DNA of 64,000 bases from Lachnospiraceae bacterium oral taxon 500 (GTDB taxonomy: Bacteria; Bacillota; Clostridia; Lachnospirales; Vallitaleaceae): the NCBI GenBank assembly GCA_002999035.1, contig CP027241.1, positions 1,553,001 to 1,617,000 of the forward strand, in the 5' to 3' direction. Positions 1-64,000 of the stretch are shown here, one piece after another (positions within the stretch are counted from its first letter, which is position 1; each line of letters starts with the position of its first letter). A model generated the notes under the pieces. The model had not been told where the DNA came from and did not search any database. It saw only the letters and a program-made list of their open reading frames with translations. Both the position numbers and the translations under genes were made by a program.

Positions 1-1
1 G

Positions 2-37
2 CTGCAGCCGGAAGTGAGAATTGTAGGCGAAAGATAG
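2..37 (+). CDS. C-terminal end of an upstream gene (partial)
   Basis: An open frame enters from the left edge and ends with TAG at 35-37, encoding 11 residues that end in RIVGER. The next gene starts 9 bases later with its own AGGAGG, so the two are probably in one operon. In Clostridia the gene before yvcK is often rapZ or a PHP-domain gene, but these 11 residues are too few to decide. Confidence 0.3.
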   Translation: MQPEVRIVGER

Positions 38-45
38 GAGGCGGC

Positions 46-1008
46 ATGAAACGGACAAAGGATGAACGCAGGATTGTGTGTGTCGGCGGAGGAACAGGGC
101 TTTCCACATTACTTAGGGGATTAAAGCTTTACGCGGCGGATATTACGGCAATTGTGACCGTAGCCGATAATGGCGGCAGTTCCGGGCAGCTCCGCCGGGA
201 AATGGGGATTTTGCCGCCGGGCGATATCCGTAACTGTGTGCTGGCACTGGCGGAAATAGAGCCTTTAATGGAAAAAGTGTATCAGTACCGCTTTTCCGAG
301 GGCAGTTTAAAGGGACAGAATTTGGGCAATTTGATTATTGCCGCTTTAACCGATATCAGCGGCGGCAGCTTTGAAAAAGCGGTGGAGCAGTTGAGTGATA
401 TTTTGGCGGTGAAAGGCAAGGTTTTGCCGGTTACCGATGAAAAAATAGAACTGATGGCTACTTACTCGGATGGTACGCGCATTTTCGGGGAAGAGGAAAT
501 TGTTTATCAAAACAAGGTTTCCCGCAAAAAGATTCAGACCATCGAAATGCTGCCCAAGCCCCCGCAGGCCAACCGTAAAGCGGTGCGGGCGCTGGAGGAT
601 GCGGAGTTGATTGTGCTTGGACCGGGCAGCCTGTATACCAGTATTATTCCCAATTTATTGGTGAAAGGAATCCCGGAAGCGATTCGCGGGTCGAAAGCGA
701 AAGTGATATATATCGGCAATCTGATGACGCAGCCGGGGGAAACGGATTTTTTTGCGCTGTCTGATCATGTCGGTGCGATTGAGCGGATTTTGGGCAAGAA
801 TGTGATTGATGTGATTGCGATTGACGGCAATAGCCAGCTGCCGGAGAATCTCAGCTTTTATGAAGCGGATGATTCCTATCCGGTCAGAAATGATTTACAG
901 GACTCGACCGAATATAAGGTTGTCAGCGGCAATTTGTGTGTGGCTGACGGTGATTATATCCGGCATGATCCGAAAAATCTGGCTAAGTTCGTTTTGGGCA
1001 TTACCTAA
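46..1008 (+). CDS. yvcK: YvcK/CofD-like gluconeogenesis factor
   Basis: A 320-residue cytoplasmic protein of the YvcK (CofD-like) family. Members bind UDP-sugars and are needed for cell wall synthesis and cell shape on gluconeogenic carbon sources. The glycine-rich nucleotide-binding start VCVGGGTGLSTLLRG (residues 11-25), the ADNGGSSGQLRRE stretch (about 40-52) and PPGDIRN (57-63) are the family hallmarks, and the length is normal. The ATG is preceded by AGGAGG. It is followed by whiA and an HPr-like gene, the conserved order in Bacillota. The stop lies at the left arm of a large palindrome. Confidence 0.93.
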   Translation: MKRTKDERRIVCVGGGTGLSTLLRGLKLYAADITAIVTVADNGGSSGQLRREMGILPPGDIRNCVLALAEIEPLMEKVYQYRFSEGSLKGQNLGNLIIAALTDISGGSFEKAVEQLSDILAVKGKVLPVTDEKIELMATYSDGTRIFGEEEIVYQNKVSRKKIQTIEMLPKPPQANRKAVRALEDAELIVLGPGSLYTSIIPNLLVKGIPEAIRGSKAKVIYIGNLMTQPGETDFFALSDHVGAIERILGKNVIDVIAIDGNSQLPENLSFYEADDSYPVRNDLQDSTEYKVVSGNLCVADGDYIRHDPKNLAKFVLGIT

Positions 1009-1152
1009 ACTTTCCTATGTTTGACAGAACAGTCTTTTTTAGGCTCGTTGCATGGGTAAGAACGGAATGCGATTTGCGCAGCAAATTGCGAGAGTGGACC
1101 CATGCACCCGCTCTTTGAGCGGGATAGAGCCAAAAAAGACTATAGGAAAGTT
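1008..1152. repeat. 145-bp imperfect palindrome (MITE-like) between yvcK and whiA
   Basis: The outer arms are AACTTTCCTAT (1008-1018) and ATAGGAAAGTT (1142-1152), a perfect 11-bp inverted repeat. Inside are further matching arms: AGTCTTTTTTAGGCTC (1031-1046) with GAGCCAAAAAAGACT (1127-1141, one bulge), GCATGGGT (1050-1057) with ACCCATGC (1098-1105), and GCGATTTGC (1069-1077) with GCAAATTGC (1081-1089, one mismatch). A side hairpin, CCCGCTC-TTT-GAGCGGG, sits at 1107-1123. The whole segment folds on itself like a non-autonomous palindromic element. It ends 15 bases before the whiA start. Confidence 0.75.
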
Positions 1153-1167
1153 GAGGTTATTTTGAAG

Positions 1168-2100
1168 ATGTCTTTTTCAGGGCAAGTTAAGCGGGAGCTG
1201 GCGGCGCTGGGCAAAATGCCCCGGCACTGTGCGCTGGCGGAATTAACCGGTTTTTTGTATTTTGGGGCGGACAGCCGGTCCGGGCAGATTCGCTTTCGGA
1301 CGGAAAACCTGGCGGCGGCTGGACGGGTTGGTGAGTTGACAGAAAGATTGCTGCGCTTTCGGCCGGAGGTCAGGCTTCGGCTCAGCCGGCACGGTCGGCG
1401 AATTTATGACAGCTATGTCATCCGGCAGCACCGGCTGCTCCTTGATATTTGCGGCTATCAGCCGCAGCCGGTGTTTACGTTTAAGCAGGCTTGCTGTAAG
1501 CGGGCATTTTTGCGGGGAGCGTTTTTGGCGGCCGGTTCGGTCAGCAGTCCCGAAAAGACCTATCATTTGGAATTTATGACTAAAAATACGATGCTGGCAG
1601 AGCAATTAATCGTTTTAATGCGGGAATTTGAAATTGACGCAAAAATAATTAGACGAAAGAACCTGCCTGTGGTATATTTAAAAGAAGGAGAGCAAATTGT
1701 TCGCCTGTTAAATGTTATGTCGGCGCATTCGGCGCTGATGGAGCTGGAAAATCTGCGGATTGTTAAGGATATGCGCAATTCCGTCAACCGGATTGTGAAT
1801 TGTGAAACAGCCAATTTAAACAAGACAGCGCAGGCGGCCTGGCAGCAGCAGGCAGCGATTAATTTAATTGAGGAAACGGTTGGTCTGGATTTTTTAAACG
1901 AGAGTTTACAGGAAATTGCCATTTTGCGCAAAGCCAATATGGAGGCCAGTTTAAAGGAATTGGGAGAAATGCTTTCTCCTCCCATCGGCCGGTCGGGCGT
2001 GAATCATCGGTTGCAGCGGATCATGGAAATCGCCGAAGACATCAAAGAAAGAAGGGAGAACTTGAAACATGACGAAGAAGACGATAGAGATCAAAATTGA
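1168..2100 (+). CDS. whiA: WhiA DNA-binding regulator
   Basis: A 310-residue WhiA protein: an N-terminal LAGLIDADG-like fold joined to a C-terminal helix-turn-helix. It regulates sporulation and division in actinomycetes and has chromosome-segregation and division roles in Bacillota. I chose ATG 1168 because the family begins MSFS-x-VKREL. An upstream in-frame ATG at 1102 lies inside the palindrome and would add 22 unrelated residues. The C-terminal part has SVNRIVNCETANLNKT and NHRLQRIMEIAEDI, typical of the HTH domain. Its 3' end overlaps the next gene by 32 bases, which suggests translational coupling. Confidence 0.92.
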   Translation: MSFSGQVKRELAALGKMPRHCALAELTGFLYFGADSRSGQIRFRTENLAAAGRVGELTERLLRFRPEVRLRLSRHGRRIYDSYVIRQHRLLLDICGYQPQPVFTFKQACCKRAFLRGAFLAAGSVSSPEKTYHLEFMTKNTMLAEQLIVLMREFEIDAKIIRRKNLPVVYLKEGEQIVRLLNVMSAHSALMELENLRIVKDMRNSVNRIVNCETANLNKTAQAAWQQQAAINLIEETVGLDFLNESLQEIAILRKANMEASLKELGEMLSPPIGRSGVNHRLQRIMEIAEDIKERRENLKHDEEDDRDQN

Positions 2101-2320
2101 TTTGGAGGCCAGACAGGTGGCGTTGTTTGTGCAAATGGCCAATCAGTTTTCCAGTAAAGTGTATATGCAGTTGAAAAACTTGAAAGTAAATGCCAAGAGT
2201 ATTATGGGAATGATGTCGGTCGGAGCGATTGTCGGCGACCGGCTGGAGCTTTCGGCGGACGGCGCCGATGAGGCGGAAGCAATTCCCGCTTTGGAAAGTT
2301 TTCTGTTGGGAAGGGAATAG
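2069..2320 (+). CDS. HPr-family protein, Crh-like (no phosphorylatable His)
   Basis: An 83-residue HPr fold. The regulatory serine segment is intact (NAKSIMGMMS, residues 42-51, matching HPr Ser46). The active-site segment that reads GIHARPA in HPr reads here as LEARQVA, so the PTS-phosphorylated histidine is replaced by Glu. This resembles Crh of Bacillus, where the position is Gln. A role in HPrK/CcpA carbon catabolite signalling without PTS phosphotransfer is inferred. The gene overlaps whiA and is followed two bases later by the rdgB-type gene. Confidence 0.8.
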   Translation: MTKKTIEIKIDLEARQVALFVQMANQFSSKVYMQLKNLKVNAKSIMGMMSVGAIVGDRLELSADGADEAEAIPALESFLLGRE

Positions 2321-2322
2321 GC

Positions 2323-2925
2323 ATGAGCAATTCGATTATTTTTGCAACCAGGAATCAGAAAAAAGTAGAAGAGCTGAACGCGATTCTGGCCGGCAGCGGT
2401 TTGAACATTATTTCCATGGAAGCAGCCGGAATTTACACCGATGTGAAAGAGGACGGTCATTCTTTTGAAGAAAATGCCATTAAAAAAGCATCGACCATTT
2501 CGCGGCTGACCGGAGCGACGGTGTTGGCGGATGATTCGGGGCTGGAAGTTGATTATTTAAACGGTGCACCGGGAATTCATTCCGCCCGTTTTGGCGGCCG
2601 GGATACTTCCTATATTGTAAAAAATAAATTGATTTTGGATTGTTTGAAGGACGCGGAAGGCAGTGAGCGCAAAGCCCGCTTTGTCTGCGTGATTGCGTTG
2701 TGTTTCCCCAACGGCGAAACGGAAGTGCGCCGGGGAGTAATGGAGGGCTATATTGCCGACCGGCAGATGGGGAAAAACGGTTTTGGCTATGATCCGATTT
2801 TCTTTTTGCCGGAATACGGTCAAACATCAGCGCAGTTGCCGCCGGAGGTGAAGAATCAAATCAGTCACCGGGCGCAGGCGCTGAATGAGATGAAAGAGTT
2901 TTTATTGACAATTTATAACTGCTAA
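2323..2925 (+). CDS. rdgB: XTP/dITP pyrophosphatase, RdgB/HAM1 family
   Basis: A 200-residue cytoplasmic house-cleaning enzyme that hydrolyses non-canonical purine triphosphates (XTP, dITP, ITP) to monophosphate and pyrophosphate. Family signatures are visible: the N-terminal FATRNQKKVEEL (residues 6-17), VLADDSGLEVDYLNGAPGIHSARF (about 67-90) and GFGYDPIF near 153. Length and motifs are normal. It lies two bases after the HPr-like gene, so it is the last gene of the yvcK-whiA-HPr cluster before a terminator-rich gap. Confidence 0.93.
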   Translation: MSNSIIFATRNQKKVEELNAILAGSGLNIISMEAAGIYTDVKEDGHSFEENAIKKASTISRLTGATVLADDSGLEVDYLNGAPGIHSARFGGRDTSYIVKNKLILDCLKDAEGSERKARFVCVIALCFPNGETEVRRGVMEGYIADRQMGKNGFGYDPIFFLPEYGQTSAQLPPEVKNQISHRAQALNEMKEFLLTIYNC

Positions 2926-3078
2926 TTCACATCCACTCGTAATTCATTGTCAGAATTACGGTTGGTTTGCCCTGTAACGGAGTCAGCAGACAGATGAGCC
3001 TGATGCGGCCGGAAAGCTTGCTTTTAAGGGGTATATGAAATATAAATAGTTATATGCTTATCGTTTAGACAAGGAGAT

Positions 3079-3140
3079 GGCAGGTTTGATAGAATGGAAA
3101 GTTTACTTTCAAAAGAAATATCAAGCCTGCCTATTTATTT
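3079..3140 (+). terminator. Probable intrinsic terminator or structured leader
   Basis: GGCAGGTTTGATA (3079-3091) pairs with TATCAAGCCTGCC (3119-3131) with a single G-T pair, and is followed by a T-rich run (tatttattttt). It lies in the 287-bp gap between the rdgB-type gene and the NusG-II gene. A smaller hairpin, CGTAATT...AATTACG, is at 2938-2960. The rest of the gap shows nothing else I can name. Confidence 0.5.
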
Positions 3141-3212
3141 TTGCACAATGGAAGGAAACCGGCAGACTGGTTTGACAGGCCGGAAAGTTTGTGCTTTTAT
3201 AGGAATCATAAC

Positions 3213-3578
3213 ATGAAAATCAGGAAAAAAGATATTTTGTTATTGCTGGTGCTTTTGGGGCTGGCGGGAATCGGCATGGGGCTTTTGCAGCTGCGGCCGG
3301 CGGCGGATCGGGTAGTGGTTAAACAGGACGGTAAGGTAATCGGCAGCTACCTGCTGGCGCAGGATCGAGAAATTTTACTGGACAATGATTGGGGCCGAAA
3401 TAAAATTCGGATCAAGGGCGGACAGGTTTCGGTGACGGAGGCCGACTGCCCGGATCAGATTTGCGTCCGGCACCGGCCGGTCAGCCGCGATCAGGAAACC
3501 ATTGTCTGCCTGCCGCACCGGCTGGTGGTGGAAGTCATTCGGGCCGGGGGAAAAGGGGTGGATATGATTGCAGACTAA
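3213..3578 (+). CDS. NusG domain II-containing membrane-anchored protein
   Basis: A 121-residue protein with one N-terminal membrane segment (residues 7-26, rich in Leu, Ile and Gly) followed by an extracytoplasmic NusG domain II (PF07009). The pair CPDQICVRH and IVCLPHRLVVEV with conserved cysteines is typical. I chose ATG 3213 because an upstream in-frame start would add 24 hydrophilic residues before the membrane helix. The next gene starts 11 bases before its stop. This gene and the Gx transporter are a common pair in Clostridia, often near flavin-transfer (ApbE) or Rnf-type genes; the function is unknown. Confidence 0.85.
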   Translation: MKIRKKDILLLLVLLGLAGIGMGLLQLRPAADRVVVKQDGKVIGSYLLAQDREILLDNDWGRNKIRIKGGQVSVTEADCPDQICVRHRPVSRDQETIVCLPHRLVVEVIRAGGKGVDMIAD

Positions 3579-4059
3579 ACAAAGATTTACACGGATGGCG
3601 CTCTTTGTTGCGCTGGCTATGATTTTTAGTTATCTTGAATTCTTGCTGCCGCTGCCCGTTCCGTTTCCGGGAATTAAACTGGGATTAGCTAATTTGGCGA
3701 TTGTGGTACCCCTTTATTTATGGGGGCTTTTTCCGGCGCTGGCGATTTCCCTGCTGCGGATTGCTTTGGTCGGGATTACCTTTGGGAGTCTGGCGACGAT
3801 TTTATATAGTTTATTTGGAGCACTTCTCAGCTTAGCGGTGATGGCGGGGCTGAAAAAATGGAATGTTTTTTCCGTGACCGGGGTCAGTATGGCAGGCGGG
3901 GTTTGTCATAATATCGGTCAGCTCGCGGCGGCAGCGCTGATTGTGGAAAACATCAGACTCTTTTATTATCTGCCGGTGCTGCTGGCGGCCGGTGCGCTGA
4001 CCGGCTTTGCCATCGGGGCGGTATCGGCGCAGGTTTTAAAGCGGCTGCCAACTCTTTAG
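3568..4059 (+). CDS. Gx transporter family (heptaprenyl diphosphate synthase component I-like) membrane protein
   Basis: A 163-residue polytopic membrane protein of the family once called heptaprenyl diphosphate synthase component I (PF07456), now usually Gx transporter family. The PFPGIKLGLANLAIVVPLYLWG stretch near residues 31-52 is diagnostic. About five hydrophobic segments follow. Translation probably starts at TTG 3568, with AAAGGGG upstream and coupling to the NusG-II gene; ATG 3595 is an alternative. It is the last core-genome gene before the accessory DNA. Confidence 0.85.
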   Translation: MQTKQRFTRMALFVALAMIFSYLEFLLPLPVPFPGIKLGLANLAIVVPLYLWGLFPALAISLLRIALVGITFGSLATILYSLFGALLSLAVMAGLKKWNVFSVTGVSMAGGVCHNIGQLAAAALIVENIRLFYYLPVLLAAGALTGFAIGAVSAQVLKRLPTL

Positions 4060-4151
4060 TTACTATGTTTGCAAATGAAAAGCTTCCAAAGAAGCGAAAA
4101 AGATAAGGAATTGTCGGTGTGGTCTTCGGATTGCAGCGGCTTCTGTTTGTT

Positions 4152-4223
4152 TTTCTTGGGAACCTTGATAACCTTATTACCTTTCATCAGCGTAAGCGGT
4201 GGTTGTCAATTCAAACTGGATAA
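4152..4223 (+). pseudogene. Fragment of a type I restriction specificity subunit (hsdS)
   Basis: One frame encodes FLGNLDNLITFHQRK and then runs into unrelated residues and a stop at 4221. This is the conserved segment just before the C-terminal helix of HsdS proteins. The expected continuation (LEKLQNIKKSMLEKMFV) is found at 6358-6411 instead. Both pieces contain CATCAGCGTAAGC (4185-4197 and 6346-6358). Recombination at this repeat appears to have split the gene. Confidence 0.6.
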
Positions 4224-4679
4224 TGACCGCATGACCAAATCCACATCTTTGTTTTCCAGTTCTTTGATAATGTGGAGATATGTTTTTTGAGTGGTGGTCA
4301 TACTGGAATGTCCTAATCTCTGAGCGACACTTACTATTGATACTCCGGCAAATAAAAGCAGAGATGCGTGTGTATGCCTAAGTCCGTGAATAGAAATAAT
4401 AGGTATGTCAACACTTTTGCAATGTCTGGATAGGATGTCGTTTGCTGTAGAATTGTAGATATTACCCGAAACAAAAATAGGTTCATCTTTAGGCAGGTTT
4501 TTCACAAGTGTTGAGAACTGAATTATGAGTTGCCAATCTATTTGAATTTTTCTGATTGATGACTGATTTTTTGTTGGCATAAAACCATAACCACTTTTAT
4601 AATCCCAAGTTTTATTGATTGATAATGATTGCTTAGAAAAATCATTCGGTGTAATGGCTAAAGCCTCCGAAAACCTCAT
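4206..4679 (-). pseudogene. Tyrosine recombinase (integrase), N-terminally truncated
   Basis: The frame encodes the catalytic half of a phage-type integrase: GMRFSEALAIT with the first catalytic Arg, HGLRHTHASLL (the H-x-x-R box), RLGHSSMTTTQKTYLH with a conserved His and the nucleophilic Tyr. The reading frame continues a few codons upstream to about 4706 (DWFILLVAKTG) and then hits a stop, so the arm-binding and core-binding domains are missing. Integrases beside hsdS genes often mediate S-subunit switching. This one is probably inactive. Confidence 0.75.
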
Positions 4680-4706
4680 TCCTGTTTTAGCTACTAATAA
4701 GATAAA

Positions 4707-4994
4707 CCAATCCTAATTAAGATCTTGACTTGGTATTTCAAAGATCAGGGAGTGAAACAAAATAGCAAGAGCAATATCCCTACTTTAGAAGAATATGAGA
4801 GAGGAGATTTTTTATGAGCGATTTAAAGGAAACCATCATTGACGGTATTTGAACAAATTATAAAACTCGAAATAAAAAGGCGGAAATCCACCTGATTTTT
4901 TTATCTATTCTTGATTCGTTTATCGATTTATGATAAAATAAACTCGAAATAAAAAGGTGGAAATCCACCTAAATTATTCTTGCGAGGTAGTTAT
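4707..4994. other. Gene-poor junction with gene debris
   Basis: Between the integrase remnant and the ATPase gene there is no full gene. A frame ending near 4816 (NSKSNIPTLEEYERGDFL then stop) looks like the tail of a lost gene. ATG 4814 opens a 12-codon frame that stops at once. The remainder is the pair of 31-bp direct repeats listed separately. Confidence 0.4.
4863..4970. repeat. Two 31-bp direct repeats with internal hairpin upstream of the DUF4143 ATPase
   Basis: The sequence aaactcgaaataaaaaggYg followed by gaaatccacct occurs at 4863-4893 and 4940-4970, differing at one base. The 3' half is a palindrome, AGGTGG-AAAT-CCACCT. The first copy is followed by a T-run, so it could terminate transcription. 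The second ends 24 bases before the ATPase start codon. Repeats placed this way suggest autoregulation or the boundary of a small mobile cassette. Confidence 0.7.
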
Positions 4995-6290
4995 ATGATC
5001 ATTAAACGAGATTATTATCTAAAGAAAATTATAGATAAAAGAGAAAATGGTAGGATAAAGATTATTACAGGGATAAGAAGATGTGGGAAATCATATCTGT
5101 TATTTAATTTGTACCAAGAGTACCTATTGTCTAAAGGCGTCAAAGAAAATCAAATTATATCAATTGCACTTGATGAAATAGATAATCTTGAATATAGGAA
5201 TCCATTCAGATTGAACGAGTACATCAAGGAAAAAACTAAAAACAGAGATCAAATATACTACATTTTCATTGATGAAATTCAATTATCTGTGGCTGTAAGC
5301 AATCCCTATATTGATAGCAAAGAAGAGAATGTAACTTTTGTTGATGTATTGCTCGGACTTATGAAACATAGCAATTTGGACATTTATGTAACAGGCAGTA
5401 ATTCTAAAATGCTCTCATCTGATGTGCTGACACAGTTTAGAGATCGTGGTGATGAGATACATGTAAATCCTCTATCATTTGCAGAAGCTTACGATTTGTA
5501 TGAAAAGAAAGAGCAGGCTTTTGAGAATTATACCGTATATGGAGGTATGCCATATATCTATAGTTTAAAAAGTGATGAGGAAAAGAATCAATACTTGAAG
5601 GACTTATTTAGGGAAACATATATAAAGGATATTCTTGAAAGAAATAACATACAAAATGAGAAGGAGGTACTTGAATTACTGCTTGACTTCACATCTTCCG
5701 CCATTGGTTCACTAACTAATCCGACTAAACTTTCAAGAAGATTTTTGTCAGAGAAGCAGATAAAAATATCTTCCAATACAATTTCCAAATATCTTAGTTT
5801 CTTTGAAGAGGCATATGTTATATACCATGCCAACAGATATGATGTTAAGGGTTCAAGATATTTCTCAACGCCACTAAAATATTACTTTGCAGATGTAGGT
5901 CTTAGAAATGCAAGATTAAATTTTAGGCAAGTAGAAGACACACATATTATGGAAAACATCATCTATAACGACTTGCTTCGTAGAGGATATAATATAGATG
6001 TTGGTGTGGTTGAGCACGATTTTAAGAAAGATGGAAACAGAAGAAAGGTTCAGCTTGAGGTTGATTTTGTTATAAACAAAGGGCATCAAAGGTACTATAT
6101 TCAATCAGCTTTAAATGTAGACAGTACAGAGAAAAGAGAGCAAGAAACGGCATCACTTAAGAAAATAGATGATTCATTTAAAAAGATTGTGATTGTAAGG
6201 AAGCAGATTATTCCCAGACATGATAATGCTGGTATTTTATACATTGGAGTAGAGGATTTTTTGCTTAATGAATCAATCATAGATTTATAA
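4995..6290 (+). CDS. AAA-family ATPase with C-terminal DUF4143
   Basis: A 431-residue cytoplasmic protein. Residues about 20-140 form an AAA_14 ATPase core with Walker A GIRRCGKS and Walker B IFIDEIQ. Sensor-like TGSNSKML follows near 140. The C-terminal half matches DUF4143, with a PD-(D/E)XK-like pattern (VQLEVDFVINKG). I chose ATG 4995 with GAGG upstream, not TTG 4980. These proteins are common, patchily distributed, mobile accessory genes without a known function. The AT-rich composition differs from the core genes to the left. Confidence 0.85.
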   Translation: MIIKRDYYLKKIIDKRENGRIKIITGIRRCGKSYLLFNLYQEYLLSKGVKENQIISIALDEIDNLEYRNPFRLNEYIKEKTKNRDQIYYIFIDEIQLSVAVSNPYIDSKEENVTFVDVLLGLMKHSNLDIYVTGSNSKMLSSDVLTQFRDRGDEIHVNPLSFAEAYDLYEKKEQAFENYTVYGGMPYIYSLKSDEEKNQYLKDLFRETYIKDILERNNIQNEKEVLELLLDFTSSAIGSLTNPTKLSRRFLSEKQIKISSNTISKYLSFFEEAYVIYHANRYDVKGSRYFSTPLKYYFADVGLRNARLNFRQVEDTHIMENIIYNDLLRRGYNIDVGVVEHDFKKDGNRRKVQLEVDFVINKGHQRYYIQSALNVDSTEKREQETASLKKIDDSFKKIVIVRKQIIPRHDNAGILYIGVEDFLLNESIIDL

Positions 6291-6345
6291 AAATATTTTG
6301 TGTCATTTGCTTGACACGAGAGGGTTCCGCCTCACTGCTTATTAA

Positions 6346-6411
6346 CATCAGCGTAAGCTGGAAAAGCTGCAAAATATCAAGAAATCTATGCTGGAAAAGA
6401 TGTTTGTTTAG
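6346..6411 (+). pseudogene. C-terminal end of a type I specificity subunit (hsdS)
   Basis: The frame encodes HQRKLEKLQNIKKSMLEKMFV and then TAG. That is the classic C-terminal coiled helix of HsdS proteins, which spaces the two target-recognition domains. The frame is closed by TAA just upstream, so no S subunit can be made. Together with the fragment at 4152-4223 it marks a split gene. Confidence 0.65.
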
Positions 6412-6504
6412 GAGGAAATGCGAAAATGGACAAGTTGATCTTATTGATTCCGATGCCAATCGTGTAACTAAGGTGTTCAGTACACTTTTTAAGGGGTGAT
6501 GATT

Positions 6505-6720
6505 ATGAGAGCCTATTCAAATGATTATTTGAATGATGTGGTGGAAAATCAGGGAAAACTCTTTGACTTCGTTGCTCAAAATTTCTCCGATAAGGACACC
6601 GATGACTTTATTAAAACCTATATGCAAAGCAAAACAAGAAAAAGCATTGATGAAGCGAAAGCTTATGTCAATACCATGAGTGCTAAAGAGTTGTGGGATG
6701 AAAGATCCCGACAGGTTTGA
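6505..6720 (+). CDS. Small protein MRAYSNDYL family, possibly truncated
   Basis: A 71-residue acidic protein starting MRAYSNDYLNDVVENQG, with AAGGGG eight bases before ATG 6505. I do not recognise a function. From memory, related Firmicutes proteins that begin this way are longer and lie beside toxin-antitoxin or restriction genes, so the stop after KELWDERSRQV may mark a truncation. That would fit the decayed genes around it. Confidence 0.5.
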   Translation: MRAYSNDYLNDVVENQGKLFDFVAQNFSDKDTDDFIKTYMQSKTRKSIDEAKAYVNTMSAKELWDERSRQV

Positions 6721-6729
6721 TAAAACAAA

Positions 6730-6813
6730 ATGGAAAGGGAAAAATTTGCTTGGATATACCCTTATGATGGTGCGGGAACGCTTGTAATTCACTCTTACTT
6801 GGGAACAGCGTAA
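6730..6813 (+). CDS. Short ORF, unknown
   Basis: A 27-codon frame (MEREKFAWIYPYDGAGTLVI, ending YLGTA) starts 9 bases after the previous stop, with GG-rich sequence inside but no clear ribosome site before it. Its stop lies within CAGCGTAAGCTG (6806-6817), which matches 12 bases of the hsdS repeat region at 6349-6360. It is probably a gene fragment. Confidence 0.25.
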   Translation: MEREKFAWIYPYDGAGTLVIHSYLGTA

Positions 6814-7074
6814 GCTGCGCCCTTATGGTTCTCGCATTTTAGAAGAATCCAAAATCTCTCCTGTTTTTTCGCTGACACGATCTTTTTGCGTAAGTGGCAA
6901 ACTCGGGATGAAAAAAATAAAACAGATTTTTTTGTTACATTTTAACAGAACTTGTGGTATACTGTTGCGGTGTCGGTCGCTCCGCCGGCACAAAAAATAT
7001 TTTTGAAACGGAAGGAGGACCGTAGAACCTGAAAGGAGCAAACAATATTTAGACATTAGAAAAAGAGGAAGATT
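6814..7074. other. Intergenic region upstream of the interrupted secretory gene
   Basis: No gene is visible. The stretch holds a CTGACACGA/GCGTAAG segment at 6873-6894 that echoes the hsdS-side sequence near 6312-6357, a good promoter (6935-6963), and a purine-rich leader with two AGGAGG-like sites (about 7011-7040) before ATG 7075. Confidence 0.4.
6935..6963 (+). promoter_or_regulatory. Sigma-A type promoter
   Basis: TTACAT (6935-6940) and TATACT (6958-6963) are separated by 17 bases. It lies 112 bases upstream of the short secretory-type ORF at 7075 and would drive it. The leader between them contains a GC-rich hairpin-like segment. Confidence 0.55.
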
Positions 7075-7179
7075 ATGAAAATAGAAAGATTTTTGGCATT
7101 TATTCTTTTGATAGGGCTATTCTTGTGTAATCTGACACACATAATACAAAAAAACCATTTCATCCGAAAAAAAACGTAA
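7075..7179 (+). pseudogene. N-terminus of a secreted or membrane protein gene cut by the prophage
   Basis: ATG 7075, preceded by AAGAGGAAG, opens MKIERFLAFILLIGLFLCN, a typical signal peptide with a basic start and a hydrophobic core. The frame then runs into phage-end sequence at 7133 and stops after 34 codons. The promoter and ribosome site look functional, so the gene was probably broken by phage insertion. Its remainder is not found at the right end of the prophage. Confidence 0.5.
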
Positions 7180-7260
7180 AAAAAAGAAAAACCCCGAAAA
7201 AAGGCTAAAAATCAACGAAATTCAAATGTGAAAAAACGAAAAACAACCGAAAAATCAAAA

Positions 7261-7297
7261 AGGAGCTGTCAGAAAAAAATCGGACAAGCTCCTTTCA
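7261..7297 (-). terminator. Intrinsic terminator of the repressor transcript
   Basis: AGGAGCT-GTC (7261-7270) pairs with GAC-A-AGCTCCT (7284-7294 region). On the minus strand the hairpin is followed by TTTTTGATTTTT. It would end leftward transcription from the repressor gene. Confidence 0.6.
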
Positions 7298-7350
7298 AAA
7301 TTATCAAAAAATCGTAGTATTAAAATTTCATTCAAAAATCATTCTAAAAA

Positions 7351-7506
7351 CGTTCAAACACCATTAAAATAAGCATTTTAAAGAAACGGCAAAATTATTC
7401 AAATCTTAAAAAACCGTTCAAATCTATCCAAATTCCCAAGAATTCTCACGGAAATTCCCAAAAAGCAGGATAAGAAAATAAAAAACCGTTCAAAACCCAT
7501 TCAAAT
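7351..7506. repeat. Three 20-bp CGTTCAAA sites, candidate transposase-binding sites
   Basis: CGTTCAAACACCATTAAAAT (7351-7370), CGTTCAAATCTATCCAAATT (7415-7434) and CGTTCAAAACCCATTCAAAT (7487-7506) are in the same orientation, 64 and 72 bp apart. A fourth relative, CGTTTAAATGGTATTAAAAT, lies near the right end at 40748-40767. Three short GCGTTCAAA copies are clustered at 16651-16680. Binding by the MuA-type transposase is inferred. Confidence 0.5.
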
Positions 7507-7662
7507 AGGTATTTTACAACTTTACTAAGTTTACCAAAAGCCAAAAATTACTGCGGACACTGCGGACATTTTTTAAGCAACTGCGGACATCGTGGCCGTC
7601 AGGCTATTTTAGCGGGATTGCTGGCAATATGTTCAAAAATTGAAAGGACAACTTTCTTTCCT

Positions 7663-8394
7663 TTATGATTTAAAAAAATTAGGCTTTAAAGAATCAATGA
7701 TGCGACCTAAACATCTACTATTTTCATTCAAAGGAATATTATCAAATTCAGGGTTTAAAGAGATCAATTCATTTTTTCCTAATTTTTTCACAAAAACTTC
7801 ATCATCAACGCAGAAAATTCCAATTTCGCCAAGGTCTACGGAGCTGGAAGATTGAACCAATAGGATATCATTATTAGAAAATTTAGGTTCCATACTTGAA
7901 CCGGAAACCCTTACAGCATAATCAACCTTTTTGTATTCGATAATATCAGGTATAGATAAAGTATCGGCAGCAGAATCATCAAAAAGCAACTGACCAGTAC
8001 CGGCACTTACAGCATTTAAATAATATTCGACATCTCTGGTTTCTTCTTTGATAATTTCGGATTTTGAGGCTTGTTTAACAAATAGATCAAGCAGTGTTTG
8101 AACAGCTTCTTTGTTTTCAGCAGAAATCATTTTATAATCAGAAAGAATTTTTAATTCTTCTAAATTATAGGAAGCGGAATATTTTCCGCTGGCCAACCAA
8201 TCGAGAGAAAGATTTAAATAATTTGCAATCAAAATAATCTTATCGACGGATGGAGATTTTAATCTACCTTTTTTCCAGTCAGTAAGAAAACTCGTATTGA
8301 TCTTTAAAGCAGTTAAAAGTTCTTTTTCTGTAATTCCTTTGTTTTTTAGGGTTTCGAGAATACGTTCTAAAATTAAATCATTTTGATAATCCAC
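7663..8394 (-). CDS. Phage repressor, XRE HTH plus LexA-like S24 peptidase
   Basis: A 243-residue CI/LexA-type repressor. Residues 5-65 form an HTH (ITEKELLTALKINTSFLTDW). The C-terminal half is an S24 autoprotease, with the nucleophile in SGSSMEPKFSNND and the general-base Lys in EVFVKKLG. It would keep the prophage silent and cleave itself after DNA damage. I chose GTG 8394 because AGGAGG lies five bases before it and a longer frame would overlap the early promoter. It is divergent from the early genes, with a palindromic operator between. Confidence 0.88.
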   Translation of the reverse strand: MDYQNDLILERILETLKNKGITEKELLTALKINTSFLTDWKKGRLKSPSVDKIILIANYLNLSLDWLASGKYSASYNLEELKILSDYKMISAENKEAVQTLLDLFVKQASKSEIIKEETRDVEYYLNAVSAGTGQLLFDDSAADTLSIPDIIEYKKVDYAVRVSGSSMEPKFSNNDILLVQSSSSVDLGEIGIFCVDDEVFVKKLGKNELISLNPEFDNIPLNENSRCLGRIIDSLKPNFFKS

Positions 8395-8431
8395 ACAGAC
8401 CTCCTGAAATAAGAAATATCTAACTATTCTA

Positions 8432-8460
8432 TTGACAAATACGAAAAATCGTATTATTAT
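8432..8460 (+). promoter_or_regulatory. Early rightward promoter with embedded operator
   Basis: TTGACA (8432-8437) and TATTAT (8455-8460) are 17 bases apart. The spacer contains ATACGA-AAAA-TCGTAT (8439-8454), a perfect 6-bp palindrome that looks like the repressor or Cro operator. A partial relative, AAGAAAAATCGTAATATA, lies at 11443-11460 before the MuB-type gene. Confidence 0.7.
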
Positions 8461-8548
8461 ATATATGCGGCAATAAATATTCCCAATAAAAGAAAAGAAA
8501 TGTTTTTTATAGTATATCATAAAATTCAATATTGGAAAGGAAAAATAT

Positions 8549-8758
8549 ATGAAAAATAATAAAACAACATTTTATGGAAAAAAGGTAAAGCAAAGGCTGA
8601 TTGAATTAGATATGACGCAAAGGGAATTGGCGCAAAAAGTGAAAATGAATGAGAATTACATTACTCAAATCTTAACTGGAAGAAAAGGTGGATACAAATA
8701 CCGCCAAAGAATCAATGAAATCTTATGGCCAGCCGAAGAACTGGAATCTGTAATTTAA
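8549..8758 (+). CDS. Cro/Ner-like HTH regulator
   Basis: A 69-residue XRE-type HTH protein (KQRLIELDMTQRELAQKVKM then NENYITQILTGRK). It is the first rightward gene after the early promoter and operator, preceded by GGAAAGG. Position and size match Mu Ner or lambda Cro, which shut down repressor and early transcription. It shares the intergenic control region with the divergent repressor. Confidence 0.75.
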   Translation: MKNNKTTFYGKKVKQRLIELDMTQRELAQKVKMNENYITQILTGRKGGYKYRQRINEILWPAEELESVI

Positions 8759-8777
8759 GAAGGAGAATGGGAAAGAA

Positions 8778-8987
8778 ATGAAAAAAGAAGAAATACTAAA
8801 AGAAATTAAAGAATTAAAAGAAATAAAAGAAATGTTGGAGATGGATGTGGAAGAATGGGCGAAGATTTACGGGGAAAAATTCGGTCACAAAATAGAAGAA
8901 AAGGATGTTTACCCGTACCGAACGGGGGTTGCAATATCAACTTTAAACTATATTTTAGAAAAACACTCTATAAGAGGTAGCAAATGA
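8778..8987 (+). CDS. Small coiled-coil early phage protein, unknown
   Basis: A 69-residue protein with a lysine/glutamate-rich coiled N-terminus (KEEILKEIKELKEIKEMLEM) and a hydrophilic tail. GAAGGAG precedes ATG 8778. Its stop overlaps the next start by 4 bases. No family is recognised; an early regulatory or transposition-accessory role is possible only by position. Confidence 0.6.
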   Translation: MKKEEILKEIKELKEIKEMLEMDVEEWAKIYGEKFGHKIEEKDVYPYRTGVAISTLNYILEKHSIRGSK

Positions 8988-9445
8988 ACGAAATCGTTGA
9001 AAGTTTAAATGACATTAAACAGCTTTTAAATGATATTAAAACACTTTTAGAAGAACAAAGACCGACTACCAAAAAAGAGTCAGCTGTAAAAAAGGGAGCA
9101 CTGGATGCGCTCTTTCGGGCGTATACAGAAGATGAAACGCTTTTGCAAAGTTTGTTTGACTTTGCGGATATGAGAAAAAAAGCACGTTCTCCGCTCACGG
9201 TTCGGGCGGCAGAAATGCAGCTGCGAAAGCTTGATGAGATAGCTAAGACAACAAAGGATAAGATTGTGTTAGTTGAGCAAAGCACAATGAATGGCTGGAA
9301 AAGCATTTATCCTCTGTCAGAAAAGTTTAAGTCAGCCGGAACGGTCAAACAAACAACGTTTAATAACTATCAGCAACGAGAAGAAGATTATGCTGAAATA
9401 GAACGCAAGATTATGGAACAAAGAATTAAAAGAAGGGAGGTGTGA
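8984..9445 (+). CDS. Early phage protein with replisome-organizer-like C-terminal motif
   Basis: A 153-residue protein. The N-terminus is a coiled coil (NDIKQLLNDIKTLLEEQ). Residues about 70-110 (TVRAAEMQLRKLDEIA and VEQSTMNGWKSIYPL) resemble the C-terminal motif found at the end of phage DnaD-like replication proteins. It sits just before the transposase. DNA binding or recruitment of the replication machinery is an inference. Confidence 0.5.
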   Translation: MNEIVESLNDIKQLLNDIKTLLEEQRPTTKKESAVKKGALDALFRAYTEDETLLQSLFDFADMRKKARSPLTVRAAEMQLRKLDEIAKTTKDKIVLVEQSTMNGWKSIYPLSEKFKSAGTVKQTTFNNYQQREEDYAEIERKIMEQRIKRREV

Positions 9446-9448
9446 TGA

Positions 9449-11428
9449 TTGCTGACCGTAAAGGAAGTAGCAGAATTAATGGATTGCTCCGTAAGGACAG
9501 TAAGAAGAAAAATTGCAGAACATAGTCTTATAGCCATGGAGCAGAAAAATAAAAAAAATGGGCAAACCGAATATCTTATAAGATTAGAAGATCTGCCGGA
9601 GAACGTGCAAAGAAAATATTTAAAACAAGAAGAATTATTTTTACCGGAAGCAAAGGATTCTGCTCATTACGGCAAGGGGTTAAAGGAAGAAAAAAAGAGT
9701 TTTTCGGATTTTAATGAAAGGGAGCGAGAAGAAATCCGGGAATGGATTGAAATCTTAAAGCAATGGCAGACCGAACGGGCACTATATCACAACAAAACCG
9801 AAGCAGATAAAAATATTATTGCAGCCATTAATGCGGAACTCTTTCGTAGAGGGAGTAACCTTACGGTCAGCAGTAGCGTGCTGTATCGAAAATTTTTCTT
9901 TTACCGCAACGGTGATTATGAAGGGCTACTGGATAAGCGGGGTGGTTGGAACAAAGGAAATTCTTCGATGCCGGCTGAAGTATGGGATGCGTTTTTGTTT
10001 TACTATCTCGATGAAAGACAACCGGCACTGGCGAAGGTCTACAAGGACACATTTCAATGGACAAAAGAGTTTTATCCGCATTTTTTGGAAGTTATGCCCA
10101 GCGAGCGTACCTTTCGCCGGAAGTTAGAAAAAGAAGTGCCGTTAGCAGTCCAGACTTATTTGCGCCAAGGCGCGAAAGCACTGGACGACGAGTGCCTGCC
10201 CTATATTGAACGAGCCTATGACGAATTGCAGGTCAATGATGTCTGGGTAACCGATAACCACACACTGGATATTATCAGTACTTATGATAATGGGAAAAAA
10301 GACAATCATCGCATGTATTTAACGGCCTTTTGGGATGCGAAGTCCGGGATTTTAACCGGCTGGAATATTACCAATGATCCCAGCATTAACTCCACGCTTT
10401 TTGCCCTGCGGCATGGGATTAAGCGCTGCGGTGTACCGAAAGTAATCTACGCCGACAACGGTAGCGAGTTTATGAGTTATGACTTTGGCGGCCGGGGAAA
10501 ACGGAGTCAAAAACCGGAGAATGAAATCGAATACGCTCTTACCATTCTTGGCCGGATGGGGATTGAAATTCGGACGGCAAAGGTCAAAAATGCCAGAGCA
10601 AAACCGGTAGAGCGATTTTTTCTTAGTTTTAAAGAGCATATCAGCAAATTATTTTCCACTTACACTGGCGGCAACATTACCGAGCGACCGGAGAGCCTGA
10701 AAAGCCAGCTCAAAAAAGGGAATATTCCAACGGATTCCAAACTTCGGGATGACTTGGCGCTTTTAATCGAAAAAGAAAATTGCGAGCCTTATGGCGGCGC
10801 AGAAAAGCGGAAATATCAAGGCATGACCAAAATAGAGGTATTTAATGAGGGGTTAAAACACATAAAGCAAGTATTAATGACAGAGGATGACCTTGACCTT
10901 TTTCTGCTTCGCGGGAAAAAGCAGAAAGTTGGCAGAAAAGGGGTATTCGTGGAGATTGCAAAAGAAAAAATCTATTTTATGGCAGCGGATTCTTGGCTGC
11001 ACTTTGGCAGAGAAGTTCTTGTCCGGTATGATCCGACGGATTTATCCAGCGTTCGCATTTACGACATGGAAGACAGATATATGGCGACATGGGAAGTGGA
11101 ACGAACGTTGCTCTTAAACTTCCTTGAAAGCGACACGGATAGACTGGCCGAAGCAAACGAAAAGTTAGCAAGTGTTAGAAAATCAGTGAAACAGTATGCC
11201 AAAGATATGTTTGCGAATATGCGGTCAGATACCAAGATTGATATTTTGGATCTGCAAATCCGAAAAGCGCACCGATTGACCGAGGGAACGCTGATCGAGC
11301 AAAGTAATCTGGTAGAAGTAAGGCGCTTTGAAGAAAAGCAGCTTTGTCAGGCAACGGGAACAGAAGCGGCGGTCGTCATTGATATTGACCGGATGAACCG
11401 GAACGGAGAAAGGAGAAAAGGCAGATAA
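9449..11428 (+). CDS. MuA-like DDE transposase
   Basis: A 659-residue transposase. The N-terminus is a MerR/excisionase-like HTH (LTVKEVAELMDCSVRTVRRK). The middle is a retroviral-integrase-like catalytic core with DDE candidates in VWVTDNHTLDII (Asp), VIYADNGSEF (Asp) and KPVERFFLSFKEHI (Glu), followed by a Mu-type C-terminal domain. The start is TTG 9449, eight bases after GGGAGG. It is the same length as Mu MuA (663 residues) and is followed by a MuB-type ATPase. It would integrate the phage and replicate it by transposition. Confidence 0.93.
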   Translation: MLTVKEVAELMDCSVRTVRRKIAEHSLIAMEQKNKKNGQTEYLIRLEDLPENVQRKYLKQEELFLPEAKDSAHYGKGLKEEKKSFSDFNEREREEIREWIEILKQWQTERALYHNKTEADKNIIAAINAELFRRGSNLTVSSSVLYRKFFFYRNGDYEGLLDKRGGWNKGNSSMPAEVWDAFLFYYLDERQPALAKVYKDTFQWTKEFYPHFLEVMPSERTFRRKLEKEVPLAVQTYLRQGAKALDDECLPYIERAYDELQVNDVWVTDNHTLDIISTYDNGKKDNHRMYLTAFWDAKSGILTGWNITNDPSINSTLFALRHGIKRCGVPKVIYADNGSEFMSYDFGGRGKRSQKPENEIEYALTILGRMGIEIRTAKVKNARAKPVERFFLSFKEHISKLFSTYTGGNITERPESLKSQLKKGNIPTDSKLRDDLALLIEKENCEPYGGAEKRKYQGMTKIEVFNEGLKHIKQVLMTEDDLDLFLLRGKKQKVGRKGVFVEIAKEKIYFMAADSWLHFGREVLVRYDPTDLSSVRIYDMEDRYMATWEVERTLLLNFLESDTDRLAEANEKLASVRKSVKQYAKDMFANMRSDTKIDILDLQIRKAHRLTEGTLIEQSNLVEVRRFEEKQLCQATGTEAAVVIDIDRMNRNGERRKGR

Positions 11429-11501
11429 GAATCCGTTTTTACAAGAAAAATCGTAATATAGCCTTATGCTGTTGATTGCATAACAAAGATAGGAGGTCAT
11501 T

Positions 11502-12416
11502 ATGGAAAGAGAACAAAAAGAACATCTATTAAAAGAGTTTGATAAGCTGGCTCAAAAAGTAGGAAGTCAAGCCAAAGCATGTAGACTGGTCGGCATTTCT
11601 CCCAGCATCATGACGCCGCTAAGGAAAGGTGAGTACGGCGGGGCGGAAGAAAAGCAGTATGAGATTTTGGCGAATTACTTTCAGATCAAGGAAGAAGCCA
11701 AGGCCGGACGGCAGGCGGAAACCTATGTGCCAACTTCCATTTCCGAAAGCGTTTATGCCTATATTCGGAATGCTCAGATTAAAGGCGGGCTCTTAGCCAT
11801 TTCGGGGGCAGCCGGAATCGGAAAGACCAGAGCCATCCGCAAGTATGCGGCAGAAAGCCAAGGGACTTGCCTTTGGATTACCGCTAATCCCTGTTTAAAT
11901 ACCGTTAAACCAATATTAAAAAAGCTTTGTAAGGAGCTCAATATTGCCAATGTACGAACCAATGATGATATGTACATGGCAATTTTGGAAAAGCTTCGGG
12001 ATGGCATGGTACTTGTATTTGACGAAGCCCAGCATTTGTCCCTCAAGGTGATTGAAACGCTCCGCGGGTTTTCGGACTATTTTCTTGATAGAAACATGAC
12101 ACTTGGAATCGTGTTTGTGGGCAACAGCACAACGATAACAAGGTTCGGCGGCAGGCAAGATGCGGTGTTTGAACAAATCGCCAACCGAACCATTCAAAAG
12201 CCGGTTTTCCAAACTTCAGATATTCGCAAGAAAGACATTCAAATGCTTTACCCGGAGCTGACAGATGAAAAATCCATTGACTTTATGCTAAAAATTGCCC
12301 AGAGCCGGGAAGCCATCCGGGGAGCGAATAACTTGTTTAGCAATGCATACGACAATGAGAACATCAGCTATGAGGGCTTAGTGAGCATGGCCAAGCATAT
12401 GCATATGATGATTTAG
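11502..12416 (+). CDS. MuB-like AAA+ ATPase, target-DNA activator
   Basis: A 304-residue protein with an N-terminal HTH-like region (CRLVGISPSIMTPLRKGEYG) and an AAA+ core: Walker A GAAGIGKTRAI (about residues 100-110) and Walker B MVLVFDEAQHL. MuB-type proteins bind DNA, choose the transposition target and stimulate MuA. The 73-bp gap before it holds an operator-like sequence and AGGAGG. Length and position match MuB (312 residues). Confidence 0.9.
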   Translation: MEREQKEHLLKEFDKLAQKVGSQAKACRLVGISPSIMTPLRKGEYGGAEEKQYEILANYFQIKEEAKAGRQAETYVPTSISESVYAYIRNAQIKGGLLAISGAAGIGKTRAIRKYAAESQGTCLWITANPCLNTVKPILKKLCKELNIANVRTNDDMYMAILEKLRDGMVLVFDEAQHLSLKVIETLRGFSDYFLDRNMTLGIVFVGNSTTITRFGGRQDAVFEQIANRTIQKPVFQTSDIRKKDIQMLYPELTDEKSIDFMLKIAQSREAIRGANNLFSNAYDNENISYEGLVSMAKHMHMMI

Positions 12417-12427
12417 GAGGGTGTGAA

Positions 12428-12643
12428 ATGAACTTTATATATGGAAAGAATTGTACATTAGGCTATGAAGATGAATATGGAAATCATCAGGAACAAGAAC
12501 TAAAAAATGGGGAAAAGTATAAGATAACATTAGAGGCCGAAGCGGAATATGTTGAGTTTAAGGGTGATGATTTGATTTTTGAAGTAGCAGGAATAGAGGT
12601 CAGCATACCGATGACGCAAATTACTAAAATAGAGGAAAAATAG
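12428..12643 (+). CDS. Small early phage protein, unknown
   Basis: A 71-residue, mostly beta-predicted acidic protein (LEAEAEYVEFKGDDLIFEVA). GGAGG precedes its ATG by a normal distance, and the spacing to both neighbours is tight (11 and 7 bases). No motif identifies a function. Confidence 0.6.
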   Translation: MNFIYGKNCTLGYEDEYGNHQEQELKNGEKYKITLEAEAEYVEFKGDDLIFEVAGIEVSIPMTQITKIEEK

Positions 12644-12650
12644 GAGATAG

Positions 12651-12998
12651 ATGACAATGGATAGGGGAATGGTAAAGTTTGTATTTACAACGTTTTTAGG
12701 ACTATTGTTGGCGCAATACGGATCAGAACTGGCATACCGGCAACGGGGATATCATGCGGTAGGTGGAGAAATCTTTATTCTGCCGGCCGTTTACTTGGCG
12801 CTTTATGGGATACCGGCGGCAGCGCGGAGCATAGGAGAGCTTTTGCTTGCGATAGAAAGAGAGGAAAAAGATGAAGCTAAACCGGAAGAAGTATCAGGAA
12901 ATCAAAAAAATGGATCATGCCCAGATGGATCGGTATTTAGAGAGTGTGCGGGCAGAGGGCGAGAGAAAAGCAAGAGCCGCCTATCAAGAAGCGCTTGA
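12651..12998 (+). CDS. Small membrane protein of the early region
   Basis: A 115-residue frame with two hydrophobic segments (residues 8-24, VFTTFLGLLLA, and about 41-56, IFILPAVYLALYGIPAA). The last 43 residues overlap the next gene in another frame and look low-complexity. ATG 12651 or 12657 could start it. A normal protein might end near the overlap, so the long tail may reflect a lost stop. A holin-like or superinfection role is possible but unsupported. Confidence 0.5.
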   Translation: MTMDRGMVKFVFTTFLGLLLAQYGSELAYRQRGYHAVGGEIFILPAVYLALYGIPAAARSIGELLLAIEREEKDEAKPEEVSGNQKNGSCPDGSVFRECAGRGREKSKSRLSRSA

Positions 12999-13089
12999 GG
13001 GCGTACCGGGAATCGGGCAGATTCGGCGTGAGGGAGTCATTCAAAAAGCAGAGCAGATTTTAAAAGGAGAAGAAAAAAATGATGAATGA
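12871..13089 (+). CDS. Small charged early phage protein
   Basis: A 72-residue helical, Lys/Glu/Arg-rich protein with GVPGIGQIRREGVIQKAEQI near the end. It has a good ribosome site (AGAGAGGAAAAAG before ATG). It overlaps the upstream membrane protein frame by 128 bases and the AbrB-like gene by 11. Function unknown. Confidence 0.55.
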   Translation: MKLNRKKYQEIKKMDHAQMDRYLESVRAEGERKARAAYQEALEGVPGIGQIRREGVIQKAEQILKGEEKNDE

Positions 13090-13342
13090 AAAGAAAATCA
13101 GTAAAACGGGAAGCATCACAATTCCCGGTCACCTTAGGCGAGAACTGGGGCTTACCGCAGGGGAAAAGGTAAAAATTGAGAAGGACGAAGCAGGAAATTT
13201 TTTCATTCAGCGAATAGAAGGAAGTTGTATTTTTTGCGGTACAAATGAAGATTTAACAAAAGTAAGGGGAAAATTCATTTGTGCCGGATGTGCGGAAGAA
13301 GTGATCAAGACAAAAGAGAAAGGAGAGAACCATGAAAAATAG
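13079..13342 (+). CDS. AbrB/SpoVT-type DNA-binding protein with zinc ribbon
   Basis: An 87-residue protein. Residues 5-45 form a SpoVT-AbrB swapped-hairpin domain (ISKTGSITIPGHLRRELGL). Residues 51-75 carry two CxxC pairs (CIFCG and CAGC), a zinc-ribbon-like module. This pairing suggests a transition-state-like regulator acting on phage or host promoters. ATG 13079 or the adjacent 13082 can start it. It overlaps genes on both sides, so it is operonic. Confidence 0.7.
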   Translation: MMNEKKISKTGSITIPGHLRRELGLTAGEKVKIEKDEAGNFFIQRIEGSCIFCGTNEDLTKVRGKFICAGCAEEVIKTKEKGENHEK

Positions 13343-13955
13343 AAAAGAACTTGTAGAAGAAGCCATTCGGCTGGATAAGGAAATTAAGGAGAGGACAGCC
13401 AAGTTAAATGAGGTAAAGGCGCACCTTCAGGCCGAAGGGCTTCGGGAGATGGAAAATAAAAATCTCCGTTTTTTCCAAATCTTTAGCGAAAGTGGAAGCT
13501 GCGAAATCGGGTATAAGCAAAAATTAGAGATTGATAATTACAGCCGGTTAGTGGGTGTCCTTGGCTCTATCGTCACGGAAAAAGTTACAAAGAAAGAAGA
13601 AGTCAAGTATGATCCGGATAAAAAGTTTAAAGATGCACTGATTGTCCTTTATTTAGGGGATTATGAAGATTGTGACTTAGAAAAACTTCTGCTTTCGGAT
13701 TTGGGAGTTTCTGACGACAAGCAAAGGAAAATGCTGCTCAAAAAGCTAAAAGGCGAGTATGCAGCCGATAGCCGCCTTTTAAAAAGCGCAGGCGTTACTG
13801 CCCCGGCAGAAGAAGAACTGGACGCCATTCGGCGGCAGCGCAATTATGAACTGGTAACCAGGTTTTTTGATATCGAAAAAGTGGACAAAGAGGAACTGAA
13901 AAAAGCGATTTTTGTCGAGGATAGCTTATCACTGGGACTGACTTATGAAAAGTAG
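13332..13955 (+). CDS. Early phage protein with N-terminal coiled coil, unknown
   Basis: A 207-residue hydrophilic protein. The first 60 residues are helical (RLDKEIKERTAKLNEVKAHL). The position between MuB and the Gp16-like gene is where Mu carries gam and other small early genes, but I see no Gam signature. GAAAGGAGAG precedes ATG 13332. It overlaps the zinc-ribbon gene by 11 bases. Confidence 0.55.
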   Translation: MKNRKELVEEAIRLDKEIKERTAKLNEVKAHLQAEGLREMENKNLRFFQIFSESGSCEIGYKQKLEIDNYSRLVGVLGSIVTEKVTKKEEVKYDPDKKFKDALIVLYLGDYEDCDLEKLLLSDLGVSDDKQRKMLLKKLKGEYAADSRLLKSAGVTAPAEEELDAIRRQRNYELVTRFFDIEKVDKEELKKAIFVEDSLSLGLTYEK

Positions 13956-13964
13956 GGAATAATC

Positions 13965-14423
13965 ATGGGAGCAATCACAAAAGAACAAATCGGCAAACTC
14001 TATGGCATGGCGGCTCGGGCAGGGCTTCTTGAGTCGGGAAATAAGGAAGATAATTTTCATCAAATCGTTTCCGGGCTTACCGGGAAAGATTCTGTAAAAA
14101 AACTGACAGAGGCCGAATATAAAAAAGTCCGGGGGCGGCTTTTGCAGGAGGTGGAAAATAAGAATGCATCTGGTCGGATGAGCAGCGGGCAGATAAAAAA
14201 GGCGTGGAGTTTGATGTATCAGATTATGGAGCATTCCCCAAGCGAGGAAGGGAAAACAGCTGGCGAGAGGATGTGCGGGGCAATGAAAAAGATTTTAAGC
14301 ATGGATGCTGATGTAAAAAATCCGTTTTCGTGGGTATCCGCAGAGCAAGGGAACAAGTTAATTGAAATGTTAAAGCGATATTTGCAGGCGGCAAAGAAGA
14401 AACAAATACTGGAAACAAAATAA
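13965..14423 (+). CDS. Gp16-like regulatory protein (DUF1018 family)
   Basis: A 152-residue protein with the fold pattern of the Mu Gp16/DUF1018 family: an N-terminal TKEQIGKLYGMAARAGL, a middle helical segment and MSSGQIKKAWSLMYQIME. In Mu-like phages this gene lies just upstream of the Mor activator, as here. A regulatory role is the usual annotation; the biochemical function is not established. Confidence 0.7.
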   Translation: MGAITKEQIGKLYGMAARAGLLESGNKEDNFHQIVSGLTGKDSVKKLTEAEYKKVRGRLLQEVENKNASGRMSSGQIKKAWSLMYQIMEHSPSEEGKTAGERMCGAMKKILSMDADVKNPFSWVSAEQGNKLIEMLKRYLQAAKKKQILETK

Positions 14424-14439
14424 GAGGGAGGAGCTTGGC

Positions 14440-14733
14440 GTGCTGGATGAGCTGAAGATGGAAGATATTGCCGATGAGCAGCAAAAAGCCTTGGCAGAGC
14501 TGATTGGCATTGAAAACTACAAAAAGCTTGTAGAAGTCTACGGCGGCAGCAGCATATACGTCTACAAGCGAGATAGTTTTTTACGAACGTTAAGGGATAA
14601 AAAAATCAGAGAGGAATTTCGAGGCGATTATAAAGTGTTGGCGCAAAAATACAATTTAACGGAAGTAGCAATCCGAAAAATCGTAGATGAAAAGAACAGT
14701 CCCCTTCAAGGACAGATTGCCTTTGATTTTTAA
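14440..14733 (+). CDS. Mor-type transcription activator
   Basis: A 97-residue protein of the Mor family, the middle-operon activators of Mu-like phages. It has ELIGIENYKKLVEVYGGSSIYV, a beta-strand/turn segment that contacts the minor groove, followed by an HTH (KVLAQKYNLTEVAIRKIV) near the C-terminus. The start is GTG 14440 with GGGAGG upstream. It sits immediately before a strong dyad and the first late genes, as expected for the switch from early to later transcription. Confidence 0.85.
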   Translation: MLDELKMEDIADEQQKALAELIGIENYKKLVEVYGGSSIYVYKRDSFLRTLRDKKIREEFRGDYKVLAQKYNLTEVAIRKIVDEKNSPLQGQIAFDF

Positions 14734-14772
14734 ACTCAATTTCTAAAGCGCTTTATTAGCGCAGTTTAGAGG

Positions 14773-14808
14773 AAAGCGTTATACTGATTGCAATGAGTAT
14801 AACGCTTT
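14773..14808. promoter_or_regulatory. 13-bp perfect dyad downstream of mor; activator site or terminator
   Basis: AAAGCGTTATACT (14773-14785) and AGTATAACGCTTT (14796-14808) are perfect inverted repeats with a 10-base loop. A second hairpin, CTAAAGCGC...GCGCAGTTTAG, lies just upstream (about 14751-14769). Only four T residues follow, so it is a weak terminator. It could be the dyad bound by the Mor-like protein upstream of the late operon. Confidence 0.5.
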
Positions 14809-14836
14809 TAAAATTCTAGGAGAAAGGAAAAAAGAA

Positions 14837-15169
14837 ATGTTTGACGAAGCCACCATGCAGATCATTAAAGCAATTGCCGTTATGATCCCGGCTGTTGCCG
14901 CCATTGTTGGCGCGGTCGTCTCCTGGGTTTTTAACCGGACGATGAACCGCTTTGACGAAATGGAAAAACGGGTCAGCCAGCTGGAAAAGAACTGCAATGA
15001 GGAAGATATTAAAAATCTTCTCTTAAAAACTGAAAAACTGCAGGAAGAACTCAATGAGGTGCGCGTCAACTATATTCATAAACAAGATTTTATCCGGGAG
15101 ATGGCTAAGATTGATAATAAAGTAGAAAAAATCTTGGATATCATCACGGAAATGGAAAGGAGAAGATGA
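14837..15169 (+). CDS. Membrane-anchored coiled-coil phage protein (Mu gp25/DUF2730-like position)
   Basis: A 110-residue protein. One membrane segment (residues 9-30, IKAIAVMIPAVAAIVGAVVSW) is followed by a coiled coil of Glu/Lys-rich heptads. It is the first gene of the late operon, before two small genes and the DUF3486 gene, the order of Mu gp25-gp27. GGAGAAAGG precedes the ATG. The function is unknown in the family. Confidence 0.65.
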   Translation: MFDEATMQIIKAIAVMIPAVAAIVGAVVSWVFNRTMNRFDEMEKRVSQLEKNCNEEDIKNLLLKTEKLQEELNEVRVNYIHKQDFIREMAKIDNKVEKILDIITEMERRR

Positions 15170-15501
15170 TGGACTTTGAGCAGGAAATCAGGCGTAAGCT
15201 GGAAGCGGAAAGCTTTGCCCGCAATAATGGCCGAATTATCCGAGTAGTCAATATCCTGGCGGGAGAATGGGTGGAACTGGAAGTGGTTCGGACAGCACTG
15301 GAGAATGACATGGCAGGATATGACTTTGACAAAAGCATGATTTTTTTAATCAAAAGCGGATATTTAGAATTAAGAAAGAAGCGAAGCAGAGAAAAGGCGA
15401 GCTGGGAAGATCGGCGCAGACAAGACTTAGAAGTTGCGCTTAGCGGTCAGGGAATGAAGCTGGCGGCGTATCGCATTACCGATGAAGCCGTAGAGGTGTA
15501 G
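15166..15501 (+). CDS. Small late phage protein (Mu gp26-like position)
   Basis: A 111-residue basic protein with ARNNGRIIRVVNILAGEWVE and a winged-helix-like C-terminal part. It overlaps the upstream stop by four bases and lies 2 bases before the DUF3486 gene. It matches by size and place the small Mu-like proteins in this slot. No activity can be assigned. Confidence 0.6.
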   Translation: MMDFEQEIRRKLEAESFARNNGRIIRVVNILAGEWVELEVVRTALENDMAGYDFDKSMIFLIKSGYLELRKKRSREKASWEDRRRQDLEVALSGQGMKLAAYRITDEAVEV

Positions 15502-15503
15502 TT

Positions 15504-16052
15504 ATGGCAGGAAATCGAAAGCACTCCATTATAGATGGGCTTCCTGTGGACTTAAAAGAAGCGGTGGAGATGATGATTCGCAATGATTTTACCTATAAAG
15601 AAATCGTTGACTTCATAAGGCAAAGTGGATTTGATATTTCAATCGCCTCCGTCTGGCGGCATGCAAAAGGATTAAAGGCAAGCCTGCAATCCCTTCGTTT
15701 GGCACAAGAAAACTTTCGGGCAATTGCAGAGGAAATGGACAGATACCCTGATCTTGATACCACCGAGGGAATGGTGAGACTGCTTTCTCATTTGATGATG
15801 GAAAGGGTTCAGACATTAACCGCCGAGGAGCTGATGATTGTTTCGCCGGATAAGCTGCTGACTCAGATTAATAATCTTGTTCGGACGGCTGCCTATAAGA
15901 AAAATCTTGACCTGAAGAATCAAGACATTTTAGAAGCTGGGTATGAAAAGGTCAATAAAACGTTCTTTGATGCTCTTGCAAAAGAACGACCGGATTTATA
16001 CGCACAGGTCAGCGACTTCTTAAATGAGAAAAAACAGGAGGAGAAGAAATGA
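15504..16052 (+). CDS. DUF3486-like protein, probable terminase small subunit
   Basis: A 182-residue protein similar in plan to Mu gp27 (DUF3486). The N-terminus has an HTH (LPVDLKEAVEMMIRNDFTYK then EIVDFIRQSG), and a long helical region follows. In Mu-like phages it precedes the large terminase and is taken to be the DNA-recognition subunit for packaging. Here a NusG-like gene lies between it and the large subunit. Its stop overlaps the NusG-like start by four bases. Confidence 0.75.
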   Translation: MAGNRKHSIIDGLPVDLKEAVEMMIRNDFTYKEIVDFIRQSGFDISIASVWRHAKGLKASLQSLRLAQENFRAIAEEMDRYPDLDTTEGMVRLLSHLMMERVQTLTAEELMIVSPDKLLTQINNLVRTAAYKKNLDLKNQDILEAGYEKVNKTFFDALAKERPDLYAQVSDFLNEKKQEEKK

Positions 16053-16522
16053 TTTATGTCCTTCAGGTTTTAACCGGAAAAGAAGAAGAGGTTTGGCGGG
16101 AACTAAAAAAGCGCAGTTATAAAGGATATGTGCCCAGGCAGGAAATCCCGCAGCGCCGGGGCGGTGCGGTTACCTTTAAAAAAGTCATTTATTTTCCGGG
16201 GTATGTGTTCTTGTCCTTAAAGGAACTAACGGATACCGACTACTACGCAATGCGAAAAGTCCCCTATGTGCTGCATTTTTTGCCGAGAGAAAAGCCAGAA
16301 CCGATATCGAAAGAAGAAGCTGCCTATATTCGGCTGCTTAGTCGGCCGCAGGATGTTACGGCAAGGAAAGAGGCGGACGGCACTTGGCAGATAAATATTG
16401 AGGAACTGGCGCCTTATGTCGATAAGGTGCTACACCGGTCAGGGACAGTACGGCTGAGGCTGCCGTTTCAAGGGGAGACGGTTACTGCCCTTCTGCCCTG
16501 CCAGATCATAAAAAGCATCTAA
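16049..16522 (+). CDS. Phage NusG-like (LoaP/RfaH-type) antitermination protein
   Basis: A 157-residue protein. Residues 1-95 match the NusG N-terminal domain: MIYVLQVLTGKEEEVWRELK, then FKKVIYFPGYVFL (the FPGYVFV motif) and KVPYVLHFL. The C-terminus has a KOW-like segment. It is shorter than host NusG (about 170-180 residues) and is a specialised paralogue. Its place directly before a 256-bp leader and the 20-kb head and tail operon suggests it keeps RNA polymerase processive on late transcripts. Phage NusG paralogues are uncommon in Mu-like phages. Confidence 0.8.
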   Translation: MIYVLQVLTGKEEEVWRELKKRSYKGYVPRQEIPQRRGGAVTFKKVIYFPGYVFLSLKELTDTDYYAMRKVPYVLHFLPREKPEPISKEEAAYIRLLSRPQDVTARKEADGTWQINIEELAPYVDKVLHRSGTVRLRLPFQGETVTALLPCQIIKSI

Positions 16523-16778
16523 GAAACCATCTTCGTTGATTCGCTCCGAAGAAAATGCCTTAGGGATCAAAAAAGAAAAGCCGGAAATGGGTCTCTCCTT
16601 TCCGGTCAAAACCATGCAAAAAAATGGTTCAAGATAGGATATCAAAAAATGCGTTCAAAAGCGTTCAAAATGCGTTCAAATTTTTTTCAAATGCCTTGCA
16701 GGTAGAACAGACCGCATAGAGCATTTTTTTGAAAGAAACGCAAATTAGGCGGGGTGAATTTTTGGGAAGGAGGAAAAG
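16523..16778. promoter_or_regulatory. Leader before terminase with hairpin and GCGTTCAAA cluster
   Basis: No gene lies here. CCGGAAA (16581-16587) pairs with TTTCCGG (16599-16605). Three GCGTTCAAA repeats stand at 16651, 16661 and 16672, and a fourth, TTTCAAATGC, follows. The repeats match the core of the phage-end motif. The region could be a leader recognised by the NusG-like protein, or an internal transposase-binding (IAS-like) site, or both. Confidence 0.45.
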
Positions 16779-18536
16779 ATGAAAAACAAAGTAAGAGAAA
16801 AGTCTGTTAAAAGGCTTTTAAAAGACTTTTTGGAGCATGAAGTAGATGAAGTCTGCCAAGATGAAAAAGAATATGACATACTTCAGAGAAAGCTACTCGA
16901 AGAATATCTTGCAAAAGATAATAGTCCAGAAAGAATAAAACTTTATGCCGAGTACATTGCTGGAAAGCCTATTTTCGGCTCAGACGGGATTCGAAAAAAG
17001 TTAGCTGCTATTGATCTCTCTTACTTTGGAAGAGCATACTTTCCGCACTTTTTCAGCAGAAAATCACCGAAGTTTCATGAGGAATTAGATGATATCTGGG
17101 AAAATGGAGTTTTAAAAAATATAAATCCAATCAGAAACGCAAAAGAAGTTAATAAAAAGCAAGGCGTTAAAAGAGTGGTGGCGGCACCTCGTGGTCATGC
17201 CAAATCGACCAATCTGACCTTTAAAGATGTGCTTCATGCGGTTTTATATGCCTATAAGCATTTTATAGTCATTATTTCAGATACTTACGACCAAAGCAAA
17301 GGCTTTCTGGAAGCGATTAAGGAAGAAATCGAAGAAAATGAAGCGATTCTTACGGACTTTGGAAGTCTTTCTGGAAAAATCTGGCGGGAAGATGTGATTG
17401 TAACAAAATCAAAAATTAAGGTGCAAGCCAAGGGCGCAGCACAAAAAATGCGTGGTTTAAAGCATAAACAGTGGCGGCCGGACTTGATTGTATTAGATGA
17501 TACCGAAAACGATGAACTGGTAAGAACGGCAGAGCAAAGAAAGAAACTGAAAGACTGGTACTATAAGGCAGTTAGTAAAGCTGGAGATAGTTATACAGAC
17601 TTTATTTTCATTGGCACGATGCTCCATTATGATAGCTTACTGGCGGATGTGCTAAAAAATGCAGCCTATCAGAGCATGAAATATCAAGCAGTGGAAAGTT
17701 TTTCGGCTTCTCCGCTTTGGGATACATGGGAAACGATATACACAAATCTGTCGGATAAGGACAGAGAACGGAAAGCAAACGAATTCTTTGAAAAGAATAA
17801 ATCAGAAATGCTGGCAGGCACAAAGGTTCTTTGGGAAGAAAAGCTTCCCTACGTGGAACTAATGAAAATCAAAGTTTCCGAAGGTGAGGCGGCATTTTTT
17901 TCAGAGCTGCAAAATGAACCGATCAATCCAGAAGATTGTTTATTCAATGAAGAATGGTTTGAGTACTTTAATCCGCTTGATTTCGACTTTCGAGAGGCAA
18001 AGTATTGGTTTTATGCTTTTGTTGATCCGTCACTGGGGAAAACAAAAAAAAGCGACTACAGTGCAATTGTTACTTTGGTGCTGGACACGGAAACTGGCTA
18101 TATGTATGTCTTAGATGCAGATATCGAAAGAAGACATCCAGATAAAATTATTATGGACACGCTTAATAAAGCGGTCTGGATTTGGAAAGAGTTCGGCAAG
18201 AAGTATAAAGATTTTGGTGCAGAAACCAACCAATTCCAGTGGTTCTTAAAAGAAGCGCTGGCAAAGGAAAGCGCAAGATGTGGAATCTATTTGCCAATTA
18301 CAGAGGTGCAGCAATCATCGGATAAAACCATGCGTGTGCAAACTTTGCAGCCAGATATTAAAAACAAATATATTAAGTTCCAAGCAAAGCAAAAGCTACT
18401 ACTGGAGCAGTTAAAATATTTCCCGATGGCGGCACACGATGATGGGCCAGATGCATTAGAAGGCGTAAGGACACTGGCAACCAAACGCAAAAGAAAGAAC
18501 CGACTGCTTGACATTCGTAAATTTGGCTTATTTTAA
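16779..18536 (+). CDS. Terminase large subunit
   Basis: A 585-residue packaging motor. The ATPase half has Walker A-like APRGHAKST (about residues 138-146) and Walker B LIVLDD. The nuclease half has the RNase H-like acidic residues in AFVDPSLGKTKKSDY and HDDGPDALEG. It pumps DNA into the prohead and cuts it, by headful packaging in Mu-like phages. AGGAGG precedes the ATG. Lys/Glu-rich N-terminal 100 residues may contact the small subunit. Confidence 0.92.
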   Translation: MKNKVREKSVKRLLKDFLEHEVDEVCQDEKEYDILQRKLLEEYLAKDNSPERIKLYAEYIAGKPIFGSDGIRKKLAAIDLSYFGRAYFPHFFSRKSPKFHEELDDIWENGVLKNINPIRNAKEVNKKQGVKRVVAAPRGHAKSTNLTFKDVLHAVLYAYKHFIVIISDTYDQSKGFLEAIKEEIEENEAILTDFGSLSGKIWREDVIVTKSKIKVQAKGAAQKMRGLKHKQWRPDLIVLDDTENDELVRTAEQRKKLKDWYYKAVSKAGDSYTDFIFIGTMLHYDSLLADVLKNAAYQSMKYQAVESFSASPLWDTWETIYTNLSDKDRERKANEFFEKNKSEMLAGTKVLWEEKLPYVELMKIKVSEGEAAFFSELQNEPINPEDCLFNEEWFEYFNPLDFDFREAKYWFYAFVDPSLGKTKKSDYSAIVTLVLDTETGYMYVLDADIERRHPDKIIMDTLNKAVWIWKEFGKKYKDFGAETNQFQWFLKEALAKESARCGIYLPITEVQQSSDKTMRVQTLQPDIKNKYIKFQAKQKLLLEQLKYFPMAAHDDGPDALEGVRTLATKRKRKNRLLDIRKFGLF

Positions 18537-18550
18537 AGAAAGGAGGCTAT

Positions 18551-19870
18551 ATGTATCGCACCGAAGAAGAAATCAGTGAAAAATTGATTATAAAGATGAT
18601 TAACCGCTATGAAAGAGACTACGGCAAGCGCTTTTTAAAGCTGCAACAGTATTATGAAAATGACACTGCGATTTTAAGCAGAGCCTCCATCTCAGATGGA
18701 AAAATTAATAATAAATTGGCAAATGCCTATTCTGGCTATATTACGGATATGGCAACGGGTTATTTTATTGGAAAGCCGGTAACTTATTCCGCAACAAACA
18801 ATGACTTTATGAAAGAAATACAGGATTTGCTGGATTATACGGATGAGCAAGAGCATAATCTGGAAGTTGCCAAACAGACATCGATTAAAGGGCGCTGCTT
18901 TGAAATCGTGTATTTAGATGCCAAAGACTTTGATAAAAACAAGCGCCCAAGGCTTAGAGTTGCAAAAGTACAAGCAGAACAGATGCTATGTGTGTATGAC
19001 TATGCCTTATCACCGGAAATCCGTTTTGCGATTCGTTGGTATGATTATGAAACAGGCGAAAAGAAAATCCGAAAGATAGAAGTCTACACAGCATCAGAAA
19101 TACGATATTATACTAAAAATGGCAGTTCTCTATTACTGGAAGATACCGTACAACATTTCTTTGGAATGGTTCCGGTAATTGAATTTTGGAATAACGAAGA
19201 AAAACAAGGAGATTTTGAGAAAGTCATCACTTTGATTGATGCGTATGACAAAGCCGGATCAGATAGTATGAATAATTTAGAGTACTTTGCCAATTGTTAT
19301 ATGTATCTCATCGGGATGGACGAAACCGACGAATCAGACATTGAGAAAATGCGAAAGTTAAGGGTTTTACTTCTAAAAGAAAAAGGAGAAGCCGGATTTT
19401 TGCAAAAACAAAGTAATTTTGAGGAAACGAAGTATATTTCGGAGCGATTGGACAATGATATTCATAAGTTTTCCATGGTTCCGAATTTATCCGATGAAAA
19501 TTTTGCAGGGAATTCATCGGGAATTGCTATGCTGTATAAACTCTTAGGACTGGAACAGCTTGCGGTTAAGAAAGAAAGAAAATTTAAAAAAAGCTTGCAA
19601 AGGCGGCTGGAAATCATTTGCCGGTATCTAAACTTTCTGGGAAACAACTATGACTGGCGGGATATTGATATTAAGTTTCAACGAAATCTCCCGGTCAATG
19701 ACAAAGAAAATGTAGAAATTGTTACAATGCTACAAAACATTGTTTCCAAGCAGACAGCCCTTTCACACTTAAAAATCATTGACAATGTGCAGACGGAGCT
19801 GGAAAAAATCGAAGAAGAAAAAGCAGCGTATGTTGATCTGGATGGAGTTTCTTATGAATCTACCGAATGA
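18551..19870 (+). CDS. Portal protein, SPP1 Gp6-like
   Basis: A 439-residue portal of the SPP1 Gp6 family, with NKLANAYSGYITDMATGYFIG near residues 54-74 and a long C-terminal helical region. Twelve copies form the DNA channel at one head vertex. It follows terminase by 14 bases with AAGGAGG before the ATG. Mu has a different portal type, so this head module is mosaic. Its last residues overlap the upstream region of the MuF gene. Confidence 0.9.
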   Translation: MYRTEEEISEKLIIKMINRYERDYGKRFLKLQQYYENDTAILSRASISDGKINNKLANAYSGYITDMATGYFIGKPVTYSATNNDFMKEIQDLLDYTDEQEHNLEVAKQTSIKGRCFEIVYLDAKDFDKNKRPRLRVAKVQAEQMLCVYDYALSPEIRFAIRWYDYETGEKKIRKIEVYTASEIRYYTKNGSSLLLEDTVQHFFGMVPVIEFWNNEEKQGDFEKVITLIDAYDKAGSDSMNNLEYFANCYMYLIGMDETDESDIEKMRKLRVLLLKEKGEAGFLQKQSNFEETKYISERLDNDIHKFSMVPNLSDENFAGNSSGIAMLYKLLGLEQLAVKKERKFKKSLQRRLEIICRYLNFLGNNYDWRDIDIKFQRNLPVNDKENVEIVTMLQNIVSKQTALSHLKIIDNVQTELEKIEEEKAAYVDLDGVSYESTE

Positions 19871-21317
19871 GTTTAAACGCTTAGCGATGGAGTTTGAAAA
19901 AGCAGTACAAGGGCAGCAAAAGGAGCTGATTGTCAGATATAGAAAAGCATTAGAAGAAGCAAGAAATCTGTTGCGAAAACAATTTGACCGCTACGAAAAG
20001 GACGGAAAGCTAAGCGACAAGTCCTTTCCGCACAGTGCCAAGCGGAAAATGCTGTCAGCTATGGATAAGCTGCTTTCTAAGCTGTATGAGAATAATAAGC
20101 AGCAAACCGAGGATTTTCTTATGCAAGTGGGAATGAAAGCGGAGAAGAATACCTTTCATATTGTTTTTCAGGCGGCAAACAGCAATAAAAAAGCCGTTCC
20201 ATTTCAGATTAAGCTTTTAGGCGATGACGGTAAGACTTTAAATGCCATTCAAAAGCCATTAAATATTAATGAAATTGTGAACGAAAAAATGAAAGGCTTT
20301 CACTGGGCAGAGAGGTTGGGAAAGCATCGGAATGATATCATTCACTCGGTGAATAAGACTTTGTCGGATGGACTGGCAAAAGGCAAGACGTATAAGGAAT
20401 TAAGCGATAGCTTAAAAAATGAGCTGGGCACTGATGTGGGAAAGCCGATGACAATTATCCGAACCGAGGGAGCAAGGGTATATGCAAACACACAGCAAAA
20501 AACCCTAGATAAGTTTGATAAAGCGGGACTTGCTATGGTAAAGACTTGGCGAACAGTCAAGGATGAGAGAGTTCGAGGGATGAAAGCAATCGACAAAGTG
20601 AGCCATATCAAGATGGAAGGACAGACGGTCGGGTATAAAGAAGACTTTACTTTGCCGGAGGGGAGAAAAGCAAAAGCTCCGCACCTGACCGGATATGCCG
20701 AACATGATATCAATTGTCGGTGCTTTCAGGCGATAGATTTGGAGGAGGAAAGAAAAGGACTTAGTTCGGGAAAGTACGAAGCCGACAATTCCGGTCAAGA
20801 CGGCATTATCACCAAGATAGAGGATATTGACTATAACGATAGAGAGCAGATTGATAAGCTGTTTTCGGATTTTGCCAAAGAAAGTAAGGACTGGGATATT
20901 GAAAAGGCTATTGTTATAGCGGAGAATAACAAAGCCTATTATATCGACGGTATTTCGGCAAATGTCAATATCACTACAATCGGAGTGGATAACTTAAAAA
21001 ATGCAATTGTAATTCACAACCATCCACCGGGGAGTGGGGTTGGAGATTGCTTTAGTGAACAGGACATTCAAGGACTATATCAGTATCAATTAAAAGAAAT
21101 GCAATTGACTTGCGACCTTGGACGGTTTAAAATGAGCTATAAAGATCAATTATCAGGTTCAGAAGTTCTTGAAGCTTATCAGGAAGCTACGTTTGCCTAT
21201 GGAGATAAAGCGAGAAATAAAGAAATACCAGAAAAATTATCCGATTATAGGCAATATCATATTATGAACGAATTAAAGGAAAGTATAGGTATTACTTTTG
21301 AGGAGGTGAAGGAATGA
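19854..21317 (+). CDS. MuF-type minor head protein with C-terminal JAB/RadC-like domain
   Basis: A 487-residue protein. Residues 1-290 are the phage minor head (SPP1 Gp7/MuF) domain, with GKPMTIIRTEGARVYANTQQ and TGYAEHDINCRCF. From about 330 an extra domain follows, with IVIHNHPPGSG and FSEQDI. HxHP-G-x-S-x-x-D is the metal-binding signature of JAB/RadC-like proteins. MuF proteins with C-terminal enzymatic domains are known polymorphic toxins of temperate phages; that role here is inferred. I chose ATG 19854 with GGAG upstream. Confidence 0.85.
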   Translation: MNLPNEFKRLAMEFEKAVQGQQKELIVRYRKALEEARNLLRKQFDRYEKDGKLSDKSFPHSAKRKMLSAMDKLLSKLYENNKQQTEDFLMQVGMKAEKNTFHIVFQAANSNKKAVPFQIKLLGDDGKTLNAIQKPLNINEIVNEKMKGFHWAERLGKHRNDIIHSVNKTLSDGLAKGKTYKELSDSLKNELGTDVGKPMTIIRTEGARVYANTQQKTLDKFDKAGLAMVKTWRTVKDERVRGMKAIDKVSHIKMEGQTVGYKEDFTLPEGRKAKAPHLTGYAEHDINCRCFQAIDLEEERKGLSSGKYEADNSGQDGIITKIEDIDYNDREQIDKLFSDFAKESKDWDIEKAIVIAENNKAYYIDGISANVNITTIGVDNLKNAIVIHNHPPGSGVGDCFSEQDIQGLYQYQLKEMQLTCDLGRFKMSYKDQLSGSEVLEAYQEATFAYGDKARNKEIPEKLSDYRQYHIMNELKESIGITFEEVKE

Positions 21318-21502
21318 CATATAAAGAAGAGTCGGATGAGCTAATAAAATGGTATGCGGAGGAAAACAGGAAAATTAGTGAAAAAATGAGAGAGCATCCT
21401 GTACCGGGTTTAGATCATCCACTTGAGGTGGAGGTTAAAGCACTGCATCAGGTTTGGTTAAAGAAGTTAAAGGAATTGCAGAAAAAATACGGAATCGAAT
21501 AA
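21314..21502 (+). CDS. Small protein coupled to the MuF-JAB gene, candidate immunity protein
   Basis: A 62-residue, acidic, helical protein (MTYKEESDELIKWYAEENRK). It overlaps the MuF stop by four bases, so it is translationally coupled, and it is not part of the usual head module. Small acidic genes directly after a toxin domain are often immunity genes. No family is recognised, so this is inference from position. Confidence 0.5.
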   Translation: MTYKEESDELIKWYAEENRKISEKMREHPVPGLDHPLEVEVKALHQVWLKKLKELQKKYGIE

Positions 21503-21575
21503 AATAACAATAAGGAGCTTACAAGAGTAGGCTTCTTTTATATTGCATAAAAATGACCAGGAAAGGAAGAAAGTA

Positions 21576-22148
21576 ATGGATCAGGAAAATCAAAACACAG
21601 AGGTAACGACCGAGGAAACGAAGGAAACCAAAGACACCAATGAAACAAAAGCAACCGGTGCAGAAAACAAGCAGCTGGCTCAGGAAGAAAAAAACACCGC
21701 CAAAACTTTTACGGAAAAAGAAGTTGAGGAAATGAAAGCAGCTTGGGAAAATGAAAAGGTAGAAAATGAGCGGCTTTCCAAACTTTCCAAAGAAGAAAGA
21801 GCCGCCGAGGAGCAAAAGAAGAAAGCAGCTGAGCTGGAAGAAAGAGAAAAAGTATTGCTGCAAAAAGAAAGAGCAGCAGATGTTAAGGATGAGCTGCTTA
21901 AGAATCATATTCCATCGGCCTTTGCCGGATATTTTACAAATCTTTCCGAAACCAAAGAAGAAATGACCGCTAATATTAAGGAGTTTGGGAAAGCATTCCG
22001 TGAAGCTGTGCAAGAGGAAGTCAATAAGAGAATTCAAGGCATAACCATGAAAACCGGGGATACCGGTTCTGAAAAAGCAAGTGCCGGCAAGGGATATGCG
22101 GAAAAGAGAAATGAAGTAGCTAGACCCGCAAACAATCCGTGGGCATAA
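21576..22148 (+). CDS. Capsid scaffolding protein (DUF4355-like)
   Basis: A 190-residue, very charged, coiled-coil protein rich in Glu, Lys and Thr. It lies directly before the capsid genes, the usual place for a scaffold. The N-terminal 50 residues are Thr/Glu-rich, and the middle EERAAEEQKKKAAELEEREK is a coiled coil. I chose ATG 21576, with AAGGAAG upstream. It assembles the prohead and is lost on maturation in relatives. Confidence 0.8.
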   Translation: MDQENQNTEVTTEETKETKDTNETKATGAENKQLAQEEKNTAKTFTEKEVEEMKAAWENEKVENERLSKLSKEERAAEEQKKKAAELEEREKVLLQKERAADVKDELLKNHIPSAFAGYFTNLSETKEEMTANIKEFGKAFREAVQEEVNKRIQGITMKTGDTGSEKASAGKGYAEKRNEVARPANNPWA

Positions 22149-22163
22149 GAAAGGGGAATGATT

Positions 22164-22475
22164 ATGAAAGTAGAACAAACAACAATTTTACGGGAAACTG
22201 TTAATTTTTTAAAAAGTGAAAAGTTTATTTCCGCATCGGGGGCTGTACCGCAAAGCAAAGGAGTAGCCTTTGAGGGGCGAAAGATTGTTAAGGCAGGTAC
22301 CATCTTGCCAAGCAATGATGCACAGGCAAAGGGAATTTTACTGGAAGATGTAGATGTAACTGCTGGAGATGGATTTGGAGCATTTTTAATTTCCGGCATT
22401 GTCTTAGCAGGCCGCTTGCCGGAAGTGCCGCAAGAAACTGCGAAAACCGCATTAAAAGAAATTAAGTTCATGTAA
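22164..22475 (+). CDS. Head decoration-like protein
   Basis: A 103-residue small protein between scaffold and capsid genes. It has VAFEGRKIVKAGTILPSNDA and a beta-rich plan like the lambda gpD-type head stabilisers, which occupy this position. AAAGGGG lies eight bases before ATG 22164. Confidence 0.65.
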   Translation: MKVEQTTILRETVNFLKSEKFISASGAVPQSKGVAFEGRKIVKAGTILPSNDAQAKGILLEDVDVTAGDGFGAFLISGIVLAGRLPEVPQETAKTALKEIKFM

Positions 22476-22490
22476 GGAGAGGAGAAGAAT

Positions 22491-23522
22491 ATGGGATTAT
22501 TTAAGTTTGAAGAAGTGTTTTCAGCCGCAGTACTATTGGATTATTTAAAAGAAAGGAAGTTCCCGGAGTTTTTGGGATTAACTCTCTTTCCGGAGAAAAA
22601 AATTGAAGAAATTGACCTTGAATATATCAAAGGCGGTAGCCACTTGCCGGTTTCAGCTTCGGTGCATGCCTTTAATTCAGAAAGTGAAATTGCTTCCAGA
22701 GATGCCCTCGAGGCGGTCAAAGAACGGCTTGCGCTGGTCAAAAGAAAAATCCGAATGGATGAGGAGCTTTTAATTAAGCTGCAAACGCCTCGAACCAATA
22801 AGGAGTTTGAAAAAGCCAAGGAACAGGTTTTTAATGATGTCGATACCATGGTGCTGGCAGTCTTAACCAGAGCAGAAGCAATGCGGATGGAAGTGTTGAC
22901 TACCGGAAAATTGGCAGTGAATGAAAATGGCGTGAATGTAACACTTGACTATGGTGTACCAAGCGATGCGCTGAAAACCAATGCCGGAAACTCCGCCTGG
23001 ACACATGCCGACTCTGATCCGCTAAAAGATATTTACGACTGGACAGACAGTGTAATCGCCAGAACCGGTGTGATTCCGACCCGTGCCTTAACGAGTAGTT
23101 CGGTACTTTCCTTGCTGCTTCGGCATGATAAGGTGCGGAAGAATATTTTCGGGAATACCAATAAGCTGGTAACCAAGGCAGAATTAAATGCATTTTTAGA
23201 GCAGCAAGGGCTTCCAAAGTTTGCTTCCTATGATGCGAAGTACCGCAAAGAGCAGGCGAATGGAACTTATCAGACATTACGATTTTTTGACGCCAATAAA
23301 GTAGTGCTGATGCCGGACGGCTTCCTTGGCGAAACGGTGTACGGCTTAACGGCGGAAGAAATTGAGCTTGCCGGAACGGGCGTTGATACCGAGCAAGTCG
23401 GAAATGTGCTGGCAATGATCTATCGGACGGCTGACCCGGTGGCGAGATGGACAAAGGCAGTGGCAACGGTGCTGCCGAGTTTCCCGGAAGCGGAAAACAT
23501 CTTGATTGCAAAGGTGAAATAA
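22491..23522 (+). CDS. Major capsid protein (phage capsid E family)
   Basis: A 343-residue major head protein of the lambda gpE-type (PF03864) HK97-fold family. It has FSAAVLLDYLKERKFPEFLG near the start and RAEAMRMEVLTTGKLAVNEN at about residues 127-146, a typical stretch. GAGAGGAG precedes the ATG. It forms the shell together with the decoration-like protein upstream. Confidence 0.9.
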   Translation: MGLFKFEEVFSAAVLLDYLKERKFPEFLGLTLFPEKKIEEIDLEYIKGGSHLPVSASVHAFNSESEIASRDALEAVKERLALVKRKIRMDEELLIKLQTPRTNKEFEKAKEQVFNDVDTMVLAVLTRAEAMRMEVLTTGKLAVNENGVNVTLDYGVPSDALKTNAGNSAWTHADSDPLKDIYDWTDSVIARTGVIPTRALTSSSVLSLLLRHDKVRKNIFGNTNKLVTKAELNAFLEQQGLPKFASYDAKYRKEQANGTYQTLRFFDANKVVLMPDGFLGETVYGLTAEEIELAGTGVDTEQVGNVLAMIYRTADPVARWTKAVATVLPSFPEAENILIAKVK

Positions 23523-23534
23523 GGCTTTAAAATT

Positions 23535-23583
23535 CTGTAAAAAACTGTTATAGTAGTAAAGTATATATAATAGTTTTTTACAG
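23535..23583. promoter_or_regulatory. Inverted repeat and promoter-like sequence before the moron gene
   Basis: CTGTAAAAAACT (23535-23546) and AGTTTTTTACAG (23572-23583) are a perfect 12-bp inverted repeat, and the inner bases extend it with one mismatch. The loop contains TATATAAT, a promoter -10 candidate. AGGGAGG follows for the next gene. It may end the capsid transcript and start the inserted gene. Confidence 0.5.
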
Positions 23584-23593
23584 GGAGGTTTTT

Positions 23594-24400
23594 ATGAAGC
23601 AAGTAAATACGGAAAGGAAAAAAAGAAAAGAGAAAATGGTTGCGATTGTGTGTGGGGGCATTTTTGCTGTGATTGTAATTAATACATTATATCAGAAATT
23701 AACAGGAAAACTGGATATGAAAACTCCGCAAGAGTACGAAGCCATTCTGACAGCAAACTTTATTTCCAAAAATGAAATCAAAGATGTCAAGACGGATGTA
23801 GATAACAAAACGCTTACTCTGCATTTGGCGACAACAGGTGATGAGCCGAACGAAAAAGCAGAGCTTGCAGATGAAGTGCGAGCCAAAGAAATCGCAAATA
23901 AGCTGGCAAATGAATTCTTAGCCAAGCGAGAAGATTTAGATAAAGTCGAGTTATTTTTCGAGGGCGTAGGAAACGTTTCGCTGAATAGAAAAAAACTAAA
24001 TAAGGACTTTGTCAAAAATAATTTTGTGATTGAAGTAAGAGAGGCGGAGGATTACAAAAAAATACTGGAAAAAGCCTATTCAGATGAAAGAATTAAGGAA
24101 GTAACGGTTGATAAAGAAAACAGGAAAATCCAAGTAAATCTTGCAGAGCCGGACGGAGATATTAAGGTAGAAAAGGCAAAAGCGATGATTTCTCAGCTAT
24201 CAGAACATTATTTACTTAAAAGGTCAGAGCTAAAAGGATTTTACTTTTTGATAGATAATGTTGGAGATATTGAGCTGAAAGCAGAAGAAGCGTCAGAGGT
24301 GGATAAAAGCGATCCGAACTATGAGGTAATGAAAGAAAATGGTCTGCTTGGGAAATATTTCAAGATGGAACTATTGGATAAAAAATTTATGGAGCATTGA
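23594..24400 (+). CDS. Membrane-anchored protein with two internal repeats (moron candidate)
   Basis: A 268-residue protein with one N-terminal membrane helix (residues 16-32, VAIVCGGIFAVIVINTL). Two similar domains follow: about 45-130 (EYEAILTANF ... FFEGVGNVSL) and 150-235 (DYKKILEKAY ... FLIDNVGDIEL). No phage morphogenesis family is recognised. It has its own promoter-like region and a strong terminator, and it splits the capsid and neck genes, so it looks like an inserted lysogenic-conversion gene. Confidence 0.6.
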   Translation: MKQVNTERKKRKEKMVAIVCGGIFAVIVINTLYQKLTGKLDMKTPQEYEAILTANFISKNEIKDVKTDVDNKTLTLHLATTGDEPNEKAELADEVRAKEIANKLANEFLAKREDLDKVELFFEGVGNVSLNRKKLNKDFVKNNFVIEVREAEDYKKILEKAYSDERIKEVTVDKENRKIQVNLAEPDGDIKVEKAKAMISQLSEHYLLKRSELKGFYFLIDNVGDIELKAEEASEVDKSDPNYEVMKENGLLGKYFKMELLDKKFMEH

Positions 24401-24530
24401 GCTAATCTTTTTAGTAGGTTTTCAGCAGGGAATGAAATTGTCAAATCTGCTTTCTTCTGCTAATCTGGCAAAAACAGCCTTGGAGATGAAAATCATCTAA
24501 AAGACAAAATCATCACAAAAATAGCGAGTT

Positions 24531-24588
24531 AATCAAAAAAGGGATTTACTGAATAAAATCAGTAAGCCCTTTTTTGATTGGGAAAAAA
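24531..24588 (+). terminator. Strong intrinsic terminator
   Basis: AATCAAAAAAGGG (24531-24543) pairs with CCCTTTTTTGATT (24567-24579), and TTTACTGA/TCAGTAA inside extends the stem. It closes the moron transcript and lies just upstream of the neck genes. The rest of the 24401-24609 gap shows no gene. Confidence 0.75.
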
Positions 24589-24609
24589 TGATTTAAGAAA
24601 GGAGCGGCA

Positions 24610-24924
24610 ATGAAAGCAAAAGTAATCAGAGGAAGCGTACAGTATGATGGAACGATCTACAGCGAAGGCATGGAACTTACGATTCGACCGGAAGATTTTT
24701 CTGGACTGGCAGAAGTTGTGGAGGCTTTAGAAGCGGAAGCAGAATCAGGAACGGAAAAAGAACCTGCGACAGAGGGAGCAAACCTGGAGGAAGTAACAAA
24801 TTATAAAGAAATGAAAAAAGAAGAACTGCTTGAGTTAGCCAAAGAAAAAGGCTTAAATGTTTCGGCAGGAGCAAAAAGAGATGAAGTGATTGCTTTATTA
24901 GAAGAGGCAGCTGCTCATGAGTAA
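24610..24924 (+). CDS. Small phage neck-region protein with C-terminal HeH/SAP-like motif
   Basis: A 104-residue protein. The N-terminal 40 residues are beta-rich (SVQYDGTIYSEGMELTI). An acidic linker follows, and the last 40 (MKKEELLELAKEKGLNVSAG) form a HeH/LEM-like helix-extended-helix. Similar small proteins lie between capsid and adaptor genes in many Clostridia phages. The stop overlaps the next start by 8 bases. Confidence 0.65.
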   Translation: MKAKVIRGSVQYDGTIYSEGMELTIRPEDFSGLAEVVEALEAEAESGTEKEPATEGANLEEVTNYKEMKKEELLELAKEKGLNVSAGAKRDEVIALLEEAAAHE

Positions 24925-25177
24925 ACTAACCGAGGATGAGCTGAAGAGGTATTGGTTAGACTTTGCCAGCCGGTACTGCAATCGGGCATTTACGGAAGAA
25001 AGCATGCCTTATGTCATCCGGCTTTTCCTTGATAGGAAAGTAAAATCCTATCGGGAAAATCCGAATGTCAAAGCGGAAAGCCTAGCGGATTTAAGTAAGA
25101 CCTATGCGGAGAATGAACTGTCGGGCGAAGAAAGGGAACTGCTTAATGCTGTCCGCAGGCTTCGGGTGCCAAGATGA
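24917..25177 (+). CDS. Head-tail adaptor-like protein
   Basis: An 86-residue helical protein directly after the capsid region, of the size and place of Gp15/Gp6-like adaptors that join the portal to the neck. Its overlaps with both neighbours (8 and 4 bases) indicate an operon. Assignment rests mainly on position. Confidence 0.55.
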   Translation: MSKLTEDELKRYWLDFASRYCNRAFTEESMPYVIRLFLDRKVKSYRENPNVKAESLADLSKTYAENELSGEERELLNAVRRLRVPR

Positions 25178-25689
25178 AAACGAAAATCAAGATAACGGAC
25201 AAATCAAGAGTACCGGAACTGCTAAAAGAATTAAAAGCCTTAAAAGCCAGAAAGCTGGAGATTGGCATTTTAGCTGAAAGCGGCGAAAAAATGCTGATGA
25301 TTGCCAATGTCAATGAGTTTGGCTGCGAGATAGTCGTAACAGATAAAATGCGAAAGTTTTTTGCGGCAGCCTTTGGAGTGCATCTAAAAAAATCAACTAA
25401 AAAAATAGTGATTCCAGAGCGTTCGTTTATCCGAGGTGGTTTTGATCACAATCAAAAAAATATTGAAACCACAGCGGAAAGGCTTTTGGAAAAACTGGTC
25501 GATGGCACAATGGATGCGGAAACCTATCTTTCGTTTTTAGGGGAATATACAGCCGGAAAGATAAAGGAATATTTGGTTAATTTAAGAACGCCAGCTAATT
25601 CGCCGCTGACCATTCGCCAAAAAAAGTCAAGCAATCCGCTTATTGATACGGGACATTTAAAGGATGCAATTACTTACCGGGTAACGTAA
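25174..25689 (+). CDS. HK97 gp10-like neck or tail-completion protein
   Basis: A 171-residue protein with ELLKELKALKARKLEIGILA near the start and SNPLIDTGHLKDAITYRV at the end. That ending is characteristic of the HK97 gp10-like/phage virion morphogenesis group (tail completion). It overlaps the adaptor gene by four bases. Confidence 0.7.
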   Translation: MKTKIKITDKSRVPELLKELKALKARKLEIGILAESGEKMLMIANVNEFGCEIVVTDKMRKFFAAAFGVHLKKSTKKIVIPERSFIRGGFDHNQKNIETTAERLLEKLVDGTMDAETYLSFLGEYTAGKIKEYLVNLRTPANSPLTIRQKKSSNPLIDTGHLKDAITYRVT

Positions 25690-25705
25690 GAAGGAGGCGA
25701 TAGCG

Positions 25706-26062
25706 ATATTTCACTTTGAAGACTTAATTTCCGCATACAGTAAGGGAAAGCTGACTGCTTATCTTGCCGGAAAAGGGGAATATGACTATACCAAAGGCGG
25801 AGAATATAAAAGCGGCGAAAAAATAGAAAAAGAGTTTACTGGTGCGGTCACCGCATTGACACAGCAGGATATAAAATATGCAGAAAATGGAACCTATAAG
25901 ACCGAAGACCGGAAGTTATACTGCTATGAAAACCTGCCGCTGGGGACAGAAATAAAGCACAAAGGACTTCTTTACAAGGTCGCGGAAAGAAAGGATTACA
26001 GCGATTTTGCGGGTGGACTGTTCCTTTACTTTTTAAAAAGACAAGGGGGACTGGATGAGTGA
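25706..26062 (+). CDS. Head closure or stopper-like protein, apparently with an ATA start
   Basis: The frame is open from 25685 to the stop at 26060 and encodes about 118 residues (FHFEDLISAYSKGKLTAYLA ... LFLYFLKRQGGLDE). AAGGAGG at 25691-25697 lies eight bases before ATA 25706. No ATG, GTG or TTG is available upstream of TTG 25856, which would drop the whole N-terminal half. ATA is a rare but real start in some bacteria. Its stop overlaps the GTG of the next gene. Size and place fit a stopper protein. Confidence 0.6.
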   Translation: MFHFEDLISAYSKGKLTAYLAGKGEYDYTKGGEYKSGEKIEKEFTGAVTALTQQDIKYAENGTYKTEDRKLYCYENLPLGTEIKHKGLLYKVAERKDYSDFAGGLFLYFLKRQGGLDE

Positions 26063-26544
26063 ATACAACAAAAATCAGAGATACTCTTGTCTTTTTGTTG
26101 CATAAATTTTTAGAGCGTCCGGTTATTGCAAAGGAGCAGGCAGCGGAAAGGCCGGAGTATCCGTATTTGGCGTATAAGTTTATTACAAGCGGAAACGAAA
26201 GGGAAGGAATGGGCGAGATAGAATATTTTCCAGAAGGAAGAGAGGTAATAAGAAAAAAAGTTCAGGTTCAGCACTGTCTTTCCTTTTCCGCCTATGGAAA
26301 AACAGAAGCAGAAACCAGAGAATTAGCGGAAAAAGCAAAAAAATATCTGCTTTTTATCGGTTATCAGGAGTTATCAGAAAAAGAGATTATACCGCTTCGG
26401 GCAACGGAAATTCAAAACCGTAGTGTTTTAGAAACGGAAGAATATGAAGTGCGCTATGGCTTTGACTTTTTTATTCGCAGTACGCAAATAAGGGAGAAAC
26501 CCGCGCAGCCAATGGAGCATTTTACTATTAGGAGGAAAGCATGA
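26059..26544 (+). CDS. Tail terminator-like protein
   Basis: A 161-residue protein starting at GTG 26059, four bases into the preceding stop. It has RPEYPYLAYKFITS and a beta-rich ferredoxin-like plan, as in the tail terminator (gpU/LIC_12616) family placed just before the sheath gene. It caps the tube at the head side. Confidence 0.7.
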   Translation: MNTTKIRDTLVFLLHKFLERPVIAKEQAAERPEYPYLAYKFITSGNEREGMGEIEYFPEGREVIRKKVQVQHCLSFSAYGKTEAETRELAEKAKKYLLFIGYQELSEKEIIPLRATEIQNRSVLETEEYEVRYGFDFFIRSTQIREKPAQPMEHFTIRRKA

Positions 26545-27860
26545 AAGATTTTACCACAAACATTCGAAAAGTGACTAAAGCGGTCAGCCGACAAGGGTTT
26601 GGCTTAATTTTGCTTCTGGACATGGAGCACGAAGTGCCTTATACCATTTGTGGAAGTATGGCGGAGGTTGGAGAAGTCGTTCCGGTAGGAAGTAAGGCTT
26701 ATCAGATTGCTGGCCGTATTTTTGCGCAAAAGCCAAGGCCGGAGAAGTTAGCGATTGCAGGGAGCACCCAAAAAGAGTTTGTTGCTGGGACAAAAGGGAA
26801 ATACACTTTGACCATTGCGACCGAGTTTACAGACGGCGATATTATCAGCGTAAACGGAGTAAAATATACTTGCCGTGCTTCCGGTGCAGTGGCGGAGAAA
26901 AACGAGTTTAATAGCGGCACAAAGCAGGTTGAGGCGCAGGTATTAAAAGAACTGATAGAAAAAAATGAGACCAGCTTTTCTCTTTCTACTACAGCAGACA
27001 CCGTTGTTTTTACGCAAAAAATTGCAGCTATAGGAGAGATGCCTTTTGTCGAAGTTACTGGCAGCGGAAAAGCGAATATTGTTAAAACTATCTCCGGTGA
27101 AAAAGACAAAGGAATGATTGCCTTATTAACTGAGACAGCGCAAAAGCATAAAGATTTTTTCTTTTTAGTGTCAACGGAGAATGCGAACGAGGATATTCGG
27201 CAGCTCAGTGCATGGATTGATACGCAGGAAAAAATGTATTTTGTAACCAGCCAAAGTCTTTTAACACCAAAATTGCTTGCGTCGGAGCAAACGGTTGTTA
27301 TGTATCATGATAAAAATAATGCTTATGTTGCTGAAGGGCTGGCGGCTTACCTTGCCACTGCTAAAATCGGCGGAGTGACCGCTAAGTTTAAGACGATTGC
27401 AGGTGTAAGCGAAGCACAGATTTCAGAGACAGAGTTAGAGGAACTCCATAAAAATAACGGCTTTACCTATTTAGAAAAAATGGGTATTTTACAGACCAGC
27501 GAAGGAAAGACGACAAGTGGAGAGTATATTGATATCGTTTTGGGTTCTTTTTGGATTAAGGTTACAATGGATGCGGCAATGGCAAGTTTGGCTGCGCAGA
27601 CGGAAAAAATCAACTTCGGCAATGACGGGATTGCAAAAATGGTGGCGGTTTGCAAAAGCGTATTAAACCGAGCGGCGGAAGATCAAGGAATTATTGAAAA
27701 AGATGAAAACGGCAAGGGAGTCTTTGAAGTAAACTATCTGCCGAAAGAAAAAGTAGACGGAAATGACATTGCCAACCGCCGGTATCATCATGTAACATGG
27801 ACAGCCAAGTTGGCTGGAGCAATTCATACTGGCATCATTAACGGCACGTTAGAGTATTAG
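26541..27860 (+). CDS. Contractile tail sheath protein (DUF3383-like)
   Basis: A 439-residue protein with VTKAVSRQGFGLILLLDMEH near the start, and VNYLPKEKVDGNDIANRRY at the end as in DUF3383 sheath proteins. It lies before the tube gene. It shows that the phage has a contractile (myovirus) tail. AGGAGG precedes the ATG, and it overlaps the terminator gene by four bases. Confidence 0.88.
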   Translation: MKDFTTNIRKVTKAVSRQGFGLILLLDMEHEVPYTICGSMAEVGEVVPVGSKAYQIAGRIFAQKPRPEKLAIAGSTQKEFVAGTKGKYTLTIATEFTDGDIISVNGVKYTCRASGAVAEKNEFNSGTKQVEAQVLKELIEKNETSFSLSTTADTVVFTQKIAAIGEMPFVEVTGSGKANIVKTISGEKDKGMIALLTETAQKHKDFFFLVSTENANEDIRQLSAWIDTQEKMYFVTSQSLLTPKLLASEQTVVMYHDKNNAYVAEGLAAYLATAKIGGVTAKFKTIAGVSEAQISETELEELHKNNGFTYLEKMGILQTSEGKTTSGEYIDIVLGSFWIKVTMDAAMASLAAQTEKINFGNDGIAKMVAVCKSVLNRAAEDQGIIEKDENGKGVFEVNYLPKEKVDGNDIANRRYHHVTWTAKLAGAIHTGIINGTLEY

Positions 27861-27873
27861 GAAGGAGAAAACG

Positions 27874-28272
27874 ATGACTTACGATGTAGAAAAAGTAAAT
27901 GTTGTAGTCGGCGGCGTAGTACTAACGGGTTATGCCGAGGGCAGTATGGTATCAGCAGAAAGAAATGAAGACAGTGTGCTGCCACATGTCGGAACAAAGG
28001 GTGAAGTTGCTTATGCAGAGAATGCCGATCGGACAGGAAAGTTTACGGTAACCTTGGCAGAAACTTCCCCACATAATATATATTTAAACCGGTTAGCGAC
28101 TACAAAAAATTCGCAGGTTGATGTTGCAATTGTAAGCATGAATGATCATGCAGTGCAAGTAACTGGTACGAACTGCCGGGTATTAAAACCGGCGAACGTG
28201 GAAGTTGGCCGGGAAGTCGGCGAAAGAGAATATGAAATTTTTGCAGCAGTTATGAACTTTGAAGAAAAATAG
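27874..28272 (+). CDS. Tail tube protein (DUF3277-like)
   Basis: A 132-residue beta-rich protein (KVNVVVGGVVLTGYAEGSMV, then TAETSPHNIYLN-type stretches) directly after the sheath. Size and order match the inner tube of DUF3383-type tails. AAGGAG precedes the ATG. Confidence 0.85.
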   Translation: MTYDVEKVNVVVGGVVLTGYAEGSMVSAERNEDSVLPHVGTKGEVAYAENADRTGKFTVTLAETSPHNIYLNRLATTKNSQVDVAIVSMNDHAVQVTGTNCRVLKPANVEVGREVGEREYEIFAAVMNFEEK

Positions 28273-28283
28273 GAGGTTTTCGT

Positions 28284-28586
28284 ATGAAAATTGATGAAGC
28301 GTTCGGTTTTGAACAAAAAAAGATTTGTGTTGCCGGAAAGGAATATACTTTGCAGAATATTCCGCTAAAAGCAGTTTATCAAATGCAAGAGAGAGCAAAA
28401 GACAAAGATGGAAATATGAGACCATCCATTTTTTATGATGAAATTTTTGACAAAATTATTCTTTCGCCAAAAGTTTCCTGGGATGATTTTAGTGATGTCG
28501 AAGAACTGGAAGAACTCATGACAGAGGTGTATTCGTTTCTTACAAGGAACCGGAAAAGAAAGATGGAAGGCGAAAGCGAAGAGTAA
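28284..28586 (+). CDS. Tail assembly chaperone, G product
   Basis: A 100-residue protein between tube and tape-measure genes (EYTLQNIPLKAVYQMQERAK). It matches the usual tail assembly chaperone by place and length. AGGAGG precedes the ATG. The last 20 codons are Arg/Lys/Glu-rich, and the frame beyond is continued in another register by the frameshift extension listed next. Confidence 0.75.
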   Translation: MKIDEAFGFEQKKICVAGKEYTLQNIPLKAVYQMQERAKDKDGNMRPSIFYDEIFDKIILSPKVSWDDFSDVEELEELMTEVYSFLTRNRKRKMEGESEE

Positions 28587-28722
28587 TTGGCTGTTTTGGA
28601 AGTTGATATTTAGCGAAAAGTTTAGTTATGAAGAGGTTTCCCGCATGAGCTTTGCTGAGATTATGGAAGCACATGCGGCTCTTTTAATTTATGAAGATTT
28701 GCTGAAGAAGAAAGCAAAGTAG
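28522..28722 (+). CDS. Tail assembly chaperone frameshift extension (T segment)
   Basis: After the G stop at 28584-28586 the +1 (equivalently -2) frame is open from 28522 to TAG 28720-28722. It encodes WLFWKLIFSEKFSYEEVSRM and SFAEIMEAHAALLIYEDLL. It has no start of its own with a ribosome site. Programmed frameshifting to make G and GT proteins is conserved in tailed phages, and Mu uses a -2 shift. The slippage site must lie in 28522-28583; I cannot fix it. Confidence 0.65.
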   Translation, partial: QRCIRFLQGTGKERWKAKAKSNWLFWKLIFSEKFSYEEVSRMSFAEIMEAHAALLIYEDLLKKKAK

Positions 28723-28734
28723 GAAGGAGGCATT

Positions 28735-31359
28735 ATGGACGTTCGGGAAGTCAGTTTTCATATTGAGTTTACCGGGAGTTTTGAAGAACTTGCCAAAGCT
28801 GATAAAGCGGTGGATCAGTTTAAAAGCAATATGCAAAATCTGGGAAAGACGACGGATAATGCCTCTAAAGACATGGGAAAGGCGTTTGAGACTGTTTCCA
28901 AAGAAGCAAAAAAGGCCGGTCAAAGTACAGAAGAAGCAAAAAAAGAAGTCATTAGTCTAAAAAAAGACATTGCTAATTTTGTTAGCAGCAGTAAGATTAC
29001 CAAATTAGGGCAGTCAGTTAAAAGCAACATTGGAACTGCTTTTGAAAAAGCGACGGGAAAGGCCAAAGGAGCGCTGGAATCTTTTCGCACAAAGGCAGGG
29101 GAAAGCTTGTCAAAAGCCGCTTCCAAAAGTCGGCTTTTAACGGGAGCGCTAAACGACATCAAAGCAATCGGAACCAAGGCGGCGGATACAGTAAAGTCTA
29201 AGATGGACGCACTGGGAAAGACAGCGGCGCAGACTGGTGAAAAAATCGGACAGGCTTTTAAAAAGGCGGGCGAGGTTACGGATAAAATCGGGAGTACCCT
29301 AACGAATAAAGTAACCAAGCCAATTCTTGCGGCAGCTACGGGAGCCGGATTTTTGGGGATGCAGTATGAGCAGTCCATGGCGGAAGTACGGGCGATTTCC
29401 GGCGCAAGTATAGAGGATTTTGGAAAATTAAATGCCGCAGCGCGGGACGTTAGTGCGAATCCTCTTTTTTCTGCAAATGAAAAAGCGTCCGCCCTAAAGT
29501 ATATGGCCATGGCTGGCTGGGATGCGCAGCAGTCGATTGCCGGGCTTCCCAGTATTTTAAATCTGGCTACGGCCTCCGGGGAAGACTTGGGGAGCGTATC
29601 GGATATTGTGACGGACGCGATGACGGCCTTTAAAATGGCAGCAGAAGAAAGCGGCCGGTTTGCAGATGTTTTAGCCAAAGCCTCCAGCGTATCGAATACC
29701 AATGTGGCCTTATTAGGCGACACGTTTAAGTATGTGGCGCCGGTTGCGGGGGCGCTTGGCTATTCGGTGGAAGATACCGCTACGGCAGTTGGCCTGATGG
29801 CAAATCAGGGAATTAAGGCGAGCCAAGCGGGTACAGCGCTTAGAGCCGCTCTGGCTCAGTTAGCTGATCCGTCCGAGGAAACGGTAAAGGCAATGGAGGA
29901 ACTCGGAATATCCTTAGTAGATGACGCAGGAAATATGAAACCGTTGTCGGCGTTAATGGTAGACTTAAGGAAAGGCTTTTCCAATTTAAGCGAAGCGCAA
30001 AAAGCTCAGTATGCCTCTTCTGTTTTTGGCCGGGAAGCCATGTCGGGAATGCTTGCCATTATTAACAGTTCGGAAGCGGATTTTAATAAAGTGGGGAGCG
30101 CTATCCGAGACTCCGGCGGCGCGGCGCAGGAAATGGCTGATATCATGGGAGATACCGTGCAGGGTCAGCTTAAGGAGTTAAAAAATCGAGCGGTTGAACT
30201 TGGACTGCAATTTTTCGACACTTTTGGCAAGGACTTAAAAAACGCCTTGGATTCAGTGACAAAAAAACTGAAAGAAGGAATGACCGCCTTTTCTAAATTG
30301 GACAGTCAAACCAAAAAAAATATTGGGAAAATGATTGCCTTAGCGGCGGCGATTGGCCCAGTTGTAAAAGGACTGTCAGTAGTATTTAAAGTCGGTTCTT
30401 TTCTGGCTCCTCTTTTTGGTAAAATTGCAGGCGCGGCCGGGTCCGGCGGGCTTGGCGGGGCGGCAGCAGCATTGGGCATTGGGTTAGGGCCGTTGATTGG
30501 AATTATTGCAGGAGTGGCCGCAGCCGGCTATTTACTGTATAAGAACTGGGAAACGGTAAAGGCAAAGGGAATGGAGTTTATTGAAGCAATCAAAGCAAAA
30601 TTCTCTGAGTTTGGGCCGCATATTCAAAATTTGTTTTCCAATGTTCAAGTTATTTTAGGTGTGGTACTGCCGGTTGTAGAAGGTTTTTTTGGTGGGGTTT
30701 TACAAATGCTAGGGAAGTTGGCACTTGATTTTACGGATGTTATTGGTGGTGCAATTAAGCTCTTGTCCGGATTTACAGACTTTTTAGTGGGGGTCTTTAC
30801 CGGCGATTGGAGTAAAGCATGGGAGGGCGTTAAGAGTATATTTATCGGTACTTGGGAGATGATCTCCGGCGCACTTAGGGGTAGCATTAATTTTATCATC
30901 GGTGGAATCAATGCTTTTCTGTCCGGGTTAAATAAAATAAAACTTCCAGACTGGATACCGGGAGCGGGCGGAAAAGGAGTGAATATTCCTTTAATTCCTA
31001 CTTTTGCGCAGGGCGTTACTAATTTTAGCGGCGGTATGGCGATTGTAGGTGAGGAAGGCCCGGAGTTAGTTACCCTGCCAAGAGGCGCGAATGTATTTCC
31101 TAACCGAAATACAGAGCAAATACTTGGGAGCAACATGGTATCTTTTGAAAAAATGCTGTTGGAAAAAAGTCGATACTCGAATGATGCACTGGAAAGTGGC
31201 GGCACCTATACAACCAATAGAAATAACCGCAGCATAAAGTTTGCACCGGTAGTAAACATATACGGAGCCGGTGAAGGGCGGGAGATGGCGCAAATGGCAA
31301 AAGAAGAACTGCGCAAGCTCTGGGAAGAATTCATTGATGATGAGGACTTAGCGGGTTAG
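28735..31359 (+). CDS. Tape measure protein
   Basis: An 874-residue, helix-rich protein that sets tail length. The N-terminal 170 residues are coiled coil. Residues about 205-470 (VRAISGASIEDFGKLNAAAR ... GLMANQGIKASQAGTALRAA) match the TP901-type tape-measure domain. Two hydrophobic Gly/Ala segments lie near 560-600. The last part is a Gly-rich structural tail (FSGGMAIVGEEGPELVTLPR). AAGGAGG precedes the ATG. Confidence 0.92.
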   Translation: MDVREVSFHIEFTGSFEELAKADKAVDQFKSNMQNLGKTTDNASKDMGKAFETVSKEAKKAGQSTEEAKKEVISLKKDIANFVSSSKITKLGQSVKSNIGTAFEKATGKAKGALESFRTKAGESLSKAASKSRLLTGALNDIKAIGTKAADTVKSKMDALGKTAAQTGEKIGQAFKKAGEVTDKIGSTLTNKVTKPILAAATGAGFLGMQYEQSMAEVRAISGASIEDFGKLNAAARDVSANPLFSANEKASALKYMAMAGWDAQQSIAGLPSILNLATASGEDLGSVSDIVTDAMTAFKMAAEESGRFADVLAKASSVSNTNVALLGDTFKYVAPVAGALGYSVEDTATAVGLMANQGIKASQAGTALRAALAQLADPSEETVKAMEELGISLVDDAGNMKPLSALMVDLRKGFSNLSEAQKAQYASSVFGREAMSGMLAIINSSEADFNKVGSAIRDSGGAAQEMADIMGDTVQGQLKELKNRAVELGLQFFDTFGKDLKNALDSVTKKLKEGMTAFSKLDSQTKKNIGKMIALAAAIGPVVKGLSVVFKVGSFLAPLFGKIAGAAGSGGLGGAAAALGIGLGPLIGIIAGVAAAGYLLYKNWETVKAKGMEFIEAIKAKFSEFGPHIQNLFSNVQVILGVVLPVVEGFFGGVLQMLGKLALDFTDVIGGAIKLLSGFTDFLVGVFTGDWSKAWEGVKSIFIGTWEMISGALRGSINFIIGGINAFLSGLNKIKLPDWIPGAGGKGVNIPLIPTFAQGVTNFSGGMAIVGEEGPELVTLPRGANVFPNRNTEQILGSNMVSFEKMLLEKSRYSNDALESGGTYTTNRNNRSIKFAPVVNIYGAGEGREMAQMAKEELRKLWEEFIDDEDLAG

Positions 31360-31369
31360 GGGGAGGAGA

Positions 31370-31861
31370 ATGAATGCTTCAAAAATAGGCGAGGTCATTT
31401 TTACGGCAACGACAGAAGAAACGGTTAGTTATGAAAATGAAATTACAGAAAGGCCGGTAGAAGATTTGGGCTATATTTCCGATCATGTCAGGCAAAAGCC
31501 CATTAAGTTTAACGTATCGGGAGTTTTGGTAGGGGAAGAGGCGTTTTCTCGTTTGATGAAGTTAAGAGAGTACAGCAAAGGGAAAGAGACACTTCAGTAT
31601 TATGGGCGAAATGTCTTTTATAATGTGCTCATCGAAACACTTGAAACCGGACATAATAAGGAAACCCGGAATGGTTTTTCCTTTCATATGTCCTGTAAAA
31701 TCGTGCAACAGGCCGTAAAAAAGGAAATCATAAGAAACCAAGCCATTAACGCGCAAGTAAAGGAAGTTACTAAGCAAGGGAAGATTACGGTCATGCAAAA
31801 GCCGGTAACAAAAAAGAAGAAAGAAAGCATCATGCAAAAAGGAGCAAGGCAAGAAGAATGA
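31370..31861 (+). CDS. Baseplate distal-tail-like protein (Dit-like N-terminal domain)
   Basis: A 163-residue protein. Residues 15-115 have RPVEDLGYISDHVRQKPIKF and the beta-barrel plan of the Dit-like N-terminal family seen after the tape measure in contractile phages. The C-terminal 40 residues are Lys-rich. Its stop overlaps the next start by four bases. Confidence 0.7.
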   Translation: MNASKIGEVIFTATTEETVSYENEITERPVEDLGYISDHVRQKPIKFNVSGVLVGEEAFSRLMKLREYSKGKETLQYYGRNVFYNVLIETLETGHNKETRNGFSFHMSCKIVQQAVKKEIIRNQAINAQVKEVTKQGKITVMQKPVTKKKKESIMQKGARQEE

Positions 31862-32214
31862 AGGAAATAGAACTGGAAGAAAAACAAAGGGAAGAAATAT
31901 CATATCTTCCTTTTCCCAAGGGAAAAATCCCATGCGAGGCGGAGTTCGATTATCAGGGACAGAGTTTTCTTTTGGTCTTTTTTTATAACGAAGCGTATGA
32001 TTTTTTTACTGCCGACTTATATCGACTGGAAAATATGGAAAAAAAGCCGGTTAAGTTAGGGGAAAAGATCGTGTTAAATCAAAGGCTGTTTGAGATAGAA
32101 ACCGAATTAGACCGGAGTTTGCCGGTAATTGTGCCGGCGGCGTTTTTTGAAGAGAGAAAGGCGGCCAATTGGGAAAGCATGGGAAATGGAGTAGAACTGG
32201 TGGTGATAGAATGA
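31858..32214 (+). CDS. Baseplate plug-like protein
   Basis: A 118-residue beta-rich protein (CEAEFDYQGQSFLLVFFYNE) between the Dit-like and hub genes, the slot of phage baseplate plug proteins (DUF6983 type). It overlaps neighbours by four bases on each side, so coupling is strong. Confidence 0.65.
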   Translation: MKEIELEEKQREEISYLPFPKGKIPCEAEFDYQGQSFLLVFFYNEAYDFFTADLYRLENMEKKPVKLGEKIVLNQRLFEIETELDRSLPVIVPAAFFEERKAANWESMGNGVELVVIE

Positions 32215-33008
32215 TTTTTAACCGCAGAGCGCAAATACGGCTGGGACGCTTGGAATATGAAAGCGAAACGCTGGACTTTGATTTTTTTGTTCCTTTTTCT
32301 ACAGAAATGGAGCCGGATATATCAGAAATATCCCTGTATAATCTATCTCCGCAAACCATTGCGGAAATAAAAAAAGGAATGCCCGTGGAACTTTTTGCCG
32401 GGTATGGGGAAGATATGGGCCTTTTGTGTTTGGGAGAGGTCTTAAATTACAGCACAAAAAATGAGAATGTTGATAGAAAAACAACGTTAAAGGTTGGAAG
32501 CGGCGCGGCAGCGTGGGCGGAGATGGAGATTAATAAGACTTATGCGGCCGGGATAACTTCACAGCAGATTTTACAGGATTTACTAAAGAATTATAACCTT
32601 ACTGTTGCTGATATTACATTAAAGCATAACGTCAAGCACAGAAAGGCCAGAACGCTTAGCGGCAAGTTAAAAAATATTATTCAAAAAATTGCTAAGGAAA
32701 CGGAAACAAAAATTTATATCAATCAAGAAAGAGTTTTTGTTCGGCCAACGGAAAAAGGGGACAACAAGGACTTTTATTTATCGGGAGCAACTGGTCTTTT
32801 GGGAAGCCCGGAAAGGTGCGAAGTTTCCGAAGGGGAGACAAGGAAAGAAGGGTATAAAATTCAATGCCTTTTGAATCACCAGATCACAACGGACAGAATT
32901 GTTGTAATTCAGTCCCAAATGGCAGAAGGTAGTTTTAGAGTAGTAAAGGGAAGCCATAACAGCAGGGAATATATAACAGAAATGGAGGTGCTGCCATGGC
33001 AGGCTTAG
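32211..33008 (+). CDS. Baseplate hub protein (gpD/XkdQ-like)
   Basis: A 265-residue protein with the plan of late-control gpD/XkdQ hub proteins: a beta-rich N-terminus (RRAQIRLGRLEYESETLDF), IAKETETKIYINQERVFVRP in the middle and a C-terminal barrel. I chose ATG 32211, which overlaps the previous stop (ATGA). It connects the tube to the spike. Confidence 0.75.
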   Translation: MIFNRRAQIRLGRLEYESETLDFDFFVPFSTEMEPDISEISLYNLSPQTIAEIKKGMPVELFAGYGEDMGLLCLGEVLNYSTKNENVDRKTTLKVGSGAAAWAEMEINKTYAAGITSQQILQDLLKNYNLTVADITLKHNVKHRKARTLSGKLKNIIQKIAKETETKIYINQERVFVRPTEKGDNKDFYLSGATGLLGSPERCEVSEGETRKEGYKIQCLLNHQITTDRIVVIQSQMAEGSFRVVKGSHNSREYITEMEVLPWQA

Positions 33009-33277
33009 CAAAATTTGTCAATAAAAAAATAGAAGAAAAATTAGGAGCAATTCATACCCTTTTCTTAGGCAAAGTGGTGGCAGTAAATCCGCTGATTATC
33101 TTACCGCTTTTCGGGAACAAAACACAAGTGGAAAAGCCGATGCTATTGGGAAGTGCGGTTTATGAAGTTGGAGACATTGTGCTTTTAGGTGTTTTGCAAG
33201 AGTATGCGGAGGGTGGCATAACGCGAAGATTTGATTTATCAGATGCAGTAGTCTTAGGGAAGGTATTTAATTTATGA
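32996..33277 (+). CDS. Baseplate spike-region protein (Gp138 N-terminal-like)
   Basis: A 93-residue OB-like beta protein (HTLFLGKVVAVNPLIILPLF) directly after the hub. Its place and size match the Gp138 N-terminal/DUF2577 group of spike proteins. It overlaps the hub by 13 bases and the next gene by four. Confidence 0.65.
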   Translation: MAGLAKFVNKKIEEKLGAIHTLFLGKVVAVNPLIILPLFGNKTQVEKPMLLGSAVYEVGDIVLLGVLQEYAEGGITRRFDLSDAVVLGKVFNL

Positions 33278-33633
33278 AAGATTTACAGGTAAAGGGGAAT
33301 GACCTTGTGCTGGAAAATGGGGATTTTAAAATAATATCAGGAGAGGATGAGATTTTGCAGTCCTTAGAAAGGATATTGACAACGAGAAAGGGCGAATGGT
33401 TTTTAAATGAAGAGATAGGCCTTGATTATTCGGAATTAGAAAAGAAAGAAGTCGACCAGGAACTGCTGCGGCTTTCTGTTATAGAAGCGGTATTGCAGGA
33501 AGAAAGAGTGCAGGAGGTTTTGGATTTAATAATCGAATGGGACAGGGCTAAAAGAGCGTTAAAACTAAGTTTTAATCTGGTTTTAAAAGGGAAAGGTGAT
33601 TTGTATGGCGGGCATTACGAAGTTTGGCTTTGA
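33274..33633 (+). CDS. Baseplate wedge protein, gp25/DUF2634-like
   Basis: A 119-residue protein of the T4 gp25-like lysozyme-fold group, with EILQSLERILTTRKGEWFLN at residues 27-46, the family's strongest motif, and LDYSELEKK after it. It forms part of the baseplate wedge. It overlaps the gpJ-like gene by 29 bases. Confidence 0.82.
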   Translation: MKDLQVKGNDLVLENGDFKIISGEDEILQSLERILTTRKGEWFLNEEIGLDYSELEKKEVDQELLRLSVIEAVLQEERVQEVLDLIIEWDRAKRALKLSFNLVLKGKGDLYGGHYEVWL

Positions 33634-34762
33634 GAGAAAACGATATGCGGATATTGAAAAAGAAATGTTCCTTTCCGCAAAAGAAAAATGGGGAGAAGAA
33701 ATCAATTTATCGGAAAAAAGCGCACTGGGGATATTGCTGCGGATTTTTGCGTGGAGCATTGCCAAAATCTGGCAATTAGGGGAATCTATTTATTTTCAAT
33801 CCTTTCTTCGATATGCTGAAGGAATTCAACTGGACTATATTGCGGAAAGAGGTGGGATAAAAAGATTCCCAAAAGCAAAGTCTAAAGGTAAGCTGATCAT
33901 TCGTGGGAATACAGGGAAAGAAGTTTATCGTGGATTTCAAGTACGAACAGAAAGCGGAAAGGAATATCAGGTAACAAGGCCGGGTGTTATTTCGGAAAAC
34001 GGAACGGTTGTTCTTCCGGCAGAAAGCCTGCTATGTGGCTCAGAGCAAAATGCAGAGGTTGGAGAAATAACGATAGTCAGTTATCCAGAGACGGGGATTA
34101 CTTCAGTAACAAATGAAGAAGCATTCGTGGGTGCAAGAGAAGAAGAAACGGATGAAGAATTAAGACGCCGATATAAGGCGGGTTTAAAAAACAAAGGAAA
34201 ATCAACGATTGCTGGCATTGAAAAGCGGATTTTAGAAAATCCTTCCGTAAAGAGTGTAATCATTGAAGAAAACGACACGGAAACGGCGAATTACGGTATA
34301 CCAGCGCATGGAATCCGGGTGATCGTGCAGGGCGGAAGCGATGAGGAAATTGCCAGAGCGATTTTGGAGTCGAAAGCGGCCGGTATTAGCACGGCGGGCG
34401 CTGTGGCGGTAACGATACAGGATAACAAAGGAAAAAGCCGGGTAGTGCGGTTTCAAAGAACGACAGCAATCATGGTTTATGCGGTGATTAGACTGTCTTT
34501 TTATTTGGGCGTAGAAAATAAAGAGCAGCTAAAAGAAAAAGTACAAACGGATGTTTTAAATTATTTGTTGGGGCTTTATGCAGGGGAAGATATTGTAGTT
34601 AGCCGGTTAGTATCCCTTGTTATGGGAAATAAGGAAATTAAGGACGCGGCGGTCAAAATCGGCAAAACAGAGCAAAGTTTGGAAGCAAAAAATATTGTAT
34701 TAGCCGAGGGCGAGACCGTTATCACGGACAAGGGGAAAGTGAAGGTGAGCGATGACCTTTAA
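33605..34762 (+). CDS. Baseplate protein J-like
   Basis: A 385-residue baseplate J/gp47-like protein. Family stretches include ADIEKEMFLSAKEKWG, RYAEGIQLDYIAERGGIKR near residue 75, and FVGAREEETDEELRRRY near 180. GAAAGG precedes ATG 33605; an upstream GTG (33596) is possible. It builds the wedge ring that triggers sheath contraction. Confidence 0.9.
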   Translation: MAGITKFGFERKRYADIEKEMFLSAKEKWGEEINLSEKSALGILLRIFAWSIAKIWQLGESIYFQSFLRYAEGIQLDYIAERGGIKRFPKAKSKGKLIIRGNTGKEVYRGFQVRTESGKEYQVTRPGVISENGTVVLPAESLLCGSEQNAEVGEITIVSYPETGITSVTNEEAFVGAREEETDEELRRRYKAGLKNKGKSTIAGIEKRILENPSVKSVIIEENDTETANYGIPAHGIRVIVQGGSDEEIARAILESKAAGISTAGAVAVTIQDNKGKSRVVRFQRTTAIMVYAVIRLSFYLGVENKEQLKEKVQTDVLNYLLGLYAGEDIVVSRLVSLVMGNKEIKDAAVKIGKTEQSLEAKNIVLAEGETVITDKGKVKVSDDL

Positions 34763-35279
34763 AGAAATATGGCAGCGACTTCCTCAAAATTACAGAAAAG
34801 TAAGCGGTAATATGGAAAAACTATTAAGGGTGATTAGCGAGCAGTTTTATTTTGCCGCCTCAATGCTGCGCAGTTTATCAAGTTTGCCTTCCCTTGAAAA
34901 AGTAAGCGGTCAGACTTTAGATCTTTTGGGGGAAGAAGAAGGAACGGATCGAAATGGAAAAAGCGACGAGGAGTTTAAGCAAGTCATTCGGTTTCAAATT
35001 GCTTCCAAGGACAGAGGAGAGGATATCCATTCTCTTAATTCAGCGCTTGATTTTTATTTGCAAGCGGATTTTGTTGAAATCATAGAAGGCGACGCCAAGA
35101 TAATCGTTGTGGCCGGCCGTTTTTTAACGGCAGAAGAAAAGAGAAAAATCAAAACTTTGGCGGCTGCCGGAGTAGGAGTTGACTTTAAAACGCAGCATAC
35201 TCTATATCCAGCGAAGGGGAAGACAAAAAGTATCTGTTTAAGCGGGGAAGAGACAAAATTAGAAACCAGAAAGGGGTAA
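34752..35279 (+). CDS. Tail protein I-like (DUF2313/YmfQ-like) baseplate protein
   Basis: A 175-residue protein after the J-like gene, with LDLLGEEEGTDRNGKSDEEF and KQVIRFQIASKDRGEDI, typical of the YmfQ/gpI group. It would join the wedge to the fibre. It overlaps the J gene by 11 bases. Confidence 0.75.
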   Translation: MTFKEIWQRLPQNYRKVSGNMEKLLRVISEQFYFAASMLRSLSSLPSLEKVSGQTLDLLGEEEGTDRNGKSDEEFKQVIRFQIASKDRGEDIHSLNSALDFYLQADFVEIIEGDAKIIVVAGRFLTAEEKRKIKTLAAAGVGVDFKTQHTLYPAKGKTKSICLSGEETKLETRKG

Positions 35280-35282
35280 AAA

Positions 35283-36224
35283 GTGGCGCAGGAATTTTAT
35301 ACCATAATTACTAAGATTGGGCAGGAGAAATTGGTCAGTGCAACAACCGGGCAAAAATTAGAATTTTACCAGTTTGCGGTTGGCGATGGAAATGGGAGAT
35401 ATTATGAGCCAATGGTTTCTCAGTATGCGTTGGTTAATGAAAAGTATCGCGCGAACACAAATGCAACCACGATCGAAGAAAACAGAATTACCATTGAATG
35501 CCTGATACCGGCGCATATCGGCGGATTTACGATTCGGGAAATTGGCATTTTTGATAAGCAAGGAAGTTTGGTTTTAGTTGGGAAATATCCGCAAACGGAA
35601 AAACCGGTTGATTCATTCGGCGGATTAAAGGATCTTTATATCAAGGTTCAGCTTGAGGTGGATAACCCGGAAACGATTGCTATGACAGTAGACCCCAATG
35701 TGGTTATTGTAACCAAACAAAACTTGAATCAGGAGCTATCAAAGTATTTAAAGAAGAACGAAACTGTGAATGATCTGGATTCGTCTGACAAGGATAGACC
35801 GCTGTCAGCCGCGCAAGGGAAGCGGCTGAATGAAAATAAGCTGGGGATAACAGAAAAGGCCGCCGACAGCGATAAGCTGGATGGACAAGACTGCACTTAT
35901 TTTGCAACATCGCAAAAAGCGGACAGTCTGGAAACACAGATTGAGCAGCTGCGGGCGGACATCCAGAATCTTACCCAGCAATTGAATAATAAAGCGGATA
36001 AAAATATGATTACAGCCATTCATTTACCCAGTGTAACTCAAGCATGGATTACAAATGCAGGAATGATTGAAACACAAGTGATTTTTGGCAGAACCGAAAA
36101 AGTTATGCAAAACATTGATGGTATTCCAATTTATGGGCAAAATGGGCAAACAGTTCAAGTGTCTGTTGGTATGCATGCGTTGATGTATAGCAAGACGGAT
36201 CAACGATTTTACTTGATTTTTTAA
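35283..36224 (+). CDS. Tail fibre protein with invertible C-terminus
   Basis: A 313-residue fibre. Residues 1-150 are the phage tail-collar/DUF3751 fibre N-terminal domain (FYTIITKIGQEKLVSATTGQ, IGGFTIREIGIFDKQGSLVL). A coiled coil with NNKADKN follows at 235-241. The last 72 residues are encoded between 22-bp inverted repeats and can be exchanged for the silent version at 36221-36463. The start is GTG 35283. The gene carries the host-recognition tip in its variable end. Confidence 0.88.
   Translation: MAQEFYTIITKIGQEKLVSATTGQKLEFYQFAVGDGNGRYYEPMVSQYALVNEKYRANTNATTIEENRITIECLIPAHIGGFTIREIGIFDKQGSLVLVGKYPQTEKPVDSFGGLKDLYIKVQLEVDNPETIAMTVDPNVVIVTKQNLNQELSKYLKKNETVNDLDSSDKDRPLSAAQGKRLNENKLGITEKAADSDKLDGQDCTYFATSQKADSLETQIEQLRADIQNLTQQLNNKADKNMITAIHLPSVTQAWITNAGMIETQVIFGRTEKVMQNIDGIPIYGQNGQTVQVSVGMHALMYSKTDQRFYLIF
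35984..36005. repeat. Left 22-bp inverted repeat of the fibre switch
   Basis: gaataataaagcggataaaa plus at, inside the fibre coding frame (NNKADKN). It is perfectly complementary to 36464-36485. It marks the left crossover of the invertible 502-bp segment. Confidence 0.88.
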
Positions 36225-36463
36225 AAATTTACCCATTCCGTCCAAGGACCATTATTGATTTTGTGCCGCCGTTGATATTGGCCATTTGTATTCCGGCGTT
36301 CCTGCCAAATCCAGTTGTCAATATTATTATGTTCCTGATTGGATGAGTTTTGTACTGTTAAAACTCCATAGCCAAAACCGGTTTCTAATCCGAATGTGTA
36401 CCAGCCTGTTTTCAGGCATTCATCAAAGTTTTTTGTCCATCCGTGATAAATGAATGTATTAGC
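36221..36463 (-). other. Silent alternative tail-fibre C-terminus
   Basis: Read on the minus strand in the frame set by the inverted repeat, this encodes an 80-residue fibre tip: ANTFIYHGWTKNFDECLKTG, a middle with GYGVLTVQNSSNQEHNNID, and an end QRRHKINNGPWTEWVNF then TAA. It has no start codon or ribosome site, and a TAG lies just beyond the repeat. It differs wholly from the active tip. Inversion of the segment would fuse it in frame to the fibre stem. Confidence 0.85.
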
Positions 36464-36485
36464 ATTTTTATCCGCTTTATTATTC
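36464..36485. repeat. Right 22-bp inverted repeat of the fibre switch
   Basis: The exact reverse complement of 35984-36005. It lies 56 bases before the recombinase ATG (36542) and marks the right crossover. Confidence 0.88.
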
Positions 36486-36506
36486 TAAAGCAGGCGAAAG
36501 ATGGCA

Positions 36507-36515
36507 TGCTATAAT
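36507..36515 (+). promoter_or_regulatory. Extended -10 promoter for the fibre recombinase
   Basis: TGC-TATAAT gives a TGn extended -10 element 27 bases before ATG 36542. No convincing -35 is present. It lies just outside the invertible segment, so recombinase expression would not depend on its orientation. Confidence 0.5.
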
Positions 36516-36541
36516 CATTGCAAAAAGGAGATAAAGAGGCA

Positions 36542-37516
36542 ATGATTAAGCTATCAGATGAGATTTACAGGGCAATTAAGAAGTTTACCAATCTAAGCAG
36601 GGGGGAGTTTAAGCAGCTAACGAGAGAGGTGATGGAAAAATATGAGATAATCCCCAAAAAAGAACAAAAGGAATATCAGTTGTTGGTTTTGCTGGAAAAA
36701 TTTCTGTTCTCTTTACGGACGGAAAAGAAGTCAGAAAAAACGATTGATGGTTATCGATTGCAGATTACGAAGTTCAGCGAAAGAGTAAATAAGGATATTC
36801 GCCGGATAAGTACAGACGACATCCGGGAATACATCAGCTATTTGGTCAATACCAGAAAGAACGCAGATGGTACAATTAATAATTACCTGCATATTTTGCA
36901 AAGCTTTTTTAAGTGGTGCATCGTAGAAGGCTATCTTAGCCAAAATCCCATTGCCAGAATAAAAATCAATAATTTTAAACCAAAAAGAAACAGGGTAGGA
37001 TTAGATGGTGAGAAGCTGGAAGCGGTCAAATATGCTTGCGAGGATTTGCGGGAAAAGCTGATTATTGAATTATATGTTTCTACTGGTTGTCGGTTATCGG
37101 AAATTGCAGAGATAGACGTTAAGGATATAAATCAAAAAGAGCGCAGCATTGAGGTAATTGGGAAAGGGAATAAGAAAAGAACTGTATTTTGCAGTGAAAA
37201 ATGCAAGTTATTAATAGAAGAGTATATGAAAAAAGAAGCAATTACGGATGGAGCGCTGTTACGAAGTAATAAAAAGCCGCATGGGCGGCTAAAGCCATCG
37301 GCAATCCAATCTATTATCAAAGAAATTGGCGAAAGAACCAATATTAAGCTATATCCGCACTTGTTGCGGCATACTTTCGCAACAAATAGCCGGAAGCATG
37401 GAATGAGTTTGGAAACTATTCAAATCTTGCTTGGCCATGCAAGTATAACAACAACGCAGATATATGCTAAAGAAGATATGGAAAAGATAAAAAACGAGTA
37501 TAACAGGATAGCATAA
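36542..37516 (+). CDS. Tyrosine recombinase, probable tail-fibre DNA invertase
   Basis: A 324-residue XerC/D-like recombinase. The core-binding domain is residues 45-140 (LRTEKKSEKTIDGYRLQITK). The catalytic domain has STGCRLSEIAEIDV (Arg), YPHLLRHTFATNSRKHGM (H-x-x-R) and LLGHASITTTQIYAKED (His and nucleophilic Tyr). All catalytic positions are present. The gene starts 57 bases outside the right repeat. It is expected to invert the fibre segment. Mu uses a serine invertase, Gin, in the same role. I chose ATG 36542 over TTG 36518. Confidence 0.88.
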   Translation: MIKLSDEIYRAIKKFTNLSRGEFKQLTREVMEKYEIIPKKEQKEYQLLVLLEKFLFSLRTEKKSEKTIDGYRLQITKFSERVNKDIRRISTDDIREYISYLVNTRKNADGTINNYLHILQSFFKWCIVEGYLSQNPIARIKINNFKPKRNRVGLDGEKLEAVKYACEDLREKLIIELYVSTGCRLSEIAEIDVKDINQKERSIEVIGKGNKKRTVFCSEKCKLLIEEYMKKEAITDGALLRSNKKPHGRLKPSAIQSIIKEIGERTNIKLYPHLLRHTFATNSRKHGMSLETIQILLGHASITTTQIYAKEDMEKIKNEYNRIA

Positions 37517-37585
37517 AGCATTTTTAATATGTGAGAAGACACGTTGAAGACGTGTCTTCTTGTCATGCTGAGGAAGGAAAAGAGA

Positions 37586-37888
37586 ATGAAAAAACTGTTA
37601 ATATGCATTGAAGAATTACAAAATGAGAAACCGAAAATGATAGAATCCCGCTTACTGATAGAGAGCGGGGCGGTGAAATGGAAAGTGATAGATAACCCAC
37701 CAGTGATAGAAGACCGGCCCGGTGAAGTTGGGAAATATGACATTAACGAACAAGGAGAAATCATGGTTCGTTATGAACAGCGGGAAAAAACGGAAGCGGA
37801 AAAACTGAAAGAAGAAATCCAAGAAATCAAAAAAGAGCAGCTTGACATGATGGAAGCATTGGCAGAAATGAAGGAAGGCGGTGCGTAA
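37586..37888 (+). CDS. Phage fibre-region protein with coiled-coil end, unknown
   Basis: A 100-residue protein (KKLLICIEELQNEKPKMIES) with a C-terminal coiled coil rich in Glu/Lys. It sits after the fibre recombinase, where fibre chaperones or small tail proteins are found. AGGAAGG precedes ATG 37586. Confidence 0.55.
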   Translation: MKKLLICIEELQNEKPKMIESRLLIESGAVKWKVIDNPPVIEDRPGEVGKYDINEQGEIMVRYEQREKTEAEKLKEEIQEIKKEQLDMMEALAEMKEGGA

Positions 37889-37949
37889 GATGAAAGATAG
37901 ATTACTTCTATTTCTCATAAAAATACTATTGAGGGAAGGGGGTGAAGAA

Positions 37950-38108
37950 ATGGTGTGGCGTGATATTTATGTGAAATTAATTATCGCGAAGCGGAGAACC
38001 ATCGACAAAATCAAGGATCCGGCTCTGAAGCAGTTAGTTTTAGAGGATTTGAAAGAACTTGGTTTTGATGGTTACGGCAATCCGCTGCCGGAACTGGCGG
38101 AAGAATAA
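37950..38108 (+). CDS. CD1375-like small phage protein
   Basis: A 52-residue protein (DIYVKLIIAKRRTIDKIKDP ... LGFDGYGNPLP). Short proteins with RTID and YGNPLP are common in Clostridia phages after tail genes, and their role is unknown. GAAGGGGGTG precedes ATG 37950. The frame is open further up, and ATG 37890 with a hydrophobic N-terminus is an alternative. Confidence 0.65.
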   Translation: MVWRDIYVKLIIAKRRTIDKIKDPALKQLVLEDLKELGFDGYGNPLPELAEE

Positions 38109-38169
38109 GGCATAATGGCATGGGGCGGCGGCAGCTGCCCCATAGTCAAAAAAGAGGGAGGATTGATAC

Positions 38170-39420
38170 ATGGAAGAAACAATCAGAGTGAGCGAGCAAA
38201 TTTTTGGTGCGCTTCCGTCTAATAGAAGTCCAAAAGATTTTCCGGTTTTGGCGGAAAGCGGAATCACCTTAGAAGTGGCTTATAAGCCGGAGAACATTGA
38301 AACCATATTGAATATGGTTATGTATAATCAGCTGCTTTCCGGTAGCTGTGTCGGGCAGGCGCTGGCCAAGGCAAAATCTTTGCTGGAGTATATTCAGAAC
38401 CCGGACAATATATTTTTGTTCAGCGGCTGGTTTTTATGGATGAACCGGCCAAAGAATATTAGCTACTTGCTGGACACGGAAGGAACATCACTAAAAGATC
38501 AGGCCGAAAAGCTGGTCGAGGATGGTGTTTGTTTTCTGGCGCAATATGACTTAAACCCTAAGCAGACAAGTGAGCGCATTTCCTACAAGGACAATAAAGA
38601 TAAGTTCTATAGGGAAGTACGGCCAGCGCTGTTAAATTCGGCTGCTGGGTACAAGGCAGATAAATACCTTTTTCCAGAAACGGAGTTAGAAATTAAGCAG
38701 GCGATTAAAAAGCTTGGGTGTGTCTGTATCTGCATTCCCTTGTATCCATCGTTTAGCTTTGTCCAGAGCAATGGGATTATTCCCAACCCGCAAGACGGTG
38801 AAAGCTTAAAGGGCTTTCATACCATGCTAATTTATGGCTGGGACGATAGTAAGGCCGTTTGGTACGGCCATAATTCTTACGGCCGAGGTTGGGGAAAGAA
38901 CGGCTTTTTCACCATTCGGAAAGATTACCCGATCAAGGAATATGTCGCGATTGCCGATGACAGCTTACTTCATTGGGCGGACAAATATTTTTACTTCCTT
39001 TGGAAGAAGGGTGTGACGCTGCATGAACGGAACTTTGACCGGAACATTAGCCGGGGTGAAACAATGGCTATTTTGGCCAGAGTGCTGGCGGGCGGAGATA
39101 AGAATGTGTTCCCTGTGATAAACGCTGAACATTGGGCTGACAAGTATTTCAAATATCTTAACAGCCACGGCTGCAAGGTATTTGAAAAGAATTACGACAA
39201 TAAAGTTACACGCGGCGAGTTTATGACTTTGCTTTACCGAATGCTTAACAAAAATGACGCGACTGACGTGCTGCCGAAAAAGGGCGGACATTGGGCGGAA
39301 GCGTATTTTGAAGCACTGCAAAAAAGAGGAATAACAATCCATGAAAAGCGCTTTGACGACTGTATTACCAGAGGTGAAACAATGGCGCTGGTAAGCCGGG
39401 CGTTAGGCTACAAAAAATAG
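38170..39420 (+). CDS. Papain-like cysteine protease with three SLH repeats
   Basis: A 416-residue protein. Residues 20-260 are a C1A papain-like peptidase: catalytic Cys in SGSCVGQALAKAKSLLEYIQ, His in GFHTMLIYGWDD, Asn in GHNSYGRGWGKNGFF. Residues 265-416 hold three S-layer-homology-like repeats (HWADKYFYFLWKKGVT, HWADKYFKYLNSHGCK, HWAEAYFEALQKRGIT). No signal peptide is seen. In a phage lysis region it may cut wall-bound proteins or the S-layer. GGGAGG precedes the ATG. Confidence 0.85.
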   Translation: MEETIRVSEQIFGALPSNRSPKDFPVLAESGITLEVAYKPENIETILNMVMYNQLLSGSCVGQALAKAKSLLEYIQNPDNIFLFSGWFLWMNRPKNISYLLDTEGTSLKDQAEKLVEDGVCFLAQYDLNPKQTSERISYKDNKDKFYREVRPALLNSAAGYKADKYLFPETELEIKQAIKKLGCVCICIPLYPSFSFVQSNGIIPNPQDGESLKGFHTMLIYGWDDSKAVWYGHNSYGRGWGKNGFFTIRKDYPIKEYVAIADDSLLHWADKYFYFLWKKGVTLHERNFDRNISRGETMAILARVLAGGDKNVFPVINAEHWADKYFKYLNSHGCKVFEKNYDNKVTRGEFMTLLYRMLNKNDATDVLPKKGGHWAEAYFEALQKRGITIHEKRFDDCITRGETMALVSRALGYKK

Positions 39421-39432
39421 AGAGGATTAGCA

Positions 39433-39684
39433 ATGGGAAATAATGAGTTTCAAGAACTTTGCAAAGAACAAGTTGCAGCATACCATAACGAGCGTTTTGA
39501 AACGAAAATTTCAAAAGGAAATGTGTATGTGGTGTGGTTATGCAAGGTATTGCAAAACAATAAAGCGCTGCTAAGTACAACACTTTCGGACGGTATGTAT
39601 TATGAGGTCACTCATAATGAGGACAAAAAGGAATTGTACTTTGACGCGTACAAGAAACAGGAAAATATCAAGATTGACTTATAG
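39433..39684 (+). CDS. DUF6275-like phage protein
   Basis: An 83-residue protein with KISKGNVYVVWLCKVLQNNK and LSDGMYYEVTHNEDKKELYF, characteristic of the DUF6275 phage family found beside endolysin genes. Function unknown. It is 12 bases after the protease and 9 bases before the amidase. Confidence 0.75.
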   Translation: MGNNEFQELCKEQVAAYHNERFETKISKGNVYVVWLCKVLQNNKALLSTTLSDGMYYEVTHNEDKKELYFDAYKKQENIKIDL

Positions 39685-39693
39685 GAGGCAATA

Positions 39694-40476
39694 TTGAAAA
39701 GAATTGTACTTGATATCGGCCATGGGCAAAATACTTTTCCGCCTTCAAAAGGCGTTTATTTTGACGGGGAGTCTTTGACAGGAAGACCGACAAGCAAATG
39801 GTTTGAAGAATACGACTTTAATTCAAAAGTTGCTATACTAGCAAGAGAAAAATTAAAAGAATATGACATTGAAGTTTTGTTTACGCAACAGCCGAGTGCA
39901 GATGATGTACCACTTAATGCAAGAATTAATATGGCGAACAAATGGCATAAAGAACAAGCAATTAATCTGCTGGTTTCAATTCATGCCAACGCTCATTATC
40001 CAGGAAGTTCCGCGAAAGGGTATGAGTCGTATTACTGGCAAGGTGACGAAGCGGGGGAAAAATTTTGCGGGTTGTGGCACAGATGCATGAAAAACACTGG
40101 AATGGTTGACCGAGGGATTAAAGTATCAAGCAATTTAAAAAATGCTTGGTATATCATCAGAAAAAGCCCTTGTACAGCAGTTTTGTTAGAACATTTCTTT
40201 TACACTAACTATGCCGAATTGATAAAATTTACAAAACCGGAATGGATTGAGGTTTTGGCAGACAATCTTGTAAATGCAATCATTGAATATTTCAAACTGA
40301 GTAGGAATGAGAAAAAAAAGAACACCCTAACAGTTAATATTAACGGCATTGAAAAAGAAATGGATTTTATTGTAAAGGATAACAGGAACTTTGTATCCAT
40401 TCGGGAAATTGCCGAAAGCTTAGGGGCCGCCGTGGAATGGGACAATGTAAATAAAAAAGTATTAATCAGCAAATGA
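39694..40476 (+). CDS. N-acetylmuramoyl-L-alanine amidase (endolysin)
   Basis: A 260-residue Amidase_3 enzyme. Zinc ligands are recognisable in LDIGHGQN (His), the Glu region and SIHANAHYP (His), with VLLEHFFYTN near the end of the domain. The last 50 residues (VNINGIEKEMDFIVKDNRNF) form a copper amine oxidase-like wall-binding domain. It cleaves the amide between MurNAc and the stem peptide. The start is TTG 39694 after AGGAGG. A holin follows. Confidence 0.88.
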   Translation: MKRIVLDIGHGQNTFPPSKGVYFDGESLTGRPTSKWFEEYDFNSKVAILAREKLKEYDIEVLFTQQPSADDVPLNARINMANKWHKEQAINLLVSIHANAHYPGSSAKGYESYYWQGDEAGEKFCGLWHRCMKNTGMVDRGIKVSSNLKNAWYIIRKSPCTAVLLEHFFYTNYAELIKFTKPEWIEVLADNLVNAIIEYFKLSRNEKKKNTLTVNINGIEKEMDFIVKDNRNFVSIREIAESLGAAVEWDNVNKKVLISK

Positions 40477-40489
40477 GGAGGTAAAAATT

Positions 40490-40696
40490 ATGAAAATTGA
40501 TTGGAAAAGAAAATTAACAAGCAGAAAGTTTTGGCTATCGGTTGCGGGATTTGTAACTTTAGTTATGATCGCATTAGGTCAAGACAAAAGCCAAGCGGAA
40601 CAAATTGCTGCAATTATTATGGCAGGGGCAACAGTGGTAGGATATACCCTTGGTGAGGGGCTGGCAGACAGCAGACCGATTGAACCAGAAGAATAA
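40490..40696 (+). CDS. Holin
   Basis: A 68-residue protein with a basic start, a hydrophobic segment (FWLSVAGFVTLVMIALG), a second (IAAIIMAGATVVGYTLGEGL) and an acidic tail. This is the size and plan of small phage holins that permeabilise the membrane. It lies 13 bases after the amidase. Confidence 0.8.
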   Translation: MKIDWKRKLTSRKFWLSVAGFVTLVMIALGQDKSQAEQIAAIIMAGATVVGYTLGEGLADSRPIEPEE

Positions 40697-40747
40697 TTCA
40701 AGGGTAGAAAAACGAAAAGGGGTATTGCGAAATATCCCTTTTAAAAG

Positions 40748-40767
40748 CGTTTAAATGGTATTAAAAT
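40748..40767. repeat. CGTTTAAA site near the prophage right end
   Basis: CGTTTAAATGGTATTAAAAT matches the left-end 20-bp motif (CGTTCAAA-n5-ATTAAAAT) in the same orientation. It lies in the 101-bp gap between the holin and the methylase. A role as a transposase or regulatory site is inferred. Confidence 0.4.
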
Positions 40768-40797
40768 AATAGTTAGACAGCATAGGAGGACTGGAAT

Positions 40798-41541
40798 ATG
40801 AATAGTTTTATTAGTTGGATTGGCGGGAAGAAGTTATTAAGAAAGCAGATAATAAGTCAGTTTCCCAAGGAAATGGATAGGTACATAGAGGTATTTGGAG
40901 GAGCGGGCTGGGTTTTATTTGGAAAGGCAAAAGGCCGTGAATTAGAAGTGTTTAATGATATTGATGGAGAGTTGATCAATCTATATCGCTGTGTAAAGTA
41001 TCATTGTAAGGCGTTGCAGGAAGAATTGGCATATTCTTTATCATCAAGAGAAATCTTTTATACGGATAAGGAACGAATAAGGGTAAAAGGAACAACAGAT
41101 ATTCAAAGGGCTGCGGCCTATTTTAGACTAATAAGGACAAGCTTTGGCTCAGATAGAAGAAGTTTTAATACGAGTTCCAGAAGACTATCCGATAAAATTG
41201 AGTATCTATCAGAAATTAGCCAAAGATTGGAATCTGTAGTGATTGAAAATAAGGATTTTCAAAATTTAATTGAAGTTTATGACAGAAAAAATGCGTTGTT
41301 TTATCTTGATCCACCCTATTACAAAAGTGAAAAATATTATGATGAGGAATTCGGGGAACACGACCATATAAGATTGTTTGAAACGCTTAAAAAGATAAAA
41401 GGGAAATGGATTCTTTCCTATAATAATCATGATAGGATTAAAGAAATATACCGGGAGTTTCAAATCGTAGAAATAAACAGGTTCAATAACCTGTCTAACA
41501 AAAATAGGGAATATAAGGAGTTGCTTATCAAGAATTATTAA
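40798..41541 (+). CDS. DNA adenine methyltransferase (Dam/D12 class)
   Basis: A 247-residue N6-adenine methyltransferase. The SAM-binding motif I is at WIGGKKLLRKQI (residues 5-16), EVFGGAGWVLFG follows, and the catalytic DPPY is in FYLDPPYYKSEKYYD. It probably methylates phage or host DNA against restriction. Mu carries its DNA-modification gene mom at the same end. Lower GC than the morphogenesis genes. Confidence 0.9.
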   Translation: MNSFISWIGGKKLLRKQIISQFPKEMDRYIEVFGGAGWVLFGKAKGRELEVFNDIDGELINLYRCVKYHCKALQEELAYSLSSREIFYTDKERIRVKGTTDIQRAAAYFRLIRTSFGSDRRSFNTSSRRLSDKIEYLSEISQRLESVVIENKDFQNLIEVYDRKNALFYLDPPYYKSEKYYDEEFGEHDHIRLFETLKKIKGKWILSYNNHDRIKEIYREFQIVEINRFNNLSNKNREYKELLIKNY

Positions 41542-41647
41542 AGTGTATTTTTTTTATGATATAAATAACCAATAAAGTTATATTATAACAAAAACACATT
41601 TTAAATATCACAAAATGATATCATCATTTGGTAGGAGGTACTAAGTG

Positions 41648-41911
41648 ATGATAAAGATACATCTATCAAAGCTGCTTGGAGAAAGGAAGATGAGCCAAAA
41701 AGAACTTGCGCAGCTAACCGGAATAAGGCCAAATACAATTTCGGAATATTATCATGAGTTGACGGGAAAATTTGAGCAGCTGGATTTGATATGTGAAGCG
41801 TTAAATTGCAGTGTAAGCGACATTCTTGAGTATATTCCAAATCAGCAAAAAAGGACTGGTGAGCATAGGATTATTGAGCAGCACGGCAACAGAAAGAGCA
41901 TAGAAAAATGA
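41648..41911 (+). CDS. XRE-family HTH regulator
   Basis: An 87-residue protein. Residues 5-65 are an HTH (LLGERKMSQKELAQLTGIRP). GTAGGAGG precedes ATG 41648 (GTG 41645 also possible). Its terminator ends at the proposed phage terminus. It may control the neighbouring methylase. Confidence 0.78.
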   Translation: MIKIHLSKLLGERKMSQKELAQLTGIRPNTISEYYHELTGKFEQLDLICEALNCSVSDILEYIPNQQKRTGEHRIIEQHGNRKSIEK

Positions 41912-41937
41912 CTGAAATTTCTTCTATGCTCTTTTTT
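41896..41937 (+). terminator. Intrinsic terminator at the prophage right end
   Basis: GAGCATAGAA (41896-41905) pairs with TTCTATGCTC (41922-41931), followed by TTTTTT. It ends the HTH-gene transcript just inside the right terminus. Confidence 0.8.
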
Positions 41938-41972
41938 ATTTTGCGTGTCAGATTTTTTTGATTTGCGCGTCA
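41929..41972. other. Proposed prophage right terminus, two tandem end motifs
   Basis: On the minus strand, TGACACGCAAAATAAAAAAG (from 41950) and TGACGCGCAAATCAAAAAAA (from 41972) are near-identical units 22 bp apart. The first matches the left-end TGACACACATAATACAAAAA (7133). Transposase sites beginning with TG at each end are expected in Mu-like phages. Which unit is the true end is undecided. Confidence 0.45.
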
Positions 41973-41976
41973 AGCA

Positions 41977-42010
41977 ACAGTAAATCAAAAAAGGTTTACT
42001 GTTTTTCTTT
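41977..42010 (+). terminator. Recurrent CAGTAAATC-type terminator, copy 1
   Basis: ACAGTAAATC pairs with GGTTTACTGT, followed by TTTTTCTTT, 32 bases before the DUF3847 gene. Related hairpins stand at 44677, 47613, 50856, 52350 and 58452, each before or after a gene module of the mobile elements. Confidence 0.65.
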
Positions 42011-42041
42011 ACTCAAAATTAGAAAGGGAGGAAACGAGAAA

Positions 42042-42362
42042 ATGAAAAACATTGAAGAAAAAATCTTAATGGCAGATGAAGAAATCAAGCAGTTACAAAA
42101 CAAAAGGAAAAAGCTCATCAGTCAGCAGAAACAGGAAGAAAGAAAAAAGAGAGATAAAAGAATATATGAAAAAGGAGCAGTCTTTGAAAGTATCTTTACC
42201 GAAAGCAAGAACTTAACCAAAGATGAATTTTATCAGCTAATCACATCTCTAATTCGTAAAGAAGAAGCCAATCTCAAAATACAGAAAATCATAGAGAAAA
42301 GAGAACAAACAGGAGCAGAAAATACAGGAAAAGAAGATGAAGAAATGGACATCGAAGAATAG
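42042..42362 (+). CDS. DUF3847 protein, relaxase accessory (copy 1)
   Basis: A 106-residue, Lys/Glu-rich coiled-coil protein (EIKQLQNKRKKLISQQKQEE then KGAVFESIFTES). DUF3847 genes sit directly before MobQ relaxases and oriT in Clostridia mobilizable elements. It has the composition of a MobC-like accessory factor. I chose ATG 42042 with GGGAGG upstream. A close copy lies at 47678. Confidence 0.8.
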   Translation: MKNIEEKILMADEEIKQLQNKRKKLISQQKQEERKKRDKRIYEKGAVFESIFTESKNLTKDEFYQLITSLIRKEEANLKIQKIIEKREQTGAENTGKEDEEMDIEE

Positions 42363-42604
42363 TCCCTTGTTTACAAGGGCGCACATATACACCTTAACAG
42401 GTGCGTGCGTTCTCCGAAGGCTCTTAGCAGAGGGCATATCAGCTAACGCTGATACAGGGGAACTACATTCCCCTACGGAAATAAATTTCCTACCCCTTGT
42501 GTACTTCCCAAAAGAAATCGGATAAAAAGCTATCCAATTTTTTTAGGAAGTCTTATCTATCGCCACCATAACCATATCGAAAAATGGAAAGGAGGTTTTC
42601 TTTT
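42363..42604. other. Hairpin-rich oriT-like region (copy 1)
   Basis: The 242-bp gap between DUF3847 and the relaxase is conserved with 47999-48235. It has CCCTTGTTTACAAGGG, TATCAGC-taac-GCTGATA, GGGGAAC...TTCCCC, GGAAATAAATTTCC and a long ACTTCC...GGAAGT stem. Serial hairpins before a MobQ gene are typical of an origin of transfer. The nick site is not identified. Confidence 0.55.
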
Positions 42605-44065
42605 ATGGCGATATATCATCTTTGCATAAAGATTATTTCAAGAGGCAAAGGCAAAAGTGCAGTAGCAGCTTCCGCCTATCGAAGTGGCGAAAAGATAAAA
42701 AACGAATATGACGGAATAGTCCATGACTTTACAAGAAAAGGTGGAATAGCCCATACAGAAATTCTTTTACCACAAAATGCACCACAGAAATTTTCAGATA
42801 GAGGAACATTATGGAACAGTGTAGAGAAAATAGAAAAGAATAAAAATTCACAGCTTGCAAGAGAAATTGAAGTAGCCTTACCCAAAGAATTAGACCGAGA
42901 AAAACAAATAAATCTTGTAAGAGAATATGTAAAAGAAAATTTTGTAAAAGTAGGTATGTGTGCCGATATTGCCTTACATGATAAAAATGATGGAAACCCA
43001 CACTGTCATATCCTACTTACTATGCGACCACTAAACGAAGATACAACATGGGGAGCAAAATCAAAAAAGGAATATATCATTGATGAAAACGGAGAAAAGG
43101 TAAAACTAAAAAATGGCAATTACAAAACAAGAAAAATAAATACAACCGATTGGAACGAGCAAGACAAAGCAGAAGAGTGGAGAAAATCATGGGCAGACAT
43201 TACAAACAAATATCTTGAAGAAAATAGCATACAGGACAAAGTGGATCATCGTTCTTATCAAAGACAGGGCATAGAACAAATACCGACCATTCATTTAGGA
43301 ATATCAGCAACCCAAATGGAGAAGAAAGGCATAGCCACAGACAGAGGGAATATCAACCGAGAAATCAAAAAGCAAAATGCGATTTTAAGAGAAATTTCAA
43401 GAAGAATAAAGGCATTACTAAATTGGATAAGAGGAATAGGAAAAGAAGAAAAAGCAGATAGTGAAAATATAAAGTCCACCCTCCCACCCAAAGAAAATTT
43501 ATTGTCAATCTTTGAAAATCTTATCCGTAAAAATGCAGATAAGAATAATGCAGACTTGGAAAAATATATTGAGAGTTGTCAATTACTAAAAGAAAAAAAT
43601 ATCACTTCATTATCTGAACTGAAAGAGAGCATTACTAATTTACGAGATAAGAATTATAAGACCACAAGAGCCTTAAAAGATACCGAGAAAAAGATTGATG
43701 AAAAAACACAACTTATTGACCAATCAGAAAAATATTTGAAGAATAAAGACACCTACAAAGTCTATGCAAAATTAAAGAAAAGTAAACAGGAAGATTTTTA
43801 TAACGAACATGCGGCAGAGCTTATTTTATTTGAAAGTGCTAAGAGATATCTCAAAGAACATTTAGGAGAAAGTAAAACCTTAGCCATCAGTAAATGGAAA
43901 TCAGAACTTGCCAATTTGAAGAAAGATAAAAAGAGCCTATACAATAAAATATTAGAGATACGAGAAGAAGTAGAACAATCAGAAAAAGTTAAAACCTGTA
44001 TAGAGCAGATACAGGAACAAGAAAAGCAACTATTACAGGTAAAGCGGAACGAGTTAGACCTATAA
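42605..44065 (+). CDS. MobQ (MobA/MobL) relaxase, copy 1
   Basis: A 486-residue relaxase. The nuclease domain covers residues 1-200: MAIYHLCIKIISRGKGKSAV, ASAYRSGEKI, and the metal-binding NPHCHILLTMRPL. The C-terminal part is coiled coil. It nicks oriT and pilots the strand during mobilization. I chose ATG 42605 after AAAGGAGG. It is about 85-90% alike to copy 2 at 48236 by eye. Confidence 0.9.
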   Translation: MAIYHLCIKIISRGKGKSAVAASAYRSGEKIKNEYDGIVHDFTRKGGIAHTEILLPQNAPQKFSDRGTLWNSVEKIEKNKNSQLAREIEVALPKELDREKQINLVREYVKENFVKVGMCADIALHDKNDGNPHCHILLTMRPLNEDTTWGAKSKKEYIIDENGEKVKLKNGNYKTRKINTTDWNEQDKAEEWRKSWADITNKYLEENSIQDKVDHRSYQRQGIEQIPTIHLGISATQMEKKGIATDRGNINREIKKQNAILREISRRIKALLNWIRGIGKEEKADSENIKSTLPPKENLLSIFENLIRKNADKNNADLEKYIESCQLLKEKNITSLSELKESITNLRDKNYKTTRALKDTEKKIDEKTQLIDQSEKYLKNKDTYKVYAKLKKSKQEDFYNEHAAELILFESAKRYLKEHLGESKTLAISKWKSELANLKKDKKSLYNKILEIREEVEQSEKVKTCIEQIQEQEKQLLQVKRNELDL

Positions 44066-44073
44066 AACTTGGC

Positions 44074-44089
44074 TTAAATGTGGTATAAT
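44074..44089 (+). promoter_or_regulatory. Extended -10 cargo promoter, copy 1
   Basis: GGCTTAAATGTGGTATAATA contains TGG-TATAAT, an extended -10, just after the relaxase. Nearly the same sequence follows the serine recombinase (46733) and relaxase copy 2 (49715), each time before a different cargo gene. Confidence 0.6.
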
Positions 44090-44133
44090 ATTACAAATAT
44101 TGCGTAAAACAAATTTGAAGTTGTGGGGGAGTA

Positions 44134-44610
44134 ATGGACATGGGTGTTGAACTTATTCAAGCAATAAAAGAAGATATGGAGACTATTTGGAAGATGCAAC
44201 TGGAAGCATTTGCAGGGCTTTTGGAAAAATATAATGATTATGATATAAGCCCTGCCGCTGAAACATTTGACAAGGTAATGGCAAGGTTTGAACAGCCATG
44301 GACAACTTATTATTTTATTGTTGCTAATTCCGAAAGAATTGGTGTAGTTCGTATCATTGATAAGAAAGATGGAAGCAGGAAGAAAATAGCTCCAATATGG
44401 ATAATGCCGGAGTTCAGAAATAAAGGATATGCTCAACAAGCCATCAAGGCTGCTGAAAAAATACATGGCAGTGAAAATTGGTGTTTAGACACTATTTTAC
44501 AGGAAAAAGGTAATTGTCATCTCTATGAAAAGCTTGGATATCACAGAATCGGAAAGATAGATAATATCAGCGATATTATGGATATAGTGTACTATGAGAA
44601 AGATAGCTGA
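44134..44610 (+). CDS. GNAT-family N-acetyltransferase (cargo)
   Basis: A 158-residue GNAT enzyme. The acetyl-CoA site is MPEFRNKGYAQQAIK (R-x-x-G-x-A type) at about residues 97-111, and ILQEKGNCHLYEKLGYHRIG follows. Substrate unknown. It lies between the relaxase and the VirD4 fragment with its own promoter, so it is cargo. Confidence 0.85.
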   Translation: MDMGVELIQAIKEDMETIWKMQLEAFAGLLEKYNDYDISPAAETFDKVMARFEQPWTTYYFIVANSERIGVVRIIDKKDGSRKKIAPIWIMPEFRNKGYAQQAIKAAEKIHGSENWCLDTILQEKGNCHLYEKLGYHRIGKIDNISDIMDIVYYEKDS

Positions 44611-44676
44611 GGCTGATAGATCCCATTTGTCGAAATGAAATAATTAAATAAAAACACTAATATAGTGACTTATGAA

Positions 44677-44710
44677 GCAGTAAACCAAATCGATTTATTG
44701 CTTTTTCTTT
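44677..44710 (+). terminator. Recurrent terminator, copy 2
   Basis: GCAGTAAACC pairs with GATTTATTGC, followed by TTTTTCTTT. It is the diverged relative of the CAGTAAATC hairpins. The 44611-44757 gap has no gene. Confidence 0.6.
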
Positions 44711-44757
44711 ATCAAATGTCAAAATAAAAAGTGTCCATAAATATAAAAAGGTACTTG

Positions 44758-45001
44758 ACAAAACGCTTTCTGGGGAAATAAAAAAGACATTGAGCCGTAC
44801 ATGGATGAAAAGTTTCAAAATAATATCCTGCTTACCCAGACAGAACGATTAACCATGAACGGCAGACCGGCTAATCCAAAGTATGCAAGAAATAAAAATG
44901 TACTTGTCATAGGTGGATCAGGAAGTGGCAAGACTCGATTTTTTGTAAAACCCAACCTTATGCAAATGCACTCGTCATATTGTGTTACCGATCCGAAAGG
45001 A
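44758..45001 (+). pseudogene. VirD4/TraG coupling protein, N-terminal-side fragment
   Basis: The frame from about 44758 encodes NAFWGNKKDIEPYM, then NVLVIGGSGSGKTRFFVKPN (Walker A) and SSYCVTDPKG. This is a VirD4-type coupling protein of the Clostridia type. It breaks off at codon GGA (44999-45001) and resumes at 51128 (GGA ACG ATA GTT). Upstream, the membrane N-terminus is also missing (a stop lies at about 44753). The intact frame would read TDPKGTIVLECGKMLEDNGY. Confidence 0.85.
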
Positions 45002-45055
45002 TTAACCTTTTAGGGACAGAGAAAATAACAAAAACTTGGAAAGGAGGTAATTCTC

Positions 45056-46726
45056 ATGTCAAATACGAAAAGAACAGGACAAACAGCCCTTTATGAGCGT
45101 TTAAGTCGAGATGATGAAATGCAAGGAGAAAGCAATTCCATCACCAATCAAAAGCAACTACTTGAAAGCTATGCCAAAAGAAACGGCTTTGTAAATATCT
45201 ATCACTATACCGATGATGGAGTAAGCGGAACAACCTTTGATAGAGAGGGATTTCAAAAAATGATAAAAGCAGTAGAAGAAAACAAAGTATCTACTGTGAT
45301 AGTAAAAGATATGAGTAGGTTTGGCAGAGACTACCTCAAAGTAGGTTTTTACACCGAAATACTTTTCAAAGAAAAGGGAGTAAGGTTTATCGCCATCAAT
45401 AACGGAATAGACAGTGAAAAACAAGCAGAAAGCGACTTTACCCCATTTCTAAATATCATGAACGAATGGTATGCAAGAGATACATCAAGAAAAATACAAT
45501 CTATCTTCAGGGCAAGAATGGAAGAGGGGAAAAGAGTATCTCCAAGCGTACCATACGGCTATTATAGAAACCCAAAGAACAAACAGGAGCTACTTGTCGA
45601 TAAAGAGAGTGCAAAGGTCGTAAAACGCATTTACAGGCTTGTAATAGAGGGATATGGAGTAACACAGATAGCAGATATACTAACCAAAGACAAAATCCTT
45701 ATCCCATCAGCCTATGCAGAAACCCATTATCCCGAAAATAACCATAGCTCAAAGAAAAGAGGAATAGAAGACCCATATTTTTGGACACCGACCACAGTAG
45801 GTTATATCTTAGAAAAAAGAGAATATATGGGGCATACTGTATTAGGAAAGACAATTAGTTTAGACTATAAAACCAAAAAAAGAAGAAAGGCAAAAGAAAA
45901 TGAACTCATTATCTTCAAAAATACCCACGAAGCCATCATTGACGAAGAAACATGGAATAACGCCCAAAGGTTAAGAAAAACAGTGAGAAGAAGTCCAAAG
46001 TATGGTACAACCTCACACCCATTCACAGGGCTTTTAATCTGTTCCGACTGTGGAGGAAAGCTAAGCTATAGAGAGCCGGCAGAACATAAAGAAAAGAAGT
46101 ACGATTGCGATTATTGTTTTGTATGTCAACATTACAGACACAGAAAAGGCTCTTGCAGTATGCACTACATCAAAGTAAAAACAGTAAATGAAATTCTCCT
46201 AAAATCAATCAAAGAAATCACAGACTTTGCAAAAGAAGAAAAGCAAGAGTTTCTAAAAGTGATGAACAAGTTATCCGACGAAAAAAGAGAAGAAAAGTAT
46301 CAAGAGGATAAAGAAAAGTTAGAAAAACTGTCATCAAGAAATGCAGAGCTAACAACACTCATTACAAAGCTGTATGAAGACCACGCACTTGGTAAAATTC
46401 CTGTAAAACATTTTGACAGATTATTTAATACCTATGATATGGAGCAACAAGACTTAGAAAAGCAAATACAGTATTTTGAACAAGAAATAGAAAGCTATCA
46501 TCAGAGAAAAGTTGATACCGATAAATTCTTAAAGATGATAGAAAAATATACAGATATTGAAAAACTTACAGTACCAATGATAAATGAGTATATAGAAAAA
46601 GTTGTAGTCTACGAAGCGACAGGAGGAAGACAAGGCAAATATAGAAAACAACAAGTTGATGTGTACTTTAACTTTATAGGTAACTGTCAAGTGCCACAGA
46701 AAGTAGATATAGAAAAAATGGCTTAA
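45056..46726 (+). CDS. Large serine recombinase (TnpX-like)
   Basis: A 556-residue recombinase. The catalytic Ser is in ALYERLSRDDE (residues 10-20), followed by VIVKDMSRFGRDYLKVGFYT. A recombinase domain spans about 165-300. A zinc ribbon, CSDCGGKLSYRE, and CDYCFVCQHYRHRKGSC lie near 328-370, then a coiled coil. It excises and inserts the element at GA sites. AAAGGAGG precedes the ATG. Confidence 0.93.
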   Translation: MSNTKRTGQTALYERLSRDDEMQGESNSITNQKQLLESYAKRNGFVNIYHYTDDGVSGTTFDREGFQKMIKAVEENKVSTVIVKDMSRFGRDYLKVGFYTEILFKEKGVRFIAINNGIDSEKQAESDFTPFLNIMNEWYARDTSRKIQSIFRARMEEGKRVSPSVPYGYYRNPKNKQELLVDKESAKVVKRIYRLVIEGYGVTQIADILTKDKILIPSAYAETHYPENNHSSKKRGIEDPYFWTPTTVGYILEKREYMGHTVLGKTISLDYKTKKRRKAKENELIIFKNTHEAIIDEETWNNAQRLRKTVRRSPKYGTTSHPFTGLLICSDCGGKLSYREPAEHKEKKYDCDYCFVCQHYRHRKGSCSMHYIKVKTVNEILLKSIKEITDFAKEEKQEFLKVMNKLSDEKREEKYQEDKEKLEKLSSRNAELTTLITKLYEDHALGKIPVKHFDRLFNTYDMEQQDLEKQIQYFEQEIESYHQRKVDTDKFLKMIEKYTDIEKLTVPMINEYIEKVVVYEATGGRQGKYRKQQVDVYFNFIGNCQVPQKVDIEKMA

Positions 46727-46732
46727 AAGTGG

Positions 46733-46738
46733 TATAAT
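46733..46738 (+). promoter_or_regulatory. Extended -10 cargo promoter, copy 2
   Basis: GGCTTAAAAGTGGTATAATA (46720-46739) repeats the copy-1 promoter. TGG-TATAAT sits just after the recombinase stop and 55 bases before the hydrolase start. Confidence 0.6.
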
Positions 46739-46793
46739 ATTATGAGTATTGAGTGAAGTAAATTAGAATTTGTACACAGGATGGATTAGACTA

Positions 46794-47546
46794 ATGAATA
46801 TACATGAATTTGGAAAAGGTAATGAACAAGCAATTCTGCTGATACATCCTTCTGTTGTAAGATGGGATTATTTTGAACATTTAATTCCGCTTCTCAAAAA
46901 CAAATATCATCTGATTATTCCGGCTCTTCCCGGATATGATTCTGAGGATGAAAGTGACTTTACAAGCATTGAGAAGATCGCTGCCGAATTGAATGAGTGG
47001 CTTCAGGCTGAAGAGATTGCCGAATTGTATGCAGTATATGGGTGCTCGATGGGCGGCTCCGTTGCTTTAATGGTAACGCTTGGACAACTTATTCCAATCA
47101 GACACTGCATTATGGACGGAGGCATTACACCATATCAGCTACCATGGCTTGTCACACGCTTTATCGCCTTGAGAGACTATCTCATGATGATGCTGGGCAG
47201 GACAGGTGGAGTGCGCTTGCTTGAGAAGGCTTTTGCTACCGATGAATATTCGAAGGAAGATCTTCAATATGTTGCAGATGTTTTGAAGTGCTCCAGTAGA
47301 AAAACGTTATGGAGAACTTTTGACTCATGCAACAACTATAAGATTCCACAGCCCATTCCGAAGGTCGATACGCAAATGCATTACTGGTATGCCGATGGCG
47401 AAGAAAAGGAGCGAAAACTTGATATCGCCTACATGAATCAGCATTTTCCGCAAACAGAATTCAAGGTTTTGCCTAAACTGGGGCATGCAGGTCTTGTTTT
47501 ATTGAAACCGGATTTATTTGTGACAATGATAAACGAATTGTTTTGA
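46794..47546 (+). CDS. Alpha/beta hydrolase (cargo)
   Basis: A 250-residue alpha/beta-fold hydrolase. The nucleophile elbow is GCSMGGSVAL (Ser of G-x-S-x-G). The oxyanion region is IHPSVVRWDYFEHLIPLL, and the catalytic His is in KLGHAGLVLL near the end. The substrate is unknown. I chose ATG 46794 with AGGATGG upstream. Confidence 0.85.
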   Translation: MNIHEFGKGNEQAILLIHPSVVRWDYFEHLIPLLKNKYHLIIPALPGYDSEDESDFTSIEKIAAELNEWLQAEEIAELYAVYGCSMGGSVALMVTLGQLIPIRHCIMDGGITPYQLPWLVTRFIALRDYLMMMLGRTGGVRLLEKAFATDEYSKEDLQYVADVLKCSSRKTLWRTFDSCNNYKIPQPIPKVDTQMHYWYADGEEKERKLDIAYMNQHFPQTEFKVLPKLGHAGLVLLKPDLFVTMINELF

Positions 47547-47612
47547 GACAGACAAATTCCAGTTTGTCGAAATGAAATAATTAAATAGAAACAATAGTAT
47601 AGCAGCTTACGA

Positions 47613-47646
47613 AACAGTAAATCAAATCGGTTTACTGTTTTTTCTT
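47613..47646 (+). terminator. Recurrent terminator, copy 3
   Basis: AACAGTAAATC pairs with GGTTTACTGTT, followed by a T-run, 32 bases before DUF3847 copy 2. Confidence 0.65.
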
Positions 47647-47677
47647 TGCTCAAAACATAAAGAAAGGAAAACAGAAG

Positions 47678-47998
47678 ATGAAAAACATAGACGAAAAAAT
47701 TTTAATGACAGAAGAAAAAATCAAGCAGTTACAAAACAAAAGGAAAAAACTTATCAGTCAGCAGAAACAGAAGGAACGAAAAAAGAGAGATAGACGGCTT
47801 TATGAAAAAGGAGCAGTCTTTGAAAGTATCTTTACTGAAAGCAAGGACTTCACCAAAGATGAATTTTATCAGCTAATCACATATCCAAATCTCAAAGAAA
47901 TAGTCAATCAAAAAATCAAGAAAATCATAGACAGCAGAGAAGAAAGTAAAAATCAAAATACAGAAAATCGAGAGGAAAGAATGGAAACAGAGGAATAG
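47678..47998 (+). CDS. DUF3847 protein, relaxase accessory (copy 2)
   Basis: A 106-residue protein nearly identical in its first 75 residues to the copy at 42042 (KIKQLQNKRKKLISQQKQKE). The C-terminal tails differ. It precedes the second oriT-like region and relaxase. Confidence 0.8.
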   Translation: MKNIDEKILMTEEKIKQLQNKRKKLISQQKQKERKKRDRRLYEKGAVFESIFTESKDFTKDEFYQLITYPNLKEIVNQKIKKIIDSREESKNQNTENREERMETEE

Positions 47999-48235
47999 TC
48001 CCTTGTTTACAAGGGCGCACTTATACACCCTAAAGGGTGTGTGCGTTCTCCGAAGGCTCTTGCAGAGAGCATATCAGCTAAAGCTGATACAGGGGAGCTA
48101 CACTCCCCTACGGAAATAAATTTCCTACCCCTTGTGTACTTACCAAAAGAAATCGGATAAAAACAATCCGATTTTTTTAGTAAGTCTTTATCATCGCCAC
48201 CTTGCCCACATCAAAAAGAGAGGAGGTTTTTTCTT
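47999..48235. other. Hairpin-rich oriT-like region (copy 2)
   Basis: This is homologous to 42363-42604 with compensating changes, for example ACACCCTAAAGGGTGTGTGC in place of ACACCTTAACAGGTGCGTGC. Stems CCCTTG/CAAGGG, TATCAGC/GCTGATA, GGGG/CCCC and CTTACC...GTAAG recur. Conserved structure with changed bases supports a function in the DNA or RNA fold. Confidence 0.6.
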
Positions 48236-49696
48236 ATGGCGATATATCATCTTTGCATAAAGATTATCTCAAGAGGTAAAGGCAAAAGTGCAGTAGCAGC
48301 TTCCGCTTATCGAAGTGGCGAAAAGATAAAAAACGAATATGACGGCATAGTCCACGACTTTACAAGAAAAGGCGGAATAGCCCATACAGAAATCCTATTG
48401 CCTCAAAATGCACCACAGGAATTTTCAGGCAGAGGAACATTATGGAATAGCGTAGAGAAAATCGAAAAGAGTAAAAACTCACAGCTTGCAAGAGAAATTG
48501 AAGTTGCCTTACCCAAAGAATTAGACAGGGAAAAACAGATTGAGCTTGTAAGAGAGTATGTAAAAGAAAATTTTGTGAAAGTTGGTATGTGTGCCGACAT
48601 TGCCCTACATGATAAAAATGACGGAAACCCACATGCACATATTCTATTAACTATGCGACCGCTAAACGAAGATACAACATGGGGAGCAAAATCAAAAAAG
48701 GAATATATACTTGATGAAAACGGAGAGAAAGTAAAACTTAAAAATGGCAACTTCAAAACAAGAAAAATCAATACAGTGGACTGGAACGAACAAGACAAAG
48801 CAGAGCATTGGCGAAAAGCATGGGCAGATATTACAAATAAATATCTTGAAGAAAATAGCATACAGGAAAAAGTGGATCACCGTTCCTATGAAAGACAGGG
48901 CATAGAACAAATACCGACCATTCATTTAGGCGTATCAGCCACCCAAATGGAAAAGAAAGGCATAACTACCGACAGGGGAAATATCAACCGAGAAATCAAA
49001 CATCAGAATAAGATATTAAAAGAGATTGCAAGAAGAATAAAAGCCTTACTAAATTGGATAAGAGGAATAGGAAAAGAAGAAAAGGCAGAAACTGATAATT
49101 TCAAATCTACCCTCCCATTCAAAGAAAATTTGCTATCCGTTTTTGAAAATCTTATCCGTAAAAATGCAGATAACCATAATACAGATTTAGAACAATACAT
49201 CGGAAGCTATCAATTCTTAAAAGAGAAAAATATCATTTCCGTATCTGAACTGAAAGAAAACATAGTTACTTTAAGAGATAAGAACTACAAGACCACAAGA
49301 GCTATTAAAGATACCGAAAAGCGGATTGACAATAAAGTACAACTTATCGACCACGCCGAAAAATATTTGAAGCATAAAGATACCTATACAGCTTATACCA
49401 AGCTAAAGAAAAACAAACAAGATACTTTCTACAATGAGCATACCGCAGAGATTATTTTGTTTGAAAGTGCCAAGAAATATCTGAAAGAACATTTAGGAGA
49501 AAGCAAGACCTTAAATATATCCAAATGGAAATCGGAAGTTGCCAATATGAAGAAAGAGAAAAATAGCCTATACAATCAAATATTAGAGATACGAGAGGAA
49601 GTAGAACAGGCTGAAAAAGTTAAGACTTGTATTGAACAGTTACAGGAACATTCAAAGCAACTAACACAGGTAAAACGGAACGAGTTAGACCTATAA
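48236..49696 (+). CDS. MobQ (MobA/MobL) relaxase, copy 2
   Basis: A 486-residue relaxase with the same plan as copy 1: MAIYHLCIKIISRGKGKSAV, ASAYRSGEKI and NPHAHILLTMRPL. It belongs to the nested element. Presence of two relaxases with two oriT-like regions gives long direct repeats (about 2 kb, 5.6 kb apart) that could recombine. Confidence 0.9.
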   Translation: MAIYHLCIKIISRGKGKSAVAASAYRSGEKIKNEYDGIVHDFTRKGGIAHTEILLPQNAPQEFSGRGTLWNSVEKIEKSKNSQLAREIEVALPKELDREKQIELVREYVKENFVKVGMCADIALHDKNDGNPHAHILLTMRPLNEDTTWGAKSKKEYILDENGEKVKLKNGNFKTRKINTVDWNEQDKAEHWRKAWADITNKYLEENSIQEKVDHRSYERQGIEQIPTIHLGVSATQMEKKGITTDRGNINREIKHQNKILKEIARRIKALLNWIRGIGKEEKAETDNFKSTLPFKENLLSVFENLIRKNADNHNTDLEQYIGSYQFLKEKNIISVSELKENIVTLRDKNYKTTRAIKDTEKRIDNKVQLIDHAEKYLKHKDTYTAYTKLKKNKQDTFYNEHTAEIILFESAKKYLKEHLGESKTLNISKWKSEVANMKKEKNSLYNQILEIREEVEQAEKVKTCIEQLQEHSKQLTQVKRNELDL

Positions 49697-49714
49697 AATC
49701 AAGCGAAAAAATGG

Positions 49715-49720
49715 TATAAT
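49715..49720 (+). promoter_or_regulatory. Extended -10 cargo promoter, copy 3
   Basis: AAAATGGTATAATATTA gives TGG-TATAAT 38 bases before the SnoaL-like start. It is the third copy of the cargo promoter. Confidence 0.55.
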
Positions 49721-49757
49721 ATTAGACAAGTATTTGATTTTGGAGGTGCTTAAATTC

Positions 49758-50177
49758 ATGGATGAAAGAGAGAAAATCATTCGTTTATGGTTTGATATGT
49801 GGCTTACACAACAAGACTTAGGAATAGATGATATTTTTTTGGATGATGTGATTTATATTGAGAGTTGGTGTCCTAAGTATGAAAATCGGCAAACAGTAAA
49901 GCACTGGTTTAATGAGTGGAATACAAGAGGAAAAGTTCTTGCGTGGGATATAAAGCAATTTTTTCATAAGGATAATCAAACTATTGTAGAATGGCACTTC
50001 AAAAATAAAATGAATGAGGGGAAAGTTGAAGAATTTGACGGTATCTCTTTGATTGTTTGGACAGCCGATAATAAGATAAAAGCGTTGAAAGAGTTTGGTT
50101 GTAATTGTAACAACTACAATCCTTACAAAGAGAGTGAAACACCATTATTTAGAGATGAAAAAGTAAATTGGTTTTGA
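49758..50177 (+). CDS. SnoaL-like (NTF2-fold) protein (cargo)
   Basis: A 139-residue protein with DDVIYIESWCPKYENRQTVK and QTIVEWHFKNKMNEGKVEEF. It matches the SnoaL/NTF2-like fold used by small enzymes and binding proteins. The substrate is unknown. I chose ATG 49758, ten bases after GGAGGTG. It is followed 15 bases later by the SAP-domain gene. Confidence 0.75.
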   Translation: MDEREKIIRLWFDMWLTQQDLGIDDIFLDDVIYIESWCPKYENRQTVKHWFNEWNTRGKVLAWDIKQFFHKDNQTIVEWHFKNKMNEGKVEEFDGISLIVWTADNKIKALKEFGCNCNNYNPYKESETPLFRDEKVNWF

Positions 50178-50192
50178 GGAGATAAAATATTG

Positions 50193-50807
50193 ATGGAAAG
50201 TAGACCTGAGTTTGACAAAATTACATCGTTTGATGAATTTACTAAATACTATTGGTATCGTGAAGAACTTTCACAGATATGCAAGTCATTAGGATTAGAA
50301 TATAGAGGCACAAAACAGGAACTCAATTATATTATTGAGCAATACTTTAAGGGCAATTTGATTAAAAAATCATCAATAAAAAATGAAAAGAAGCAAGTGG
50401 AAAATATTACTTTAGATACACCATTACTTGAATGTGGTTTTTCTTTTAATGCAAAGTTCAGAGAATATTTCGCTGTTTTAACAGGTATCTCACCATTTAA
50501 ATTTACTGCTGATATGGCAACAGTTTGGAGAAAAGTAAAAAGAGAAAATGATTTGAGTTTTACAATTCAAGATATGCTAAAAGTTTATTATGGGAAATCA
50601 GATTATGCAAAGTATGATAATTCGGTTTGTCAATGGAATCAATTTTTAAAGGATTTCTGTGCAGACGAAAATAGTTGCAACTACTCAAACAAATTAAAAG
50701 TAGCTTCTATTCTTTGGAAAGAAGTCAGAAATTCAAGAAATGAAAAAATTTATTCAAAGAATCTTTTGACTGAATATGCCGATAAAATAAAAGAGTATTG
50801 CAAGTAG
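50193..50807 (+). CDS. SAP-domain protein with DUF6434 (cargo)
   Basis: A 204-residue protein. Residues 15-55 form a SAP-like motif (LSQICKSLGLEYRGTKQELN), followed by a linker and a C-terminal DUF6434 domain (YYGKSDYAKYDNSVCQWNQF, LKDFCADE). SAP motifs bind nucleic acid. The job of the protein is unknown. GAGGAG precedes ATG 50193. Confidence 0.72.
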   Translation: MESRPEFDKITSFDEFTKYYWYREELSQICKSLGLEYRGTKQELNYIIEQYFKGNLIKKSSIKNEKKQVENITLDTPLLECGFSFNAKFREYFAVLTGISPFKFTADMATVWRKVKRENDLSFTIQDMLKVYYGKSDYAKYDNSVCQWNQFLKDFCADENSCNYSNKLKVASILWKEVRNSRNEKIYSKNLLTEYADKIKEYCK

Positions 50808-50855
50808 GATATTTTTAGCTTGCTAAACTAACAATTCAATAAAAGCTAACACGAA

Positions 50856-50890
50856 AGCAGTAAATCAAAAAGGTTTGCTGTTTTTTCTTT
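50856..50890 (+). terminator. Recurrent terminator, copy 4
   Basis: AGCAGTAAATC pairs with GGTTTGCTGT and is followed by TTTTTTCTTT, 24 bases before the TnpW-like gene. Confidence 0.65.
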
Positions 50891-50914
50891 GCTTAAAAAC
50901 GGAAAGGAGGACAC

Positions 50915-51079
50915 ATGGAAGAAGAAAAAAGAGTAATAAAAGAACCACAACATAAACAGTTAATAATGGATATTGGAAAAACAAAATACACCGTAAACCT
51001 ATATTTCAAGCAAGGTACAGGGGAAACATACAAGGATAAAATACTAAAGCTAATCAAGAGAGAAACAGAGAAGATATAA
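50915..51079 (+). CDS. TnpW-like transposon protein
   Basis: A 54-residue protein (KQLIMDIGKTKYTVNLYFKQ then GETYKDKILKLIKRE). It matches the small TnpW-type proteins found beside TnpX recombinases in Tn4451-like elements. AAAGGAGG precedes ATG 50915. It is the last gene before the right GA border at 51128. Role unknown. Confidence 0.75.
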   Translation: MEEEKRVIKEPQHKQLIMDIGKTKYTVNLYFKQGTGETYKDKILKLIKRETEKI

Positions 51080-51127
51080 ATTTATCAAAAAAATTTTGTT
51101 TATGTCCTTGACAAATCTTCCCAAAAG

Positions 51128-52356
51128 GAACGATAGTTCTTGAATGTGGTAAAATGCTTGAAGATAATGGCTATGAGATAAAAATCTTAAACACCATTAA
51201 CTTCAAAAAGAGTATGAAATACAATCCATTTGCTTATCTTAGAAGTGAAAAAGACATACTCAAATTAGTACAGACAATCATTGCAAACACCAAGGGTGAA
51301 GGAGAAAAAGCAGGTGAAGATTTCTGGGTGAAAGCCGAAAAACTCTACTATACGGCTTTGATAGGATATATCTTCTACGAAGCACCAAGAGAGGAAAAGA
51401 ACTTTGCAACACTCCTTGATATGATTGATGCTTCAGAAGTCAGAGAAGATGACGAAACATACATGAATCCGATAGATAGACTCTTTGAAGCACTGGAAAA
51501 GAAAGAACCGACACACTTTGCGGTGAAGCAATACAAAAAGTACAAATTGGCAGCCGGAAAAACAGCGAAATCTATTTTAATTTCCTGTGGTGCAAGGCTT
51601 GCTCCATTTGACATTCAGGAACTTAGGGACTTGATGCAAGAAGATGAATTGGAACTGGATACTCTTGGTGATAGAAAGACTGCCCTCTTTGTTATTATCT
51701 CCGATACCGATGATACTTTTAACTTTGTAGTGTCCATTATGTACTCGCAATTATTTAATCTGCTCTGTGATAAGGCGGATGATGTTTACGGCGGAAGATT
51801 ACCTGTTCATGTAAGATGCCTACTTGATGAGTTTGCAAACATCGGCTTAATTCCAAAGTTTGAAAAGCTCATAGCTACAATCCGTTCCAGAGAAATATCC
51901 GCAAGTATTATCTTACAGGCACAATCTCAGCTAAAGGCAATCTACAAAGATAACGCCGATACAATCGTGGGTAACTGTGATAGTACCTTGTTTCTTGGTG
52001 GAAAAGAAAAGACCACATTAAAAGAGCTTTCGGAAACACTTGGAAAAGAAACCATCGACCTTTACAACACTTCGGAAACAAGAAGTAATCAAAAGAGCTT
52101 TGGACTGAATTACCAAAAGACCGGTAAAGAGCTGATGAGCCAAGATGAAATAACAGTAATGGACGGCAGTAAATGTATCTTTCAACTTCGTGGTGTTCGC
52201 CCTTTCCTATCGGATAAATTCGACATTACAAAGCACAAGAATTACAAACTCCTTGAGGACTATGACAAGAAGAATTTGTTTGATATTGAAAGCTACATGA
52301 AGCGAAAAGGAAAAGCAAAACTGAATAGGGATACGGTTATTACAAGAATGCAGTAA
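51128..52356 (+). pseudogene. VirD4/TraG coupling protein, C-terminal part
   Basis: The coding sequence resumes at GGA ACG ATA GTT (51127-51138) and runs 400+ residues to 52356. It has LYYTALIGYIFYEAPREE, LDEFANIGLIPKFEKLIATI (Walker B region of VirD4/TraG ATPases) and QSQLKAIYKDNADTIVGNCD. It would couple the relaxosome to the secretion channel, but it is cut off from its Walker A by the nested element. A product from ATG 51154 would be inactive. Confidence 0.9.
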
Positions 52357-52386
52357 GTCTAAAAAATAGATTTGCTGCTTTTTTAT
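52350..52386 (+). terminator. Recurrent terminator, copy 5
   Basis: GCAGTAAGTCT pairs with AGATTTGCTGC, followed by TTTTTTATT. The stem includes the virD4 stop codon. A 13-codon frame at 52408 (MIRIRSPTKEKTK) after it looks like a remnant. Confidence 0.65.
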
Positions 52387-52523
52387 TACTCAAAATCAGG
52401 AGGAAAGATGATAAGGATAAGAAGTCCCACTAAGGAAAAAACTAAATAGCAAAAGCATCAGCGATTGGAAAATGAAACTTTCAGTCGCTTTTTTTATTGA
52501 AAAGAAAAGGAGAAATTAAAAAT

Positions 52524-52835
52524 ATGAAGCAGGAAATGATGAACATCAATGCCAACTTGGTTGCAGAGCCTACTTTCTCAAGTTTTGAAAAAGACGGAGA
52601 AACAGTAGAAGTCGTTAATTTTGCACTTGTAAAGAAGTACGGGAAAGGCAAGGAGTATATCAACTGTGCCGCTTACGGTGAAAAGGTGGAAACAGCGAAA
52701 GACTTTGTAAAAGGCGATCTCATTCATATCTTTGGATATTTCAAAGAGCGTGAAAAAGGCGGTAAGACTTACAAAAACTTTGTAGTAAAGTCATACAACA
52801 AAATTGAGAAGAAAGAAAATAAGGAGGAAAAATAA
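52524..52835 (+). CDS. ssb: Single-stranded DNA-binding protein
   Basis: A 103-residue OB-fold SSB (NINANLVAEPTFSSFEKDGE, VEVVNFALVKKYGKGKEYIN, KGDLIHIFGYFKEREKGGKT). It protects the transferred strand. It lacks the acidic C-terminal tip. I chose ATG 52524; AAAGGAG lies upstream. Confidence 0.88.
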   Translation: MKQEMMNINANLVAEPTFSSFEKDGETVEVVNFALVKKYGKGKEYINCAAYGEKVETAKDFVKGDLIHIFGYFKEREKGGKTYKNFVVKSYNKIEKKENKEEK

Positions 52836-52836
52836 A

Positions 52837-52977
52837 ATGGAATTTTTTACACAGGCAGTAGATGTACTGAAAGTATTGGTAATGGCGGTAGGAGCAGGAC
52901 TCGGTGCGTGGGGCGTGATCAACTTGATGGAAGGTTACGGGAACGATAATCCCGGCGCAAATGCTCATGTACGGTAA
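52837..52977 (+). pseudogene. Maff2-family membrane protein, truncated
   Basis: ATG 52837 opens MEFFTQAVDVLKVLVMAVGA then GLGAWGVINLMEGYGNDNPG, the start of a Maff2 family protein of Clostridia conjugative elements (normally about 70 residues or more, with two membrane segments). After NPGA the frame runs into unrelated sequence and stops at 46 residues. Confidence 0.7.
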
Positions 52978-53067
52978 GGAAGCAAGCAACCGAAAACAAG
53001 AGATAGACCGCCAGCACTACACTATTCCGAACCAAAGACCAAAAGATAAGCATTGTGGGAAAATCTA
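52963..53067 (+). pseudogene. Fragment of a conjugative-element gene
   Basis: From ATG 52963 a 34-residue frame (MLMYGKEASNRKQEIDRQHY ... KDKHCGKI) has the look of a protein C-terminus. It is joined to the truncated Maff2 gene in another frame. A deletion between them is the simple explanation. The parent gene is not recognised. Confidence 0.4.
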
Positions 53068-53239
53068 AACTTTTGGATTTTCCTACAATGCCGACTACGG
53101 CGGAATCCCTCCCACTCCTTATATCTTTCTTTCCGTATACATTGAATTTGTATTTAGTAAATGCTATAATGTCCCTATTCAAATTATAAATGTGTTGAAT
53201 TAGTTACATGTACATATTTTTTGTGCCGGAGGAAGTGAA
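53068..53239. promoter_or_regulatory. Promoter region of the kinase gene
   Basis: A hairpin (TGTGGGAAAATC...GATTTTCCTACA, 53053-53086) ends the preceding remnant. TTGAAT (53142-53147) and TATAAT (53165-53170) with 17-base spacing form a good promoter 70 bases before ATG 53240. Confidence 0.6.
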
Positions 53240-53761
53240 ATGAAACAAAAAATTTATCTCATTACAGGCTTAATGGCTTCTGGAAAATCTACAGTTTCCG
53301 ATTTACTGGCAAAATCAATAGAAAAATGCGTCCATCTTCGTGGTGATGTGTTCCGAAAAATGATTATTTCAGGCAGAGAAAATATGTCAGCTACCCCATC
53401 AGCGGAAGCAGTCCGCCAGCTGTACCTTCGATACAAATTGACTGCTGATGCGGCAAGGTCATACTTTGACAACGGCTTTTCTGTAGTGATCCAAGATAAC
53501 TACTACGGTGATGAATTAAACCGAATGATAAATTATCTGCATAAATACCCTGTTGAGGTTGTCGTTCTTTGTCCAGATGTGGAAACAATAAAAGAAAGGG
53601 AACGATACAGGGAGAAAACAGGCTATTCCGGCTTTACGGTTGAAACCTTATACGATACATTTATGCAGACAACACCACGGATCGGCTTTTGGCTGGACAA
53701 TTCCAATCAAACACCACAGCAGACAGCAGAAACCATTCTGAACACCAGGAAGCCGGTATGA
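53240..53761 (+). CDS. AAA/P-loop kinase (chloramphenicol phosphotransferase-like)
   Basis: A 173-residue P-loop protein with Walker A ITGLMASGKSTVS (residues 7-19), LRGDVFRKMI and VIQDNYYGDELNRM. It matches small P-loop kinases of the CPT/zeta-like group. The substrate is unknown. It precedes the tet gene and may have a resistance role; this is inference. GGAGG lies eight bases before the ATG. Confidence 0.75.
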   Translation: MKQKIYLITGLMASGKSTVSDLLAKSIEKCVHLRGDVFRKMIISGRENMSATPSAEAVRQLYLRYKLTADAARSYFDNGFSVVIQDNYYGDELNRMINYLHKYPVEVVVLCPDVETIKERERYREKTGYSGFTVETLYDTFMQTTPRIGFWLDNSNQTPQQTAETILNTRKPV

Positions 53762-53823
53762 TTGTTACATATAAGGGGAAGAAAAATTTCTTTTAAGTAC
53801 TTTCTTTCCTAAAACTGATGTGA

Positions 53824-53829
53824 TATAAT
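53824..53829 (+). promoter_or_regulatory. tet leader promoter (extended -10)
   Basis: TGA-TATAAT (53821-53829), an extended -10 element 30 bases before the leader peptide start. No good -35 hexamer is seen. Confidence 0.5.
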
Positions 53830-53858
53830 AGCTTCATTCCAGAAAAGGAGTAAAAAAT

Positions 53859-53882
53859 ATGCGGCAAGGTATTCTTAAATAA
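53859..53882 (+). CDS. tet leader peptide MRQGILK
   Basis: ATG 53859 encodes MRQGILK then TAA, preceded by AAAAGGAG. The same kind of short leader stands before tet(M)/tet(W)/tet(O)-type genes. Its sequence gcggcaaggtattcttaaat is complementary to atttaagaatacttttgcc at 53954-53972. Ribosome position on the leader can therefore set which hairpin forms. Confidence 0.75.
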   Translation: MRQGILK

Positions 53883-53953
53883 AACTATAATCAAATAGTG
53901 GGAACAAAGAATTATGATAGCTCCTTTTGTGGGGGCTTGGTTTTTTGTACCCA

Positions 53954-54088
53954 ATTTAAGAATACTTTTGCCTTATCAATTTTGACATATTCAAAAAACA
54001 GCAATCACAAATAGGTGTATGCTGTATATGTGTATGTCCGCAAATTAGAATCCCCAGTGGTAAAAGTATTTTACTGCTGGGGATTTTT
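53954..54088 (+). promoter_or_regulatory. tet transcription attenuator
   Basis: AATCCCCAG (54049-54057) pairs with CTGGGGATT (54077-54085) and TGGTAAAA/TTTTAC inside, ending in TTTTT, an intrinsic terminator 34 bases before the tet start. The 53954-53972 segment can pair with the leader peptide region. This is the tetracycline-inducible attenuation arrangement known from Tn916 tet(M). Confidence 0.75.
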
Positions 54089-54122
54089 ATGCCCTTTGGG
54101 GCTGTAAAGGGAGGACAATCAC

Positions 54123-56042
54123 ATGAAAATAATCAATATCGGCATTCTGGCCCATGTAGACGCAGGAAAAACTACATTGACAGAAAGTCTGCTATACACC
54201 AGTGGAGCGATTGCGGAACAGGGAAACGTGGATAAAGGGACCACAAGAACAGACACTATGATTTTGGAACGGCAACGGGGAATTACCATTCAGACAGCGG
54301 TTACTTCTTTTTATTGGAATGATTATAAAATCAATATCGTGGACACTCCCGGTCATATGGATTTTTTAACCGAAGCATACCGCTCTTTATCTGTCCTTGA
54401 CGGAGCTGTTTTAGTCATTTCAGCAAAAGACGGCGTACAGGCACAAACCCGTATATTATTCCATGCGCTTCAGAAAATGGACATTCCGACAATTATCTTT
54501 ATAAATAAGATAGACCAAAATGGGATCGACCTGCAGTGTGTTTACCAAAGCATTAAAGATAAACTTACCAGTGATATGATTGTCATGCAGGAGGTTTCCC
54601 TGTCGCCAAAGATAACCATGACCGATATTTCTGATTTAGACAAATGGGATATGATTATTTCCGGAAGCGATGAACTATTAGAACGATATGTTGCAGAGGA
54701 TTCTTTGGATATACAGGAATTACAATATGAAAAGTGCAAAAGAACCAGATGCTGCTCTTTGTTTCCTGTTTATCATGGGAGTGCAAAAGACAATTTAGGA
54801 ACAGAAAAACTGATTGAAGCGATTATAGAAACTTTCATTACAGAAACGGACGATATTCAGTCTGAATTATGTGGATATGTTTTTAAGGTTGAGTATACAG
54901 AGCGGAAAAAACGGCTTTCTTATTTACGCCTGTATCATGGGACGCTCCATTTACGGGATACCCTGCTGCTGTCAAAAAAGGAAAAAATAAAGATTACAGA
55001 AATGTGTATTCCGTCAAATGGTGAAATCGTCCCGGCTGACCATGCCTGTCCGGGAGAAATTGTTATTTTAGCTGATGATACTTTGAAACTGAACGATATC
55101 CTGGGAAATGAAAAACTCCTGCCTCACAAAACACGGATTGATAATCCCATGCCATTACTTCGGACAACGGTAGAGCCGCAAAAGCCGGAGCAAAGGGAAG
55201 CCCTGTTAAATGCCCTCGCAGAGATTGCTGATACAGACCCTCTTTTGCATTTTGACATTGATACTGTTACCCATGAGATTATGTTATCTTTTTTGGGAAA
55301 AGTACAGTTAGAAGTTATTTGTTCGCTATTAGAAGAAAAATATCATGTGGGCGTGGCTATGAAAGAGCCTTCGGTTATTTATCTGGAAAGACCGCAAAAA
55401 AAAGCGAGCTGCACGATTCATATTGAAGTGCCGCCGAATCCGTTTTGGGCATCTATTGGTTTGACTGTAACACCGCTTCCTGTTGGAAGCGGAACACAAT
55501 ATAAAAGCGAGGTATCTCTCGGCTATTTAAACCAAAGTTTTCAAAATGCCGTCATGGAGGGTGTGCGTTATGGAATGGAGCAGGGCTTATATGGCTGGGG
55601 AGTGACAGACTGCCAAATTTGTTTTGATTATGGAGTTTATTACAGCCCGGTCAGCACCCCCGCTGATTTTCGTTTTCTTGCGCCTGTCGTGTTGGAGCAG
55701 GCATTGAAAAAAGCAGGGACACAACTGTTGGAACCATACCTTTCCTTTACCCTTTTTGCACCGCAGGAATATCTTTCACGGGCTTATAATGATGCACCAA
55801 AGTATTGCGCAATCATTGAATCAACCAGACTTGAAAAAGATGAAGTTATTTTTAAGGGTGAAATCCCTGCCCGTTGTATCGGTGAATATAGGAATGATCT
55901 GAATTTTTATACAAATGGAAGAAGTGTCTGCATTACAGAATTAAAAGGGTATCAGGAAACTTCCGGCGAGCCTGTATTTCAGCCACGCCGCCCGAACAGC
56001 CGTTTAGACAAGATCCGGCATATGTTTCAGAAGATAATGTAA
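54123..56042 (+). CDS. tet: Tetracycline resistance ribosomal protection protein
   Basis: A 639-residue EF-G-like GTPase that removes tetracycline from the ribosome. G-motifs are AHVDAGKTT (G1), RGITIQTA (G2), DTPGH (G3), NKIDQ (G4) and SAK. The C-terminal [11 protein letters not shown] is typical. Length equals Tet(M)/Tet(O)/Tet(W) (639). The central block ([20 protein letters not shown] and [20 protein letters not shown]) reads as Tet(W)-like, while the start resembles Tet(32)/Tet(44); a mosaic is possible. The allele is not assigned. Confidence 0.93.
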
Positions 56043-56123
56043 CGTCTTGCGCAATGCAAGCGTTCATTGCTGGCTATTGCGAAATATCATTGATAAAATC
56101 AGCATCAGAGAGGAGGAACCATT

Positions 56124-56579
56124 TTGAACCAGAAACAGACGGATATTACAACAGGAAAGCAAATACGTCATCTGCGAACACAATCGGGAATGACACAGGA
56201 AGAACTGGCTGGGGAATTGAATGTTACCCGGCAGGCGCTATCGAATTGGGAGAGAGATGTTAATGAACCCGATTTAAATACGTTGAAAAAAATTTGTTTT
56301 CTTTTTGGAGTCCACATGGACGATTTTGCGAAGGAGGTAATAACAAAAATGGAAACATGTGAAAAAAAAGAGAAACGACAATTTAATAAGTATGATATGG
56401 CAATTGGACTTTTTTATGGTGTCGGGATATTTCTTGGCATTGGTATTTTCTTTGTTGGCGGTTTTATGACAATGTCGGGTGCAGGGTGGGGAGCATCACT
56501 ATTTGGCGGTGGCTGTTTTTCTCTTGTATTTGGCTTGATATGCCATGCAGTTATTACATTGAGAAGAAATGACAAATGA
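56124..56579 (+). CDS. XRE-family regulator with membrane domain
   Basis: A 151-residue protein. Residues 8-65 are an HTH (GKQIRHLRTQSGMTQEELAG then LNVTRQALSNWERD). The C-terminal half has two hydrophobic segments (AIGLFYGVGIFLGIGIFFVG; FGGGCFSLVFGLICHAVITL). The start is TTG 56124 with AGAGAGGAGG upstream. Membrane-bound XRE regulators beside resistance genes are frequent; a target is not visible. Confidence 0.8.
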   Translation: MNQKQTDITTGKQIRHLRTQSGMTQEELAGELNVTRQALSNWERDVNEPDLNTLKKICFLFGVHMDDFAKEVITKMETCEKKEKRQFNKYDMAIGLFYGVGIFLGIGIFFVGGFMTMSGAGWGASLFGGGCFSLVFGLICHAVITLRRNDK

Positions 56580-56792
56580 TGACATATCCTGCTTTCTAGA
56601 CTTTTCGGTCATATCGCGTAAAAAAGCCGCTGCTTTTGGCTTTCCAATAGCGGCGGCAAAGGGAAATATCCTTTGAATACCTTACAGAAGAAAAGTTTTG
56701 CAGCATTATAAAAATAAAAGCCTATACCATTTTGGAAAGAAAAGATACATAATAGTCAAGACGGCAACAATCAGAAGTTATGGAGGGTAACA
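56580..56792. other. Junction with a fragment of the sigma-like gene
   Basis: No full gene lies here. GCCGCTGCTTTTGGC/GCGGCGGC-type hairpin at about 56627-56655 may terminate the XRE transcript. At 56663-56695 a 33-bp segment encodes EISFEYLTEEK and matches 57885-57917 (EISLEYLTDEK) with three base differences, so a piece of the sigma-like gene lies here. Confidence 0.55.
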
Positions 56793-56855
56793 ATGGAATA
56801 TAGTAAGGAAGATTTAATGGAAGCAAAAAGGCAAATTTTGGGAGTGGGAGAGAAC

Positions 56856-57560
56856 ATGGGAACAGAGGAAAGTAAAAAAATCTGGGAGAAAAACGCACAA
56901 TTTTGGGATAATGCAATGGGTGACAAATCTAATGAATTTCACAGAGAGGTAGTGCGTCCCAAAGTAACGGAACTTCTATCTCCTAATCCTGCGGATTACA
57001 TTTTGGATATTGCGTGTGGCAATGGAAATTATTCTTCGTATCTTGCACAAAGAGGCGCTTCGATTGTCGCTTTTGATTACAGCAAAAAAATGATAGAATT
57101 GGCTAAAAGACGGCAATCACAATATGCAAAACAAATTGAATTTTGTGTAGCGGATGCGACCAATAGAGAAAGTATATTAGAATTAAAAAGAAATCGAGCC
57201 TTTACGAAAGCAGTTTCTAATATGGCAATTATGGATATTACGGATATTGAACCACTTCTTATGGCTGTTTATGAACTGTTGGAGGAAAGCGGAATTTTTG
57301 TCTTTGCAACGCAACACCCTTGTTTTATCACGTTGACTGAAAAATATATGACACCGCACAGTTACTATGGTATAGCGATTGAAGGGCAACCGGAGGAGCA
57401 GATTTATTATCATCGTTCCATACAAGATATTTTTAACCTTTGTTTTAGAGCTGGATTTGTCATTGATGGATTTTATGAAGAATGTTTCAAAAACAACAAA
57501 GAAATTCCTATGGTAATGATAGTAAGGCTTAAAAAGGTAAAACGTGATAGCTTAAAATAA
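56856..57560 (+). CDS. Class I SAM-dependent methyltransferase
   Basis: A 234-residue methyltransferase. SAM motif I is YILDIACGNGNYSSYLAQRG and the next acidic residue is in VAFDYSKKMIELAKRR. A C-terminal substrate region follows. The substrate is unknown. I chose ATG 56856 (GGGAGTGGGAGAG upstream). An in-frame ATG 56793 would add MEYSKEDLMEAKRQI, which looks like the start of an unrelated small Clostridia protein fused by insertion. Confidence 0.82.
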   Translation: MGTEESKKIWEKNAQFWDNAMGDKSNEFHREVVRPKVTELLSPNPADYILDIACGNGNYSSYLAQRGASIVAFDYSKKMIELAKRRQSQYAKQIEFCVADATNRESILELKRNRAFTKAVSNMAIMDITDIEPLLMAVYELLEESGIFVFATQHPCFITLTEKYMTPHSYYGIAIEGQPEEQIYYHRSIQDIFNLCFRAGFVIDGFYEECFKNNKEIPMVMIVRLKKVKRDSLK

Positions 57561-57764
57561 ATTCAAGTTTGCCGGATAAATAGCAAACCTGGCCGAGCCA
57601 GTCAACGGTCAAGATGAACGGGCTTCGCCCGCCGTTGACAGCCCCGCCCGGTTTTGCAGTTAGGCAGTCAAGGAGCGACAGCCTAAAGTGCTGCCGCCCC
57701 TTACTATCATAAAAAGCAACTACTAACCAGCCACAGCCCTTTTGGGAGGAAAGGGGGATTTTCC
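57561..57764. other. GC-rich leader of the mobilizable element
   Basis: No gene is visible. TCAACGG (57602-57608) pairs with CCGTTGA (57632-57638) around a GGGCttcGCCC core. GGGAGGAAAGGGGG follows and serves the sigma-like gene. Confidence 0.5.
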
Positions 57765-58211
57765 ATGACCTGTACAGAAGAATATCGGGAACATATCGAG
57801 TACACTTTCCATGCCTTTTGCAAAGTCGTTATCCGAAATGCAACGATCAACGCAGCGAGGACACGGAGCAGGAAGCACAAAAGAGAAATATCCCTTGAAT
57901 ACCTCACAGACGAAAAGCACTACCCTTTAGGCACGACAGATGAATATTTCCAAGCCCCGGAGCCGGACGAGGAATACATACTTACCCTTTGCGGCGATAC
58001 GGTCATTTTCAGCAGCGGCTTACTTGCGGAAGCCCTGTCACGGCTGGACGAACGGGAGCGGGAAATGATTTACCTGTCCTTTTTCAAGCGTATTCCACAG
58101 CACGAAATTGGCAGACAGTACGGGCGCAGCCGCAGCACAGCGGGCTACCATATCCGAAAAGTCCTACGGCAGCTCCAAGCGGAAATGGAGGGAATGGCAT
58201 ATGAGAAATAA
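57765..58211 (+). CDS. Sigma-70 region 4-like regulator
   Basis: A 148-residue protein. The C-terminal part is a sigma region-4 HTH (LDEREREMIYLSFFKRIPQH then EIGRQYGRSRSTAGYHIRK). It matches the sigma-like regulators of Tn916/Tn1549-type elements. AGGAAAGGGGG precedes the ATG. It overlaps the next gene by 11 bases. Confidence 0.82.
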   Translation: MTCTEEYREHIEYTFHAFCKVVIRNATINAARTRSRKHKREISLEYLTDEKHYPLGTTDEYFQAPEPDEEYILTLCGDTVIFSSGLLAEALSRLDEREREMIYLSFFKRIPQHEIGRQYGRSRSTAGYHIRKVLRQLQAEMEGMAYEK

Positions 58212-58404
58212 TAGGCTTCTCCCCTATGAAACAATCGTCCAAGCCACCAGCGGGGAGCCGGAAGCGGTGGGAACTGTATTGCAGTATTACCGCCGCCGCA
58301 TACAATGTGCCGCCCGTGTGAATGGACGGGTAGACCAAGATACAGAGGACTACATCACCCAGACGCTTCTCACAGCTATTTTCAAGTTCCGCTTTGGGAG
58401 ATAG
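58201..58404 (+). CDS. Helix-turn-helix regulator (Tn916 orf8-like)
   Basis: A 67-residue protein (NRLLPYETIVQATSGEPEAV ... AIFKFRFGR) of the HTH family that follows the sigma-like gene in Tn916/Tn1549 elements. Its ATG 58201 overlaps the upstream stop. It may work with the sigma-like protein in element control. Confidence 0.8.
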   Translation: MRNNRLLPYETIVQATSGEPEAVGTVLQYYRRRIQCAARVNGRVDQDTEDYITQTLLTAIFKFRFGR

Positions 58405-59028
58405 CCCTACCGCCTACAACTGAATAACCGCCGCTTCGCCGGCAACCAGAAAGCAGTAAATCTATTCAACAGATTTGCTGCTTTTTTTCGTTCCTGTTTG
58501 GCATTTTTGAAAATCCCCAGTATGAAAAAACAAAAGGGAAAATTGCCGCCGCAGTTGGCAAAATCCCTTACTTATCCGTGGAGGGTATCAAAGAAAAAAA
58601 TACTGCCATTGTCCGCCTTTTTCGGCTTGCGTGGTGTTGTAGGGAATAAGGGGAAATTCTAAAAATCTCCGTCCATTTTGCTTTGCGTGGTGTTGTAGGT
58701 AGTGAAAGGAAAATTTTCAAGATATGCCGGAATAGCGGGTAGCAAAGCCCTTTTGAAACGTCTTGTTAGCGGAAAGTACGGAAGCCGGGGAACGCCGGAG
58801 TTTTTCAGAGCAAGATTCTACCGCAGTACCAAAATTCGCTTATCGCTCATTTTGCCCCTGCGGGAATCTTGTTGGGGAGTGCCTTCCCCAAACCCTGCTT
58901 ATGCGGCTTACGCCGCTGGAAAATCCCTCAAAATAATTTTTCGGATTTTTCAAAAACAGTTCCGCTTTACACCCTGTTTTTCTCCTATTAGTGAGAGGAC
59001 ACCACGCACAGCCGAAGGAGGTTTTACC
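58405..59028. other. 624-bp non-coding region with terminator and oriT-like repeats
   Basis: Recurrent terminator copy 6 lies at 58452-58489. Two 16-bp direct repeats, TGCGTGGTGTTGTAGG, stand at 58628-58643 and 58684-58699. The next 330 bases up to MobC contain no convincing start. Repeats of this kind upstream of mobC suggest an origin of transfer. An open frame runs from 58702 into mobC, but its first 109 codons look non-coding. Confidence 0.5.
58452..58489 (+). terminator. Recurrent terminator, copy 6
   Basis: AGCAGTAAATCT pairs with AGATTTGCTGCT, followed by TTTTTTT. It closes the regulator pair in the GC-rich element and shares its plan with the AT-rich element hairpins. Confidence 0.72.
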
Positions 59029-59427
59029 ATGCGAAAACGATATAACACGCCGCACCGCAGCCGGGTAGTCAAGACACGCATGACCGAGGAAGAATACGCC
59101 GAGTTTGCGGAAAGGCTTTCTGCTTACAACATGAGCCAAGCCGAGTTTATCCGGCAAGCCATAACCGGGGCAGCCATACGCCCCATCATAACCGTTTCCC
59201 CCGTCAATGACGAGTTGCTTGCCGCTGTCGGGAAGCTGACCGCCGAATACGGCAGGATCGGCGGCAACTTAAACCAGATAGCCCGGACGCTGAACGAGTG
59301 GCACAGCCCCTACCCGCAGCTTGCCGGGGAGGTACGGGCGGCGGTTTCCGACCTTGCTGCCCTAAAGTTTGAAGTCTTGCAGAAAGTGGGTGACGCTGTT
59401 GGCAACATTCAAACATATCAGCTCTAA
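59029..59427 (+). CDS. MobC relaxosome accessory protein
   Basis: A 132-residue protein. RVVKTRMTEEEYAEFAERLS and MSQAEFIRQAITG form a ribbon-helix-helix start. The C-terminal MobC motif is YGRIGGNLNQIARTLNEW. It binds oriT and helps the relaxase. I chose ATG 59029, eight bases after GAAGGAGG. It overlaps the relaxase start by 29 bases. Confidence 0.88.
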   Translation: MRKRYNTPHRSRVVKTRMTEEEYAEFAERLSAYNMSQAEFIRQAITGAAIRPIITVSPVNDELLAAVGKLTAEYGRIGGNLNQIARTLNEWHSPYPQLAGEVRAAVSDLAALKFEVLQKVGDAVGNIQTYQL

Positions 59428-61021
59428 AAATGCGGACTATGGCGCAGCGGAAGCCTATCTCACATTTGAGCATGACGAGTTTACCATGAAGCCCACCCTT
59501 GATGAAAACGGGCGGCTGATACCGAGGGAGGATTACCGCATTTCTTCCCTCAACTGTGGGGGCGAGGATTTCGCTGTTGCCTGTATGCGGGCTAATCTCC
59601 GCTATGAGAAAAACCAAAAACGGGAAGATGTGAAAAGCCACCACTATATCATCAGCTTTGACCCACGGGACGGGACAGACAACGGCTTGACCGTAGACCG
59701 GGCGCAGGAGCTGGGCGAGCAGTTCTGTAAAGAGCATTTCCCCGGACACCAAGCCTTAGTCTGCACCCACCCGGACGGGCATAACCACAGCGGCAATATC
59801 CATGTGCATATCGTCATCAACTCCCTGCGGATTTATGAAGTCCCGCTTCTGCCCTACATGGACAGACCAGCCGACACACGGGAGGGCTGCAAGCACCGCT
59901 GCACCAACGCCGCTATGGAATATTTCAAGAGTGAAGTCATGGAGATGTGCCACCGGGAGGGGCTTTACCAAATCGACCTCCTAAGCGGCAGCAAGGAACG
60001 GATAACCGAACGGGAATACTGGGCGGCAAAGAAAGGACAGCTTGCCCTTGATAAAGAGAACGCTGTCAGAGAAGCCGCAGGACAGCCGACCAAGCCCACC
60101 AAGTTTGAAACGGACAAGGCGAAGCTGCGCCGGACGATACGGCAGGCACTTTCCCAAGCTGGCAGCTTTGACGAATTTTCTTCCCTTTTGCTGCGGGAGG
60201 GTGTGACCGTCAAGGAGAGCCGGGGGCGGCTTTCCTACCTCACGCCGGACAGGACAAAGCCTATCACAGCCCGGAAGCTGGGGGACGATTTTGACAAGGC
60301 TGCTGTCCTTGTCCTGCTTACGCAGAACGCCCACAGAGCCGCCGAACAGAGCAAAGCCATACTCGAATACCCTGCCGCGGTTAAAAAGCTGTCACAAGGG
60401 GAAAAAACCACAAAAACCACCCCGGCAGACAACACCTTGCAGCGCATGGTTGACCGGGAAGCCAAGCGAGCCGAGGGCAAGGGCGTGGGCTATGACCGCT
60501 GGGCGGCAAAGCACAACCTAAAGCAAATGGCAGCTACCGTTACCGCCTATCAGCAGTACGGCTTTTCTTCCCCGGAGGAACTGGACGAAGCCTGTTCTGC
60601 CGCCTATACCGCCATGCGGGAAAGCCTTACAGAGCTGAAGCAGATGGAAAAGACGCTGAACGGGAAAAAGGAGCTGCAACGGCAGGTGCTTGCCTATTCC
60701 AAGACCCGCCCTGTCCGGGACGGGCTGAAACAGCAGAAAAACGCCAAAGCAAAAGCAGCCTACCGTCAGAAGTACGAAAGCGACTTTATCATAGCAGACG
60801 CAGCCGCCCGCTATTTCAGGGAAAACGGCATTTCCAAGCTGCCGAGCTATAAAGCCCTGCAAGCAGAGATTGAAACCCTTATCCAAGAGAAAAACAGCGG
60901 CTACAACGATTACCGGGCAAAACGGGAGGAATACCGCCGCTTACAGACTGTCAAGGGCAATATCGACCAGATTTTACACCGGGAGCGCAAGCCTGTGAAA
61001 AGGCAGGAACAGGAACGATAA
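59399..61021 (+). CDS. MobP-type relaxase
   Basis: A 540-residue relaxase. The histidine cluster HNHSGNIHVHIVINS (about residues 132-146) and YIISFDPRDG form the nuclease site, with catalytic Tyr candidates in ADYGAAEAYLTF near the start. The C-terminal half is helical. I chose TTG 59399 (MATFKHISSK), typical of Tn1549-like relaxases. It cuts oriT together with MobC. Confidence 0.88.
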   Translation: MATFKHISSKNADYGAAEAYLTFEHDEFTMKPTLDENGRLIPREDYRISSLNCGGEDFAVACMRANLRYEKNQKREDVKSHHYIISFDPRDGTDNGLTVDRAQELGEQFCKEHFPGHQALVCTHPDGHNHSGNIHVHIVINSLRIYEVPLLPYMDRPADTREGCKHRCTNAAMEYFKSEVMEMCHREGLYQIDLLSGSKERITEREYWAAKKGQLALDKENAVREAAGQPTKPTKFETDKAKLRRTIRQALSQAGSFDEFSSLLLREGVTVKESRGRLSYLTPDRTKPITARKLGDDFDKAAVLVLLTQNAHRAAEQSKAILEYPAAVKKLSQGEKTTKTTPADNTLQRMVDREAKRAEGKGVGYDRWAAKHNLKQMAATVTAYQQYGFSSPEELDEACSAAYTAMRESLTELKQMEKTLNGKKELQRQVLAYSKTRPVRDGLKQQKNAKAKAAYRQKYESDFIIADAAARYFRENGISKLPSYKALQAEIETLIQEKNSGYNDYRAKREEYRRLQTVKGNIDQILHRERKPVKRQEQER

Positions 61022-61206
61022 AAACCGCCCCAAAATGTACCCGAACCTATACAGAACAAGGGGGCTGCCCCGTACCCTATCCGCAAATACCAAAGGATTT
61101 TTTAACGGGCTTATAGGGCAGAAAAAACCCGAAAATGATACCGAGATGATACAGAATTACCGCCGATACCGCCACACCAGCGGAAACGGCAGAAAGGAGC
61201 GCACCC

Positions 61207-61419
61207 ATGCCAAGAATGAGCAAGAAACGGCGGCTGGAATGGTCTTTTTTCCTGCGGCAAGTGAAAGTCGGGAATTCCACCTGCGATCGTATCACATACA
61301 ATGACCTCTGCCGGGGCTGTACCCATAGCTGCAAGCAGAGCTTCCGGGCGGTTATCATACTCTGCCCCCACTACTACTCCAAACGCCGGAAAAAGGAGGA
61401 CAGGGACAATGGCAGATAA
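61207..61419 (+). CDS. Small Cys-rich protein of Tn1549-type elements
   Basis: A 70-residue basic protein (MSKKRRLEWSFFLRQVKVGN) with CRGCTHSCK and a further Cys, so a zinc-binding fold is likely. It is a standard small gene between relaxase and replication genes in these elements. Role unknown. It overlaps the next gene by 11 bases. Confidence 0.7.
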   Translation: MPRMSKKRRLEWSFFLRQVKVGNSTCDRITYNDLCRGCTHSCKQSFRAVIILCPHYYSKRRKKEDRDNGR

Positions 61420-62158
61420 CCGCAAGTATTACTACCTCAAGCTGAAAGAGAACTTTTTTGACAGCGACTCCATTGTGCTGCTGGAAGATATGAAAGACGG
61501 GATTTTATACTCCAATATCCTCTTGAAGCTGTACTTAAAATCGCTGAAAAACGGCGGGAAATTGCAGCTTGACGAGCATATCCCCTACACAGCGCAGATG
61601 ATAGCGACACTGACCCGCCACCAGATAGGGACGGTTGAGAGGGCTTTAGAGATTTTCCGGCAGTTGGGGCTTGTGGAGCAGCTTGACAGCGGGGCTTTCT
61701 ATATGACCGACATTGAGCTGATGATAGGACAGTCCTCTACCGAAGCCGAGCGGAAACGGGCTGCAAGACTGGAAAACAAGGCACTTTTACCGCCCCGGAC
61801 AAAAGGCGGACATTTGTCCGACATTCGTCCACCAGAGATAGAGATAGAGTTAGAGAAAGAGATAGAGATAGAAAAAGAGAGAGAGGGAGAAACGGGACAC
61901 CCCGCCCCCGCCGCTTATGGCAGATACAACAATGTGATACTGACCGATACAGAGCTTTCCGGGCTAAAAACAGAGTTGCCCGACAAGTGGGAGTATTATA
62001 TTGACCGGCTTTCCTGCCATATCGCTTCCACCGGGAAACAGTACCACAGCCATGCAGCCACCATTTACAAGTGGGCGCAGGAGGACGCTGCCAAAGGCAA
62101 GGCTGCCCCGAAACAGGGCATACCCGATTATTCATGCAAGGAGGGCGAGAGCTTATGA
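61409..62158 (+). CDS. Replication initiator / phage replisome organizer-like protein
   Basis: A 249-residue protein. Residues 1-120 are the replisome-organizer N-terminal winged helix (YYYLKLKENFFDSDSIVLLE, TLTRHQIGTVERALEIFRQL). A Glu/Lys-rich repeat linker lies near 145-170, and the C-terminal helical part follows. It would start replication of the excised circle with the DnaC-like ATPase. AAAGGAGG precedes ATG 61409. It overlaps the next start (ATGA). Confidence 0.85.
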   Translation: MADNRKYYYLKLKENFFDSDSIVLLEDMKDGILYSNILLKLYLKSLKNGGKLQLDEHIPYTAQMIATLTRHQIGTVERALEIFRQLGLVEQLDSGAFYMTDIELMIGQSSTEAERKRAARLENKALLPPRTKGGHLSDIRPPEIEIELEKEIEIEKEREGETGHPAPAAYGRYNNVILTDTELSGLKTELPDKWEYYIDRLSCHIASTGKQYHSHAATIYKWAQEDAAKGKAAPKQGIPDYSCKEGESL

Positions 62159-63009
62159 AAAACGGAATTGAAGCTATGATTACGGACATTACAGCCACTA
62201 CCGCCGAAGCGGAGGACTACACAGGCGAGGACGGGCTTTTATACTGCGGTAAGTGCCATACGCCCAAAGAAGCCTATTTTGCAGAGGGAAAGACTTGTTT
62301 CGGGCGTGACCGCCACCCGGCAGAGTGCGACTGCCAGCGGGCAGCCCGTGAAAAGCAGCAAGCCGCCGAAAGCCGACAGAAGCACCTTGAAAAAGTGGAG
62401 GACTTGAAACGCCGGGGCTTTACCGACCCTGCTATGCGGAACTGGACATTTGAGCATGACAACGGCAGAAACCCGCAGACCGAAACCGCCCGCTTTTATG
62501 TGGAGAGCTGGGAAACCATGCAGGCTGAAAATATCGGCTACCTGTTTTGGGGCGGCGTGGGGACGGGAAAAAGCTACCTTGCCGCCTGTATCGCCAACGC
62601 CCTTATGGAAAAAGAGGTTGCCGTCTGCATGACAAACTTTGCAACGATACTGGGTGACCTTGCCGCCAGCTTTGAGGGCAGGAACGAATATATTTCCCGC
62701 CTTTGCAGCTACCCTCTGCTGATACTTGATGATTTCGGTATGGAGCGAGGAACAGAATACGGGCTGGAACAGGTTTACAGCGTGATTGACAGCCGTTACC
62801 GAAGCGGCAAGCCGCTGATCGCCACGACCAACCTCACGCTGGAGGAATTGCAGCACCCGCAGGACACGCCCCACGCCCGTATCTATGACAGGCTGACTTC
62901 CATGTGCGCCCCCGTCCGCTTCACGGGCAGCAACTTCCGAAAGGAAACCGCACAGGAAAAGCTGGAACGCTTAAAGCAACTGATGAAGCAGCGAAAGGAG
63001 AGCCTATGA
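62155..63009 (+). CDS. DnaC-like helicase-loader ATPase
   Basis: A 284-residue AAA+ protein. N-terminal zinc-finger-like cysteines (CGKCHTP, CFGRDRHPAECDC) occupy residues 31-63. Walker A is FWGGVGTGKSYLA and Walker B is LLILDDFGMERG, with sensor ATTNLT. It loads the helicase for element replication. It overlaps the upstream gene by four bases. Confidence 0.88.
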   Translation: MKNGIEAMITDITATTAEAEDYTGEDGLLYCGKCHTPKEAYFAEGKTCFGRDRHPAECDCQRAAREKQQAAESRQKHLEKVEDLKRRGFTDPAMRNWTFEHDNGRNPQTETARFYVESWETMQAENIGYLFWGGVGTGKSYLAACIANALMEKEVAVCMTNFATILGDLAASFEGRNEYISRLCSYPLLILDDFGMERGTEYGLEQVYSVIDSRYRSGKPLIATTNLTLEELQHPQDTPHARIYDRLTSMCAPVRFTGSNFRKETAQEKLERLKQLMKQRKESL

Positions 63010-63194
63010 CAGAAACGAAACAGACAAGCACCACCAAAACAGACCGCCGCCCGGACTGTGTGACGGAAATCCGCATGGGCAACTCCGTCCTTACCGTTTC
63101 CGGCTTCTTCAAGCAGGGCGCAACCGACACCGCAGCCGACAAGATGATGAAAGTGCTGGAAGCGGAAGCTGCTACACAAAAAACGGCGATTTGA
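63006..63194 (+). CDS. TnpW-like transposon protein
   Basis: A 62-residue protein with CVTEIRMGNSVLTVSGFFKQ then TDTAADKMMKVLEAE. It matches the small TnpW-type proteins of these elements, located just before the serine recombinase. ATG 63006 overlaps the DnaC-like stop. Confidence 0.75.
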   Translation: MTETKQTSTTKTDRRPDCVTEIRMGNSVLTVSGFFKQGATDTAADKMMKVLEAEAATQKTAI

Positions 63195-63305
63195 CCGACC
63201 ATAAAGAAGCAGATTTGACGCTTTTGCCGCTATACAGACAGCCGCCCCATGTGGTACAATCAAGGTACGGAATAGTGGGGCTGGCTGTCGGAAACGGAGG
63301 ATTTT

Positions 63306-64000
63306 ATGTTAAGACAGACCAACCAACAACCAATTACCGCCCTTTACCCAAGACTATCCCATGAGGACGAGCTGCAAGGCGAAAGCAATTCCATTTCCAA
63401 TCAGAAGCGTATCCTTGAAACCTATGCAAAGCAGAACGGCTTTTCCAATCTGCGCTGGTACACGGACGACGGTTATTCTGGTGCGAACTTTCAAAGACCC
63501 GGTTTTCAAGCCATGCTTGCGGACATTGAAGCCGGAAAAGTCGGGACAGTTATCGTAAAGGATATGTCGAGGTTAGGGCGAAACTACCTGCAAGTGGGAA
63601 TGTACACGGAAATGATTTTCCCACAGAAAGGTGTCCGCTTCATCGCTATCAATGACGGAGTGGACAGCGCACAGGGCGACAATGACTTTGCCCCGCTGCG
63701 GAATATCTTTAACGAATGGCTGGTGAGAGATACGAGCAAGAAAATCAAAGCAGTAAAACGCTCAAAAGGCATGAATGGCAAGCCCATCACAAGCAAGCCT
63801 GTGTATGGCTACCTCATGGACGAGGATGAAAATTTCATTATTGACGAGGAAGCTGCACCCGTAGTCAAGCAGATATACAACCTCTGTCTTGCCGGGAATG
63901 GTCCGACCAAGATAGCCCGTATGCTCACAGAGCAGCAAATCCCCACGCCGGGAACGCTTGAATACCGCAGGACGGGCAGCACCCGCCGCTACCACCCCGG
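63306..64000 (+). CDS. Large serine recombinase (TnpX-like), cut by window edge
   Basis: The frame from ATG 63306 (GGAGG upstream) is open to the end of the window, 231 codons. It has the catalytic domain: RLSHEDELQGESNSISNQKR (Ser), DDGYSGANFQRPGFQ and VIVKDMSRLGRNYLQVGMY. The recombinase domain begins near residue 165. It presumably excises and inserts the GC-rich element. Its counterpart at 45056 is similar in plan but differs in sequence. Confidence 0.92.
   Translation, partial: MLRQTNQQPITALYPRLSHEDELQGESNSISNQKRILETYAKQNGFSNLRWYTDDGYSGANFQRPGFQAMLADIEAGKVGTVIVKDMSRLGRNYLQVGMYTEMIFPQKGVRFIAINDGVDSAQGDNDFAPLRNIFNEWLVRDTSKKIKAVKRSKGMNGKPITSKPVYGYLMDEDENFIIDEEAAPVVKQIYNLCLAGNGPTKIARMLTEQQIPTPGTLEYRRTGSTRRYHP

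Follow-up and report, generated by a model that had tools for sequence, protein, structure and literature searches.

In phages Mu and P1, the Gin (G segment) and Cin systems give two-state inversion of the tail fibre in a transposing phage; the invertase gene adjoins the invertible segment, and the G segment of Mu is about 3 kb. A prophage of Lachnospiraceae bacterium oral taxon 500 carries a much smaller segment with the same layout, in which the 3' end of the fibre gene lies between inverted sites together with an in-frame alternative, and the gene next to it encodes a tyrosine recombinase. Does a Mu-like phage here switch its fibre with an enzyme of that family? We analysed the 64,000 nucleotides that contain the locus (hereafter the window). 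On the sequence evidence, we consider it very likely that the locus is a two-state tail-fibre switch of a Mu-like prophage, worked by the adjacent tyrosine recombinase, and the switch probably still works. The features, in window coordinates, are:

7126..41979, + strand: Mu-like prophage of 34,854 bp with ends TGTAATC...GCAACA, delimited by comparison with the genome's second prophage
9449..11428, + strand: MuA-like transposase (Pfam Mu-transpos_C, E 9.4e-9; HTH_Tnp_Mu_2, E 2e-7)
11502..12416, + strand: AAA ATPase in the MuB position (Pfam AAA_22, E 1.2e-15)
33596..34762, + strand: baseplate J protein (Pfam Baseplate_J, E 4.9e-18)
34752..35279, + strand: baseplate protein between J and the fibre (phrog_4056 baseplate protein, E 1.4e-12)
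35283..36224, + strand: tail-fibre gene in its current orientation, 313 aa (Pfam Phage_tail_fib, PF12571, E 1.1e-42; phrog_1780 tail collar fiber, E 9.1e-58)
35984-36005, + strand: left inverted repeat, from the identity of the two repeat copies; putative crossover site, coding for fibre residues N-N-K-A-D-K-N
36006..36221, + strand: tip A, 72 residues, joined to the fibre in the present orientation
36224..36463, - strand: tip B, 80 residues, silent; in frame with the fibre once the segment is inverted
36464-36485, - strand: right inverted repeat, from the identity of the two repeat copies
36507..36515, + strand: extended -10-like TGCTATAAT before the recombinase, found by eye; the consensus scan is negative here
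36542..37516, + strand: tyrosine recombinase, presumed invertase, 324 aa (Pfam Phage_integrase, E 5.8e-35)

The sequence-only reading had called the phage Mu-like, and this is supported by the MuA-type transposase, by the AAA ATPase, which we take to be MuB from its position, and by homologues of Mu F and Gp27. The genome holds a second prophage, at the contig ends of G000:C1, with clustered 1-bp indels and without the part that matches window 25370-29829; the many 1-bp indels and the missing stretch mark the assembly end near it as low in quality. We take it as a true second copy because its early region matches the window prophage, in pieces, at no more than 84-98% identity. Where a Mu-like phage would have a 5-bp target-site duplication, the flanks are TCTTG and GTAAA; each is present in two copies, one of them at the other prophage. 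This splitting of the pairs suggests either that recombination has exchanged the right ends of the two prophages, which lie in opposite orientations, giving a chromosomal inversion, or that the assembly is mis-joined. Outside the prophage, the window also carries a tetracycline-resistance ribosomal protection gene of the TetM/TetW/TetO/TetS family (54123-56042), in a region with a large serine recombinase (45056-46726) and, by eye, relaxase-like ORFs.

The invertible segment is bounded by two copies of GAATAATAAAGCGGATAAAAAT, identical at 22/22 bases, and measures 502 bp with its repeats, exactly as first read and borne out to the base. When a 21-base core of the repeat is sought with at most 3 mismatches, the window yields two matches, which are the pair itself, and each of 100 dinucleotide shuffles yields 0. 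Elsewhere in the genome, at the same tolerance, the repeat occurs as the second prophage's pair and as one 3-mismatch site in an unrelated 813-codon ORF. Residues 1-241 of the fibre are the constant part, common to both orientations. In-silico inversion of the segment preserves the frame, giving a 321-aa fibre in which the tip of 80 residues replaces that of 72. The claims that the alternative tip on the reverse strand is in frame but lacks a start, and that the two stop codons meet at 36221-36224, also hold: the stops overlap in TTAA, and a program-made ORF list has no ORF of at least 50 aa with an ATG, GTG or TTG start in silent tip B.

These properties bear on a reading to which we give almost no credence, that tip B is a separate small gene or a chance open frame and the repeats merely shared coding sequence. 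The repeat does code for a fibre stalk motif that could be duplicated for protein reasons, but tip B offers no start that would give at least 50 aa, its stop abuts that of tip A, and the repeat is identical at the DNA level. Among 20,000 first-order Markov resamplings of the tip B stretch, 365 (1.8%) keep an 80-codon frame open, and by phage codon usage only its own frame scores positive among the six, for tip A and tip B alike. Tip B also resembles parts of phage proteins: it matches phrog_33092 (function unknown) at E 1.7e-7, and it shares 44% identity, across 77% of the query, with part of a gene of Streptococcus phage Javan64 that was deposited as "capsid and scaffold protein" and adjoins a tail gene. 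Tip A has no match in the phages database, a DNA-level search of that database with the locus gives none, and searches of 295 genomes with either tip match their own genome only. The predicted structure of tip B is weak (pLDDT 64.4) and has no match at E 0.001 in either structure library; influenza hemagglutinin, its best match in a sequence search of solved structures (E 0.0035), we judge to be chance.

The recombinase is an Xer-like tyrosine recombinase with an intact frame and all its catalytic residues, complete as the sequence-only reading had it. We take its start as ATG 36542, 57 bases outside the right repeat; TTG 36518 would give 332 aa. It consists of SAM-like and Phage_integrase domains (Pfam), and a domain search finds no match to an arm-type domain. 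It scores above the cut-off of the XerA-type NCBIfam model (232.5 vs 220) and far below those of the models for XerC, XerD and tyrosine-type DNA invertases. Residues R184, K208, H273, R276, H299 and Y308 (the R, K, H-x-x-R, H, Y set) are invariant in a six-sequence alignment. The promoter of its own that had been proposed shrinks to the extended -10 alone: a consensus scan does not call TGCTATAAT, and the 3 promoter-like sites that it does find are no more than chance would give (2.4 on average in shuffles).

Could this gene be an ordinary phage integrase, or serve another site, with any inversion made by another recombinase? The integrase family is generic, relatives act in HsdS loci or occur in other contexts, and the available text of PMC6109161 describes a second Bifidobacterium prophage inversion without a flanking recombinase. 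We nevertheless regard this as highly improbable. A Mu-like phage moves by its transposase and needs no integrase, and the gene lies immediately downstream of the fibre, upstream of an amidase-type lysis gene, and not at a phage end. The genes tested beside it are the tail fibre, a papain-like peptidase and the amidase, with no Methylase_S, unlike the HsdS shufflers. Moreover, a recombinase directly follows the fibre also in the related loci L047, L048-L050, L072 and L113.

Under the two-state switch, the adjacent Xer-like recombinase would bind the two inverted 22-bp sites, on which we infer that it acts, and would invert the 502-bp segment between them. One orientation would join the 241-residue constant part to tip A, and the other would join it to tip B. 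Since the stalk-tip junction (NNKADKN) is encoded by the site itself, the frame would be kept in either orientation; the recombinase gene lies outside the segment and would therefore be untouched by the flip. The two tips would presumably bind different receptors.

A flipped copy of the locus was not found in the genomes and phage sets searched, and the two prophage copies of the genome share one fibre orientation. This is what a relic would give, a once-working switch now locked in its present orientation, but we find a relic improbable. Both tips are open and codon-typical, the repeats are identical to the base, and the recombinase frame is open with every catalytic residue present. Besides, the two prophages are identical across their last 7,986 aligned bases and so count as little more than one sample. 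Of the switch mechanism that had been read from the sequence, the anatomy stands, and relatives supply the same layout and one natural case of opposite orientation, while inversion of the locus itself is unseen.

To place the locus among relatives, we searched genomes and viral contigs. Counting the genome itself, 92 of 295 related genomes match the recombinase at E 1e-20, the best non-self match being 38% identical; counted likewise, a class-wide draw of 391 genomes yields 9 with a match at E 1e-45, in varying gene contexts. In the viral contigs, an alignment search gives 65 relatives. Single-sequence scans of viral_contigs with the window's fibre or recombinase find no relative, and those with L072 and L047 find little or nothing beyond themselves. 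We scanned for repeats upstream of the recombinase in a set of 69 loci, made up of these 65, the window and three phage records. Upstream DNA is lacking in 7 of them, leaving 62; with 15 shuffles per locus, the maximum shuffled score was 15. Repeats just upstream of the recombinase score 19-105 in eight of the 62: the window, L047, L048, L049, L050, L086, L052 and L070, the last an identical duplicate of L052. Two loci at score 16 were rejected as switches, their repeats being insertion-element ends, and the remaining 52 score at most 15, within the range of the shuffled controls. Neighbouring ORFs were examined in 18 of the 61 non-window loci.

In all seven repeat loci tested (L070 being covered by L052), in-silico inversion yields in-frame alternative tips. 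The viral-contig recombinases beside such repeats are 32-41% identical to that of the window. In L047, L048, L049, L050, L086 and L113, a recombinase comes just after a fibre tip that lies between inverted repeats and has an in-frame alternative; the contigs of L049 and L113 begin inside the fibre. L113, like L114 below, comes from a further scan outside the 62-locus set. The sequence-only reading would have looked in related prophages for the same repeat, silent tip and recombinase; the layout is there in viral contigs, but the 22-bp repeat has no exact match in viral_contigs. MuA was found in none of the five records of L047, L048, L050, L052 and L086, which may be fragments.

L047 has the window's surroundings, with baseplate J upstream and a D12 methylase downstream, and four sites coding for LGNKAN or nearly so, with four tips. 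As a locus in its own right (2106-5906) it is a four-site, four-tip fibre shufflon, and its recombinase is the closest to the window's by identity in the tree set. The L114 fibre shares 32% identity with the constant part of the window's fibre along 152 residues and carries, as its only repeat, an 11-bp matching site at LSNKVN/SNKAN. The sites of the window, L047 and L114 have TAATAARGYGRAY in common, at the same protein motif, and shared protein sequence may be the cause of these shared letters.

L049 and L050 provide the natural inversion. Their flanks of 222 bp and 3,664 bp are collinear at 93-94% identity, with L049 1-222 and 1284-4939 matching L050 in direct order, and L049 250-693 matches L050 5797-5354 in reverse at 95% identity, the inverted piece being 445 bp. 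It follows that one tip, which we call X, is attached to the L049 fibre but silent in L050. The silent tip of L049 is the joined tip of L048 and L113 (77% and 76% identity). The remaining tips differ between L049 and L050; exchange of cassettes has thus taken place as well. This inversion is between relatives about 94% identical and not within one clone, and homologous recombination could explain it, since the repeats lie in a repetitive coding stretch.

Several other candidates were rejected. An apparent inversion between L068 and L069 is in fact a 1.9-kb insert whose ORF reads, by eye, like an IS transposase. L052/L070 has two tip cassettes and 19-bp repeats, but its left cassette is not joined to a fibre constant part. 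The 13-bp in-frame repeats of L072 are chance by length alone (13 vs shuffled 14), as are those of L099, which has no match in the upstream-repeat layout because its sites flank the recombinase on both sides. A scan for 10-bp repeats with open frames proved too permissive, returning 57 of 72 loci against 12 of 72 for reversed sequence, a control that also breaks coding frames. As separate observations, L099 4181-7601 holds a fibre with L-N-S-D sites on either side of the recombinase, which would thus lie inside the invertible stretch, and in Terrisporobacter phage TPELB_ph1 (L041) an annotated "integrase" (5809-6804) lies between a large hypothetical, possibly fibre, gene and a holin. That phage has a second annotated integrase at 8693-10276, and the repeat scan finds no inverted repeat above chance in L041; the first integrase is a candidate for a mis-named invertase.

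Related recombinases also work in a different setting. Sixteen loci are labelled HsdS, 14 among 30 loci returned from related genomes plus two phage records; a Methylase_S neighbour is present in 16/16, in place of a fibre, and several of these recombinases, 30-37% identical to the window's, lie beside inverted repeats. L015, L016, L018, L019, L024, L027 (from the genome's own taxonomic order), L042 and L043 (phage records) have dense inverted repeats beside related recombinases; considered as fibre shufflons, they proved to be HsdS loci. All of these except L027 show several inverted copies of a TAAAYRATMATTTA-like repeat among Methylase_S genes, and the TAAAYRATMATTTA-repeat loci are probable phase-variable type I restriction loci.

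A quick maximum-likelihood tree was built from 75 of 93 recombinases, leaving out 18; in it, a group with SH-aLRT 99 contains seven rows: the window, L047, L048, L049, L050, L012 and L074. It takes in five of the seven labelled fibre-repeat recombinases, with L086 and L052 outside. The 16 HsdS recombinases fall in one separate group, together with L014, L025 and L046. One branch separates the seven fibre-repeat rows from the HsdS rows, counting these two labels only; 52 unlabelled rows lie among and around them. Neither L012 nor L074 shows a fibre or repeat alongside, L074 being cut by the contig end. The window's placement is tentative, because its own end branch is long and these two members have no visible fibre switch.

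How new is such a switch? Tyrosine recombinases that switch phage fibre or receptor-binding genes are already in print. The available portions of PMC6109161 and PMC8778435 describe Rin, which switches receptor-binding genes in prophages of Bifidobacterium (PMC6109161) and Eggerthella lenta (PMC8778435). As in the window, a phage-encoded tyrosine recombinase lies beside the receptor-binding-protein or fibre gene, short sites stand at the junction of constant and variable parts, and alternative C-termini are inverted; Rin lacks an arm-binding domain, to which the window's recombinase gives no match. The Bifidobacterium system, as far as the same text of PMC6109161 covers it, uses an 11-bp repeat, TTCCCTAACCC, with several variable cassettes, whereas the window has two tips and one 22-bp pair in a Mu-like phage; a layout of three or more cassettes is absent here, as a search that tolerates 3 mismatches finds two sites in the window and no more. 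In the part of PMC6471424 available, Int1 inverts a tail-fibre module in the haloviruses PhiCh1, PhiH1 and ChaoS9. This too is a tyrosine recombinase that inverts fibre-coding DNA and changes the expressed copy, but the viruses are archaeal and the recombinase lies between two oppositely oriented fibre genes. We liken the window recombinase to Rin and Int1 by their published descriptions. A review of archaeal tyrosine recombinases, in its available text, cites the PhiCh1 inversion paper (PMC8371274), and a survey of bacterial inversions, likewise in its available text, reports prophage inversions around tail fibres in 4 Proteobacteria species (PMC5903667). Gin, according to PMC6109161, is a recombinase of the serine family, in contrast to the tyrosine recombinase here. 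No Mu-like phage with a tyrosine-recombinase switch is among the matches listed in the open-licence literature, and a search there for the adhesin switch of a Methanobrevibacter provirus gives no paper. Thus the proposal that a tyrosine recombinase in this role is a distinct solution is weakened by Rin and Int1; the novelty lies in a Mu-like phage with a minimal layout of two tips, like that of Gin, together with its kin.

A broader proposal, which we hold to be evenly balanced, is that bacterial phages have a lineage of armless Xer-like recombinases dedicated to switching tail-fibre tips. Their sites would place the core TAATAARGYGRAY in the codons of the stalk-tip junction (N-K-A/V-N/D), where any tip could be swapped in frame, and in this prophage the enzyme would do the job of Gin, to which it is unrelated, so that one function and layout would be reached with a different chemistry. 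The locus suggests that either family of recombinase can serve in a fibre switch of the Mu type. With two tips, and with sites and an enzyme of a size that permits direct testing, the system is compact, and it directs attention to a group of related phages arranged in the same way. For annotation the locus carries a warning, as "integrase" calls beside phage fibre genes may be invertases.
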